Shown here piece after piece: positions 1-64,000 of a stretch of DNA of 64,000 nt (the stretch's first letter is position 1; each line of letters opens with the position of its first letter). The position numbers and the translations under genes were made by a program. The notes under the pieces are model-generated. The model saw nothing but the letters and a program-made list of their open reading frames with translations. It was not told the DNA's origin and did not search any database. The DNA comes from Chiridota heheva (Eukaryota; Echinodermata; Holothuroidea; Apodida; Chiridotidae). Location of the stretch: assembly GCA_020152595.1 (NCBI GenBank), contig JAIGNY010001849.1, forward strand, positions 597,501 to 661,500. Reading direction: 5' to 3'.

Positions 1-410
1 GATTGAAGTACTTTGACCGTGTCTTTGTTGGTCGAATTGACAGCTTGTAACAGTAAAACAGCCCTTGATTGAGTGAGATTTAAAGCCTTATGAAGTTACA
101 TTATAACCTACTGTTAGCTTCACTGTTTACTGCTGCACATTCGCGGTGCATTTCACAAGTTACTCGGTTTTGGCAAAATCAAAGTGCAAAATATCCCCAT
201 TTATAGGTGATTACTGCGCATTTGTGATTTTCACATTTAAAAAATATTATGCTAATCGGGTTCAACAGTTACAGTTTGTAAAAAGTTATTGATTGGAATT
301 TTGTCAGCCGAATATGTGCATAATTTGAATCATGAATGATCATGTTGATTTTTAAAAGCAAGACTGACTATGCAAAATGATTACTCGCAATGAAGTAATT
401 AGTAAACATT
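1..410 (+). repeat. Dispersed repeat R1, copy 1 (left part, cut by window edge)
   Basis: Closely matches 6621-7185 on the same strand and 27793-28372 on the opposite strand. Shared blocks include the CATTCGCGGTGCAT region near 137 and the ATCCCCATTTATAGGTGATT region near 194. The copy stops at 410 and resumes at 1893, so a LINE has inserted into it. No coding potential is visible. The TSDs of the other copies look like about 8 bp, which would suit a hAT-type non-autonomous DNA transposon, but that is inference. Confidence 0.75.
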
Positions 411-1892
411 ATTATTATTATTATTATTAACAACTTATATAGCGCAATACAGACATTATAGATACAACGTAACGAATGCGCTTCACATGACATACAAATT
501 AAATTCTAAAAGACAAAATGATGATAAAAATGGCTATGGCTAGTAAAACATAAAAATACTTAAGATATCAAAAAGTTCAAAATGTTCAAATTTATACGCT
601 GGAAATTGATGAGAAGTATAAAAATATTCAAAATAAATATTCAGAAACAGTATATGTACAATAAATTTAAAACAAGATAACATTTTAAATGATTATAAAA
701 TAAATTCTCTAGTAAAAGATCGTCTTAAGACATTTCTTAAAAGATTCAAAATTACGCTGCTCCTAACATTGAAAGGGAGATTATTCCATAATTTGGGGCC
801 ATACACACTGAAAGACCTATCTGCAAAGCGTTTTTGCGGACGTAAAGGAATTTCTAGGAAAATACCATTGTTCATGGATCGCAATCCAGGACGCGTTTTT
901 GATAAATTAGGTTTTATTAAGTCTATAAGATAATGTGGTGCGGTATTATTCAAACATTTAAAAATAAGTGAAGCAATTTTAAAATCAATGCGAGCCAATG
1001 GGTAACCAATGTAAATCTTTGAGGGTTTGTGTGGAACTATCTCTATAGTCCCTTCCAAGAATAAATTTTGCAGCAATGTTTTGTATTGATTGAAGCTTAT
1101 TTAATTCACAAATAGGTAAACCGATTAAAATAGCATTAGCATAATCTAAATGAGATATAACAAGACATTGCACAAGTGTTTTACATACATCAATGGTGAG
1201 AGAGTAGCCGAATTTGTTTGAGTCTTTGAATGTTTAACATAGCAATTTGGCATTTTTTGTAACATGAGATCTAAGAGACAATGTTTCATCAAGCAGGGCA
1301 CCCAAATATCTAATGGTATGTGATTTGTTCACATTAGTACCAACTACATTAATATCATTTGTGCTACATTTTCTTAATTGCTTATCATGACCAAATAAAA
1401 TAAATTGTCTTTGCATCATTCATTTTCAGTCGATTAGAGTCCATCCAATGTTTAATGTTAATCATGCAGTCCTCAATATCAGTTTTACATTTAATTTCAG
1501 AGTTACGATTATTACTATAAAATGATCCCCTAATTGCATGGTCATCGGCATAGCCATAAAGTGTTAAATCATGTGAAATCATTTCCTGCATGGTACTGGC
1601 ATAAACTAGATATAAAAAGGGGCCTAGGCATGATCCTTGTGGCACAGAAAAATCCAAATACCGAGTAGTTGAGAACATATTTTCCATAGTGACTCTAAAG
1701 CATCGTGACTTCAAATAGGACTGAAACCAGAGAAGAGCGGTGCCTTCTATACCAAATTTAACATTTAAAACTTTGAGCAATATTTCATGGTCTACCGTGT
1801 CAAATGCGGCACGTAGGTCTATACAAGACAACGCAGAGACCTCTTGCCTTTCCATAGACCAAAGTAGATCGTTCATTAATTTGGTCAAAGCC
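411..1892 (-). mobile_element. 5'-truncated L2/CR1-like LINE inserted in R1
   Basis: A non-LTR retrotransposon copy lies on the minus strand. Its 3' end is a TAA-repeat tail (411-430) and it is flanked by a 9-bp target-site duplication GTAAACATT (402-410 and 1893-1901). Removing the insert and one TSD restores an R1 sequence like the uninterrupted copies. Only the RT domain and C-terminal region remain, as usual for 5'-truncated LINE copies. The RT motifs resemble the L2-like group, but the clade was not verified. Confidence 0.85.
693..1892 (-). pseudogene. LINE reverse transcriptase, frameshifted
   Basis: Four minus-strand pieces in shifted frames together make the RT palm, thumb and C-terminal region of an L2-like LINE. 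The piece from 1892 to 1385 carries DLRAAFDTVDHEILL, then SVPQGSCLGP, then the catalytic YADD in YADDHAI, then NRLKMNDAKT. The next piece (1419-1234) continues with RYLGALLDETLSL. Then 1173-985 has SHLDYANAIL and LHWLPI, and 1076-693 ends with GPKLWNNLPFNVR. Frame changes between the pieces show it is inactive. The apparent start methionine at 1933 lies in the R1 flank, not in the LINE, so the dozen or so residues before the LINE boundary are not part of this protein. Such enzymes prime reverse transcription from nicked chromosomal DNA; this copy cannot. Confidence 0.85.
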
Positions 1893-1953
1893 GTAAACAT
1901 TTGTTTACAAGGATTTGCAAGCGCAGTGTACATGCTAAACGATCACAGCTCTT
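1893..1953 (+). repeat. Dispersed repeat R1, copy 1 (right part after LINE)
   Basis: This is the continuation of the split R1 copy. The stretch from the second TSD copy through GTTTACAAGGATTTGC to the CACAGCTCT end matches the 3' end of the copy at 7138-7185. Confidence 0.75.
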
Positions 1954-3186
1954 CTCTGTGGAAAAAAAGATGCCTCTGTTTTGTATTACTGCATCAATTC
2001 TGACAGACAAAGGAGCTAGCTTTTAATTGCACAGAGAGTTTTCAAATCTTTGTTCAGTTTTATGAATAGGGCTGAGGAACCTTCTATTCAAGTTTCGTTG
2101 AAACAAATTAGCAATTTTTTTATATGTTTTATTTTTCTGCCAGTCCTGAAAAGACACATTTGTAGGAGAATTAATTCTCTTAGACATGCTGGAAATATTG
2201 CTGAACTCAGATGATGCATTGCAGCTTGATACTGTAGTTGTTCAATTTCCACATTTTTAACATGGTGAGAGGGGTGCATTTGAAACTGCAAGATGATACA
2301 GCACATCGTATTTATTTACATTTAACAAGTGTTGGAAAGGTTACTTTTGCTCCTCATTACCAACTAGTAGCATATTGATCTAAAGAGTAAGACAACTATC
2401 AATTTTGTGTATGCTTCACAATTCCTGTCAAAAAAAAAGAAAAAAGATTTGGGCAGCCTTGATGCAGATTAAATTAAAATAACTGGAAAGTGCATTTCAA
2501 AAGTTAATTTAATGCATACATGCAACACTAGAAAATTATTAAACGGGTGCTTGAAGTTTGCCTAATATTGTAAAGTTGCTAAAGTGAAAAAAATTAATGT
2601 ATCAGACAAGAATTGGAGATAATGACAATACTCTTAACAAAGTTACAAGTATATGAGAATTTATCTTCCTGAAATATCAAATGTCATTTGAAATCTTCAC
2701 ATCAAGAACTTTCCTACTTTAAGCAATGAGGCTTTAATGTATTAGATACTAATACGTACATGAAAGTCATTAAAGTAAGTTTGATGTTGTTTTTTTACAG
2801 TTTACACCATTTGAATATGGTCTTCATAAAATGTACACTATTTTCTTTTTCTTGTGTCTATTCATTTCATGTATATGAACTTGTTTCCCAGATTGTAATC
2901 AAAGAACAAAATGGAATAAGTCATTCTCATATTTCTTGCATGAAACTGTCTTTCTTTAGGTGTTCAGGTTAGGTTTATTGTTGTTGTTTTTCTTCAAAAA
3001 GGAACCGAACATAGGAGTGTGCAAAGGGAGCCTTTTATCTGCATGCATGACAAACATACATGTATATGTTTACACTTCTATATCATTAGAAATGCAGAGC
3101 AATTATGCATGCATGATCATGAGGCATGCTTCATTCATTGCAATGATCAATCCTAAACTGCCCAAACCCTACACATCATTTAAAAG
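1954..3186. other. No gene seen
   Basis: AT-rich sequence with only short random-looking open frames (up to 77 codons). No recognisable domain, splice-consistent exon or repeat was found. Confidence 0.6.
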
Positions 3187-3840
3187 GTCATAAAAATATT
3201 TCAAGCTCTGTAATTGTAATTTGTAATTGGAAATTTCTGGGCAGTTGTTATTGTAATTAAAAATTTCCAGGAAGCTGTAATTGTAATAGAAAATTTTCAG
3301 AGATAATAATAGCAATTGGAATTGATTTTTGTAATTGACCCCAACCCTGATGGTGGATCATGTTTCACTAGGATGGGAAGGAAATTTTGGCATCCTTCGC
3401 CCCCTCTCACCCCCAAAATAAAGCTCATAAGAGTAAAACGTTAGGTACATAAAAGTAAATTGGCATAGGAAATTCCTTAAAATCAGTTTTTATAATCTAG
3501 AGACCGTCAAAGCCTAGAAGGAAGGGGGAGGGGGGGGAGGGGGGAGCCTCTGGAAGTGTTGCTTTGGTAAAATGTTCCAAAAATTAAAGAAAATTTCCCA
3601 AATATTGAAGAAAAATTCCGGGAAATGAAGGAAATTTACAAAACGAAGAAAATTCCCTAGAAAATTAAGGAAATTTCCTCAAAATTGATGTTTTTTTTTT
3701 TTTTTTTTACAACAATTGAAGAAAATTTAAGAAAACTGCCCAAACATTGAAAAAATATCCTGAAATTTTTAATGAAATGAAGAAAATTTCCAACAAATTG
3801 AAGAAAATTTGAAAATCATTAGTATGGACACTGCTTGAAA
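3187..3840. repeat. Degenerate A/T-rich short repeats
   Basis: Loose reiterations of TTGTAATTGGAAATT (3210-3330) are followed by AAATTGAAGAAAATTTCC-like words (3570-3820), with a G-rich run near 3522-3545. Similar degenerate GAAATTTCC/AAATTGAAG blocks occur at 24830-25070, 58390-58530 and 60330-60500. This suggests a dispersed low-complexity family, possibly the remains of one element type. Confidence 0.5.
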
Positions 3841-4106
3841 ACATGTTGTGCAAATTTCAGACTAGAAATTTATGCATCATTCCACAAGAATAACTTTGCT
3901 TCAGAGGACATTTCATACTCCTTGGGAGATGCTGCTCCTCTTAATAAAAACTCCTTTGTGTTGGGTGAAAATCAAGCACATGGTTTATTAAACAGCTTGT
4001 ATGGAGTGTTGAACAGATCACAGTTTTGTGGTTTTGGGAATTTATAACTTTTACTTCAACCGGCCCTGCTCTTTATGAGGGCCAGTCAAAGTGTTCCTGG
4101 TTTAGG
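3841..4106. other. No gene seen
   Basis: Unique-looking sequence up to the SINE target site. Open frames here are short and show no domain. Confidence 0.5.
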
Positions 4107-4119
4107 CAGAGCCATTTCT

Positions 4120-4382
4120 CGCCGACCACGAGTGAACACACAATTACAATGCCGGGGTCGTCACCTGCGTATTCGGACAATGCTATCACGAAACGCCCAA
4201 TACGACCCGGACGAGAACACAGGTACACATACAGACAGACATAACATCGTCAACCAAGTCAATGTCCACGGCATTTGATAACCACTTGTGGTGCACTGGC
4301 GTGTCTACCCAACCCAGGCTTGAACCCAGGGCCTCGTGGTCTGTAGACAGGTATGATAACCGCTACACCACAGTAGGTAGAT
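4120..4382 (-). mobile_element. tRNA-derived SINE family 1, copy 1
   Basis: The minus-strand SINE starts near ATCTACCTACTGTGGTGTAG. It has a pol III box A-like GTAGCGGTTATCA and a box B-like GGGTTCAAGCCTG, then a body shared with the copies at 8916, 11341 and 58706. A perfect 13-bp TSD CAGAGCCATTTCT flanks it (4107-4119 and 4383-4395). This is the signature of LINE-mediated retroposition. Confidence 0.9.
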
Positions 4383-4666
4383 CAGAGCCATTTCTAATGC
4401 AGCCTGCAGTTAAATAACAAGCTTTGTTTGAGTAAAAGATTTGTGCCCTATACTAAAGGAAAGTCTGAGCATTTTTTGAATATATGCAGACTTTGTGATG
4501 ATTTACTGGGTGGACAGCTCAAAGTCTTTCAATGTAATTGTGTAAATTTCTGTCCTAAATCTGTCAGTGACATTCCCTTAACATTGTATGATAGGTACAT
4601 TGTTTCCTGCGCGTGTGGTAAAGGCTAAAAAACTTTTGTATCAAAACTTTTTGCGCCCCTTCATGG

Positions 4667-6620
4667 AATTAACATGACATGACGGGCTAAAAAGGGTGAG
4701 TCACCCCATAAAAAGTCCAAACGAATACCACCACCACCACAAACAATCAAAGACACCCAGAGTTACTGTAGTAAAGAACATAAATATCAATGTTGGACTT
4801 TGAAATTGTGAACAGAATTTGAGCTAACCACCAACTCAGGCAAACCATTCCACTCATTAACAACTCTTTGCGAAAAGCTAGAATGCTAAATATCTATCTG
4901 TGAGAACTCTATGGTCAACTTAAAACTGTTACCACGTGTCACATGATTAGCTGAAATATGCAAGAAATAAAATATCAAGGCATCACTACCAGATAGAAAT
5001 TTAACCAGAACCAAAAGCTTTTGTGGTTCCGATGCTTTTCTCATATGCTGATTAATTTGCAAGTTTTGTATTAACTGTCAAGTAATTCCATGTCATGAAA
5101 TATTTGTTCCATATTTAAAAATAAGCCACACCCACCATGCAGATCAATAAAATAGAACCTGTTGACAACATTAGCATGTGCACAATAATTAACAACATTA
5201 TCATAGCAAGTATGATGCAAAAATGGTTGCTCATTTATCCTATTTCAAGAGTTTATCAGAAGCCCCGCCTACTCATTAATGTTCATGACATCACTACCAC
5301 AACATTAGAGCATATGTACAGACCATGACCCATGTATACAACATATGGCCTAAATCTGATATACTGTTCACGAGATACAGTTATGGTGCTTATATCGGTC
5401 AGCACTTTCACATTAAGATACGCCTGTACCATCGTATTAAAGATATCTTTTGATAACTAACACATGTACACAATAACCAACAATATCACCATGCCCAATA
5501 TGACGCAAAATAGACATACACTTGCTCATTCATCACTTTCTCAAAGTTTTCACTTAAGCCCCGCCCACTTATCAATATGCATTATATCACCACCAAGAAC
5601 AATAGGGCACATTTGCAGACCACGAGCTATCTGTGTACCATTACGTGAATCCAGTACATAATTTTTGAGATATCGTATTTACAAGCTTTTTGTTTACAAA
5701 ATCATATTAATCCCCGCCCACTATGCATATTAATGAGAGTCCAACACTTTTATAAAATGAACACATACACACCAGATAACGTCATTATTATAACATATAT
5801 GAAAACAAGAGACGCGTTGTTAAAATATGAACATTTCAAGATTTTAAAATTAAGCCCCGCCTACTTCATTAATATGCATGAAATCACCTTCAAAAACAAT
5901 AGGGGATAACTAAGGACCATGGGCTATCTGTGTACCACATATGACATGAATACACTTTACCATTCTTGAGATACCGTGTTTATGCTCTTTTTAGCAAAAT
6001 CATATTAAGCCTCGCCCACTATGCATATTAATAAAATTCAATGCTTTACATCACGAACAAGTACACACCAGAAAATATCATAATCCTACCAAATATGATG
6101 CAAAACAGACATATGGTTGTTAAAATATGAATATTTAAAGATTTTTACATTAACCCATACCAACTAATTAATATGCATGACATCACCGTCAAAAACAATA
6201 GGGACATCACCATTAAAAACAACACGGCACATCTACGAACCATGGGCTATCTGAGTACCACATATGACATGAATCCAGTGTATCCTTCTTGAGATACCAC
6301 GTTTACGAGCTGGCTGTCACATACATACGTACACCCTCACACACATACATACACACACACACACCATCATGACCACATAGGTTCCTGATGCTATCACATC
6401 GGAACCAAAAACTTGAATCATATCACCATGTACTGTACTCTTCTCAACTCAAGCATGGTCAAACCAAGAGTTTGCAATTTAAATTCATAAGAAAGATTCC
6501 TTACTTCGGGAATAAGTCTAGAGGCTCTTCGCTGATTATGCTCCAAAATGAACTCGTCCTTCTCATAAAAGGGACTCCAAGCCTGAATAGCATACTCAAG
6601 GTGAGGTCTGACTAACTGCT
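4667..6620 (-). mobile_element. CR1-like LINE 3' fragment, interrupted
   Basis: Segments 4677-5002 and 6411-6620 match, in order, 47456-47775 and 47781-47980 of the larger CR1-like LINE on the same strand. The 3' end begins at CCCGTCAT (reverse complement of 4677) followed by a short ATGTT-type tail. A satellite-type transposon (5003-6410) splits it, and R1 copy 2 abuts its upstream end. Coding capacity is lost. Confidence 0.8.
5003..6410 (+). mobile_element. TIR-bounded element with ~300-bp tandem units, copy A
   Basis: The left end has AACCAAAAGCTTTTGTGG followed by TTCCGATGC. The right end is GATGCTATCACATCGGAACC plus A-rich sequence, giving an imperfect ~16-bp terminal inverted repeat around TGGTTCCGATG. 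Inside are about four diverged units near 5124, 5417, 5711 and 6009, each led by a GCCCCGCCCACTATGCAT-like word. A short CACACATACATA tract precedes the right end. The empty site is preserved in a related LINE at 47770-47800. No coding sequence is seen, so it is presumably non-autonomous. Confidence 0.75.
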
Positions 6621-7185
6621 AATGGCCCCCATCTTTGTGAAGCACCTAGAATTTCAGCTCTGTCAAAAGCTTTTTATGTTTGTTTATTTTGTAATATTTT
6701 TTCTTTCTTGCAAATTTATTTGACTCATCAGAAAATATTTACATGTAAATGTACTGATTGTTACAATTTAAGTATTTTGACTGTTTGTTGGTCGATTTAA
6801 CAGCTTGTAAACAGGCCTTGACAGCGGGATTTTCCCTAGGCCTATTGTTAGTTTTACTGATTACTGCTGCACATTCGCGGTGCATGTCACAAGTTAGCCG
6901 ACTCAGATTTCGGCAAAATATCCCCATTTATAGGTGATTACTGCGCATTTGTGATTCTCACGTTTAAAAAGGATTATGCTAGGCCTAATTGGGTTTACAC
7001 TTTGTAAAAAGTCATTGAATGGAATTTTGTCAGCTGAAATGTGTGTGTGATTTGATTCATGAATGATCATATTGATTTTTAACGACAAGACTGACTATGA
7101 AAAAACGAATACTCCCAAAGAAGTGTTTAGCAAACGTTTACAAGGATTTGCGAGCGTGTAGCGTGTACACGCTAAATGGTCACAG
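6621..7185 (+). repeat. Dispersed repeat R1, copy 2
   Basis: The most complete same-strand R1 copy. It starts after the LINE text ACTGCTAA (6613-6620) and ends at CACAGCTCTAG, followed by ACTGCTTT. These two flanks resemble a mutated 8-bp TSD, and the LINE relative at 47975 reads ACTGCTTA. Near the 3' end is a perfect 14-bp palindrome AGCGTGTACACGCT. No ORF is conserved between copies. Confidence 0.75.
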
Positions 7186-7256
7186 CTCTAGACTGCTTTA
7201 AAAAGAGCTATATATATAAGTCTGACATACAAAATTATACGTTATAACTCATTCGA

Positions 7257-7805
7257 AGGAATATTCCCATAATTTATGTACAAGTTTATTTGAAAGAGAA
7301 TACTTTTAGAGCCAATTTGGTACAAAAATCAGGTTGATATCATATTCCATTCAGGAGATGTGGATTTTTAAAGATTATCCAATTGCATTTTAAAGTTTTT
7401 TTACAGTATGTTGCATTTGTATGATGAATGTCATAGAGGCAATTCCATTGCAAATGTGTATGTATTTCTTGAACATTAACTGGTTGTTTCTGTATGATTA
7501 AAAACAATTATCTAAAAGCTATTGAAGTAGGATATATTTGGCAATGTATATAAATACCTAACTTTCATCAATTTATTTTTCTTGCAGGTTTTACCAATAA
7601 AACAGTACGATAGATTTTAATGAACTACATCAACTTTGTGGGGGAATGTGTTGCCGTGATGTCATACTGAGTTTTTCCTATTCGTTTTATTAGCCTTTTT
7701 TGTAAACCTTGAAATATGAATATCCCCTGGTAGGAATAACATATCACTTTTGTACTAAATTGTTTTTAAATTTTTCTCTTTAATGAAAAAACATGAAATA
7801 TTCCT
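7257..7805 (+). mobile_element. TTAA-type MITE M1, copy 1
   Basis: The left end AGGAATATTCCCAT and right end CATGAAATATTCCT are inverted repeats. The right flank is TTAA (7806-7809); the left flank reads TCGA, a mutated TTAA by inference. The interior matches 24430-24817 and 39903-40513. TTAA duplications fit piggyBac or Kolobok transposase. Confidence 0.75.
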
Positions 7806-7809
7806 TTAA

Positions 7810-8489
7810 ATACTTACTAGAGGCACTCAGAAGACAATTCATTAATCATTCTACTAAAATTTCATGCAGCTCCTTACAGCAGTTTTTGTAAAATAATAGC
7901 TTACAGCAACTTACAGTATAATCCAGAGTTGGTATGAATTTGATATTTATTTGACCACAAGAAACATTACTTGGCTTAATGATTTATTTGGCCGTGAGTA
8001 TTTGGCCCCAAGTTTGACCTTTTATCTAAAAGTTTTGATGGCGAATAAAAAAAGTAAAACTTAATTTTCTGATGACCTTTGAACCACGTGATATTTTGCA
8101 TGTTATAAAAAATACGTACTAACATTTTCATTGGTTTTTTAGTACATTCAACAACTTGCACAAAGCCAGTGGACCCACCAGTGAATCACTTATAAAAATT
8201 TAGAATTTGTTTGTCTTGATTAAATTGGGCATTTCTGAGGGCATTTTGGCTTTGTTTCAAACTGATTTGGCTTTTTTTTAAGGGTATTTTGGCATTGTTT
8301 AAAACTGATTTGACTTTTTAAGCACTTGGACGATCTACCAACCATGGTATAAATCTACATGATAGATTTTGAGAGTAGTTTGGTGGAAAAGACCCAAACT
8401 GGTGGGAGGAAACTTGTGCATAAAACCAGGAACAGGGCAAAATCACAATGAAATGAAGCATATTCATCCAAAAATACCTTTGCACCTGA
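7810..8489. other. No gene seen
   Basis: AT-rich sequence with a few TTGGC-containing reiterations near 8240-8310. No domain or repeat family was recognised. Confidence 0.5.
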
Positions 8490-8635
8490 AATAGATTGTA
8501 TCAATGGTTAGTGGATTGGCAGATAATATTTAATGTGGGTAAGTGTTAAGCTTTACATGCCAACAAAAATGTACATTACTACATGGGTGGTGTACAGCTG
8601 CTTGAGGTTGACAAGGAGAAGGAATTGGATGTTAC

Positions 8636-8915
8636 TGTTCATTGTGCTTTAAGTAGCTCAGTACATAGAGCTTTAAGTAGCTCAGTACATTGTGCTTTAA
8701 GTAGCTCAGTGCATTGTGCTTTAAGTAGCTCAGTGCATTGTGCTTTAAGTAGCTCAGTGCATTGTGCTTTAAGTAGCTCAGTGCATTGTGCTTTAAGTAG
8801 CTCAGTGCTGCATTGTGCTTTAAGTAGCTCAGCACATTGTGCTTTAAGTAGCTCAGTGTATTGTGCTTTAAGTAGCTCAGTGCATTGTGATTTAGATAGC
8901 TCAGTATATTGTGCT
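8636..8915 (+). repeat. 24-bp minisatellite derived from LINE coding sequence
   Basis: About eleven head-to-tail units with core CTTTAAGTAGCTCAGTGCAT, plus one more unit after the SINE at 9181-9213. The period is eight codons, so three frames stay open on both strands; the LINE frame reads HCALSSSV repeatedly. These long open frames should not be taken as genes. Confidence 0.9.
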
Positions 8916-9180
8916 GTGGTGTAGCGGTCATCATACCTGTCAACAGACCAAGAGGCCCTGGGTTCAAGCCTGGGTTGGGTAGACACGCCAGTGTACCACA
9001 ACTGGTTATCAAAGGCCGTGGACATTGACTTGGTTGTCGATGTTATGTCTGTCCGTACGTCGTACCTGTGTTCTCGTTCGAGTCGTATTAGGCGTTTCGA
9101 GATAGCATTGTTACTATCATAACCGAATGCGCAGGCAACGACCCCGTCATTGTAATTGTGTGTTCACTCGTCGTCGTCGG
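8916..9180 (+). mobile_element. tRNA-derived SINE family 1, copy 2
   Basis: Same body as the other family-1 copies, lacking about the first ten bases. Box B-like GGGTTCAAGCCTG is intact and the 3' end is a GTC-repeat tail. It interrupts the 24-bp minisatellite; TGTGCT at 8910-8915 and 9181-9186 may be a short TSD or simply array sequence. Confidence 0.88.
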
Positions 9181-9830
9181 TGTGCTTTAAGTAGCTCAGT
9201 GCATTGTGCTTTAGCAGTGAAAAAAAGCTAATTCTGTATTGGGGATGATCAAAAAAAACTTTTTGCATTTATCTCAAGACATTGTCCTTAAATTGTACAG
9301 ATCCTTGGTTCGTCCTTATTTGGAATATTGTGTTCAATTCTGGAATCCATATTTGAAAAGGGATATTAATTTAATGGAATGTGTTCAAAGGAGAGCAACA
9401 AAGCTGATTTGGGGATTACGTTTTTCAAGTTCCCCCCCCCCTCCCTCCCCTGGGCGCCTCAGCTTACTTAATCTGTCAACTTTTAAGAGGAGGTTGAGAG
9501 GTGATATGATACAGGTATTCAAGGTTTGGATAATGTAGACTTTTGCAAAAAATTTACGCTTCAAGCAAGCACTATCACTAGAAGACATAAGTTTAAAATT
9601 GACAAAGAGCACGCACGCTTGGACATACGTAAACATTTCTTCCACCAGCGAGTTGTTAATAATTGGAATGCCTGATTAGGTTGTAGACACCAAATCTTTC
9701 TTGCAGTTTAAAATGAAATACGACTCTTACAGCACCAACAATGATCTCAAAGGGTATAATATGGGCTAGAAGGCTTCCTCATCCTAGGCCACAGAAGCCC
9801 AAAAATGAGTAGATGTGGCAGTCCTGGTAA

Positions 9831-11330
9831 TTATGCAAATCTTAGTTTGGGATTTCCATACTCGCTATAAATAGAATCATGTGATGAACATAGGTACTAT
9901 TGTGAGTGTCATTTCTTGTATTGCTTCAACTGCTATTCAAAATAAGCTTGCACGGTTTTGCGCCAATGTGAAACTGGTCGGTTTCCGAAACCAAAACCGG
10001 TCTAAACCGGAAAAATGGTTTTTCACCTGTAATGTTAATAACCTTTGAACATAAAATGCATTACAGTAGCTATAACTGCAGTATACTGCACTGTTATATG
10101 ATAGTTGCTAACGATGTTTGCATCACATGTTGAAAATGATAACAGAGGCATTGATAAATAAAATGTATTAATAAACTTTAATGCATGTAAAGTGATTTTA
10201 TATACCCCAATTGCCCCTCAACTGATGCCCCTTTGTCAGCTTAGGTCCGAAAGGCATTAAACAGGTCCCAATGTCTAAAGGCAGTCACGTAAAAAAGTTG
10301 TGAAAAAAGCTGTGTCGACAGGCAATCTATCTGCCCTTATTTGCTCACAATTTCAATTTCATAGTTATGATTTCAATTTTCTTTCATATAAAAAGCAAAG
10401 AAATTTGTCGGATAGTTGTAAAACAGATCAATTAAGCCTCTAAATGCATCATCTTACGATGCGATGCTAGCCATCGCATACTTGATCACGCAGAACAATT
10501 GTTGCTGATTTGCATATAGCCTACGGCAGGAAAATCTTACAGTTCCTTAGTTCAGATCCCACCCACTTGATACCTAATATTTCTCTGAAACATTAACCAT
10601 GGCCAGGCCATGACTCCTATTTGAAAAACAAAAAAGTTCAACCAAAAAATCCTCATAAATCATGCATACCTCTGTTATTTTTCAAGTTGACCCCGTTTGT
10701 GCATTAGTGGCATTTTCTATTATACTTAAGCCATTTGAGGTTCCTGCCCTATAGCCTTATACGGTGTTAACCTTCTTCAATGTGCTATAAAACTGCGTGA
10801 ACGGGAGTTTAATAAGGCAGATAAGAAAATGCCAGCTAATGAAACATAATGTTCCACTCCCCACCAAATTCCTATTTTTTTTCCATCAAAATGAAAAATT
10901 AAAAGTGTATTACCTGCAATCTCTTTACGGATAATACGATACATGATTTAAACATCAGGATTGAAAATTAAACTAAAATACATTGTACTTCGTACTTAAA
11001 CCGGACCTTGTTTTAGCAAGGAGCTATGAAACCATTTTCTTTTTATAACACAGGCCATGCACCCAAGCAAAAGCAATTCTTCAGCACTCTGAATATAAGA
11101 TTTACTTCAACATTGATTTGAAACATTTAACAATGATTAACAATATTTTTGGTCATTCAGAATCGTATAAAATGGCAAAACACATCTGTATTTGAACATT
11201 CTGTTTGTACTTTCTACTTGTGAAACATTATACAGAATGGAATGCAGAGATAATATTATTAATTTATGCATACCAACAAGCTATCACCTAACGGGTCTGC
11301 AAAAAACATATATAAACTCACCCCACTTTT
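9831..11330. other. No gene seen; weak R2-like end
   Basis: The stretch 9943-10025 contains AAGCTTGCACGGTTTTG and AAAACCGG words that loosely match, in reverse, the end of repeat R2 (46930-47018). The rest shows no domain, exon or tandem array. Confidence 0.5.
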
Positions 11331-11340
11331 AACCAATAAT

Positions 11341-11616
11341 TGTCTACTAACTGTTGTGTAACGGTTATCATACCTGTCTACAGACCACGAGGCCCTGGGT
11401 TCAAGCCTGGGTTGGGTAGACATGCCAGTGCACCACAACTGGTTATTAAAGGCCGTGGACATTGACTTGGTTGTCGATGTTATGTCTGTCCGTACGTCGT
11501 ACCTGTGTTCTCGTCCAGGTCGTATTAAGCGTTTCGTGATAGCATTGCTACTATCATAACCGATTATGCAGGTGACGACCCGGTCATTGTAATTGTGTGT
11601 TCACTCGTCGTCGTCG
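11341..11616 (+). mobile_element. tRNA-derived SINE family 1, copy 3
   Basis: Complete copy with box A-like GTGTAACGGTTATCA, box B-like GGGTTCAAGCCTG, the shared body, and a GTC-repeat 3' end. A perfect 10-bp TSD AACCAATAAT flanks it (11331-11340 and 11617-11626). Confidence 0.92.
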
Positions 11617-11626
11617 AACCAATAAT

Positions 11627-12689
11627 ATTATTTGAGCTTGTACCCCCAAGTGAATAACACGTGGTATGGGTCAATTACATACAACAATTGGAACGGAAGA
11701 TTCCATCGCTCACCGGGTACTACTATGAATAAACATAATTACAGGAGAATGGAAGAAATTTTTCAAAACAAAATGAATGAATTCTTTCGTTCTTTTTAAA
11801 TCTGAACAATTTTGACTGGGATTGTTGTTCAAAGGTTTATTATACACAAGAAAATGAGGGGAAGAAATACAAACTTTTTGAGGTAATGTATTGTCATTTT
11901 CACTTGCAACCTCATTGTGAAATGTGAATCATACCAGCTTGGTTTGATTCACAGCTGGTGATAGCATGGAGATAATTTATCTCATTTTACAGTACATTGT
12001 TATTCCACAATGATCACGTAAATAATCATCCTCCTCTAAACCATGCTACAGCTATTAATAGCAACGGTTTCTCTGGCAGAAGCTAAATTCAAACTCAAAA
12101 AAACTTTCAAAAATATGATACAATAACTCTTAAAAACCGATTCAATAATCATTTTACTATGACAACATGTGAATCTAGGGTCATTCATGCAGTTTCATTT
12201 GTATCTAGGGGCCGTTAATCAGAGCCCAAACACATTATGAGGAAATAACCATCTTTAGGAGAAATGGTCCATCAATCATTCATGGGTTTTGCACAAAGTC
12301 CTCCTAAGCATATCTCAGCCAAGGATTAATCTTATTTGCTTCACTGAACAGCAGTTATGTGGCTTGAGCCCCATATGAATAACTTATTGTGTACAGTGTA
12401 ACAGTGGCTGGTTGCTAAGAAGTGAACTGTGAATAGACTATGAAGATGCTGTCAGTTAAGAAGGTATAGATTACCCGCGTTCTGTATGGTGTAACAATAG
12501 CTGGATTGAATTGTGAAGTCTCTCGGGTTGAATGGTGTGAATTACCCCTGATTTTGAGAAAATCGAGGGTGTCAGCTTTGAGGGGTCTAAGGGCCAAAAA
12601 TTATAAATGTGAATAATGTGATGTAACTTGTACTAGCCTTATACAGTAACATGCATAAGGTCAGTCACACTACAGCAGGGCGTGGCTGC
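11627..12689. other. No gene seen
   Basis: AT-rich sequence without recognisable coding or repeated structure. Short frames near 12415-12597 show no domain. Confidence 0.5.
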
Positions 12690-13128
12690 GTGTGTATTCG
12701 TAAATGGTCTCGTAATACTTGGCTTGCGATTTGCGATATATATAAGACTGAAGAGAATGGACATGACTTTAAATAAAAGGATAAGGAATGTGGTCAGAAA
12801 AATATTAGCGCAGAAAGAAGACACAAATACATGGCATCATCAAACCTATTATTATTACATGTACATTATTTCACTATTTATTTCCAAACATTCTCAATTG
12901 TATTTATTGATTAAATCTGCATAAATATCACATATTTTCACAAATATATCAATAGATACTACAAAACATGTTGACACAAAGCATGAACTTTCTTTTCATT
13001 GAAATAAAACAGATTTGTACCATATTTGGGTAATTATTTTGTGGTGATTTGGTTATTTTTAGTACTTCCAGTTTTTCATTAAAAAAGAAAAAAAATATAA
13101 ATCCGGGTTTAGCGACCGTGCAAGCCTA
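12690..13128 (+). repeat. Dispersed repeat R2, copy 1
   Basis: Matches 46500-47018 in the same orientation. The best agreement is from TAAATCTGCATAAATATCAC (near 12913) through the TTGAAATAAAACA block to the CCGTGCAAGC end. The left part is more diverged. It is non-coding and unclassified. Confidence 0.7.
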
Positions 13129-13985
13129 ATTCAAAACCATACAAAAAATGTTCCACAGGATGTCTCATGTAACATCACTCACCCAGCACTGTATTTGACC
13201 TAATTTGTCTTCAAATAGTAGCTGGAAATTCCCAGGAAAAACAGTACAACAGCATTCGCTAAAAGCTAATGATGGTACAGTACAGTACTGAAAAATGTGG
13301 TGTAATAAATTTCCATTTTTGCATGTATTAGTGTTTGGAATCAACTTTAATTATTTGAACAAAAGTATACAATTTAGAGGACATAAAGCTTACCATCCAG
13401 ACACAAAGTTCTAAAAGGTAATGGTAACTGGTAAGGTGCATGTCCAATATATAATTTTTTTGATAGGATGCCATGGTTTAAGTGCAAATTTACTTTGCAA
13501 TTATTTTTGAACTAAACATCTGCATGGTACTAGTGGTTTTTCTACTAGAAACCCCTAAAACTGAACCCCCAATCACTTACCACATTAAAGATCTGGACAC
13601 TTATATTTAGCAACATTTTAGCTGAACTGGACACTTATAATTAGCAACATTATAGCTTAACTAGACTTAAAAAAATATGCTATGTAAAACCACAACAAAA
13701 AATGCAATGTTCAAAAATCAAAAACAGTTAATACTTGGACATTTTACAGCAATTTAAATCAATAGGCTTCATTAAGATTCATGCAAATTTGTATGTAACT
13801 TTGTGACATTGGAAAGAGAAAAACTATGATTTTAATAATCTATGATTTTAATAATCTATGATGTCAATTTACTGTCTTCTTGGAAAGGCTAAACATACTA
13901 CTGTAGAACTTTAATCCATGCCACTAAATCAACTCATTTATTGTAAATTTTTATATTCAAAATGTTACTGAGAGCATGATTGATC
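13129..13985. other. No gene seen
   Basis: AT-rich. Two short duplicated phrases are present: GACACTTATA...TTAGCAACAT at 13596 and 13630, and CTATGATTTTAATAAT at 13826-13857. Nothing coding was recognised. Confidence 0.5.
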
Positions 13986-14440
13986 ATTGACCACTTTGAT
14001 CCATTGCCACTTTGTACCTTTGCCACTTTGATCCTTTGCCACTTTGATCCTTTACCACTTTGATCATTTGCCACTTTGATCCCTTTCCACTCTGATCCTT
14101 TGCCACTTGGATCCTTTATCACTTTGATCCTTTGCCACTTTGATCCTTTGCCACTTTGATCCTTTGCCACCATGGATCCTTTACCATTCTGATCCTCTAC
14201 CACTTTGATCCTTTGCCACTTTGATCCTTCACCACTTTGATCCTTTGCCCCTTTGGATCCTTTGCCACTTTGATCATTTACCACTTTGATCATTTATCAC
14301 TTTAATCCTTTACCACTTTTATCTTTTGCCACTTTGATCATTTACCACTTTGATCATTTATCACTTTGATCCTTTACCACTTTTATCTTTTGCCACTTTG
14401 ATCATTTACTGCTAAGGTCATTTACCATTTTTATCTATTT
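13986..14440. repeat. 16-bp minisatellite
   Basis: About 28 imperfect head-to-tail units of CCACTTTGATCCTTTG. Three units equal 16 codons, which produces a long spurious minus-strand frame of repeated GKGSKWQRIKV-like peptides. Divergence rises toward the right end. Confidence 0.9.
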
Positions 14441-15116
14441 ATCAGATGAGTACCGTTTTGTCTTTTACGTAAGCTGTTTAGAATTATTAACTCTCATCTT
14501 TATTCATGATAGGAAGAAAGCAAAGTTCACTTAAAACCTACACATGTGTACATATGGCTCCATTCTTTTTGCATAATATAGGAAGTGTATTATACCTAAC
14601 ACACCTAACACAATCTTTTCCTGAAAAACCGGTCATAAAGTATACTATTACAAGTGCGTAACAGTTTCCACAACTGCTTACAGTATATCCTATTGTAGAA
14701 AATGTTTGCATTTGTACATAGATTTTAGGATTCCTGTGGAAGAAACCTTTCTAATGGTGTAATTAGGGTAAATGCAGGAAATATTTCCTTGATTATTTTA
14801 CATGAAAAGCAAATACCAAATCACTGTTTTAAAGATGGATAATAGTTTTTAAATCGTCCAGAGGGTATGAGTCATTTCTATAAATGGTTAATTATGAACG
14901 GTTGATATTCATTCTTTCTGCTATATACAAATTAAGTGCATAACAAAAGTCGGTGCTTCATTTGAAATATCTCACTTGGTGAGATTGAATATTTGTATTG
15001 ACTTTCATTTGACAGTTTATACAAAACATACAGTAAAGGCAAAAAATGAAAAATCCCAAACACTGAAATAATAAGAGTAACTGATTTTTAGGAATAAACA
15101 AAGGATTTTTCCAATC
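14441..15116. other. No gene seen
   Basis: No domain, repeat or splice-consistent exon was recognised. Confidence 0.5.
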
Positions 15117-15124
15117 ATCCACAA

Positions 15125-15521
15125 CAGGGCCGGATTTCGACATTTGGAGGCCCATGGGCAACTTCGGGAGTGGAGGCCCACACTACTTTAATGACCGCTG
15201 TTCTAGGGGGAGGGGTATAAGGGGAGGGGGTGTACCTTTTTGGAATTTTTGGAATAATTAAGGGTGCTTAGATGCAAAATGGTGCAGTATTTTGTGATTT
15301 TTGAAGTAAATTTATGTTCAAGAATTTTTATTTTGTAAGCCTGGTTTGCCTGCCTGATTTTCAGTACAAATGAACAGGTTGCTACCACTTCTACCAATGC
15401 AAATCAACAGGTTGCTACCACATTTTTCCCTGCAATTTTTTTTTATAAAATATGTGGAGGCCCCTGGTTGTGGAGGCCCATGGGCAACTGCCCACATTGC
15501 CCATTGCCAAATCCGGCCCTG
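15125..15521. mobile_element. hAT-like MITE
   Basis: The ends are inverted repeats, CAGGGCCGGATTT at the left and AAATCCGGCCCTG at the right. Both subterminal regions hold a GGCCCATGGGCAAC word. The 8-bp flanks ATCCACAA (15117-15124) and GTCCAGAA (15522-15529) agree at six of eight positions, as expected for an aged hAT TSD. CAGGG termini are typical of hAT elements. At 397 bp with no transposase, it is non-autonomous. Confidence 0.8.
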
Positions 15522-15529
15522 GTCCAGAA

Positions 15530-15868
15530 TTTCTTTCATGATTGATGGACACAACCTAAATAATAATTGCAAATTAAGAACTTTAATTGTAATTGATAAG
15601 GTTTTGTAAGTTTTTGAATCTGGACCCTACAGTAATAAGGTTGCCACAATAATTGTAATATTGTCAATGAAACTTTGTTTGTTTGTTGATGAGGGTTTAA
15701 CGGCACCATGCCAGCGAGGGTTAAATTGTGCCTGAGTGGTTAGATCATTTCAGAAGTAGGAAGAAGTGAAACTTTGATTTGATATCAATACCATCTTCAT
15801 ACTAAAATTTCACAGGGAATCCAAGATTTTTAACAAATTTTTCCAAATTCTGTATAATTCATTTATTC
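15530..15868. other. No gene seen
   Basis: Nothing recognised between the hAT-like MITE and M2. Confidence 0.45.
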
Positions 15869-15872
15869 CTAA

Positions 15873-16400
15873 AGGATAAGTTTATGGGTCAAGCAAATCT
15901 ATCTTATTTGAACAAGGACTTCAAAAGAAACAAAATAGTGAAGAAACCATTCAAAAATCTTATTTCATTAAGGAGATATCAAAGTTTAAAGATTGGTATC
16001 AATTTGTGTAGAAATGACTGAAATCAGACTAGTTGTTATGTCATAGCCTATGTATTCTGTCATATTTTGTCTGCAATTTTGAGGCTTAAAAACCATGGGA
16101 TATGTCAGAAAAGTAGTTAAACTGAATCTAGTAAGGATATTTATAATGTACCACCTAAAAAAAGTTCTGGTGAAAATAATCTAAATAGTAAAAATTTATA
16201 TAAACTTTCTTTAAACTACATTAACAATTGCTAAGAATGTGAGGATAAAGACACCAACTTTCCAGACTTACTACACCAGTCATTTCTACACAAATAAGGC
16301 AGAGCTTTAAACTTTAAAATCTCCTTAACAGAATAAGATATTTGAATGATTTCTTCACCATTTTGTTTGACATGCCAGTGCTTGACCACTGACTTATCCT
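15873..16400. mobile_element. Foldback TTAA-type MITE M2, copy 1
   Basis: Terminal inverted repeats of about 170 bp. The left arm runs from AGGATAAGTTTATGGGTCAA to TTGTGTAGAAATGACTG. The right arm is its inverse, ending GTCATTTCTACAC...CTTGACCACTGACTTATCCT. The right flank is TTAA (16401-16404); the left flank is CTAA. There is no coding sequence. A relative lies at 41824-42282. Confidence 0.8.
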
Positions 16401-16404
16401 TTAA

Positions 16405-16964
16405 ATGCAAATATTATTAGGATTCATAAAATAGTAATTATTATTTGTTGTTTTCTTTTTTGTTGTTTTGTTATTTTCAAATAAAAATCTTAATAGAAGT
16501 AGAAAACACACCCAAAAAAGAAGAATTGTTTATGATATCTCAATATCATCACAAATGACAGAGGTGATATCAATATGGGAGATATCCTGCCAGGCCAATA
16601 CAGTATGTAACAATTGGGGTCAAAAAACTATATACAGGAGTAATTGCAAACACCTGCACTTGCATATTCTAACAGAGTATGAAGTATGTTTGAGTGATTT
16701 GTTATTTTTTTAAACAAGTTTTTCTGCCAATAAAATTAAGTGACCATATAAAATCTGCCAGGCTCATCTCATTGGCAATCAACCAACAATTTGCAATATA
16801 ATGGGCAAGAATTTTAAAACTGAAAAGACTGAATTGTACACCAAAAAAAGGCAAATTCTTAAACTTCACTTTCTCTCTGTATTTTCACCTTTTTCTCTCC
16901 AAAAGGCATTCAATAGCAATCAAAAGCTCATATTTGTTTACTACCAACAGACACTTATCACACG
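16405..16964. other. No gene seen
   Basis: The open frame at 16468-16713 (81 codons) has no recognisable domain and no splice context. Confidence 0.45.
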
Positions 16965-18260
16965 CTATGTTATCATGTCAAGAATTGTACCTCAATTAGG
17001 GATGTTATCATGTCAATAATTGTACCTTCATTAGGGATGTTATTATGTCAAGAATTGTACTTTCATTAGGGATGTTCTCATGTCATGAATTGTACCTCAA
17101 TTAGGGATGTTATTATGTCAAAAATTGTACCTTCATTAGGGATGTTATCATGTCAAGAATTGTACCTCCATTAGGGATGTTATCATGTCAAGAATTGTAC
17201 CTCAATTAGGGATGTTATTATGTCAAGAATTGTACCTTCATTAGGGATCTTATCATGTCAAGAATTGTACCTCCATTAGGGATGTTATCATGTCAAGAAC
17301 TGTACCTTCATTAGGGATGTTATCATGTCAAGAATTGTACCTTCATTAGGGATGTTATCATGTCAAGAATTGTACCTTCATAAGGGATCTTATCATGTCA
17401 AGAATTGTACCTTTATTAGAGATGTTATCATGTCAAGAATTGTACCTTCATTAGGAATGTTATCATGTCAAGAATTGTACCTTCATTAGGAATGTTATCA
17501 TGTCAAGAATTGCACCTCCATTAGTGATGTTATTATGGCAAGAATGGTACCTCCATTAGGGATGTTATCATGTCGAGAATTGTATCTTCATTAGGGATGT
17601 TATCATGCCGAGAATTGTACCTCCATTAGGGATGTTATCATGTCGAGAATTGTACCTTCATTAGGGATCTTATCATGTCAAGAATTGCACCTACATTAGG
17701 ATGCTATCACGTCAAGAATTGTACCTTCATTAGGGATGTTATTATGTCAAGAATTGTACCTTCATTAAGGATGTTATCATGTGAAGAATTGTACCTTTAT
17801 TAGAGATGTTATCATGTCAAGAATTGTACCTCAATTAGGGATGTTACCATGTCAAGAATTGTACCTTCATTAGGAATGTTATCATGTCACAAATTGTACC
17901 TTCATTAGGGATGTTATTATGTCAAAAATTGTACGTCAATTAGGGATGTTATCTTGTCAAAAATTGTACCTCAATTAGGGATGTTATCATGTCAAAAATT
18001 GTACCTTTATTAGGGATGTTATCATGTCAAGAATTGTACCTCCATTTAGGATGTTATTATGTCAAGAATTGTACCTTTATTAGGAATATTATCATGTCAA
18101 GAATTGTACCTTCATTAGAGATGTTATCATGTCAAGAATTGTACCTTAATTAAGGATGTTATCATGTCAAAAATTGTACCTACATTAGGGATGTTATCAT
18201 GTCAAGAATTGTACCTTCATTAGGGATGTTATCATGTCAAGAATTGTACCTTTATTAGAA
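16965..18260. repeat. 35-bp minisatellite
   Basis: About 37 head-to-tail units containing GAATTGTACCTTCATTAGGG and ATGTTATCATGTCAA. Variation is mostly single-base, at the position after ACCT (TTC, TCC, TCA, TTT) and in GGG. There is no spacer between units, so it is not CRISPR-like. Confidence 0.95.
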
Positions 18261-19084
18261 ATCAACAAATCCTAGTCCCACTGCTTAAAACAATAATATA
18301 TTTCTACCTACATGCAGCCAAACTTTTTGGGAGGGTCTTGAAAACCCACTTTTGTGGTAGAATATTTGAAATGTGTTAAACTTCACTGATGAAAGGAGCA
18401 CTTGCCTGAAATGTGAGAGCCTTTTATCCTGGAGTCTCTAGAATATTTGAATATTTCCTTGCATGTGTTGGTACTGATAGTCTTTGATGTGAATTTTCAA
18501 ATCAACTGTAATTATTTCTAACAAAAACAGTATTTAATTGTCTCAATAACACAATATTAAAGTATGACCTCCGTTATTACAAAATTTCCATTTAGCAAAA
18601 ATAAGGGCCTCATTTTCAACTGCAAGCACTATGAATTATAATATGACAACATGAGTTTCTTCTCTGACAAACTTGAATACAGCCAGTGCAGCTCTCAGGG
18701 CCTGATGGATAAATGCAGCTTTCAGGGCCTGATAGATACATCCAACATGATGAATAACTCTGGCTATAAATTTTCAGTCCAATGCATCCAAACTCACCAG
18801 AGTGCACTCACTGATGAAAACATCCTTTTAAAAGTCCAAATGAATCCTCAGCCCCCATTACACGCATGACTTTGCCATGCAGTAACCAAATCCACAATAC
18901 CCAGCTCTTCACAATAGGTTCCATTGTGTGCATATAGATGATTAGGATTGTAATTTCTGATGCGTAAAATAACTGAACTATCTGTGGTGGGTTTTTAATT
19001 GCTTCTAGCAGAGTCTAAAAGTCATACCCGCCAAAATGGAGGTTCTTGCAGGTGAAAATTTGTAGCGAGGATTGGGAGTAATGA
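18261..19084. other. No gene; isolated units of the 32-bp minisatellite
   Basis: Two to three diverged units of the downstream 32-bp array lie at about 18671-18742 (CAGCTCTCAGGGCCTGATGG and a variant), about 340 bp before the main array starts. The rest shows nothing recognisable. Confidence 0.6.
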
Positions 19085-20690
19085 ATGCAGCTCTCAGGGC
19101 CTGATGGATACAGCCAGTGCAGCTCTCAGGGCCTGATGGATACAGCCAATGCAGCTCTCAGGGCCTGATGGATACAGCCAATGCAGCTCTCAGGGCCTGA
19201 TGGATACAGCCAATGCAGCTCTCATTGCCTGATGGATACAGCCAATGCAGCTCTCAGGGCCTGATGGATACAGCCAATGCAGCTCTCAGGGCCTGATGGA
19301 TACAGCCAATGCAGCTCTCAGGGCCTGATGGATACAGCCAATGCAGCTCTAAGGGCCTGATGGATACAGCCAATGCAGCTCTAAGGGCCTGATGGATACA
19401 GCCAATGCAGCTCTAAGGGCCTGATGGATACAGCCAATGCAGCCCTCTGGGCCTGATAGATACAGCCAATGCAGCTCTCGGGGCCTGATGGATACAGCCA
19501 ATGCAGCTCTCAGGGCCTGATAGATACAGCCAATGCAGCTCTAAGGGCCTGATGGATACAGCCAATGCAGCTCTCAGGGCCTGGTGGATACAGCCAATGC
19601 AGCTCTCAGGGCCTGATGGATACAGCCAGTGCAACTCTCAGGGCCTGATGGATACAGCCAATGCAGCTCTCAGGGCCTGATGGATACAGTTAATGCAGCT
19701 CTCAGGGCCTGATGGATACAGCCAATGCAGCTCTCAGGGCCTGATGGATACAGCCAATGCAGCTCTCAGGGCCTGATGGATACAGACAATGCAGCTCTTA
19801 GGGCCTGATGGCAGCTCCCAGGGCCTGAATGCAGCCAATGCAGGGCCTGATGGATACAGCCAATACAGCTCTCAGGGCCTGATGGATACAGCCAATGCAG
19901 CTCTCAGGGCCTGATGGATACAGCCAATGCAGCTCTTAGGGCCTGATGGATACAGCCAATGCAGCTCTCAGGGCCTGATGGATACAGCCAATGCAGCTCT
20001 CAGGGCCTGATGGATACAGCCAATGCAGCTCTCGGGCCTGATGGATACAGCCAATGCAGCTCTCAGGGCCTGATGGATACAGCCAATGCAGCTCTCAGGG
20101 CCTGATGGACGGCCAATGCAGCCTGATTGCCTGATGGATACAGCCAATGCAGCTCTCAGGGCCTGATGGATGCAGTTAATGCAGCTCTCAGGGCCTGATG
20201 GATACAGCCAATGCAGCTCTCAGGGCCTGATAGATACAGCCAATGCAGCTCTCAGGGCCTGATGGATACAGACAATGCAGCTCTCAGGGCCTGATGGATA
20301 CCGCCAATGCAGTTAATGCAGCAGCTCAGGGCCTGATGGATACAGCCAGTGCAAGCTCTCAGGGCCTGATGGATACAGCCAATGCAGCTCTCAGGGCCTA
20401 ATGGATATAGCCAATGCAGCTCTCAGGGCCTGATGGATCCAGCCAATGCAGCTCTCAGGGCCTGATGGATACAGCCAATGCAGCACTCAGGGCCTGATGG
20501 ATACAGCCAATGCAGCTCTAAGGGCCTGATGGATACAGACAATGCAGCTCTCAGGGCCTGATGGATACAGCCAATGCAGCTCTCAGGGCCTGATGGATAC
20601 AGACAATGCAGCTCTCAGGGCCTGATGGATACAGACAATGCAGCTCTCAGGGCCTGATGGATACAGCCAATGCAGCTCTAAGGGCCTGAT
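19085..20690. repeat. 32-bp minisatellite
   Basis: About 50 head-to-tail units built from GGGCCTGATGGATACAGCC then AATGCAGCTCTCA. The units are GC-richer than the flanks. Irregular short or fused units occur at 19801-19860, 20100-20130 and 20300-20345. Open frames inside it (for example 19413-19634 minus) come from the repeat. Confidence 0.95.
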
Positions 20691-21915
20691 AAGACAAGTT
20701 TCTTTCATGGTGATATGTGTAAAATTGAAGTCAACATTTTTGACAGACATCACATCTAACGGTTAATTCTACCTCCTCATTAGCATAATTACTCGAAAAT
20801 TCCGCGAGATAGTGTTGAGGATTAGTTGCTCATAGTGCTGTTGGACAGCAAGATGACTGGACGTAATCCTCTAGCGTCTCTTCTGCATTAGGTTGTGTAT
20901 TTTGCACAGCTATTAATGCACAACCAGCCTTTTTAAGGCTTGCTCGTTCTTGCGTGATCTAAATACCTCAGATAATTCTTTGGTATATAGTCACATAGTG
21001 GCGTGATAAATATTCAGTACAACTTATTCACTTATTCAGACTCTTGTCTTAAAGGCCATTTATGTCAAGTTGTTGTGTGCGTAGTGTAGCCTCAATGTAG
21101 GTCTATACTCACCAGTGTGCAATACGCCGTAATCGGCTTCACATCAGACTGACAAGAAAATTAAAGCCAGTCTCACTGTTACTTTTGAGGCATTAAATGC
21201 CAACATTGAGTAAAATTATTTTCATATCGCTGCTGTAATCAGCTCAATTTGTGATACCGTTTTTTCCTTGCTGTAATCAACTAATATATATTGCATTATA
21301 TTTGACGTAAATTATTATTCTTGGTGGCTTGATAATCAATTATCCGCTGTCAGTTGATATCTTTTTTCCAAAAGTTTTATTCTGGTTATATTTCAGCAGT
21401 ATTGTTCCTACGAGGGTATATGTTCGGATGTAATTGGCTATCTCGATACTTTTGCAAGTGACATTAACATTTTTGTCTTCATGAGAGCAAAAATGTATAT
21501 TTTTTTAGTATGAAATTTTGGCCACTGCTGCTTTCCAAAGAAAGGTACAAAAGAACATCCATTAAATCCATTAAATGAAATCAATTCAAAATAGAGAGTT
21601 TGTAGAGAAAATGACTTGTGCAGTCAGAATAAGTACCTTACTTTAGAGGGTATATGGAGCAAACGCTCTATACCCAGAAGATACGATCATAGGTGAGTGT
21701 AGTGTCGGATACTAATGCTGTATCTCACAATAATAATGCACAACTGACTGAAAATAATGGTGTGGTTTTAATTAGAAGACATTCACTTCACAGATATAGA
21801 TTCTGGTAATTCAATTTTTTACAGCCTGAAAGAAAAGGCAAAACGCATATCATAATAGCTAATGCTAGAAGCTATCCTAAATCATCCACAAACCACTGAG
21901 GCAGAAGAATACAAT
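20691..21915. other. No gene seen
   Basis: Unique-looking AT-rich sequence between two arrays. Short direct and inverted words only; no domain or exon was recognised. Confidence 0.5.
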
Positions 21916-23158
21916 TATATCCTCCATATGATATGTATCATATCATCCATATGATATGTATCATATCCTCCATATGATATGTATCATATCCTCCATATGA
22001 TATGCATCATATCCTCCATATGATATGCATCATATCCTCCATATGATATGTATCATATCCTCCATATGATATGTATCATATCCTCCATATGATATGTATC
22101 CTATCCTCCATATGATATGTATCATATCCTCCATATGATCTTATCATACCCTCCATATGATATGTATCATATCCTCCATATGATATGTATCATATCCTCC
22201 ATATGATATGCATCATATCCTCCATATGATATGCATCATATCCTCCATATGATATGTATCATATCCTCCATATGATATGTATCATATCCTCCATATGATA
22301 TGTATCATATCCTCCATATGATATGCATCATATCCTCCATATGATATGTATCATATCAACCATATGATATGTATCATATCCTCCATATGATATGTATCAT
22401 ATCCTCCATATGATAGGTATCATATCCTCCATATGATATGCATCATATCCTCCATATGATATGTACCATATCCTCCATATCATATGTATCATATCCTCCA
22501 TATGATATGCATCATATCCTCCATATGATATGTATCATATCCCCATATGATATGTATTATATCAACCATATGATATGTATCATATCCTCCATATGATATG
22601 TATCATATCCTCCATATGATATGTATCATATCCTCCATATGATATGTATCATATCAACCATATGATATGTATCATATCCTCCATATGATATGTATCATAT
22701 CCTTCATATGATATGCATCATATCCTCCATATGATATGTATCCTATCCTCCATATGATATGTATCATATCCTCCATATGATCTTATCATACCCTCCATAT
22801 GATATGTATCATATCCTCCATATGATATGTATCATATCCTCCATATGATATGTATCATATCCTCCATATAATATGTATCATATCCTCCATATGATATGTA
22901 TCATATCCTCCATATGATATGTATCATATCCTCCATATAATATGTATCATATCCTCCATATGATATGTATCATATCCTCCATATGATATGTATCATATCC
23001 TCCATGTGATATGTATCGCATCCTCCATATGATATGTATCATATTCTCCATATGATATGCATCATGTCCTCCATATGATATGCATCATATTCTCCATACG
23101 ATATCTATCATATCCTCCATATGATATGTATCATATCCTCCATATGAGATGTATTATA
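21916..23158. repeat. 23-bp minisatellite of perfect short palindromes
   Basis: About 54 units. Each unit contains ATATGATA TG TATCATAT, an 18-bp inverted repeat with 8-bp arms and a 2-base centre, followed by a CCTCC-type spacer. Variants change the centre (TG to CA-type) or spacer (CAACC). Both strands therefore look alike apart from the C-rich spacer. Confidence 0.95.
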
Positions 23159-24429
23159 TATCACATCTCAGGAATTAAATTGGGCTCACAAACATCACGT
23201 CTAATGGTTAATAGTCTTTCAACTATAGTAATTATAATATAATGATTTAGTGTAGTACATTACTCACGTTCCAGCTAGATCAGGGAGCTGGCTAGAGTAA
23301 GTGGCAAATCATTCAATTCCTTGAGTTAAGACATCAGTTAATGGTGACTAAGCACTGCAACTACTCTTTTCTTATTCCTGATGAATATACTGTAGCTTTT
23401 TTTGTCGTGGCCCTCAGGCGCGACAGGTCTAGTATTGTAAACTCCATGTTCAAACTCTGCCATCTTTTAATTAAGAACTATATTTCAAATTTTATCAAAT
23501 GAAGAGAATATTGACTTCAAATAAAGTGTTATTTATTGGAGGTTGTATTTTAATGGATACTATGCTACAATCAATCTCAGCAACGCTAATTATAGAAATT
23601 TATGACGTTGTTTTATTCGCAAAAGTCATGTAGATTGGCAATGTTGAGAAATGTTGACGAAAACTTCCGGTGCCAATCCTACATTTTAATAGCCAGGTCT
23701 AAAAAGTGATATAAAGAATGGTATTATTTAGACATTTTTACTGTTTCAAAACATAATAGAAAATATTTATTACACTCAAAATTTTTTTGAAGAGTCTCAA
23801 AGAGATAATGAAGGAGAATAATATTATTTGAAATTTAAAATGAACGAGGCTAGTCTCACCGGATGTAGTGAGAAAAACACCTCACTTGGTAACCTAAGGC
23901 ACTACATGCTAAGCAATACTTGCAGTGCTTGTATATGTAGTGGCTATAGAGGATATACGGTCAGAATGTTGACTATACTGGATGCAGTTCTGAAACTTAA
24001 AGAGCTAAGTTAACAGGTTAAGAAATTGTTAGCATCCATCACGTACACACTGTAATCTTGCAACCAGTCAAATTCAGCATGGGTAGAATTTATTTCAGAG
24101 AACCAAGTTGCAGATCTTCTTTATTTATTGTATCAATTCTATTTTATAATGAATAAATTAAAACCTACATAGCTTTGTTCTCTTTCTTTAAGGGTTGTGT
24201 CTAGCTTTCGTTTTTAATGGGGCTTAACCTCCCCCCCCCCCCCCCTCCCATCCTAAAATAACACTAAATGCCGTTTCCAGATTAGGGAGGACAGAGGTGT
24301 AGGAGTTAGGGCCCCAGGAAAGGGGTTCTATTTCCCAGTTGCATAAATGCTTTATTTTGATGAAAATGTAAAATTATTCAAGAAATATTCCTATTGTTTA
24401 AAAAAAAAAAATTATTGGGTACACAAATC
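23159..24429. other. No gene seen
   Basis: Contains a C-homopolymer run near 24231-24248 and an A-run near 24400. The open frame at 23828-24013 has no domain. No repeat family was recognised. Confidence 0.5.
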
Positions 24430-24817
24430 TTGATGACTTCGTGTTTGATGTCACAGAGGCAATTCCATTGTTAATTGGTTTTCTGTATGATTAGAAACAA
24501 TTTTTCAAATGTTATTGATTTAGGGTATATTTGGCAATGTATATAAATACCTAACTTTCATCAATTTATTTCTCTAGCAGGTTTTACTTATAAAAAAGGA
24601 TGATATATTTAAATGAAATACATAAACTTTATGGGAGAATGTCTTGCTGTGAGTCATACTGAGCCCTTTCCTATTCAATTATTGGCATTTTTTGTGAACC
24701 TTGAAATTTGATTATCTCCTGGTAGGAGTAACATATCAACATGATATTTCTATTAAATTGTTTCTACACATTTTCTCTTTCTCGTGAAAAGAGACAGAAA
24801 AATATAGGAATATTCCT
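24430..24817 (+). mobile_element. TTAA-type MITE M1, copy 2 (5' truncated)
   Basis: Matches the interior and right end of M1. Shared text includes AGGGTATATTTGGCAATG and the right terminus AATATTCCT followed by TTAA (24818-24821). The left terminus is missing. Confidence 0.75.
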
Positions 24818-24829
24818 TTAACATAAAAT

Positions 24830-25100
24830 TGAAGGAAATTGCGTAAAATTGTTGGAAATTTTGTTTGATTTTTGCAACACTTCCCTGAGAATTGCTTGAA
24901 TTGACAGCTTGCTTTTCTGAAAATGAAAAATTTTCCTGGAAATTGAAGATTTACCAGAGCTTCAAGCTCTTTGATATCACGAAAATGAAGAAATTTCTAA
25001 AAATTAAAGATTTCCCGAAAATTGACAAAGATTTCCTTAAAATCATAAAAATGTAGCAGAATTTGAATAATTATTTGTTTGTTTTGAGGGGAGGGGGCTA
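24830..25100. repeat. Degenerate GAAATTTCC/AAATTGAAG repeats
   Basis: Loosely repeated words such as GGAAATTG, AAAATTGAAGATTT and ATTTCCCGAAAATTG, followed by a G-rich patch. Resembles blocks at 3570, 58390 and 60330. Confidence 0.45.
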
Positions 25101-25365
25101 TGATTTTTTAGGGGGAGAAGTCCCGCCCCCCTTAAGACACGCCACTGCTTTCTTTATTGCTATTTATAAAATAAAAAAATGCTGCAACAGCCTTTTCTTA
25201 AAGGGTGTTCTTGTAGAGAGATAAATGCAACAGCTGCTACTGTGTATTCCTACAAAATATACAGTATTACAATCAATGTGGATAATGTAACAAAACCCAA
25301 TAATGCTGACAAAGTTTTGGCTATTTGATTGCTGTTTACAGTACATGTTCAAGTCTTGCAAATTT

Positions 25366-25880
25366 GCCATGTATGACTTGGTACACTTGTGTATCATGTA
25401 TGACTTGGTACACTTGTGTATCATGTATGACTTGGTACACTTGTGTATCATGTATGACTTGGTACACTTGTGTATCATGTATGACTTGGTACACTTGTGT
25501 ATCATGTATGACTTGGTACACTTGTGTATCATGTATGACTTGGTACACTTGTGTATCATGTATGACTTGGTACACTTGTGTATCATGTATGACTTGGTAC
25601 ACGTGTGTATCATGTATGACTTAGTACACTTGTGTATCATGTATGACTTGGTACATTTGTGTATCATGTATGACTTGGTACACTTGTGTATCATGTATGA
25701 CTTGCTACACTTGTGTATCATGTATGACTTGCTACACTTGTGTATCATGCATGACTTGCTACACTTGTGTATCATGTATGACTTGCTACACACGTGTATC
25801 ATGTATGACTTGCTACACTTGTGTATCATGTATGACTTGCTACACACGTGTATCATGTATGACTTGTTACACTTGTGTAT
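25366..25880. repeat. 27-bp minisatellite
   Basis: Nineteen head-to-tail units beginning ATGTATGACTTGGTACACTT and continuing GTGTATC. The left units are almost identical; from about 25700 a GGTACA to GCTACA variant dominates. The period is nine codons, so five of six frames stay open for hundreds of bases (up to 230 codons). These are not credible proteins. Confidence 0.95.
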
Positions 25881-26317
25881 GTTCTTATGTCAAGCAGGGC
25901 TGTAATTCCTGACAAGACAGGGGCACTATTTCCACTTTACAGCAGAATTCAAAAAAAGAATTATTTTGTGAAAAACACTGTCCCTAGTACTTTGTAGAGC
26001 AAGAATAATGCTCCATGTGACCCCCAACCCCTCCTTCCCCCACATAATGAAAAAGAGATACAGCCCAGGTATCAAGTGATTGCTTTGCAAATCTTCTGTT
26101 TATTTTAAGAGCAAACTCTGAAAAACCAGAACCAAAATAGTTTGTGGTTCTGATGCTTTTTTTTTCATATGCTGATTGATTTGCAAGTTTTGTATTACCT
26201 GTCATGCCATTGCCTATCAACACACTAGCTACAGTAACAATCACAATTATACCAAATATGAAATAAAACAATGTGATTGTTAAAATATAAGCAATTCAAG
26301 ATTTTCACATTAAGCCC

Positions 26318-26318
<1 letters not shown>

Positions 26319-26383
<65 letters not shown>

Positions 26384-27165
26384 ATACTAATAATAATAAT
26401 AATAATAATAATAATACATAAATTTATATAGTGCTAATTTTGTAAAAACATTCAAAAGTGCTTTACATACAAGCAAATTAGATACGAAAACAAAAATATA
26501 GAAATGACAACATAAATACAAATACAATGGATCAAGCTGCACATTAGATGAATGTCATTTTAAACAAAAAAAGTTTGAAGTTTAGTTTCAAAGGAGGTCA
26601 GGGATACATTATCAATACATTTGAGTTCAGTTGGGAGTGAATTCTACAACCAAGGACCTTTATAAGCAAAGGCTGTTTCGCCATTTGAGAGTTTTATGCT
26701 TAATACTGGGAACAAATAGGGACTTGAAACAAAAATCATAGCAGGATGGTTTTTCAACTACCATTTCACATAAATAATTGAAAGCAAGGCCTTTAATGCA
26801 CGTGAAAACAATTCAAAAAATAATTCTATGGTTTTGACTGGTAACCAGTGAAGGGACTTCAAACAGCATAAATGTGACAAAATGTTGGTAGTATGTAAAT
26901 CAACCAAGCACCATTAAGTATTCTTTGAATTCTGTAAAGTTGATAATCAGGTAGGCCAACAAGAATTACAATAATCAATGTGACTTATAACAAAACATTA
27001 ATAAGGGTTTTCATGAAATCTTCATCTAAATATTTGGCAATCTGACTAATGTTATAAAGACCATGATAAGCTTTGGAACAAACTTTCCCAATATGAATAT
27101 TCATAGACATGTGATTGTCCAAGTAAACATCCAAATTTTTTCTAACACTTTTTAACAAATCATGA
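26319..27165 (-). mobile_element. L2-like LINE 3' fragment with TAA/TAG tail
   Basis: The minus-strand LINE ends in a long ATT/AGT trinucleotide tail (26319-26416). The remaining coding DNA gives KSVRKNLDVYLDNHMSMNIH, KAYHGLYNISQIAKYLDED, and degraded HWLPV-like text near 26840. It lies between two parts of one tandem unit, so it inserted into copy B. It is 5'-truncated and non-functional. Confidence 0.8.
26985..27165 (-). pseudogene. LINE reverse transcriptase fragment
   Basis: A short remnant of the RT thumb region on the minus strand, containing VRKNLDVYLDNHMSMNIH followed by SKAYHGLYNISQIAKYLD. This is the region just after the catalytic palm in L2-like elements, where an RNLGVxLD motif is normal. 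The apparent start methionine lies in the flanking tandem unit, not in the LINE. Downstream frames are interrupted. Confidence 0.75.
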
Positions 27166-27792
27166 ATTTCAATATTTTCGTACCATGAACATGTACACAC
27201 TAGCTAACATCATAATTATACCAAATATGAAACAAAACAGACATGCAGTTATTACAATATGAGCATTTCAAGATTTTTACATTAAGTCCCGCCTACTCAT
27301 TAATATGCATGATGTTGCCACCAAAAACAATAGGGCACATCAGCAGACAATGGGATATCTGTGTACCACATATGGACTGAATCCCATGTACAGTATTGTT
27401 CTTAAAATACTGTGTTTACAAGCTCTTTTTAACAAAATCATCTTAAGACCCGCCCATTATTAAACATATTAATGAAATCCAACATTTTGGTACCATGAAC
27501 ATGTACACACTAGCTAACAACATAATTGTACTAAATTTGAAACAATCAGTCATGTGGTTGTTAAAATATGAGCATTCTATGATTTTATCATTAAGCCCCG
27601 CCTACTCATTAATATGCATGATCTCGCCACCAAAAACAACATGGCACATTTGTGGACCATGGGCTAACTGAATCCCATATATCATTCTTAAGATACTGTG
27701 TTTACAAGCTCTTTTCAGCAAAATCACATTAAGCCCTGCCCACTATGCATGTTAATGAAATCTTTTACAATATAAACATGTACACACTAGTA

Positions 27793-28372
27793 GAGCTGTG
27801 ACCGTTTAGCGTGTACTCGCTACACGCTCGCAAATCTTGTAAACGTTTACTAAATACTTCATTGCGAGTAATCGTTTTTCATACATTATAGGCCTAGTGT
27901 CTTGCTGTTGAAAATCAATACTCATGATTCAAATCACACACACATTCGGCTGACAAAATTCCAATCAATGATTTTTTACAACTGTAAACCCGATTAGCAT
28001 AATCTTTTTTACATATGCGAATCACAAATCGCGGTAATCACCAATGAATGGGGATATTATGCACTTTAATTTCACGAAAACTGAGTAATCTAACTTGTAA
28101 AATGCACCGCGAATGTGCAGCAGTAAACAGTGAAACTAACAATAGGCCTAACGTTAGGCCATAAGGCTTTAAATCCCACGCAATCAAGGCCCGTTTCATC
28201 GACCAACAAACACCTGAATCGTGACAATCAGTACATTTACATGTAAATATTACCTAATGAGTCAAATAAATTTTGCAAGAAAGAAAAAATATTGCATAAT
28301 AAATAAACAGAAAAAGGTTTTAACAAAGCTGAAATTCTGCATGCTTCGCAAAGAAGCGGCCATTTTTCGAGA
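27793..28372 (-). repeat. Dispersed repeat R1, copy 3
   Basis: Reverse complement of copies 1 and 2, from TAGAGCTGTGACCG at the left to GCGGCCATT at the right. It lies in the tandem array of copy B. CACACTAG occurs immediately left (27785-27792) and again at 28790-28797, after a further ~360 bp of unassigned sequence and a duplicated ~60-bp piece of host unit. Confidence 0.75.
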
Positions 28373-28733
28373 GGACTAATATTTCAGAACTTCCTGGTGG
28401 TGGTGGCGTAGTTTTGAAATGTTTTGCGAGGTATATCATAGGCCTCAGTATGTAAGATTTTCACAGAACTTTGAAAGCCGAGCGAATAGGACAAACAAGT
28501 TCTGCGATGTTGAGTTTAAATGACATTGAAAGAAAGTTATCTGTTCTATCTAAACTGAATTTCCATGCATATTTTCCATAAAAATGATGATTTGTACTGT
28601 AGAAGTAAACTTTTTGAATTTGAAAGCATAACTCAGCGTCTATTTGGGCAATGCAGCCAGTACTTTTGCCATACTAGTTCGCGATTTTTATTCTGTAGTT
28701 TTGGATCAATTTTCGTGTATTTTTGAAAAATCA
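28373..28733. other. Unassigned sequence between R1 copy 3 and the tandem unit
   Basis: No match to other parts of the window was recognised. It may be the remainder of a longer R1 element or a separate insertion. Confidence 0.4.
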
Positions 28734-29090
28734 CTAAAGCCGTGCCCACTATGCTTTTTTAATGAAATCTTTTACAATATAAACAGCTCTACACACTAGC
28801 TAACATCATAAGTATACCAGATATGAAACAAAACATACATGCAGTTGTTAAAATATTAACATTTCCAGATTTTAACATTAGCCCACCTACTCATTAATAT
28901 GCATAACATCACCATCAAAAACAATAGGGCACATCTAAGGACCATGGGCTATCTGTGTGCCCCAAATGACATTAATCCGGTGTATCGTTCTTGAGATATC
29001 GTATTTACGAGCTTGGCGTCACACACACACATACATACCACATGCCATCATGACTGCATAAGTTCCTGATGCTATCGCATTGGAACCAAA

Positions 29091-29705
29091 GAGTGTTTAA
29101 ATCAAACTCTCATCATTTTTGGAAAAAACAATTTTATATGTATGCTTATTATTCATAATTGTTCTGATTCTTAGCTGATACTTAAAAATATGATTTTGTT
29201 ATATAATTTAATTTTTTATTTTTATCTTCTTGCTTTTTCAGTTTTTATGAAGTTGTATTGGATGTTTTTTCAGTGGTTTGGCTTCTTAACCTGTTACTCT
29301 AAACAGTTTTATGATTATAACTCCCATGTAAAGAAAACAGTTAATGATATTGTACTGTAGATCAAGCAAATGTAGAGTAGCCTCATGAGAACTAGCAACA
29401 CTTCCAACCACTTATAAGGCCCTTAAGAGGGAAATAATCTGTGAAATGAGCAGCATGTACAGATGTACATTCAGTTAATGTACATAGTGACAGCTGTACT
29501 CTGGAATGAAGATCACAAATAACTGCCATATCTCATTTACACAATTATTGATGCTGTTTTAATGCCAATATAAATGTGTTGGACAGTCAGCTGTGCAAAG
29601 ATATATACACAAAGTATAATTGGGAACAGTCAATGGTATCTTTAAATGTTTTGGGTATCTCAAAAGACTGGTGACATCAGCATACACAATTAGCTAGATT
29701 ATTAC
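29091..29705. other. No gene seen
   Basis: AT-rich sequence without recognisable features. Confidence 0.5.
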
Positions 29706-30213
29706 TGTACAACATCAATTGGAAATCAGTACAAGATCTAGTGAAGATCAGTACAACATCTATTGGAGATCAGAACAACATCTATAGGAGACCAGTACAA
29801 CATCTATTCAGTACAGATCAGATACAACTGCATCTATTGAGATCAGTACAACATCTATTGGAGATCAGTACAACATCTATTGGAGATCAGTACAACTATT
29901 GGAGATCAGTACAACATCTATTGGAGATCAGTACAACATCTATTGGAGATCAGTACAACATCTATTAGAGATCAGTACAACATTTATTGGAGATCAGTAC
30001 AACATCTATTGGAGATCAGTACAACATCTATTGGAGATCAGTAAATCTATTGGAGATCCCTACAACATCTATTGGAGATCAGTACAACATCTATTGGAGA
30101 TCAGTACAACATCTATTAGAGATCAGTACAACATCTATTGGATATCAGTACTGCATCTATTGGAGATCAGTACAACATCTATTAGAGATCAGTACAACAT
30201 CTATTAAAGATCA
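29706..30213. repeat. 22-bp minisatellite
   Basis: About 22 units of GATCAGTACAACATCTATTG plus GA. Several units are shortened (for example near 29890 and 30045). Open frames of repeated ISTTSIGDQYNIY-like peptides come from the array. Confidence 0.93.
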
Positions 30214-30904
30214 GGAAAACAGCAGCAAGTCCCAGTCAAGAACAGAACATCTCATTTAACTTTTTTATACTTTTCAGACCTTATTAAACAAGCAAACTCA
30301 TCACGTAATTCTTAATTGCATGCTAAACAAAAGACTCTAACCAACAGTTGAAAAAATATCCAAATGAAGTCATTTCCAAATGAAGTCATATGTTAGTCTT
30401 TGATGGCGGTACAAAACTGTTTTTCACATGAAAACAGTAGTTCTCCTTGTTTGCTCTTCTCCTTGATGATGTTGCAGTATCAAAAAGCAAATATTTTAAT
30501 CAAAGGCATACCAGTGTTCACATTAGTGAGGAGGAAAGAGGGATTCCCCCTATTGTATTGGAATTCTCCCTTGAAAAAAATACAAAAATTACAAAGGAAG
30601 GAATTTGCTATTAGGACATGACATTTATACCTTGGCACAGATTAGTTGCTCAAACCAATAATTTCTCCTCAAATTTTAATTCCTAGTGTGAACAGTAGGG
30701 CTTACTATTTCATTCCATGATATGAGAGAAATGGAAATTAAGAGGAAAAGAAGGACAAAACTTTCTTTTCATACTCTGGGAGGGGGACCAAGTACATCAC
30801 TTGAAACTTATCCTATGAATTTTATCTATCAAAAAGCTGTTGCTTTTCAAACTCAAATATTGAGAACGATTCATTGCACACTCTTCTCAACAGAAAAAAA
30901 ATTT
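30214..30904. other. No gene seen
   Basis: Short frames at 30400-30621 and 30722-31000 have no domain. No repeat was recognised. Confidence 0.5.
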
Positions 30905-31830
30905 CTTGTAAATGTATATATAGTGGTTGTAGAGCTGCAGCAAAAAACGGTTGTAGGGCTCACTGATACAGTGGTTTTTCAAACTCAAATAGTGGTTTAG
31001 AGCTGCAACAATTACAGTAAATGTAAATACACGGTTGTAGGGCTGCAGCACCCAATGTACTGTAAATGTATATATAGTGGTTGTAGGGCTACAGCACCCA
31101 ATGCACTGCAAATGAATATACAAGGGCTCAATGTAATATAAATGTATATACAGTGGTTTTCAAATGTACTGTAAATGTATATACAGTGCTTGTAAGGCTG
31201 CAGCACCCAATGTACTGTAAATGTATATACAGTGGTTGTGGACTGCAGCACCCAATGTACTGTAAATGTATATACAGTGGTTGTAGGGCTGCAGCACCTA
31301 ATGTACTGTAAATGTATATACAGTGGTTGTAAAGGCTGCAGCACCTAATGTACTGTAAATGTATATACAGTGGTTGTAGAGCTGCAGCATCTAATGTACT
31401 GTAAATGTACATACAGTGGTTGTAGGGCTGCAGCATCTAATGTACTGTAAATGTACATACAGTGGTTGTAGGGCTGCAGCATCTAATGTACTGTAAATGT
31501 ATATACAGTGGTTGTAGGGCTGCAGCACCTAATGTACTGTAAATGGATATACAGTGGTTGTAGGGCTGCAGCACCTAATGTACTGTAAATGTATATGCAG
31601 TGATTGTAGAGCTGCAGCACCTAATGTACTGTAAATGTATATACAGTGGTTGTAAAGCTGCAGCACTCAATGTACTTTAAATGTATATGCATTGGTTGTA
31701 GGGCTACAGCATCTAATGTACTATAAATGTATATACAGTGCTTGTAGGGCTGCAGCACCCAATGTACTGTAAATGTATATACAGTGGTTGTAGGACTTCA
31801 GCACCTAATGTACTTTAAATGTATATAGGA
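30905..31830. repeat. 46-bp minisatellite
   Basis: About 17 good units from 31013, preceded by degenerate ones. Each contains TGTACTGTAAATGTATATAC, AGTGGTTGTAGGGCTGCAGC and ACCTAA. Units vary in the last six bases and by small indels. Confidence 0.93.
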
Positions 31831-32482
31831 AAGAGCAAATACTTATCAATTTTCTCCAGAGCTGTTGAAGTGAAAGATACAGTACTGTACTTACCCTTGC
31901 AACAAACAGAATGCTCAAAAGAATGACAAACATGGACATCACTCCATTTCTGAAGGGGAAAAAACACAGGTATAAAATATAGTATACATGTAATGGAGGT
32001 AGAGAATAGGTGCATATAATGTACATAACATTAAAAATGTGGTCTTGATCCTATCTGTGACAAATGGTAATGCACCCTCCCCACCTGGGCCCTCCTAATT
32101 CTCAGTGGGTCTGATTTCTTGGTTCCATGACACTGCTCAAAAGCCTACTCTATCATTATCATTAACAATAGCAGCATAATATTATATATACCTTACCGCA
32201 CATACAGGTTTGGCAAACATCACACTGTATGTAGGTACAGTATGCAGTTTAATCTATGCAAATGATAAGGGGGGCAATGTACTGACTTGCAGTACTTGGC
32301 TAAGAGATTAAGTTAAATACACTCACTGTTTAATTTGGTACTTGTCAAAATCTTACGTATTGTTATCAGGTCAGTTTAAAGAAGTTCAGAGAGGCGCAGC
32401 AATTTATGATTTATAATACAGCTTTCATGAATTTTTAAATCTATAATGAATGCACATTTTCATGTTAATTTGTAGTGTATAC
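31831..32482. other. No gene seen
   Basis: No domain or repeat family was recognised. Short frames on the minus strand (31805-32026) partly overlap the array. Confidence 0.5.
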
Positions 32483-32491
32483 AGGTACTGT

Positions 32492-32743
32492 GGAAAGTAC
32501 AATAGACCAGTGGTTAAAGTGTCGATCTCGTACTCAAAAGGTTCTCAATCAAATCTCACCCAGGGCGCTGTGCTGTATCCTTGAGCAAGATACTTTCTCC
32601 AATTTGCTTCAGTTGACCTATGATGGACTGGTGTCCCATCCAGGGGGAGACGAGTACTCTCATCCACTTAGCACCATGGAAACCAGGTATAAGCACCGGC
32701 TCTATGAGCCCCCGAAGCTTGATGGGATTTAAGTAACTTAACT
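32492..32743 (+). mobile_element. tRNA-derived SINE, second family
   Basis: The head has CAGTGGTTAAAGTG (box A-like) and GGTTCTCAATCAAATCT (box B-like). The body has the CCTTGAGCAAGATACTTT phrase common to several animal tRNA-SINEs, and CCATGGAAACCAGGTATAAG. A perfect 9-bp TSD AGGTACTGT flanks it (32483-32491 and 32744-32752). It is unrelated to SINE family 1 apart from the promoter. Confidence 0.88.
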
Positions 32744-32752
32744 AGGTACTGT

Positions 32753-34668
32753 ACACCTGTTTATTTTCCTCTGTAACTCATCAATATAATCAATCGCTAC
32801 CACATTTGATTTTTACAAACACTGTAGGATGACCTACAAAATTAAAAGGAATTGTGATTTTGTTGTCAACTTTCTGTGTATTTTTGAGATAAACATTCCT
32901 AAGAAGCATCACATTATAATACTAGTAACTTCAGTATCAAACTGCATGCAAAGATCCTGGCAATCATATGGAAAGAAGTGTGAAGAAATATTCTTTTTTA
33001 AAAGTTATATATTTTGTATGGTGGTTTTCTGTATCTTAGCATGATTTTGTGACTTTTTACTTTAACTCCCCCCCCCCCCCCTCCCACACACACACACACT
33101 TGTGGTACAGCAGGCAAATCTTGCTTGCACTGGGTGTATTCAGGGGCATACCAAGACTGAGTCTAGTGAGGTATGAATGAGAACTACTATAAGTTTTGAA
33201 AAATATTTTAATAAAAATGAATATTTTCAATAAAATAATGTATACTAACAATTAAGTGTATGAGGGAATGACATCACTCTATAGTCAAATTTCAATTTTA
33301 AGCTTATGCCAACTTACAAATTCTCTTGAACAGAACATAACACAACATCAGTTGGTTCACAGTTCTGCTCGACTTCTTACAGTATCATGCAAGGTATAAA
33401 TGTCTGACCACTACATACCTCAACTTAAAAGATGAATTTCAAAGGAGACAATAAGTCTGACACAATCCTTATTTCATATGATAGAGGATTCAAATCTACA
33501 CCATTAACTACCACAAACAGCAAGTCAAAATCTTATTCCTAACTCGAGTAATTCATAATTAAAGTCAACACAAGACTGCCATTTTGTTCCATTCTGTATT
33601 GACACATGGGAGGCTGCCATTTTGTTCCATTCTGTATTGAAATCTTGAAACAAAAGAATTATAATGTATTTTTTCAGAAATTTACTTAAGTTTTTATTCC
33701 AAAATGATGTGATACAACAATTTAACAGTATGCTTTGATAATTTCATGTGTACACAAAAATGTCCTTGTCCCTTACAAAAAGAAAAATTTTCATAAGCTA
33801 GAAAGCTTGAGATATATTATAAAGAAATACAGCAAGGCATTCCAACATCCAACCGAGTTGATGACAACATAATCTGCATGTTTGAAAATCAAAATGGCGG
33901 CTCCAATAGAAGTAGCATTAAAGATTTTAATAATTACAAAAAAAGTGTTTGATTGCTTCAAGAGATATGAAACTTGGTCAGAAGATTTGTAATTTGTAAT
34001 TCTATCATGTATGACAGAAGGATAATGTTAAACAACTTTATGTTTCCTTTAAATAGAGCATAGCGCATACGTACCTTGTGCAGGCTATACTGCTAAAATG
34101 TGTACCCGTACAACTAAAGCTCAGGACATCTTTTGACTCATTCTTGATCATATGATGAGTTGAAATCAAGAAAGGAGTAACGTAAGATGAATATTCATCC
34201 ATATTGGAACGTGTGACATCAAATGAAAGACAACACAATTTGATATGAAAAAGAAACTAAATGTTCGTCAAATTATCGCTTTCACATAATGTTGGTCACT
34301 TTTCACATTGTGATGTCAGATGATCCAAAGAAATAGTGAATTGGTCCAATCAAGGGTGACGTCTTTCCTTTAGATCACATACTGTATTAAACCAAGCCAG
34401 GGGCAAACTTGATATACAAGATTAATTCCTCCCTGCAAAAAAAGGAAACAAATAATATCATTAGTTTTTATACAATTTTAAATTTAAAGAGGAAGTATGT
34501 TAAAACTGAAGTGCATTGAGAGTGTGGCTTACTGTATATCAATCAACCTATCACTTGATAAGTGGTTGATGCATGTGAGTTATCAAAGGAGATGTGTGTA
34601 TATATAGTATTGTCGTTTTTGCAGCTGGTTCTTAAATTGTATCAGATATACAGCATTTTGATGAACAT
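32753..34668. other. No gene seen; simple repeats
   Basis: A C-run followed by (CA)n lies at 33066-33100. A 36-bp phrase containing GCCATTTTGTTCCATTCTGT is repeated twice near 33578-33642. No coding domain was found. Confidence 0.55.
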
Positions 34669-35660
34669 AACCAGAACCAAAAGATTTTGCTTTTTTTTCA
34701 TGCTGATTAATTTTGTATTAATTGTTATGTCATTGCATATCATAAAATATTTGACATGACATGAATTGTTCTTGAGATATCGTGTTTACAAGCTCTTTTC
34801 AGTTAAATCATATTAAGCCCCGCCCACTGTGCATATTTATAAAATTCAATGTTTTTGTTTTTATATAAAAATAAACACGTACAAACTAGCTAACATCATA
34901 ATTCTACAAAATGTGAAACAAAACAGACATGTGATTGTTAAAACATGAGCATTTAAAGATTTTTACATTAAACCCCACCTACTCATTAATATGCATGACA
35001 TCACCACCAAAAACAATAGGGCACATCTACAGACTGGGTTACCTGTGTACAGCACATAACGTGAATCCAGTTATCCTTTTTGAGATATATCATGTTTACA
35101 AGGTCTTTTTAGCAAAGCCTTATTAAGCCCTGCCTACTATGCATATTAATGAAATTCAATGGTTTTATACAATGAACACACAACACACTAGCTAACAACA
35201 TAACTATACTAAATATGAAACAAATCAGACAAGTGATTGTTAAATTATAATTATTTCAAGATTTCCACATTAAGCCCCACCTACTCTTTAATATGCAAGA
35301 CACCACCACCAAAAAAAATAGGGCACTTTTACAGATCATGATGGGTTATCTGTGTACCAAAACTGATATGAATCGAGTTTACCGTTCATGAGATACCGTG
35401 CTTACAAGCTCTTTTCAACAAAATCATGTTAAGCTCCGCCCACTATGCATATTAATGAAATTCAACATTTTTGTACCATGAACATGTAATGTACATACTA
35501 GCTAACAACATAACTACTCCAGATATGATACACAGCACACATGCAGTTATAAAAATATGAGCATTTCAAGATATTTACATTAAACCCCACCCACTCATTA
35601 ATATGCATGACATAAACACCAAAAACAATAGGGCACATTTACGGACCATGGGCTATCTGC

Positions 35661-35893
35661 AGATCCCCAACTTTGCAGTTTTACAGGGGTGGCCCACCCT
35701 GCCCCTCCGTGGGCATGCCCCGCCCCTCCTAGGTTTGCCCCACTGCCTGGGGGTCGGCCCCGCCCTCTGGGGGTCCGCCCTGCCTCTTAGAAAAATGTGT
35801 ACATTTTTTGTATTTTTTTATATAGACTTAATTGTTGTTTTTTTTAATTCTCAAACTTAATTAACCTCATAAATGAAATACATGTACAGTACC
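35661..35893. other. C-rich unassigned insert left of the piggyBac-like element
   Basis: The stretch 35690-35790 is strikingly GC-rich, with repeated CCCCGCCC and CTGGGGGTC words in an AT-rich setting. The origin is unknown. An open frame across it (35603-35860) is not credible because it starts in the tandem unit. Confidence 0.5.
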
Positions 35894-36476
35894 TTAACCC
35901 TTACTCTTCCAGCGTCACGGTGACCGTGACAGTTACGATCCATTTTCCAAAAATAAATTTGAGTACCTTCCCAAAATCCTATAGAGCTGCAAATGAGTTC
36001 ATTCAAACCAGATTGAATAAATCTTTCATAATATGGTTATTTTGTTGGGGGGTTAGATTGAAATTTTTTGAGTAAAATCGTTACAAAAAAGTGCATTTTA
36101 AAAAAAAAACGGCCTTTTTCTTTTTTTTTTGGAAAGACGAATGTCATACGTGAATATTTTTTCAATTTTTTTTTTCTTCAGGTAAGGTATAAAGATAGTT
36201 TGAATTGTTGGTTGCTACACGATTTTTACTTGTACTTGGTCAATGTTTGTGTTTTTTTGGAGAAAATATGCCAAAATTTGTGATTTCGGGCCATTTTGGA
36301 CCTTTTTTGATCAAAAAATTATAAAAAAAGGCCCAAGAGGAGAAATAGATCGTTCAGACGATTTATTACAATAACAGATGCACCCCCTCTACATGCCTAA
36401 AAGGTCTCTGATGATGACGTCATTTTGCGTCTTTTTTTCTTCTTTTTTTTTTCCTCGCACATTCGACATCACAAAA

Positions 36477-36665
36477 TGGCGAGATACAAGTTACAACGTC
36501 GAACGTGCCTTCCGACTCCTATGTTTTCTTCAGAATAATGATGACTCAGAGGGGTCGGAAGGTACTTCTGATGAAGAAGATGTACCAGAACTCGACCAGA
36601 TTGAGGAAGAGGAGAATATAGAGCCTGCTGAGATGGATAGTGATCTGTTCCATATTACGGAGTTG
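36477..36665 (+). CDS. Acidic N-terminal-like exon within the piggyBac-like element
   Basis: An open stretch reads YNVERAFRLLCFLQNN and then a run rich in Asp, Glu and Ser (SEGTSDEEDVPELDQIEEEE). It ends in frame at TTG followed by a consensus GTGAGT splice donor (36666-36671). Acidic N-termini that begin with a short helix of this kind are usual in piggyBac-family transposases. This is inference from style, not from a domain match. An ATG with a good context at 36476-36478 lies one frame off, so either a single-base indel separates it from this frame or the true start is elsewhere. No DDD catalytic core follows in the element. Confidence 0.45.
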
Positions 36666-37300
36666 GTGAGTGTTTTCTTCCAAAAATAGCGAAAGTACTA
36701 CATTGTAAATGTGTAGTAATAAAATAAGGCTTGTAGAATTATAATGATAAATTAGTGGGGATTTTTTGCTTGTTACGAGAAACAAGTAAAAGGGACACTA
36801 AAATCACATATAAAAAAAAGGATTTAGGTCCTTTCTATAATAGCCCGGATGAAACAAATGAAAGCTGAACCCCAATAATAACATTTCTAAATGGACTGAA
36901 ATATATGTATTTCCCAATGGCAAAATTGTAAATTTAAGCCTACTGAAATGTGTATTTCCAATTTCACAAAATCCAAGTTCCATTATTTCAGGGGCCGAAA
37001 TCACAATTTTATGGGGGAAAGTGGAGTAGGGGTCCCATGTTAGGGCAAAATACACATGTTGGAGGTGCCCCAGGCCCATTTAGAGGAAAATGCTTGTATA
37101 TAGGCCTAGTACCGGTACATTATTTTGATGCCCCATTTTTTGGGACCATGATCCTTTTCCCCTCCTCCTGGCTATGCCACTGTTGTGGTGATGAATAGAT
37201 CGATAAAACAAACATTTTGGACCCCTGTATGTACCCCCGGGCTTCCCGGCTGTAAAAGTCTGTCCCCACGGTTACCACAAAATTGTGGGGCAGGTTAGAA

Positions 37301-37440
37301 ACCACAATAACATGTTATGCGATAACATGTTATGCGTATGCTTGAAGAGGACGAGCCGCCTGCTACTAGAAACCACAATAAGATGTTGTGCGATAACATG
37401 TTATGCGTATGCTTGAAGAGGATGAGCCGCCCGCTACTCC
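37301..37440 (+). repeat. Two-copy tandem duplication (~70 bp) before GC-rich exon
   Basis: GAAACCACAATAA...ATGTTATGCGTATGCTTGAAG followed by AGGA-GAGCCGCC-GCTACT occurs twice in direct repeat. The second copy runs into the open exon while the first is cut by a TAG. Confidence 0.8.
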
Positions 37441-37729
37441 CCAACCCAAGAGGAAGAGGGACAGACCGTTGAAGATGAGCCCAGGCCCCTCTTCCAGGCC
37501 TTCCGCTGCAGTCTCGCCACCATCACCACTCAAAGAAAATCCGACTGCAGCGGAAAAAGCTGCCTTCAAAACCAGGGAGGAAGAGCGGAATGCTCGGCTG
37601 CAGGAGATACAACGGTCGAAGGTCATCCCTGCAGCCGATAAAGACTATCATCTGTGGGAAGTACTGGTGGAGAGTGACCGGGATCGACACGTGGTCTTCG
37701 GTAACTGCTTATGGGAAGACCAAACTAAA
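37397..37729 (+). CDS. GC-rich Pro/Ser/Lys-rich exon of unknown function in the piggyBac-like element
   Basis: About 109 codons are open, much richer in G+C than the DNA around them. From the methionine at 37403 the protein begins EEDEPPATPQ and continues with a basic PKRKRDR cluster that could be a nuclear localisation signal. Next comes a Pro/Ser-rich linker, then a charged helix (AAFKTREEERNARLQEIQ), then KDYHLWEVLVESDRDRHVVF. It ends in frame at AAA followed by the donor GTAAGT (37730-37735). I do not recognise the family. Together with the next exon it could be a transposon-specific accessory protein or a captured host exon. The acceptor on its left side was not identified. Confidence 0.5.
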
Positions 37730-37786
37730 GTAAGTTGAATGAATATAGTTGCAATTATTTTTTTATTTTTTTTATTCTATTTGCAG

Positions 37787-37846
37787 CAACAAGGTATAGC
37801 AGAAGACTTTACAAATTTGGACCTTTTCGGCAAACATTTCTTATGA
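37787..37846 (+). CDS. Possible terminal exon following the GC-rich exon
   Basis: A pyrimidine-rich tract ends in TTTGCAG (37780-37786). Joining phase 0 to phase 0 from the donor at 37730 gives QQGIAEDFTNLDLFGKHFL and a TGA stop at 37844-37846. The agreement of donor, acceptor and phase with a prompt stop supports a real small last exon. A second donor-like GTAAGT near 37869 allows an alternative reading. No family was recognised. Confidence 0.4.
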   Translation, partial: QQGIAEDFTNLDLFGKHFL

Positions 37847-38918
37847 ATTCCATGTGGAATGAACAGAAGTAAGTGTTCAATAGATAATTAGCATAGTCTA
37901 TCAACATAAAAGTAGCTGTGAAGCTTGTAATGGCTGAAATTGGGTCAGAAATAAACAAAAAAACACTTTTGTGCATAATAAATGAGGTAAATGACCTAAT
38001 TTGCATATCATTTGCATAATTTCTTATTTTATTTTTTGCAAATGATGATGTAAACATCTTGTTTTTCTGCATTCTATTAGTTTTGGACATCATAGAAGGA
38101 GAAAATGCATTTTTTGGAAAATTTAGTGCCATACACTATTAGATAGATTATTCACAGAATCGGGGATAATTTTAGGTCAAAATGTACCAAATTTTTCATA
38201 TTTGCGTCATTTTTTTTCTTCTGATTCCTAAAAATCCATGAATAGTATCAAATGAAAGGTCTTTCCAAGGACGATTCACAAATTCTATCCATATTTTTTT
38301 GCTATTTAGCCACAAGGCACAAGCGTGTCATAAAGATAGAATGTTTGGAGACCTAATATGCTAATTTAATGACCTAATTTGCATATTTGAGTTCGGAAAT
38401 ATGCACACTTTAGAAAGTTCAACATGTTAGCTTTCATAAAAGTCGAACTTGTTTTGGTACAAATGGAACAGAAAGTGCTGAAAAAATCCTCTTTCCAAAA
38501 ATTTCTGAAATAGCTTATTTGATTTTTGGAACCTTGGGAGAGTAAGGGTTAAATACAGAACACAGAATGATAGCATAGTAAGCAATCATCCTGTTTGGCT
38601 AATGACTGGTCCTTATCAATCAGAATAGATAAAATCAAAGAGCTTCTACACCAGGCACTTAAGCCTTGAGGGGGCCCCTAAGCTCCATGCCAAAAAGACA
38701 CAACGCTTATTTGCCCCTCAACAAGTCTCTTTTTTCAAGTCTGATCTGTGGGTCTGATCTGTGTACCATACAGTATATGACATGAATCCGGTGTATGGTT
38801 CTTGAGATATCGTGCTCACGAGCTTGTTGTTAGAGACACACATACATACACATATACATACATCCACACATCAGCATGACTGCATAGGTTCCTTATGCTA
38901 TTAGCATCGGAACTAAAA

Positions 38919-39898
38919 ACTGATAACTTCCCATAAAACATCAGCTAAAGCACACTAGGTGGCATCAAGGGTGTAGGGGGACTTTGTAGGGTGTCAGGGG
39001 GCATGGCCCCTCTGGCCCTGTATGCTCCTACAGCCCTGTAGGCTCCTACGGCCCTGTAGGGGGTACTTTTCAGATAAACTAACTCACAGGATGCTCACAC
39101 ATGCTAAGCTTGTGACATGCTCATTCAAGCTTGCAAGGAAAAACAATGAAGGTACACAAGCTTGCAACAATTACAATTAAGCATGCACAAGCTTGCATGG
39201 GTTCACTTCTACAGATTCCCACCATGAGGGTTTGGCCTTACTTGTTGCATACTCATTTTTGTCTGTAAGGGGTTTGGCAAACAAATCATGGTTGGTTGGA
39301 TCAGCTGCAGACTCAACATTTGACAAAACCTTCACCAAAATCATGGTCTATTCAAAGGTTCAAGGCTTTTCAAAATTTCCTAAAGAACACAAATTTGAAG
39401 GATAATTGTACCCATTATTCCACAAATTATATTTGACTTCTGGTTCTGTACTCTACATGTGTGTTGTATTGAGTCTTACCACAACAAATCTGTTTAAATC
39501 TAAAATATTGACAGCATCTACCATGCTGTGGCTTCCTCAATTGGCTACAACACACAATGAAGAATATACACATACAGAGGCTGGGTTTGACCATGGAGCT
39601 ATTAACTGATGGTTTGACTTAGCTATTTTTACTAAAACATTAGAAATCACTGCTGAAATAGCATCACTTCTAATGTCATGATAACAGATTTTGTGTGGTT
39701 GCAGTATTTATGTTACATGTAGTTTGTACCAAGATCTGTATTGATACAGTATGGTATCATATATTGAATGCATACTTTAGGATGAGAGAAAATGAATATT
39801 AACTTGAAACATTAAGATGAATACTGTAGAACATAACATTTCCTACCATATAATGAAATTAATTCCAGAAGACAGCAATGAGGAACCACTAACCTTAC
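38919..39898. other. No gene seen
   Basis: Contains short repeated phrases GGCCCTGTA-GCTCCTAC (39010-39060) and several AAGCTTGCA words (39105-39200). Frames at 39193-39405 and 39406-39609 show no domain. Confidence 0.5.
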
Positions 39899-39902
39899 TT
39901 AA

Positions 39903-40513
39903 AGGAATATTCCCATGGTTTTTGTCAAATTTGATTTAAAATAGCATACTTTTAGAGTCAATTTGGTACTATAATCAGGTTGATATCATATTCCGCTCAG
40001 GAGATATGAATTTTTTAAGATTTCCTAATTGCATTTTAAAGTTTTTATACAGTACGATAAATTTGTGTGTGATGATGTCATAAAGGCAATTCCATTGCAA
40101 ATGTTTATGTATTTTTTTGAATGTTGATTGCTTGTTTTGCTTGTTTCTGTATGATTAGAAACAATTTTCTAAAAGTTATTGAAGTAGGGTATATTTGGCA
40201 ATGTATATAAATACCTAATTTTTATTAATTTATTTTTCTAGCAGGTTTTACCAATAAAACAGGATGATAGATTTTAATCAAATACATCAACTTTGTGGGA
40301 GAATGTGTTGCTGTGATGTCATACTGAGCCTTTTAGTTCGCTTATTGACATTTTTTGTGAACCTTGAAATATAAATATCTCCTGGTAGGAATAACATATC
40401 ATTTTTGTATTGAATTGTATTGAACCTTAAAATTTGAATATTAGCATGATTTGTGTACTAATTTTTTTAAATCTTTTTTATGAAAGGTTGCGAAAAAACA
40501 TGGGACTATTCCT
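39903..40513 (+). mobile_element. TTAA-type MITE M1, copy 3 (complete)
   Basis: The left terminus AGGAATATTCCCATG and the right terminus CATGGGACTATTCCT are near-perfect inverted repeats. Both are flanked by TTAA (39899-39902 and 40514-40517). At 611 bp and without coding sequence, this is the reference copy of the family. Confidence 0.88.
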
Positions 40514-40517
40514 TTAA

Positions 40518-41819
40518 GGCACAATTCCCCCTCTCCTTCCTACAGTGGGGAAAGTGTTACTCATTATTTACACATTCCAAATCCTGTCATGATCAGCTTA
40601 TCTGAATACATGTGCTAGGTCCATTTAGCTTGAATTTGTGCTTGAGTGAAAAGTACTGCTTTAATCCTAATCCACTTATTTGACATACCACTACTTGGGA
40701 GGACTGAATACAAAAGTGTTCTTATAAAACTTGAGTTTATTTTAACCCTGGATCCGCCAATCCAAGATTGAATGATGAATAATGTTTTCTTGTGGTACTG
40801 CAGTGTCTACTGTACAACATGCAGTGTTGTTTGCAGGTGTCTCTCATGTGTTTATATTTGGAGGTAGATCAAGCACTGTACCTTATATTATAATCTTTTT
40901 CAGTCTTTTTCATTACAAACAGTAATGCAATTCTACATGCAATTCAACCTATAGATCTCCACTAGTGAAAAGGATACTGTAAGTATCTCAGTCAGAATGT
41001 AATATTTTCAATACAGAAAGGTGCATGACCATACACACAGTACCCTTTATAAAATAATACAGTAAAACACCCCCAGAATGACACATACAGTACTGAAACT
41101 TCCTTGGAACAAAGCACTATTCAAACTATGCACATGTACAGCTTATACATTGACCAATTTGGAGTTAATATTTTAGGGATTAATTTGCAAATTCTCATTC
41201 AAATTTATGAGAACAGGCATCCATGTCAAGATTCTTTAATAAATTGTTTCATGTGCCACTAATGTTTGATGTAGAGTAAATGTAGAGTAGGCATAGGCCA
41301 TACTGGCAAGTTTGGTTTTATCTTGCTTGATATTAATACCTCCTACATACTTTTCAGTAGTGTAGGTTCTCATGAAAACAGTTTTAAGATCTTAATAGCC
41401 ATGTCCAGATGTCTACAGTACAGTATTTATGCTTCTTCAGAGGAATGGAGCACCCTGCCCATATTTTCCTCCCGCCCTTATTACATGTACCTCCACCCAG
41501 CCCCTTTTTACCTCCACCCTTCTCCTCTTTTTAAAAATCTAAAAAAAATTCAGACAATAAACCTAACTTTGAGAATTGTTCATGGTGTTTGCAGTTTCCC
41601 AATATAGAAGAAGGCGGGCACTTATCGTTGTATTGATTTCTCTTATTTACAAATGAAGTGCACAGGAGACCTTGTTGCATGTCCCTGCTACCATGTATGT
41701 GCACTTTTGGTCACTTGCACCCTTTCTCTTTCTGGATCAAGCTAGGAGCTTGCTATCCACAATCAACAGAGCTCTTCTGTTGCAGGAAAAGACAATCTCA
41801 TCATTTTTAAAGGTTTAAT
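40518..41819. other. No gene seen
   Basis: Rich in TACAGTA/TACTGTA words but without array structure. The frame at 41323-41607 (94 codons) shows no domain. Confidence 0.5.
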
Positions 41820-41823
41820 TGAA

Positions 41824-42282
41824 AGGATAAGTTCAGTGGTCAAGCAAATCTATCTTATATGAAAGAGGACTTCAAAAGAAACAAAATGGTAAAGAAAGCA
41901 TTCAAAAATCTTATTCCATTGAGGAGATATTCAAGTTTAAAAATGGGTATGATTCTTGTAGAAACGACTGAAATCAGACTAGTTGTGACGTCACATACTC
42001 AGATTCCTCAACTTCTTTATGTATTCTATCATATTTTGTCCTGTGATTTTGAAGCTTTACAACCATTGGATATGTTAGGAAAGTAGCAAAACAGAATTTG
42101 ATAAAGGTAATTATAATTTTCCACTTGAAGAGAGTTTGAGGAAAAATAATTCAAATAGTAAAAAAGTTTAATACATTTTCTTTAAAATACATTAATAATT
42201 GTTAAGACAGTAAGGATGACGACACAAACTTTTCATAGTAGACTTGCTACACCAGTCATTTCTACACAGATAAGACAGAGCT
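41824..42282. mobile_element. Foldback TTAA-type MITE M2, copy 2
   Basis: The left arm AGGATAAGTTCAGTGGTCAA through GTAGAAACGACTGAAATCAG, and the right arm CCAGTCATTTCTACAC, match copy 1. The right arm stops at CTTTAA, where another M2 left arm begins. It contains a perfect TGACGTCA palindrome near 41986. Confidence 0.75.
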
Positions 42283-42286
42283 TTAA

Positions 42287-42475
42287 AGGATTAGTTCAGT
42301 GGTCAAACATGTTTATCTTATATGAAAGAGGACTTCGAAAAAAACAAAATGGTGAAAAAAGCATTCAAAAATCTTATTCCGTTAAGGAGATAATGAAGTT
42401 CAAAGTTTGGTAGCATTTGTGTAGAAATGACTGAAATCAGACTATTTGTGATGTCATAGCTTCAGATTCCTTAGA
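42287..42475. mobile_element. M2 copy 3, left arm only
   Basis: Begins AGGATTAGTTCAGTGGTCAA directly after TTAA (42283-42286), inside the right arm of copy 2. It follows the M2 left arm to about CAGATTCCTTAGAG, then changes to purine-rich sequence. It appears to be inserted at TTAA and later truncated. Confidence 0.7.
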
Positions 42476-42689
42476 GTCTTCCTCAAAAGGGGAAAAGGGG
42501 GAAAAACAGAAGGAGAAAAAAAAAAAGGGGTAGGTGTAGAAAGGGGGGAGGGGAATTTAAATGTGGTGGAAGAGGTTGTTGTTGCGGAGGAAGTTGATGA
42601 TGCTTAAGGAAGAATTGTTTTCGAAAAGATCCGAGAGGAGAGAAGTTACGAGAGAAGAGATCTGGAGTTCTGGTATAAAGGACAGGTTA

Positions 42690-43400
42690 AACAAGCTTAA
42701 AATGAATGATGCCAAAACGGAGGTTATTTTGTTTGGCACTACTCCTCAACTCAATAAATTAACCCAAAAATCTGTCAAAGTGGGTGGTGGTTTAGTTAAT
42801 GCTGTCCATTGTGTTCGTGATCTAGGAGTGTGGCTGGATAGCAACTTAAACTTAAAGCAGCACGTTATGAAAAAATGCAGGTCTGCATTTGTAAATTTGT
42901 ACAACATTAATAAAATAAGAAATATGTTGACAAACAGTGCAACAGAGACCCTAATTCATTCATTGGTTCATTCACACATTGACTACTGCAACTCTCTCTT
43001 GGCTGGTATGCCACATTGTTTAATTCAAAATGTCCAAAAATACAGAATTTTTGCACGTGTTGTAACTAAATCAAACAAATATTGCCATATTACTCCCTTT
43101 GTTATATTCACTACATTGGTTACCGGTTGAAATGCGTATAAGATACAAAATACTTGTTCTTGTTTTTAAATGTATCCATAAAATGGCCCCAAAATATCTT
43201 CAAAACTTAATAATTTCATCAAACACCACTTATGATCTAAGAAACAGATCTGCAGTCTGGCTTAATGTACCCAATATTTCATGTATTACTCTGGGGGTAG
43301 GGCATTCTGCAGACTCGCCCACTTTGGTGGAATGATCTCCCACTTCAAATAAGAAAATCAATTGTCTTCACGTGTTTCTGAAATCAATCAAAACACATTT
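42690..43400 (+). pseudogene. L2-like reverse transcriptase, C-terminal half
   Basis: The first open stretch reads LKMNDAKTEVILFGTTPQ, RDLGVWLDSNLNLKQHV and SHIDYCNSLLAGMP, ending near 43130 after a frameshift. The second (from about 43099) reads YSLHWLPVEMRIRYKILVLV and KMAPKYLQNLI. A further shifted piece has LWNDLPLQIRKS near 43330. This is the RT thumb and C-terminal part of an L2-like element. The YADD palm is absent because of 5' truncation. The upstream codons of the long open frame (42561-42688) are antisense to the I-like LINE and do not belong to this protein. Confidence 0.8.
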
Positions 43401-43514
43401 GTTTATGGTTTATTTTAGTAAGTAAGTATGTATTGTATTCATGTTATTTTTTTGTAAAGCGTTTTTGAATATGCTTGTATAGAAAGGACGCTATATAAAT
43501 GTATTATTATTATT
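42690..43514 (+). mobile_element. L2-like LINE 3' fragment inside the I-like LINE
   Basis: The plus-strand fragment starts at KLKMNDAKTEVILFG and ends with GCTATATAAATG and an ATT-repeat tail (43502-43515). The I-like coding sequence resumes on both sides, so this copy inserted later. It is 5'-truncated just after the catalytic palm. Confidence 0.8.
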
Positions 43515-44310
43515 AAGAAAATATGATTGATGGAGAGATGGGTGTTACAAGTGGGGCAGAGAGGGGTAGGGGAGCTGGATAAGAGATGGGAGTGAGTGAG
43601 AGAGGAGTGGCCAAGGCGGATGCGGGTGACGATGTCTTCCCTGCGGTTGCGACTGTGCAGAGAGGTGTTGGTCCCGACTTTGGGTTTGATGGTGTGGAGT
43701 TTGTTACTGGTTTCGTGATTCCAGGAGTTTTGCCAGTTTTTCTTTTTATGTATTTGGAAATGGTGAGACGGAGGGCTGAGTGTGGAATAGGAAAAAGAGA
43801 GGCGGTGTTAGACACAGCTTTGTTGTCGACTCTGTCAGCTCTCTCGTTGCTAAGGATGCCGACATGGCTGGGAATCCAGAAGAAGATAAGATTCCTTCCT
43901 AAGGAGGAGAGAGTGTGGAGCTTGTTGAGGATTTGTAGAATGAGAGGGTTGGGCCAGAGCATGTTGAGGATGCCAGTGAGGACGGATTTAGAGTCAGAGA
44001 AGATGACGAAACAGGAGCGGAAAGAGAGTTCTAACAAGTTTAAGGCTAGGAGGATGGCTTCAGCCTCAGCAGAGTAGATAGAGGTGCCATCGGGTAGCCT
44101 TAAGGAGACGGTAAGGCCTGGACAGGTGGTGGCAGCTGCAAAAGAACCATCCCATGTGGAGCCACCGGTAAAGAGGAAGGAGTAGTCGTGGAAGTGTCTA
44201 CTGAGTTGGCAGTATTTGGAGTGGAAGAAGACTGGGTTGTAAAGAGCTTTCGTGAAGGAGGAAAGACCAAGGTACACCTTGGGGGGAGGGGGGGGGGGGG
44301 AATAGTCCAA
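43513..44310 (-). pseudogene. LINE RNase H domain, mutated
   Basis: The ribonuclease H fold is recognisable from FTGGSTWDGSFAAA, then YSAEAEAILLALNLLE, then VIFSDSKSVLTGI, then FFWIPSHVGILSNERADR. In active enzymes the first motif is TDGS; here the catalytic Asp is Gly, so activity is probably lost. The second acidic residue (Glu of AEAEA), third Asp (FSDS) and final Asp (ERADR) are present. Downstream the frame shifts near 43735; the correct LINE text (NKLHTIKPKVG, RIRLGHSSLTHSHLL) continues in another frame. The proline-rich N-terminal codons near 44290 come from a G/C homopolymer and are doubtful. Confidence 0.8.
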
Positions 44311-44529
44311 GTGGGTGTAGGTGGGATGGTGTATCTGGCGATCAAGAAAATGTTGATGTTAGCTTTGGAGAAGTGTGAGTGCATCCGAATCCAGAAAGGT
44401 GGGGGGGGGGGATGCATTTGTTGAGATTAAAGAGGTTGGCGAAGGAGGGAGAACGGATGGAATGGAAGCAAGGGTTACGTGGATCGGTGAGGATGCGGAG
44501 AGCAAAGGAGAGGCCGACCTACGTGCAAC

Positions 44530-44830
44530 GGAGGTCAAAGTCTTTAAATATGTTTTAGAACGATGTACAGACAGAGCACATCTCACAGAATAAAGCAAGT
44601 TATTCCATTCTTTCGGTGCCACAATCGAGAAAGCTTTGTTTCCGTATGTAGATTTAGCACTTCGAGCAGTACATGGAATCTGGAGCAGTCCATATGTTTA
44701 AATGAGAAGTATCTGCAGTTCTCATTCCTTATTATATCTAACCCCTTACGCAAGATGATGCAGACTCCCCCACCTGTCCTATCAGTGCGTTGAACATGGT
44801 GAATATCAAACCCTGGCAGAGCATTTTAAT
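44530..44830 (-). pseudogene. L2/CR1-like LINE fragments, joined
   Basis: From 44690 down to 44530 the minus strand reads TYGNKAFSIVAPKEWNNLLY and SVRCALSVHRSKTYLKTL, the standard C-terminal block of L2/CR1 RT proteins. Upstream, 44830-44700 in another frame reads RTGGGVCIILRKGL and SFKHMDC. This resembles a LINE endonuclease GGGV segment and would imply a large internal deletion between the two. The C-terminal call is good; the endonuclease call is tentative. Confidence 0.6.
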
Positions 44831-46499
44831 AATCGGCTAGTGTGCAATTTTTTTCGTGTTTTAGTTCATATTTAATCAGAAAACAGATCTCAAGATGAAA
44901 ATTACAGTAAATCACACAGTAATAGCCCTTTCACCATAGTGTTAGCAAGGATCTTCCACTCAAGTTAGCTCCTTGGCTGTGGATATTTTTGTGAAAATTA
45001 CTTTGCAAGCGCCTGAACCATTCAATGTATTACTGTATATTACAGTACGCTGTACAGCTGTACTAAGCTATGCTAAAAAAAGCGGAACCACTCGTACTTC
45101 TACAGAAGTTTTGATTCAGGAAATTGTTGCAATTGTTTTTCAATTTCATTTCTGACCTTTCAAAAAATAAATTTAGGTGACACCATCATCATATATCATG
45201 AATATATAATCATCCATGACAAAAACTGTATCATATTTTCGGACTAAATCATTATAAGTCGTAACATTATTTTGTATCAGCAGTAAAAGCAGCCATGTGG
45301 TCTGTAAGGCGAAGACAGCTCCCATACAAACTTCAAAATTTATTAAGACATATGACCACCCCTTTTTAATGTTCAATTCTTTATTTCTGTAGAAAGCTTT
45401 ATGAATTAAAATTTGATATAAGTTTCTTCAAGTGTTTAATTGTACTTTGCCTCAAATATTTTGATTTATGAAGATAAAGAATAAGGGCCTACCCTCCTGA
45501 TCATAGGTGGAATTTCTGGAGCAATGAAGGGATCCCTCCCTCTACACCTATTTGTTTTCTTCCGAATGTCTTTGTATTGTGAATTTTTGTACAGACGCCC
45601 GATTCCCCACCACTGTTCACTTCTCCCCTCTTGTGGCTACCTCACTTTTTTGAGGAAATGTTCAAAATTAGGATAATTTCTATTTTATATCTTTTTTGCT
45701 TTTAAAAAAGAAAAATTGCCTAGAACTTGGCTGAATTTGAACAATTGTCTTGGAATGGACAGGAAGGGGGAGGGGGGAGGGGGGTTCTAGGACCACCTTA
45801 CTTTTCTCATGCTGTCTACACCACTGCCCCCTCCCCACCCCATACACACACTTTCAATCCAAAAATCAGTTTTGTTTTTTTCACATTGAAAAGGCATCAT
45901 TATTAGGCCTACCAGGGTCGCCGAGAGAATAACGAGGCCCAGAAAAAACTTACATTTGGGGTCCCTTATAACTCAAAATATTTCAAGGGCAAAGAATTAA
46001 GTCATTCTTTGACCAACTTATACCATTTTTACCAATGTAAAGCATGGGTTTCGCCGGAGGTTTCGCTCCTAAGGCTACCCTTTTTTTAAGGTCATTAATC
46101 TTTTTTTTGTAGATCTCCTAATCATCAAAAAAAATTATACTCATGTACATTTAGGTTTTCCCAGGGACAAGGCCTCCTCTTGGCGGCACCGATTATGAAC
46201 TAAGTGGGTGTGGGGGAGGTATGGGGAATGTGTCGTGTTTCCTGTAACCTTTTTGGCCGATGTAATTCTTGCAAGTGACAAGAGCATCATAATAGGTTGG
46301 TACCAAATTTCTTATGCACAACGAATGGTGTCATATTACAGTTGTGAACCGCTATGCATAGCTACATGTACAGATCTTTCTGTCTTTGTATTCATGGAAC
46401 TAATTATCTATGCATCAGCTTATATTGTCCAGTTTAGACTGCAAATTTGTGTAAAAATAATGAAAAATAAAACTGTTATTAAAAAATAGAATTGTTATA
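44831..46499. other. No gene seen
   Basis: No domain or clear repeat. G- and T-rich runs at 45764-45784 and 46080-46110. Frames up to 93 codons (46208-46489) look random. Confidence 0.5.
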
Positions 46500-47018
46500 A
46501 TCATGTGAATTTATGAGTGGTCTTGTGATTTGTGATATTGTTATCGCCAGGATCTATAATGGGTTAACAAAATATTTTACAAGACAAAATGACTTGGGAG
46601 AGAATGTTAAAGACATAAAATAAAAGGAATTATAAACAAATGAGGGTACAGTTTTTGTGTTCATGCAATTATTAGCCCAGAACAGACACAGAGACATGGT
46701 GGAGCGGATTCGAGCCTCTTATTATTACAGGTACATGTGTTATGTTATGTATTTCCAAACATTCTCATTTCTCAATCGTATTATTAATTTAATCTGCATA
46801 AATATCACATATTTTCACAAATATATCAAAAGATACTTTAAAATACATTCTTACACAAAGCATAAACTGTATCTTTATTGAAATAAAATCAATTTTTACC
46901 AGGTTTAGGAATTTTTTTTACAGTGATTTGGTTTATTTGGTACATCCGGTTTTTCATAAAACTTGAATCGTTTTGCAAAACTGGTTTTAGTTACAAAACC
47001 AGTAGACCATGCAAGCTT
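46500..47018 (+). repeat. Dispersed repeat R2, copy 2
   Basis: Same orientation as 12690-13128. Shared text includes TTTCCAAACATTCTCA, TAATCTGCATAAATATCACA, TTGAAATAAAA and the ATGCAAGCTT end. Its open frame (46657-46881) is not conserved in copy 1. Confidence 0.7.
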
Positions 47019-47442
47019 ACATGTGACACTGCGAAACAAAATGGGTCAGAATTTTCTTTTCTTTACCAATTTTCGACATATTCTCAAGCAAATTAAGTTT
47101 TCATTTTTAAATGAGATTGTATAAAACATATTGAAGTAAGAGTGTATGAATTTTCATGTACCCTATGTTCGTATTTTATATTATGATACTAAAATTTTAG
47201 TTTTCACTTTCACTTTACTTTTTTAGGCATTTGCCAGTGAAAGCACACATAAGTCACAATGACTTGTTTTCAGTGTGTACCCGATGAATTTACCAGGATG
47301 GAAATTTAATAAACACCAGGTTAACACCCTGCTCTTTTCAAGAAGTGTTCAGAGAACCAGGCAAGGACGGGCGACTTTATGTCCCCTCCATAGGACGGTG
47401 AGTGCCACCCAACCATTGGCCACTTTTAACAACATGCAGTAA
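47019..47442. other. No gene seen
   Basis: AT-rich sequence ahead of the LINE 3' tail. Nothing recognised. Confidence 0.5.
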
Positions 47443-47464
47443 CATAACATAACAAGATGACGGG

Positions 47465-48548
47465 CTAAGAAGGGTGAGTCACCCCATAAAAAGCCCAAAC
47501 TAACACCACCACCACATAAAAAATAAAAAATAAAAGATGCCTAGAGTTAGTAAAGAACTTATCAATGTTGACTTTGAAATTGTGAACAGAAATGGAGCTA
47601 ACTACCCACTCAGGCAAACCATTCCACTCATTAACAACTCTTTGCAAAAGCTAAAACGCTGAATATCTATCCGTGAGAACTCTTTGGTCAACTTCAAACT
47701 AATACCATGTGTCACATGAGGATTAGCTGAAACATGCAAGAAATTACAGGAAGTCAAAGCATCACTACCAGATAGGATTTAAAAACTTAAATCATATCGC
47801 CACCTACTCTTCTTAACTCAACGTGGTCAAACCAAGAATTCACAACCTAGATTCATTACTTTGGAAATAAATCTAGTGGCTCTTTGCTGAACCTGCTTCA
47901 AAATAAACTTATCCTTCTCATTAAAGGTACTGTACTCCAAGCCTGAATAGCATACTCAAGGTGAGGCCTGACTTACTGCTTATACAAATTAAGAACAACC
48001 TCTCTACCAAGAAGCAAAAATTTCTTCTAATCAAACCAAGCATCCTATTTGCCCTTACAGCTGCTAAAGCACACTGTTTAAAAGGCTTCAGATTGCTAGT
48101 AATGACAACACCTGTGTTCCCTTTCTTGATCAACACAACCAAGATTTAAACCATTCATGCAGTAATCAAAAGCCAAATTGTTCTGACCAAAAGAAAGAAC
48201 TTTGCATTTATCAACATTGCATGACATCTGCCACGTTTGGGAACAAGAGACCAACTTATCCAGATCAGTTTGCAACAGTGAAGAATCCCTAGCATCATCA
48301 ACAATCCTGTACAGCTTACTGTCATCAGCAAATATACAAATCCTGGAGCCAAGGGAATTATCTATATCATTAATAAAGATTAAAAAAAGAAGCGGACCCA
48401 ATACAGAACCCTGAGGAACACCACTTGTAAACTTCTTCCATGAAGATACTTCACCATTAACAAAAACTCTTTGTGACCTGTCAATCAACCAAGAATATAT
48501 GCAACTGGCACACTTTCCCTCCACACCAAGCACTCTTGTTTTTATCAT
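47465..48548 (-). pseudogene. CR1-like reverse transcriptase, broken
   Basis: The open piece 48548-48096 carries SWLIDRSQRVFVNG, then SGVPQGSVLGPLLFLIFIND, then the catalytic FADD in CIFADDSKLY, then TWQMSCNVDKCKVLSFG. After a frameshift the stretch 48142-47921 has ALAAVRANRMLGLIRRNF. The C-terminal block 47647-47465 has RVVNEWNGLPEWVV and VNIDKFF. The order and motifs are those of CR1-type RT. Stops and shifts between the pieces show decay. Sequence between 48549 and 49367 is the degraded RT N-terminal region. Confidence 0.85.
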
Positions 48549-49367
48549 GAGCCTGCCTAATGGAACATTATCAAATGCTTTTTTGAAGATCTAAATACAT
48601 AACATCCACATTATGACCAGAATCAACTTGTTTAGTAACATCATCAAGAAACTCCAATAAATTGGAAACACAAGACCTGCTAGGTAAGAACCACGCTGGG
48701 ACAAATTCAACAAACCATTGACCAGTAAATGATCTAGTACAACATCCTTAACAATGGACCCCCATGACATTGCACACACCACTAGTAAGACTCACTTGCC
48801 TATAGTTACAGGGTAAACTGTGGTCACCCTTTTTCAATATAGGAGTAACATTAGCAATTCTCCAATCACTATGAATACAAACATCAAAGCACTATGAAAA
48901 CTGAATACTCAAGGGAACAGAAAGAACATTAGAACACTCACATAAAACAGCAGGATGTATACCATCTGGACTGGGTGTTTAATTTAAATTCAAACCCTTT
49001 AACTAATTAGACACAACATCAACTAAAAATCAACATTCTTAATGAATACTGGAGAGTGCACCCTAAGATACTCCACAACATCATCAGCAGGGGACTCCTG
49101 CTGATGATGTTGAGCGAACATAAAAGTGAAGTGACTTAGGATTAATCTTAACCTCTTTGGACATACATTTTCCAAAAAGCACTCTAGTATCTCCTATCAA
49201 ACCCTTTGTGAACTTTTCATGATTCTCATATCTAGCAAGATCCGCAGGACACCCACTGTTTTAATAACAATGCCATAAGTTCTTTTTCTGAACAGCCCCT
49301 AAAACCTCCTGATACAACCACACTGGATGATTACACCTACATACTTTATTTAATGGGACAAAGCTAT

Positions 49368-50050
49368 TCACACTTTCAAAACTTTAGTTCGGAAAACATC
49401 CCATGCTTTAGAAAGATGTAAGTCACAGAGCAAAGAAATCCAATCGAATGACAAATTATCCTGAAGTGCAGCAAAGTCAGCATTCTTAAAATCTAAAACC
49501 AGTTTATTAGCTGGAGAAACCTTTGTGAAACAATACAGATCAAAACTAATGAGGTCATGATCACTACACCCTACCTTACCACTACTTAGCAGATTTCTAA
49601 TCATACTTTCTTCACTACTGAAAATCAAATCCAGACAATTTTTACCATGCGTTGAAAACAACACATGCTGGGTGAAAAAGCAGTCAGATACAGATTCCAG
49701 AAAATCTTTACCATGAGGACCACTAGTACAAAGATTCCAATCAATGTCTGGAAAATTAAAGTCCCCAAAAACAATAACCCACTTAGAAGCAACTTTCCTA
49801 AAGCAGTCAAGCAATTTCTGATTGTTCTAAGGACTATAATTTGGTGATCTATATACCAACAACCACTGAACTACCAACATCGCCATCAACTATAGGCTCA
49901 CACCATAGGCAGTTTGAAAACCAAAAAAAAACGAGCAGTCCTAAAAGAAAACCGAGCAGTCCTATATATGCAACTAACAAACTGTCATTTACAAACAATA
50001 GAACACCACCTCCTCTGCAAAGGTCGGGTGGGGGAAAAGATGTGATGCAG
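49368..50050 (-). pseudogene. LINE APE-type endonuclease domain
   Basis: The minus-strand frame contains VIVFGDFNFPDIDWNL (the GDFN motif of apurinic-like endonucleases), then NCLDLIFSS, then CSDHDLISFDL (the catalytic SDH motif). Upstream, beyond a stop near 49832, YRSPNYSP and RGGGVLLFVNDSL continue the same fold to about 50040. In CR1-like LINEs this domain nicks the target DNA before reverse transcription. The essential GDFN and SDH residues are intact in the open segment, but the N-terminal part is interrupted, so the copy is inactive. Confidence 0.85.
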
Positions 50051-50926
50051 AAGACAAACCTCTGTGCTTGATGTCAGCATATATCGTTCTGCATATCTGT
50101 GGAAAAATTGCTGGTTGAATCGCAGTTGGATTCAAAACTGGGACCTCCAGCATCTCAGTTGTATGCACAGCTGACTCAGCTTGCATCCTCAGGCCTCAGT
50201 TGCCCTATTTTTGTGGCAACTTTTTTCAGAATGTGTTAAATCCACTGACTTTTGTTTCAGCATGCATTATTTAATTTCAAAGAAAAATCAACATACTTTG
50301 TAAAGTGAAGCTGTTGAAGGTAGGCCTATAAGTCACTGTACTAGGCCTACAGTATATGGACCAGTTCCAAGAATTTTTTCTTTTTTTTCTTCTTAATTTC
50401 TTAATTGTCCCATATTTTTAGTTTTTTAGTTTTTAGGATTTTATAACAATTTGCAGTTACATTATACATGTACAATTTTTGTATATTCAAAGCGTTTTAT
50501 GTTATTTTCTTTTAATTTTGAAAGAGTCCAAAAATTCATTTGATCACCAATATTTTTGCATAACTTGTAGGCTTAGGTAGGGCAAGTATTTCCAGGTAAG
50601 TCAATTTGCCCATAATGCCTTAAGGTAAGACTAGAATAATGGTGTACGTAACAACGAATTCCATCATTCTCTGCAAGGACGACATAACATTCCATTTGAC
50701 ACAATTTGGAACTAAACTTTTTAGTGGAACTAGTCCCTTGACTAAAAATTTTCAACTTACATTACAATAAAATCTTGACACAATATCAAATTTGAATCAA
50801 AATTATACTGATAGACAGAAAGTATCTTTGCAGCTCTTCCTGTTATAAAGAAAAACTATTAGCAAAGAACATATATTTGATAATTTTCAAGTTTCTGAGT
50901 GGGCTTAGTTATGAGTAAACAGGCCT
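50051..50926. other. No gene seen
   Basis: The first ~150 bp may still be degraded LINE. The rest is AT-rich and unrecognised, with two TAGGCCTA octamers at 50321 and 50342. Confidence 0.45.
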
Positions 50927-51304
50927 ATTGAGGAGGTCGGTTCGACGTAAGCGTGTACGGGCTCAGTACGATTTTGCAAAGTTGAAGGGGAAACTTTATC
51001 ATTACAGTCAATGGGATATTTTTTGTGAATACTTGTGTTGCCTTAACCAGTCAGCGAAAATTAATGGTACTCATATATATTGGAAACTATCATCTAATAG
51101 TAATAACTAATACACAACATTTGTGAAGAAAAATAAATTCTGTACAGTATTTGTTAAAAAATGACAAAAAATAGGTTTTCCTCCCATTGACTGCAATGAT
51201 AACTGACTGTTTGTTTACCCCTTTGACTGAAGTTCGAGATCGTCAAAAAAGCATTGTTACGTCGCCGTGCATAACAACATTCCCGAATGTCCGACCTCCT
51301 CAAT
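50927..51304. mobile_element. Foldback MITE-like element
   Basis: Perfect 14-bp terminal inverted repeats ATTGAGGAGGTCGG (50927-50940) and CCGACCTCCTCAAT (51291-51304). The arms extend inward with lower identity to a second matching pair: CATTACAGTCAATGGGA (left, near 51000) and TCCCATTGACTGCAATG (right, near 51183). No clear TSD was found. There is no coding sequence. Confidence 0.7.
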
Positions 51305-52042
51305 GGCTAGAAAAATCACCCTCACAAGCATTACAATTTCTAAATAGTTCAATGAAAACAATATCGATGCTTGCTATAGGTGAAAAGCAATAGATTATAC
51401 AAATTTTCGGCGGTATTGGTAATTTTTCTATGAACACGGAATTGTTGTGAACGTTTTCCTTGGAACTGGTCTTTTCGCTCAACTGGTCCACATAACGTAG
51501 GCCGGCCTAGTACCAGCCTAACGTTAGGTTAAGTTAAACGTTAGTCATATCAACATCATGACGGAATGATTTGATCTCTGATTTAATTCATTGTAATGCA
51601 CTACGTACCCATTTAAATTTCATTTCCTTCAATTTCAAAAATGTCGAGTTTCACTGGCCTTCTTTCACGACGAGACTGAGATTGGCGAAAATACGAAAAT
51701 AACAAATCCAGGAACTTAGACCTATGACTTTAGGTCAGTTATAGGCATATATAGAAAATGCAATTAGTCGAGTCCTAAACAAAAACAAACAGTAGCGCCG
51801 GCAGAGAGCGTGACGTCATTATTTCCATAATATGGCAATAGACGTCACATTCTCTAGTAGCTACGGAAGCCGAGAAGGTTGGCCAGCGGTGCAACGCGGC
51901 CCGCGGTGTAAAGCGGCCCGCGGTGTATTCCGTAAGTAGCAGTATGGCGATATGTTGCATCGGTGCAAAGATAAATTGCCGGCCAAAGCCACAGATTAAT
52001 AGTTTAATGACTTCAGTAAACTCAAAATACAACGGTTTACAG
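51305..52042. other. No gene; CpG-rich patch
   Basis: A CpG-rich patch (51780-51990) contains a perfect CRE-type palindrome TGACGTCA (51811-51818), a second GACGTCAC (51841-51848), and a direct repeat AAGCGGCCCGCGGTGTA-like at about 51894-51928. Short frames in either direction stop quickly and no exon was identified. Confidence 0.5.
51780..51990. promoter_or_regulatory. Possible CpG-rich regulatory patch with CRE sites
   Basis: Two GACGTCA cores 30 bp apart in CpG-rich DNA could bind CREB/ATF-type factors. No transcript start or downstream exon can be shown, and it may equally be part of an unrecognised repeat. Confidence 0.25.
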
Positions 52043-52351
52043 TTTATTTATTCGATCTTTACCACCTCATTTGAGGTATACAATCTATAACAAAGCATAC
52101 ATACTTGCATGTTAAACATGGACAACTAGAAAAAAAGATAGCAACAAGTGTAAGTGATGGCGCCAGCCACCAGAGGTTACTATGAAGAAAAGGTGGACGG
52201 ATCTATCTAATGTATAATACATAATACAAAAATACTTTAGTTAATAATAAGAAAAAAAGCAACATATGTACAGAAGTGAGGAAAAATAGTGACCAAGTAA
52301 ATTTAATGCATATTCATAATAATTTTGCAGAATTTTGCAAGGTTGATAAGA

Positions 52352-53880
52352 TTATTCTTGCATTTTTGCAACACTGGGTTTCTTCCAATGATATTGCTTA
52401 ATTAACTTTCTCTTATCAAGACAAGTCAGCAAAAGATTAAATTCATCCCCAAGTTGATCATTTGGACAAAATTTACAGGTTCTGTTAGCCAAGTCAATAC
52501 TTTCAAAACGTCCAGTAACAACTTTAATCCTAGTATTAGCACAGCAAAATTTGCACAGAGATCTACTAAACATCTCAGGAAGGATAATTAGGTAATACTC
52601 TTATCCAGTATTAATTTCAAATGTTCCATAAGTTTGACAGCTTAAGTAACAAAGTCAGTTCTGCGCATTAACATTATCTAGCCTTTGGCTGAGAGTATTT
52701 TTAAACCAAGAAAAAATGATATGTTTTTCAGGTTGAGATAACTAATCACTTGTTAAGTTTGAATTATTCCAAATGTATGACATGATGAATTATTAAAAAT
52801 ACTTTTAAGTTCTGAAATCTAAGGTGATTTGTAGGAACCCTTGTCGTGTAGAGCTATCAACAATATATATAACATACATGACAGTTTGTTGTCTTTACTA
52901 TTCTGATTTGAACACTATTTGTCCAGCTACGGTCCGGTATTTGCTTGAAGTACTTAATTTGAACATGTTCAATATGAGGTTATATCTTCAAAGCACCACA
53001 CTTCACTACCGTATAACAAAATTGGTACAATTGTCTGAGCATACAGTTGTAGTTAAATATCAATTAGAGATTCAAGTTATAACATTTTGCAAGAAGACTG
53101 TACAATGCATTTTTGCTTGGTTATCCTGTTTAACTTTTGCTTTTAATACTAAACTTGTTGTTATAATTAAAAGTTATACCCAAATAAGGAAAGTCATCTA
53201 CGACTTCTAAAATTCTATCACCAAATGTGAAAACAGCTTTTTTCTTAACCTTGCCCCTTGAAAATAATATCACGACTTTGGTTTTATTATTATTTACATT
53301 CAAATGCCAAGTTTGGTAGTAATTATTCACAGCATCAAGAGCAATTTGTAGATGATCTTCACTTTCAGCAAAAATTATTGTATATCATCTGCATATAAAA
53401 GGGTAAACAGCCTTAGATAGAGTTTATAGTCATCATTACTAAGGTTCTTTTGGAAAAAAATTGTTAAGCCAATCCGGCCCATTGTAATGTTTCCTTCAAA
53501 AAATTCAGTCATTAAGATAAATTGCAAACAATAGAGGGGATAAGTTTTCCCCTTGTCGAACACCAACATTGAACTGAAAAAGTCAAATTTATTACTATGG
53601 TTCGTGACACATTATTTTGAACTGAAATAAAGATTATTAATTACGTTTAAAATTTTACTGTTAATATCGTAAGCCAATAAGTTGTACCATAGTAAAATCC
53701 GATCAATAAAATCAATGGCTTTTTGATAGTCAATAAATGCACAGTGAAGTTTTTTATGTTTCCACTTGTACAGTTCAATAATGGAGTAAAGTACAAAGAT
53801 ATGATCAGCAGTTGAGTGATTCTTTTAAATCCAGTTTGTTCATAGCCAAGAACATCGTTCATAGCCGAGAACACCGTTTA
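52352..53880 (-). pseudogene. LINE-A reverse transcriptase and C-terminal Cys-rich segment
   Basis: In minus-strand order: NDVLGYEQTGFK with TADHIF in a neighbouring frame (53880-53790), then HCAFIDYQKA-type palm text. Next is GVRQGEN...PL-type text in shifted frames around 53560. The catalytic YADD follows in LLYADDIQ (53375-53400), then WHLNVNNNKTKVVIL and DDFPYLGITF (53130-53310). The C-terminus (52352-52573) has RTCKFCPNDQLGDEFNLLLT, a CxxC...DE..LL.C pattern common at the end of several LINE proteins. Multiple frameshifts and stops make it inactive. Confidence 0.8.
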
Positions 53881-54580
53881 TAGCCGAGAACACCGTTTAT
53901 AGCCGAGAAGACCGTTTATGGCCGAGAACACCGTTCATAGCCGAGAACACCGTTCATAGCCGAGAACACCGTTCATAGCCGAGAACACCGTTCATAGCCA
54001 AGAACAACGTTCATAGCCAAGAACACCATTCATAGCCGAGAACACCGTTCATAGCCGAGAAGACCGTTCATAGCCGAGAAGACCGTTCATCGCCGAGAAC
54101 ACCATTCATAGCCGAGAACACCGTTCATAGCCGAGAACACCGTTTATAGCCGAGAACACCGTTCATAGCCGAGAACACCGTTTATAGCCAAGAACACCGT
54201 TCATAGCCGAGAACACCATTCATAGCCGAGAACACCGTAGCTGAGAACACCGTTCATAGCCGAGAACACCGTTCATAGCCGAGAACACTGTTCATAGCCG
54301 AGAACACCGTTCATAGCCAAGAACACCGTTCATAGCCGAGAACACCGTTCATAGCTGAAAACACCGTTCATAGCCGAGAACACCGTTCATAGCCGAGAAC
54401 GCCGTTCATAGCCGAGAACACCATTCATAGCCGAGAACACCATTTATAGCTAAGAACACCGTTCATAGCCGAGAAGACCGTTCATAGCCGAGAACACCGT
54501 TCATAGCCGAGAAAGCTGTTCATAGCCGAGAACACCGTTTATAGCCAAGAACATCGTTCATAGCCAAGAAGACCGTTCAT
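53832..54580. repeat. 19-bp minisatellite derived from LINE-A RT codons
   Basis: About 39 units of GCCGAGAACACCGTTCATA, with AAGAACA and GTTTATA variants. The edge units (CATAGCCAAGAACATCGTT, near 53843) are exactly the reverse complement of the LINE-A codons for NDVLGYE. LINE-A coding text continues on both sides of the array. The period is not a multiple of three, so it destroys the frame. Confidence 0.93.
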
Positions 54581-55169
54581 TGATAAAAAAAAAATTCAAT
54601 TCTATCTTTTAAAATTGCAGTGAACAATTTACCAATATCTGAAGGTAAAGTAATACCTTTATAATTGTCAACATCTTTTTTTGACCCTTTAGAAATGGTT
54701 TAGTCATTCCTATTGACCAGTCAAAAGCCAGATGGATTTAATCATGCATATTGACCAATCAAAAGCTAGATGGATTTAAATATGCCTATTGACTAATCTA
54801 TACTGGGACCAGAAAGCAGCAATTAGACTTGAAGGAGTTTACAGTGAATTTAAGGTAATCTGAAGAGGAGTCAGGCAGGGAGTGTTTTGTCACCAGATCT
54901 TTTCAACATTTACAGTGAAACAATACTTCGTAACATCGACAGTCTTGAGAGGCTGATAGTTAGAGGCTATAACATGAACAACCTACGCTATGCAGATGAC
55001 ACTTATAGCAGAGTTAGAAGAAAAACTGCAGTTTTTTCTGGATAAAGTTGTAGAAAAATGTGAAAAGAGAGGGCTGTCTCTAAATGTAAAGAAAACAGAG
55101 TGAGTGGTGGTTAAAAAAAAAAAAAAAAACCATTATGTAGTATACGAAACCAAGGAAAAATAATTAAAA

Positions 55170-56088
55170 CCTGCCTTGTGTACAGAACAATTGATAACCC
55201 CTCTGACCAACAAATCCTCCAAGATGATCTTAACAAACTTGAACAATGGCAAAACAAATGGCAAATGAATTTCAACCCCTCCAAATGCTACATCTTGTCA
55301 ATTTCCTCTAAGAAATGCTTTAAATCACCTGTTTATACCTTATGCAACCAGCCACTAAAACATGTCAAGTCCCACCCATACCTAGGTGTTGAAATTGATA
55401 ATAAACTTAGATGGGATAAACATATACATAACATAACCAAGAAAGCTAACTCTATACTTGGCCTTTTAAAACGTAACCTCTCAAACTGTCCCACCGACGT
55501 TAAATCCACTGCTTATAAAGCTCTAGTCAGGCCAGTACTTGAGTACGCATCTGCAGTCTGGGACCCCCATCACCAGTGCGATGTGGATAAACTTGAATCT
55601 ATTCAAGGGAGAGCAGCCAGGTTCTGTATGGCAGACTACTCTTATAAATCTAGTGTAAAAAACATGCTTTATAAATTAGATTGGCCCCTGCTTAAAACAA
55701 GACGATACAACACCCGGCTACATATGCTATATAAAATCAATAACAATCTTGTCGCCATCAATAAAGATGAACTTATCCCCACCGTTAGAACTAATACAAG
55801 AAATAATCATGACCTTAATTTCCAGGTTCCCTATGCTAAAAAGAATGTATATAAACACTCGTTCTTCCCTCACACACTAAAGGATTGGAATGCTTTACCG
55901 TCAGACATTGTTCATGCACTAAGTCTCAATTGTTTCAAAGCCAAACTTACTAACACCTGTATTGCTAACTAGTTTTTTTTTATAGTTTTTTTACTCATAC
56001 TTTTTACGCTCGGTTGGCGTTCATGTCCTCTTGAAGGATTTTTGCCGACTTAACCGTTTCAGATTCAGATTCAGAAACAAGTACAGCA
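55170..56088 (+). mobile_element. CR1-type LINE nested in the RTE-like LINE
   Basis: The copy begins at CTTGTGTACAGAACAATTGA, just after the position of the RT FADD motif (next residues LVYRTIDNPSDQQ). It ends in a 3' UTR (CTCGGTTGGCGTTCATG) and ATTCAG repeats (56062-56082). Removing it joins ATTAAA to CAAGTACAGCAG, restoring RTE frame IIKQVQQFKYLG. Its intact frame marks it as the youngest LINE in the nest. Confidence 0.82.
55178..55972 (+). CDS. CR1-type reverse transcriptase C-terminal region (intact frame, 5' truncated)
   Basis: An uninterrupted 264-codon frame covers the RT thumb and C-terminal region of a CR1-group LINE. Key phrases in order are DLNKLEQWQNKWQMNFNPSK, HPYLGVEIDNKLRWDKHI, KANSILGLLKRNL, YKALVRPVLEYASAVWDPH, ESIQGRAARFCM, LDWPLLKTRRYNTRL and FFPHTLKDWNALPSDIV. 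It ends at a TAG that matches the normal end of such proteins. The frame is open upstream of the first methionine as LV, so the ATG is internal; a complete element would have the FADD palm and endonuclease before it. Lack of decay suggests recent insertion. It cannot retrotranspose alone. Confidence 0.8.
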   Translation: MYRTIDNPSDQQILQDDLNKLEQWQNKWQMNFNPSKCYILSISSKKCFKSPVYTLCNQPLKHVKSHPYLGVEIDNKLRWDKHIHNITKKANSILGLLKRNLSNCPTDVKSTAYKALVRPVLEYASAVWDPHHQCDVDKLESIQGRAARFCMADYSYKSSVKNMLYKLDWPLLKTRRYNTRLHMLYKINNNLVAINKDELIPTVRTNTRNNHDLNFQVPYAKKNVYKHSFFPHTLKDWNALPSDIVHALSLNCFKAKLTNTCIAN

Positions 56089-57330
56089 GTTTAAGTACTT
56101 GGGATACAAACTAACATCAGAGAGTCCGTGCATTAACGAAGTTAGAAAACGCATTGCAATGGCCAAAGACATGTTTACAAAAAAGGATCCAATTCTGAAG
56201 AGTAGAAATATTGGAATGGACACGAAAGTCCGTGTCTTGAAGGCATATGTATATGGTCTACTCTTCTCTATGGCTGTGAATGATGGACAATTACCAGTGA
56301 CATCAAGAAAAGATTAGAAGCTACGGAAATGTTGTTCATTAGGAGAATGTTGAACGTATCTTGGACAAAAAGGAAAACAAATGATGATGTCCTGATAGCT
56401 TCAGGCATGGACAGGTCCCTACTAAATTTCATCAGAAGGAGACAGATGGAATTTTTCGGGCATGTTTATCGGGTGGGTGGGTTGGAACAGCTTGCAGTAT
56501 GTGGAAAAATTGAGGGCAAAAGAAGCAGAGGAAGGCAGCGAGTTAAATATGTTCAAAGCTTAAACAACTGGGCAACCAACAACAACATAAGTACCAATAA
56601 GTTTATGCGTTTAGCTTTAAACAGAAGTGACTGGAGGGCCATGATCGCCAATGTCTGTTCTAGACTCGGCACCTAGAGAGAGAGAGATTGACCAAGCAAA
56701 ACCAGATGGGTTTAATCATACCTATTGACCAATCAAAACGAATAACGCCTGTATCCAATATTGTATTTAATAATTTAGCATAAAATCAACTATACTGGCA
56801 GAATGTTTCAAACATTCATTTGGAATATTATTCATACCCGGAGACTTATTGTTTTAAGCTTTGTAATTTGAGTATTAGCTTCATCAACTAAAATAGGCCT
56901 ATTCAGATCAGAATCAGAGCACACTGACATACTATGCTCGTGTGTCACATTGGTGTCGTTATCAATGGGCCTTTTAAAATGATCATTAAGAACATTAATT
57001 GGAATGCTAGAACTACTATCATTAGTTGCGCTTGCATTATGTATTGTATTCTAAAAGAGATTGGGATTACCTTGTTTAGTGGTTCTCAGCGCAAAGTGTA
57101 GATTCGAAAAATAATCTTTTTTTTTTGTTGCCAATTTCAATTCTCTCTTGTAATCTTTAGAAAGTGCATTCAGAGTTAACTTGTTTTCATCTGTTTTGCT
57201 ATTATGGTATGACCTTTTTGCATGTAGGTATTTGGTACGTGCTGTGGCACAATCGGTATTAAACTACTTCTTACTCAAATAAAAAAGAACTTTATTTTTC
57301 TTTGGAAAATGTACTTTTTTAATCATATTG

Positions 57331-57721
57331 GAAGCCGAAGCCGAATTGTTAAAAGTTTCCTTTAACAGTTTGAGATACAATACAGGTCGTAGAAGAGTTA
57401 CCCTCTTCCTCTCCGTGATCCCCAATATTTTTCCGTAATATTTACCAAAATATGTAATTATTGTAGAAAATACTCATTTTTATGCCTACGATTTACATAT
57501 CACAAGCAAGTTCCTTCGTAAATTGGCAGCCCTCGAATATGTTTATTCCGCCTCAGTGGTGTGTGAAGGGGATACGTCATTAGTACCGTGCTATCGAACA
57601 ACAACGGTTCATAAAGGTGGACGACAGCGAACCATTATCTTATGAATTCCTGGAATAGGGTGCGCTCTTCTGACCGAAGATAACAAATATGAGGCGTAAA
57701 TACCAGAGTGGTGCATGGAGT
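57331..57721. other. No gene seen
   Basis: Unique-looking DNA between LINE-A and the CAC/CAT microsatellite. The LINE-A 5' boundary is uncertain and may extend into this region. Confidence 0.4.
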
Positions 57722-58694
<973 letters not shown>

Positions 58695-58705
58695 AGAACT
58701 AGGAG

Positions 58706-58988
58706 AGAGAGAGAGAGAGAGAGAGTTGAACACACAATTACAATGACGGGGTCGTCGCCTGCGTATTCGGTTAAGATAGTACAAATGCTATCACGAAACG
58801 CTTAATACGACCCGGACGAGAACACAGGTACGACGTACGGACAGACATAACATCGACAACCAAATCAATGTCCACGGCCTTTGATAACCAGTTGTGGTGC
58901 ACTGGCGTGTCTACCCACCCCAGGATTGAACCTGGGGCCTCGTGGTCTGTAGACAGGTATAATAACCGCTACACCACAGTAGGTAGAT
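58706..58988 (-). mobile_element. tRNA-derived SINE family 1, copy 4
   Basis: Minus-strand copy with a complete head and box B-like AGGTTCAATCCTG. An 11-bp TSD AGAACTAGGAG flanks it (58695-58705 and 58989-58999). The 3' end is a CT-repeat (GA on the plus strand, 58706-58727) instead of the GTC repeat of copies 2 and 3. Confidence 0.92.
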
Positions 58989-58999
58989 AGAACTAGGAG

Positions 59000-61399
59000 G
59001 AAACACCGGTCATATATATAGGCCTATATCCGAACATGTCCAATCTTATGATCAATTAATCTACATGTCGGGATATTGGAACTTACCTATTGATTACAAC
59101 ATAAACTTCTGTTATCTGTTTGAGGAGTCGATATAGATTTAGTTTAATGATAAATGTCACTGCAAAAACATCTTATTTCCTTAAACTGTTAAATGTCAGT
59201 TGTGTGATTTTCTAAAAATCTTGATAGTGTTTATATTACATTTGACTTGGGATGTCCAGATCAGGAGAATATCGGACCGGTGAAGAATAATTTACTCAAA
59301 ATGTAAATCTGTGGCGTCGTTATATATATATACAATGGGTGCTGCTAAACTTGATAGGTATAAGGTTCATGAATTTTTCATAAAGAGTTTAATAAGGCAG
59401 TTGAGTAATAGAATACAGTACTGTCTTCTATTGTTTCTCGTTTATTGTATATACAATTGTGAAGGAAAGGTAAAAACAATCTATATCGCTTTATATTTCA
59501 AACAACCTATATCCTACATACCAGTCATAATGCACCCCTTTATATTTCAACAAAGTTTATCCTACATATTATTAATAATGTGGATAGATTTTCTTAAAGC
59601 AAGGTTCAATTAGGCAGACTTAATGAAAAAAAGGAACGTATGTCAGTTGGATAAATTATTGGTTACTTGACTTTTTACAGAGTTTCATGGAAGAAGGATA
59701 CAAGTGGTGTTCCTTATGCTACTTGAGGGGTGGAGGGGGTGGAGTCAGGAGTGAGGCAGGGTTACATTTTCGGAGGCAAGATTAATGATGCAATTCTGTC
59801 ATTTCATTTGGGGGCAACAGGAGGGCGTGGCCCCTCTGGCTACGCCCCTGGTGTTAATGCGTGTGGGTTGTTTGCAGGATTATCAGGATAGATTGTTTTG
59901 ATGTCAATACGCCAGTGCTTTCATTTTCAAAGGAAATTCGGGAAATTTAGACGTTTGGGGAAATGGGAAAATTATTGTGGCAGTGTAAAATACTATGTCT
60001 TTTAACGAATAGTTTATTTTGCAATTTAACTACCCATATTCTTCATTGGCTAAGCTATTTATTACTTTGTTTGATTTTATCTTTATTTTCTATTTTCTGC
60101 ATTTAAGGAAATAATCCCCAAGTTTTAAATCTGGTGGATCGTACCAGGAAGTGTGGATGCATTGACTGATGTAGTAAATCACTACTTGCCGTGAGACAAG
60201 GCCGGTTGCTGGTAGCAGGGGCGTAGGAAGGGTCAAAACCTAAAAAAAAAAAAATCCCAGTTACAAGCGGAAAAAGTGCACTGGTAAATTAAGTTTCTAT
60301 CAATGTTGAAGTTGCTTTTGATTAGGAATTCTCCAAATTTTCGAAAAATATCCTTCGATTTTTGGACTAGTTTTCTTCATTTTTATGAAATTTAGCCAAT
60401 TGTCGGGATTTTTTTTTCTTCAACTTTTGGGAAATCTTGCCAAATTTTACAAAAATTTCCAATAATTTTACAAAACCTCAATTCAATTTTACTATCTTTA
60501 AAAATCTTATTTAAATAATCTCCCAACTGTAACTCCCAACCGAGCAGGAATTGCATGCAACCGAGAAAGTGAAACCCTCTCAGTGGCGGGGGCAGTTTCC
60601 CCAGAACCTCCCCCCCTCCCCCCTCCTCCTCTTGCTTCCTGCGCTTCTAAGTGGACGATTTTCATCCTCCAATAATTTGATATCAACATCCATGCGTCAT
60701 CAAGTTTTAAGCAGTTTTGTCATCAGTAATGGAACATCTTAATTTTAGAGTAAGCAGGATGCGGACAGGGGGACAAATAAGGGATGTGAGGTGCGTCTAA
60801 TATTGAAAAAGTTTAGGTTCAAAATTGAACATTTTGGGTGCAAAATTGAACATTTTTATACAAAATTGAAGATTTTTGGTCAAACTTGCAGTCAAATATT
60901 GAAGTAGGCATGATGGTGGCGGAATTGGAACAATATCTTTCTGTTCTGCAACATTTCATACAATAACAGACAAGTAAAGTGTTCCTTTAAATATGAAAAT
61001 GCTTTCAAATCAAACCGACCAGAGGATGCCTATCGATGCCATAGAATTTCAGACCAACCCCCTCCCCCACCCCCTTCACCAAAAACAAAACAACAAAAAC
61101 TTCACACTTTTGGAAATGAGTTTGCACATGCACAGCAGGATCATAATGGCAATTTAAAGTCTCCAGAAAGAAAGATTAAACTTAAATTTGAGGAAAATTG
61201 ATTCACACACATGACTAGAATTTTGATCTTTTCAGCGTGAGACTGTCATTGGTCAACATGTCAAAGTTTTTGAAATAATCTAGATGTTTTTTAAATATTT
61301 TTTAATCTAAATGTATGTTTTCAGATGAGGACAAATAAGTCTTGTCGGTGATGAGACTACATGAAATAGAAACTTTTTTAATTAGACAAATATATCTTT
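59000..61399. other. No gene seen; degenerate repeats
   Basis: The stretch 60330-60500 shows loose TTTTGGGAAATTT-type reiterations. Patches at 59795-59850 and 60200-60240 read like GGGCGTGGCCCCTCTGG and GGGGCGTAGGAAGG. No coding domain; frames up to 100 codons (59311-59613) look random. The 3' UTR of the minus-strand gene probably lies at the right edge. Confidence 0.5.
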
Positions 61400-61465
61400 T
61401 TTATTATTAAATATTATTTTTGCATATTCATATTTCAAAAATGTTTGTTTGATTATAGAAAAAAG

Positions 61466-61471
61466 TTTATT
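61466..61471 (-). terminator. Candidate polyadenylation signal AATAAA
   Basis: AATAAA on the minus strand, about 134 bp after the stop codon of the coiled-coil gene. A second AATAAA lies at 61400-61405. Both are plausible, but such words are frequent in AT-rich DNA. Confidence 0.4.
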
Positions 61472-61604
61472 GGAAAATGATTTCGAGCATGAGGTAAAAT
61501 ATGCATGCAAGTCTGGCATGAAACTAGAAGATTTGCATATATGTTTGTTTTCTTGATTCGTTGGATTTCCCGTTTATGAGTATTTCCACTCTTGACCTTC
61601 TTGT

Positions 61605-62017
61605 TCATTGTCTATTCTCAATTAAATCAATCATCACTTCCTTCTCTTTGATTGTCTCCTCCAACCATTTCGTCATCAAGTCACAATGTTTTCGACTATT
61701 TCGGAGTTCATCACGTGATGCATCCAGTTCATCTTTTAACAAATTATACTGGTTCTTCATCTCTAAAAGTTCTTCTTGTAAAAACGTGTTCTTTTCTTTC
61801 TCTTTTTCGAGTACATGATTGCTGCTATGCAAATTCGTGACGTCACATGTCATTGGGCTATCTTTAGAGGACGACGTATCGCTCTTGTCAGTGTTCCCTG
61901 CAAGTGACGTTTTGATGATGTATAAGCGTTGAATCATTTCATCAACGATAGCAACCTTTTCGTCAATCATAAGCGATGTTTGGTTACTCTCAAGAGCATC
62001 TGAAAGCATTTCTTTAT
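61605..62017 (-). CDS. Coiled-coil protein, last coding exon
   Basis: Terminal exon of a host gene. The acceptor TTTCTACAG precedes it (62018-62019 hold the AG). Phase 1 joining to the upstream exon restores an Asp codon and leads into [20 protein letters not shown]. The stop TGA is at 61605-61607. The first third is polar, with a Ser/Thr/Asp-rich linker ([11 protein letters not shown]). The second half is a strongly heptad-like coiled coil: [20 protein letters not shown] and [19 protein letters not shown], ending [18 protein letters not shown]. The protein family is not recognised; coiled-coil proteins of this kind act as scaffolds or cytoskeletal and centrosomal components, but that is only general knowledge. 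The antisense frames are shadows. Confidence 0.8.
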
Positions 62018-62050
62018 CTGTAGAAATATGAAATATGAATAAATGATATT

Positions 62051-62819
<769 letters not shown>

Positions 62820-63126
62820 AGATGGCAATGACAATGACAAATATAATATGGTGTACAGAGTTGGGAGCAATGGCTGTCGCACACCCTTCAGGCTTAAGAA
62901 ATGTTCTTTGAAAATTGATGTTCATCTGTCATATGATTTGTAAGGAAACTCATAAACGGATATATTTTTGGAATTTAAGAGCCACGTTGTTTAGAAAAAA
63001 ACCCTTATTCGCGGCATTCAATTGGGCAAAATTTAGCTGTAGTCACAGACAGAAAATGATAACATTCCCCTGCCCTTTATGGCGCCGCCTGTTGTTCATG
63101 CCCAAAGGATTTACCGTTTTTCTTAC

Positions 63127-63259
63127 CTTTGGAAATACTCTGTAATGTTCCACACCCGTTGTTATCAAGCTCATTCAATCTGCAATTGCTAAGAATAGCT
63201 TTAATACGAAAGTCGTCCAATCTTTCGTTTGTTCTTATCTTTGAACTTTCCTTTTCTTC
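63127..63259 (-). CDS. Coiled-coil protein, internal exon
   Basis: A 133-bp exon on the minus strand. The acceptor CCTTTGTAG is immediately upstream and the donor GTAAGA (63121-63126) immediately downstream. It begins in phase 0, matching the exon at 63468-63749, and encodes EEKESSKIRTNERLDDFRIK, AILSNCRLNELDNN and CGTLQSISK, ending with one base of a split codon. That split codon is completed in phase by the last exon. The peptide is charged and helical in character, with one Asn/Asp/Gly-rich turn (LDNNGCG). Its support rests on splice sites and phase agreement rather than on similarity. Confidence 0.75.
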
Positions 63260-63467
63260 CTACAAAGGGACAAACATGATAACATCGTGAATATATGATT
63301 ATACTTTATGAAAACATTCTACACAATCCAGTATGAATCGAACTTCCCTTTATTCCATTATTTTGTCTTTAAAATATATGATTACTTTTTGTGTTGTTTA
63401 AGAAATTAAAGAACATTAATTTCTAAAGTACTACTCTCAATCCTCATGAGCCTATGACAAAACTCAC

Positions 63468-63749
63468 CATTATGTTTTGCTCTTTTTCTAAGGCATCACA
63501 TATTTCTAGATTGTCAACTTCTGCCCTGATGTCAGCAATGAACGACAAAAGGGTGCTGCGTGCGTCACCATATTCTTGCAAGTGACTGACGGCTGAAGAT
63601 AATTGGATGTTTAGATTGCTAATAGTTTCATCTTTCTCCGCAAGTTCTCTAACTTTATATTGCGTGATGATGCTCAGCACGTCATATCGACTTTTCAGGT
63701 CAGTTATCAGACAATCTTTTGTTATCAGAGATTGCTGAAGATGGTGTAT
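63468..63749 (-). CDS. Coiled-coil protein, 5'-most visible exon
   Basis: A 282-bp exon, exactly 94 codons and phase 0 at both ends. The acceptor TATTTTTTCAG lies at its upstream end (AG at 63750-63751) and the donor GTGAGT at 63462-63467. It encodes IHHLQQSLITKDCLITDLKS, then ELAEKDETISNLNIQLSSAV, then FIADIRAEVDNLEICDALEK. Leucine and isoleucine recur at heptad spacing, as in long coiled coils. Upstream exons must lie beyond the window edge, so the protein is incomplete at its N-terminus; about 275 C-terminal residues are visible over the three exons. The codons before the acceptor (MLFLFFQ) are intron sequence. No family was recognised. Confidence 0.8.
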
Positions 63750-64000
63750 CTGAAAAAATAAAAACAGCAATTTGGGAAGCTTTTGATCGTTTTAGCCATA
63801 GGCGTATAGGAGGCGGAGGGGGGGGGGGCTGTAGGCCCCCCAACAAAATATTTCTGTGAAAATTCGGGCAACATTCTGAAAAAAATTCGAGCACCTATTC
63901 TGGCGGTGGCACTTAACATAAACCGTTGGTACGTATCCGCGTTATAAAAATCGCGGAAAAGGGCGGAAATTTTCACAACAAACGCGGACCGCGAATTAGC

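Follow-up and report, generated by a model that had tools for sequence, protein, structure and literature searches.

HINE elements follow a plan that comprises subterminal inverted repeats (subTIRs), a complementary or palindromic repeat and a 3' palindrome, frequently together with a microsatellite and central repeats (PMC4067079, PMC7492417). The same papers describe insertion into T-rich sequence, flanked on either side by two or more Ts and, in the cases that they present, free of target duplication. DINE-1 shares this plan, as well as the same doubt over a TT duplication (PMC2374699). Helentrons and Helitrons that carry satellite repeats have been reported in oysters, other bivalves and Drosophila (PMC7492417, PMC2374699, PMC4067079), and the paper on the Tsp transposons of sea urchin is cited for DINE-1-like elements there (Cohen et al. 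1985, as cited in PMC4067079).

The family that we report here, from Chiridota heheva, resembles several of these systems. Cg_HINE of the Pacific oyster, as described in PMC7492417, has a subTIR of 11-12 bp with a complementary inverted repeat 1-12 bp away, a microsatellite in the left module, a satDNA-like array mostly of at most five units in fixed orientation, a palindrome after the 3' subTIR, insertion into T-rich DNA that leaves no TSD and, in that account, no related partner. These traits have a counterpart in our family, where the one empty site read shows no duplication beyond Ts; however, the Cg_HINE units measure 140-180 bp as compared to ~300 bp here (the two being set apart by description), the oyster microsatellite consists mostly of 4-base motifs such as GTCY rather than CA/GT-rich sequence, and its palindrome comes after the 3' subTIR, whereas in our family the subTIR overlaps the hairpin. 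DINE-1/INE-1 of Drosophila, according to PMC2374699 and PMC4067079, is alike in its 13-bp subTIRs, the partial complementary inverted repeat by the 5' subTIR, the microsatellite, the species-specific central repeats of ~50-500 bp, the 3' stem-loop and the TT preference; the subTIR sequences listed there differ from ours, and the stem-loop lies a few bases past the 3' subTIR instead of overlapping it. HINE-Mo of a predatory mite resembles our family in that its subTIRs are palindromic at both ends, a palindrome lies near the 3' end, some copies contain tandem repeats and no fewer than two Ts flank either side; its target is described as unmodified, and the one empty site read here shows no duplication beyond Ts. 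Its 3' subTIR and palindrome lie 38-60 bp and 8-35 bp from the end, respectively, as compared to 20 bp and 0 in our family (PMC4067079). Finally, the pearl elements of bivalves, as PMC7492417 presents them, have up to six central repeats in short arrays within a HINE-like frame; compared by description, their units are of ~160 bp and ours of ~300 bp.

Results

The window, by which we mean the whole stretch of 64,000 nucleotides of contig JAIGNY010001849.1 that was analysed, contains three copies of the element (A, B and C). The original prediction had noticed them by their shared ends, tandem units and CA-rich tract. A blastn self-comparison of the window confirmed that both ends and the ~300-bp tandem units are common to the three copies. 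The proposed bounds (5003-6410, 26126-29090 and 34669-38918) had to be trimmed by a few bases, the cores being 5005-6406, 26126-29087 and 34671-38914. The parts of the three copies are as follows.

5005-6406, minus strand: copy A, HINE-like, complete, 1402 bp (blastn, end motifs, unit profile, empty site)
6396-6406, minus strand: copy A, 5' subTIR (GGTTCCGATGT on the minus strand)
6380-6391, minus strand: copy A, internal complement of the 5' subTIR, with hairpin potential (predicted fold -14.1 kcal/mol, RNA parameters)
6317-6364, unstranded: copy A, CA/GT-rich microsatellite tract of the 5' module (TRF)
5116-6307, unstranded: copy A, tandem array of ~4 units of ~300 bp
5025-5035, minus strand: copy A, 3' subTIR (GCATCGGAACC on the minus strand)
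5004-5033, minus strand: copy A, hairpin at the 3' terminus, sharing bases with the 3' subTIR (fold predicted with RNA parameters at -11.3 kcal/mol)
26126-29087, minus strand: copy B, broken by two other insertions
29061-29087, minus strand: copy B, 5' subTIR and complementary repeat, hairpin
27145-29009, unstranded: copy B, tandem array, interrupted by the hAT-like insert at 27791-28791
26220-26325: copy B, further partial unit
26124-26156, minus strand: copy B, 3' subTIR and terminal hairpin
34671-38914, minus strand: copy C, 3' subTIR deleted, 3-kb insert inside
38887-38914, minus strand: copy C, 5' subTIR and complementary repeat, loop variant TAATA
34754-35661, last part 38756-38819, unstranded: copy C, tandem array

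Copies B and C both contain nested insertions, and the left-hand repeat (the 3' subTIR) has been lost from copy C. No closed ORF of at least 120 aa was found in copies A, B or C.

The insert at 27791-28791 in copy B is 1001 bp long, has the ends TAGAGCTGT/ACAGCTCTA and an 8-bp duplication, CACACTAG, and we take it to be hAT-like. Its right part repeats the HINE unit sequence that adjoins its left end from outside, which looks like gap repair templated on the neighbouring unit. A relative of this insert lies beside the LINE flank of copy A (6621-7190), and another stretch is found at 56-410. At 26318-27144, the first partial unit of copy B is interrupted by (CTA)n/(TAA)n and by ~0.8 kb of non-unit sequence, after which the array restarts out of phase; part of the array seems to have been lost. 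The larger insert in copy C (~35662-38755) encloses a further element at 35894-38552, presumably piggyBac-like, with TTAA on both sides, 10-bp ends (CCCTTACTCT) and short broken reading frames. The window as a whole is rich in mini- and microsatellites, with up to ~383 AT copies (TRF):

13980-14409, 16967-18258, 19084-20690, 21917-23159 and 25368-25880: mini-/microsatellites
29707-30221, 31163-31827, 53838-54580, 57773-58204 and 62053-62819: mini-/microsatellites

The ends were examined through an 11-base motif, GGTTCCGATGC/GCATCGGAACC, which with at most one mismatch occurs at five places in the window, every one of them at an element end; 100 windows resampled with a first-order Markov model gave a mean of 0.29 occurrences and a maximum of 2. 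The copies had been called TIR-bounded, a description that does not hold, given that the repeats are subterminal and join local hairpins. In copy A, the left repeat begins 20 bp inside the element and the right-hand one is present twice, as a hairpin (6380-6406). On the minus strand, the 5' part runs TTTTT, GGTTCCGATGC (5' subTIR), GATA, GCATCaGGAACC (complementary repeat) and a GT-rich microsatellite; then come an array of ~3 to 5 units of ~300 bp and GCATCGGAACC (3' subTIR), overlapping a terminal hairpin that closes with TTTTGGTTCTGG and is followed by TT. The two ends are thus asymmetric, with the subTIR, complementary repeat and microsatellite at one and the terminal hairpin at the other. 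The 3' subTIR lies 20 bp from the element end, and the hairpin reaches the very 3' end.

The 5' end thus consists of TTTTT, GGTTCCGATG(C/T), a loop of four or five bases and the complementary GCATC.GGAACC, the spacer between subTIR and complementary repeat being GATA or TAATA. The 3' end reads GCATCGGAACCACAAAA..TTTTGGTTCTGG with TT after it, and CTGG was the 3' end in 25 of 29 cases. The end pair of the family is TTTTTGGTTCCGATGC ... TTTTGGTTCTGGTT. The subTIR pair, when single changes are allowed, was seen in copies A and B and across the genome copies. With RNA energy parameters, the predicted folds of the 5' hairpin were -14.1 (A), -10.9 (B) and -9.9 (C), and those of the 3' hairpin -11.3 (A) and -11.8 kcal/mol (B), as compared to -3.0 in the degraded hairpin of copy C.

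The genome assembly (1.10 Gb, 3,744 contigs) was then searched. The 27-base 5' hairpin, with at most two mismatches, was found at 3,310 sites (1,596 + 1,714), and the reversed control gave 0. The ends did not turn out to lack conservation across copies, the first outcome named as contrary to the original prediction. Copy A as a query returned 13,701 first-look candidates, a figure which is not a copy number; the best 40, once scored, gave 56 matches on dispersed contigs. From these 40 candidates, all found with copy A, 20 genome copies were chosen, mainly by length. In 14 of them the 5' end could be located (it was missed in L011, L015, L019, L024, L025 and L026), and in 18 the 3' end was visible (it was not seen in L017 and L027 and was out of place in L011 and L023). 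Divergence from their consensus was 7-12% for nine copies of comparable length, with copy A at 8.0%. The element is therefore a very abundant family, dispersed through the 1.1-Gb genome. In L019 and L021, ~340 bp of 3' flank past the element end are alike at 76%; possible causes are duplication, read-through beyond the 3' terminus, or the insertion of both copies into the same repeat.

Junctions were scanned in 33 sequences (the 20 genome copies, nine loci from a search with units, the three window copies and L047, which contains two copies), and ends were matched in 23 cases at the 5' side and 29 at the 3' side. In the 5' flank, T occupied positions -5 to -1 in 96, 91, 87, 100 and 96% of the ends and position -6 in 35%; in the 3' flank it occupied +1 and +2 in 100 and 86% and +3 in 38%. 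The values at -6 and +3, about a third, are near the 32% of the window. Five Ts preceded the subTIR in 17 of the 23 5' ends. In the 14 two-ended copies the longest direct repeats at the junctions measured 0-4 nt, consisting of Ts only in 13 copies and being absent in one.

Copy A interrupts a LINE, of which the window contains a second copy with the site unoccupied:

47445-47960, unstranded: LINE paralogue in which the site is unoccupied, junction at ~47782

The LINE flanks of copy A meet at ~47782 in this paralogue, where no longer duplication is present, and a reverse transcriptase domain adjoins the empty site (48096-48548, minus strand). There are five Ts in the empty target, as compared to five in front of copy A and two behind it in the occupied site, so that two Ts were gained; they may be the element's own or a 2-bp TT duplication, one empty site having been read. 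The empty site had been presented as a dated one. The unoccupied paralogous site near 47782 does exist, but it does not date copy A, because the two LINE copies are diverged paralogues (83-87% identical to the left of the insertion site and 74-77% to the right). From these sequences it sets only an upper limit on age: copy A inserted after the LINE copies split. The proposal of a mobile family that has conserved ends, internal tandem units, a CA-rich tract and an empty site is upheld.

As regards the tandem units, TRF reported a 310-bp array in copy C, and a profile begun from the units of C counted ~3.95 units in A, ~3.47 in B (a figure that includes the stretch repeated inside the nested insert) and ~3.17 in C. 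The 20 genome copies had 3.7-4.9 units each. Among the three window copies, identity between units was 0.744 within copies (12 pairs) and the same between copies, 0.742 (33 pairs); in B and C, the six more complete units resemble only the two microsatellite-side units of A. The comparison of units within and between copies that the original prediction called for was decided by 91 units from 21 copies, all of the subfamily of copy A, to which the result applies since the sample was found with that copy. Across copies, units that occupy the same slot were 0.841 identical (861 pairs), whereas units in different slots were 0.701 identical both within one copy (154 pairs) and across copies (3,080 pairs). 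In the unit tree, slots 1 and 2, the 3'-most, formed one clade each (support 100/100 and 100/99, the bootstrap of the tree not having fully settled), while slots 3 to 5 were nearer one another and intermixed, and the extra units appear to have arisen among them. The phase of the array at the microsatellite side is nearly fixed. Slots conserved across copies imply that the array is copied as a block, without satellite-like homogenisation; these alignments indicate that it arose a single time, in an ancestor of the subfamily, and was then moved whole, units being gained or lost to some extent afterwards. The opposite pattern would be expected of a satellite that homogenises in place. Concerted evolution of the units was considered and rejected, considering that within-copy and between-copy identity are equal in the window and that slots dominate in the genome copies.

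A search with two units of copy C, containing no ends, led to 10 loci cut from 40 scored candidates, one of them being the window itself. The 3' end was present in nine of the nine non-self loci, and the 5' end too in six of them (partial in L055). In the best 40 candidates scored, the longest contiguous run of unit matches was ~1.2 kb; long arrays without the ends, which had been named as an outcome contrary to the prediction, were not seen there. The motif ATTAAGCCCCGCCYACT occurs twice per 300-bp unit, ~146 bp apart, with a similarity that spans only 35 bp; the unit may be an old dimer, a reading that we considered from this pair. The unit motif had no match in viral contigs.

Sequences with similarity to the Pfam Rep-like domain PF14214 were found at 11 places in the genome, 10 of which have internal stops. 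Around these 11 places, where ~10 kb of flank were read for each (8 kb for one), no autonomous element with the family ends was identified. Only L047 has family ends on both sides of a Rep fragment. Here, the stop-free Rep fragment lies on the opposite strand between two complete HINE copies, which share the same orientation, are ~5.7 kb apart and have their own ends and units each; we read the Rep fragment and the copies as neighbours rather than one element. In L045, a related 5' end is located 4.6 kb from the Rep fragment, at the edge of the stretch read. The nine other Rep-like loci gave no paired family ends, and L042 contained a single lone subTIR-like match. The Rep/helicase elements of L040 and L042 are 79% alike across 5.8 kb, and their common sequence starts with a different palindrome, present twice (GATTCACTTTTGTGAATGCC), which is perhaps the end of another Helitron-like family. 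Among 20 ORF pieces from five of the 11 loci, the domains detected were PIF1 helicase (L040, L049) and DUF6570 (L040); an endonuclease domain, the hallmark of Helentrons, was not found in these pieces. The oyster study was likewise unable to relate its HINEs to autonomous Helentrons (PMC7492417).

Discussion

These results indicate that the copies very probably belong to a HINE family; on this reading their ends are of the Helentron type and, being non-autonomous, they would depend on a Rep/helicase of the Helitron/Helentron class acting in trans. They have the subTIRs of ~11-15 bp, the 5' complementary repeat, the microsatellite, the central tandem repeats and the 3' palindrome; they insert at T-rich or TT sites that have two or more Ts on either flank, and they are non-coding. 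The presence of Helitron-type Rep and PIF1 helicase fragments in the genome also speaks for this assignment. They deviate in that the 3' hairpin overlaps the subTIR and runs to the element end. This deviation and the arrangement at L047 make us hold the assignment slightly less firmly than we otherwise would. Other observations that speak against it are that the 3' end CTGG also fits the CTRR of canonical Helitrons, that the spacing of the 3' subTIR is unlike that of the mite HINEs, that no autonomous element with these ends was identified around the 11 Rep-like places and that the 20 ORF pieces contained no endonuclease domain. As the literature suggests, a Rep/helicase of this class would act in trans on the copies, which, from the literature and their structure, would spread by rolling-circle replication and insert into T-runs, with the 3' hairpin presumably serving as the terminator. 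On this account, duplication of the units took place in an ancestral element, a unit was in some cases gained afterwards towards the 5' side, and the whole array was subsequently copied as one block.

A family of cut-and-paste MITEs, whose inverted repeats are short and which duplicate 2 bp of target (TT/AA) on insertion, would explain the AA at both flanks of all three window copies and is compatible with the empty site, where a 2-bp duplication is one possible reading; DINE-1, too, was at one time taken for a cut-and-paste MITE (PMC2374699). Such a family is nevertheless very unlikely, as the inverted repeats are not terminal and the two ends are asymmetric, the T preference extends over five positions on the 5' side as compared to two on the 3' side instead of forming a symmetrical duplication, and the junction repeats are Ts, 0-4 nt long, rather than a target duplication of fixed length. 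We consider it equally improbable that the elements are non-autonomous derivatives of the canonical Helitron type rather than of the Helentron type. The CTGG in 25 of 29 3' ends, with T as the next base in all 29, fits this possibility, as do the Rep and PIF1 fragments in the genome, none of which, among those scanned, has an endonuclease. However, the 5' TC is absent, five Ts standing before the subTIR in 17 of 23 ends; insertion is not between A and T, since T and not A precedes the 5' end in 22 of 23; the hairpin is at the very 3' end and not ~11 bp inside, as would be expected; and the succession of subTIR, complementary repeat and microsatellite is that of DINE-1/HINE elements.

The original prediction had gone further and proposed a candidate undescribed superfamily of DNA elements. 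That no coding partner was identified is in keeping with this, but the structural parts match the published HINE/DINE-1 plan, and the idea, dropped when the minus-strand reading was found to fit that plan, now has hardly any probability left. The comparison with pearl and Helitron-like elements made in the same place did point to the right kind. An ordinary satellite, with arrays found by chance near similar flanks, is just as implausible: it would account for the ~300-bp tandem units, yet units searched for without the ends are still inside the element (3' end in nine of nine loci), the copies examined have short arrays, and within a copy the units have not become homogeneous. A satellite without ends was dropped after the unit-only search. 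As for the suggestion that the element is a satellite-spreading vehicle, it does spread short arrays, whereas the within-copy homogenisation of a satellite is not seen.

A different view of the HINE array, which we regard as rather doubtful, is that it is a structural part of the transposon and not a satellite passenger, its units being specialised by position. If this were true, array length and order might be kept by selection on transposition, for instance through spacing or the context of the terminator, and the usual view of Helentrons as satellite spreaders would be turned round.

The HINE/DINE-1 kind is already known, and apart from the distinct slots the family is an ordinary member of this documented class. 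Searches of the literature by words found no description of this sequence family, which may itself be unnamed. What it adds is a very abundant HINE-type family with distinct unit slots, in which the gain and loss of units can be traced in individual copies. A single genome could thus serve to test whether satellites are made by rolling-circle elements or whether these elements simply transport fixed arrays.
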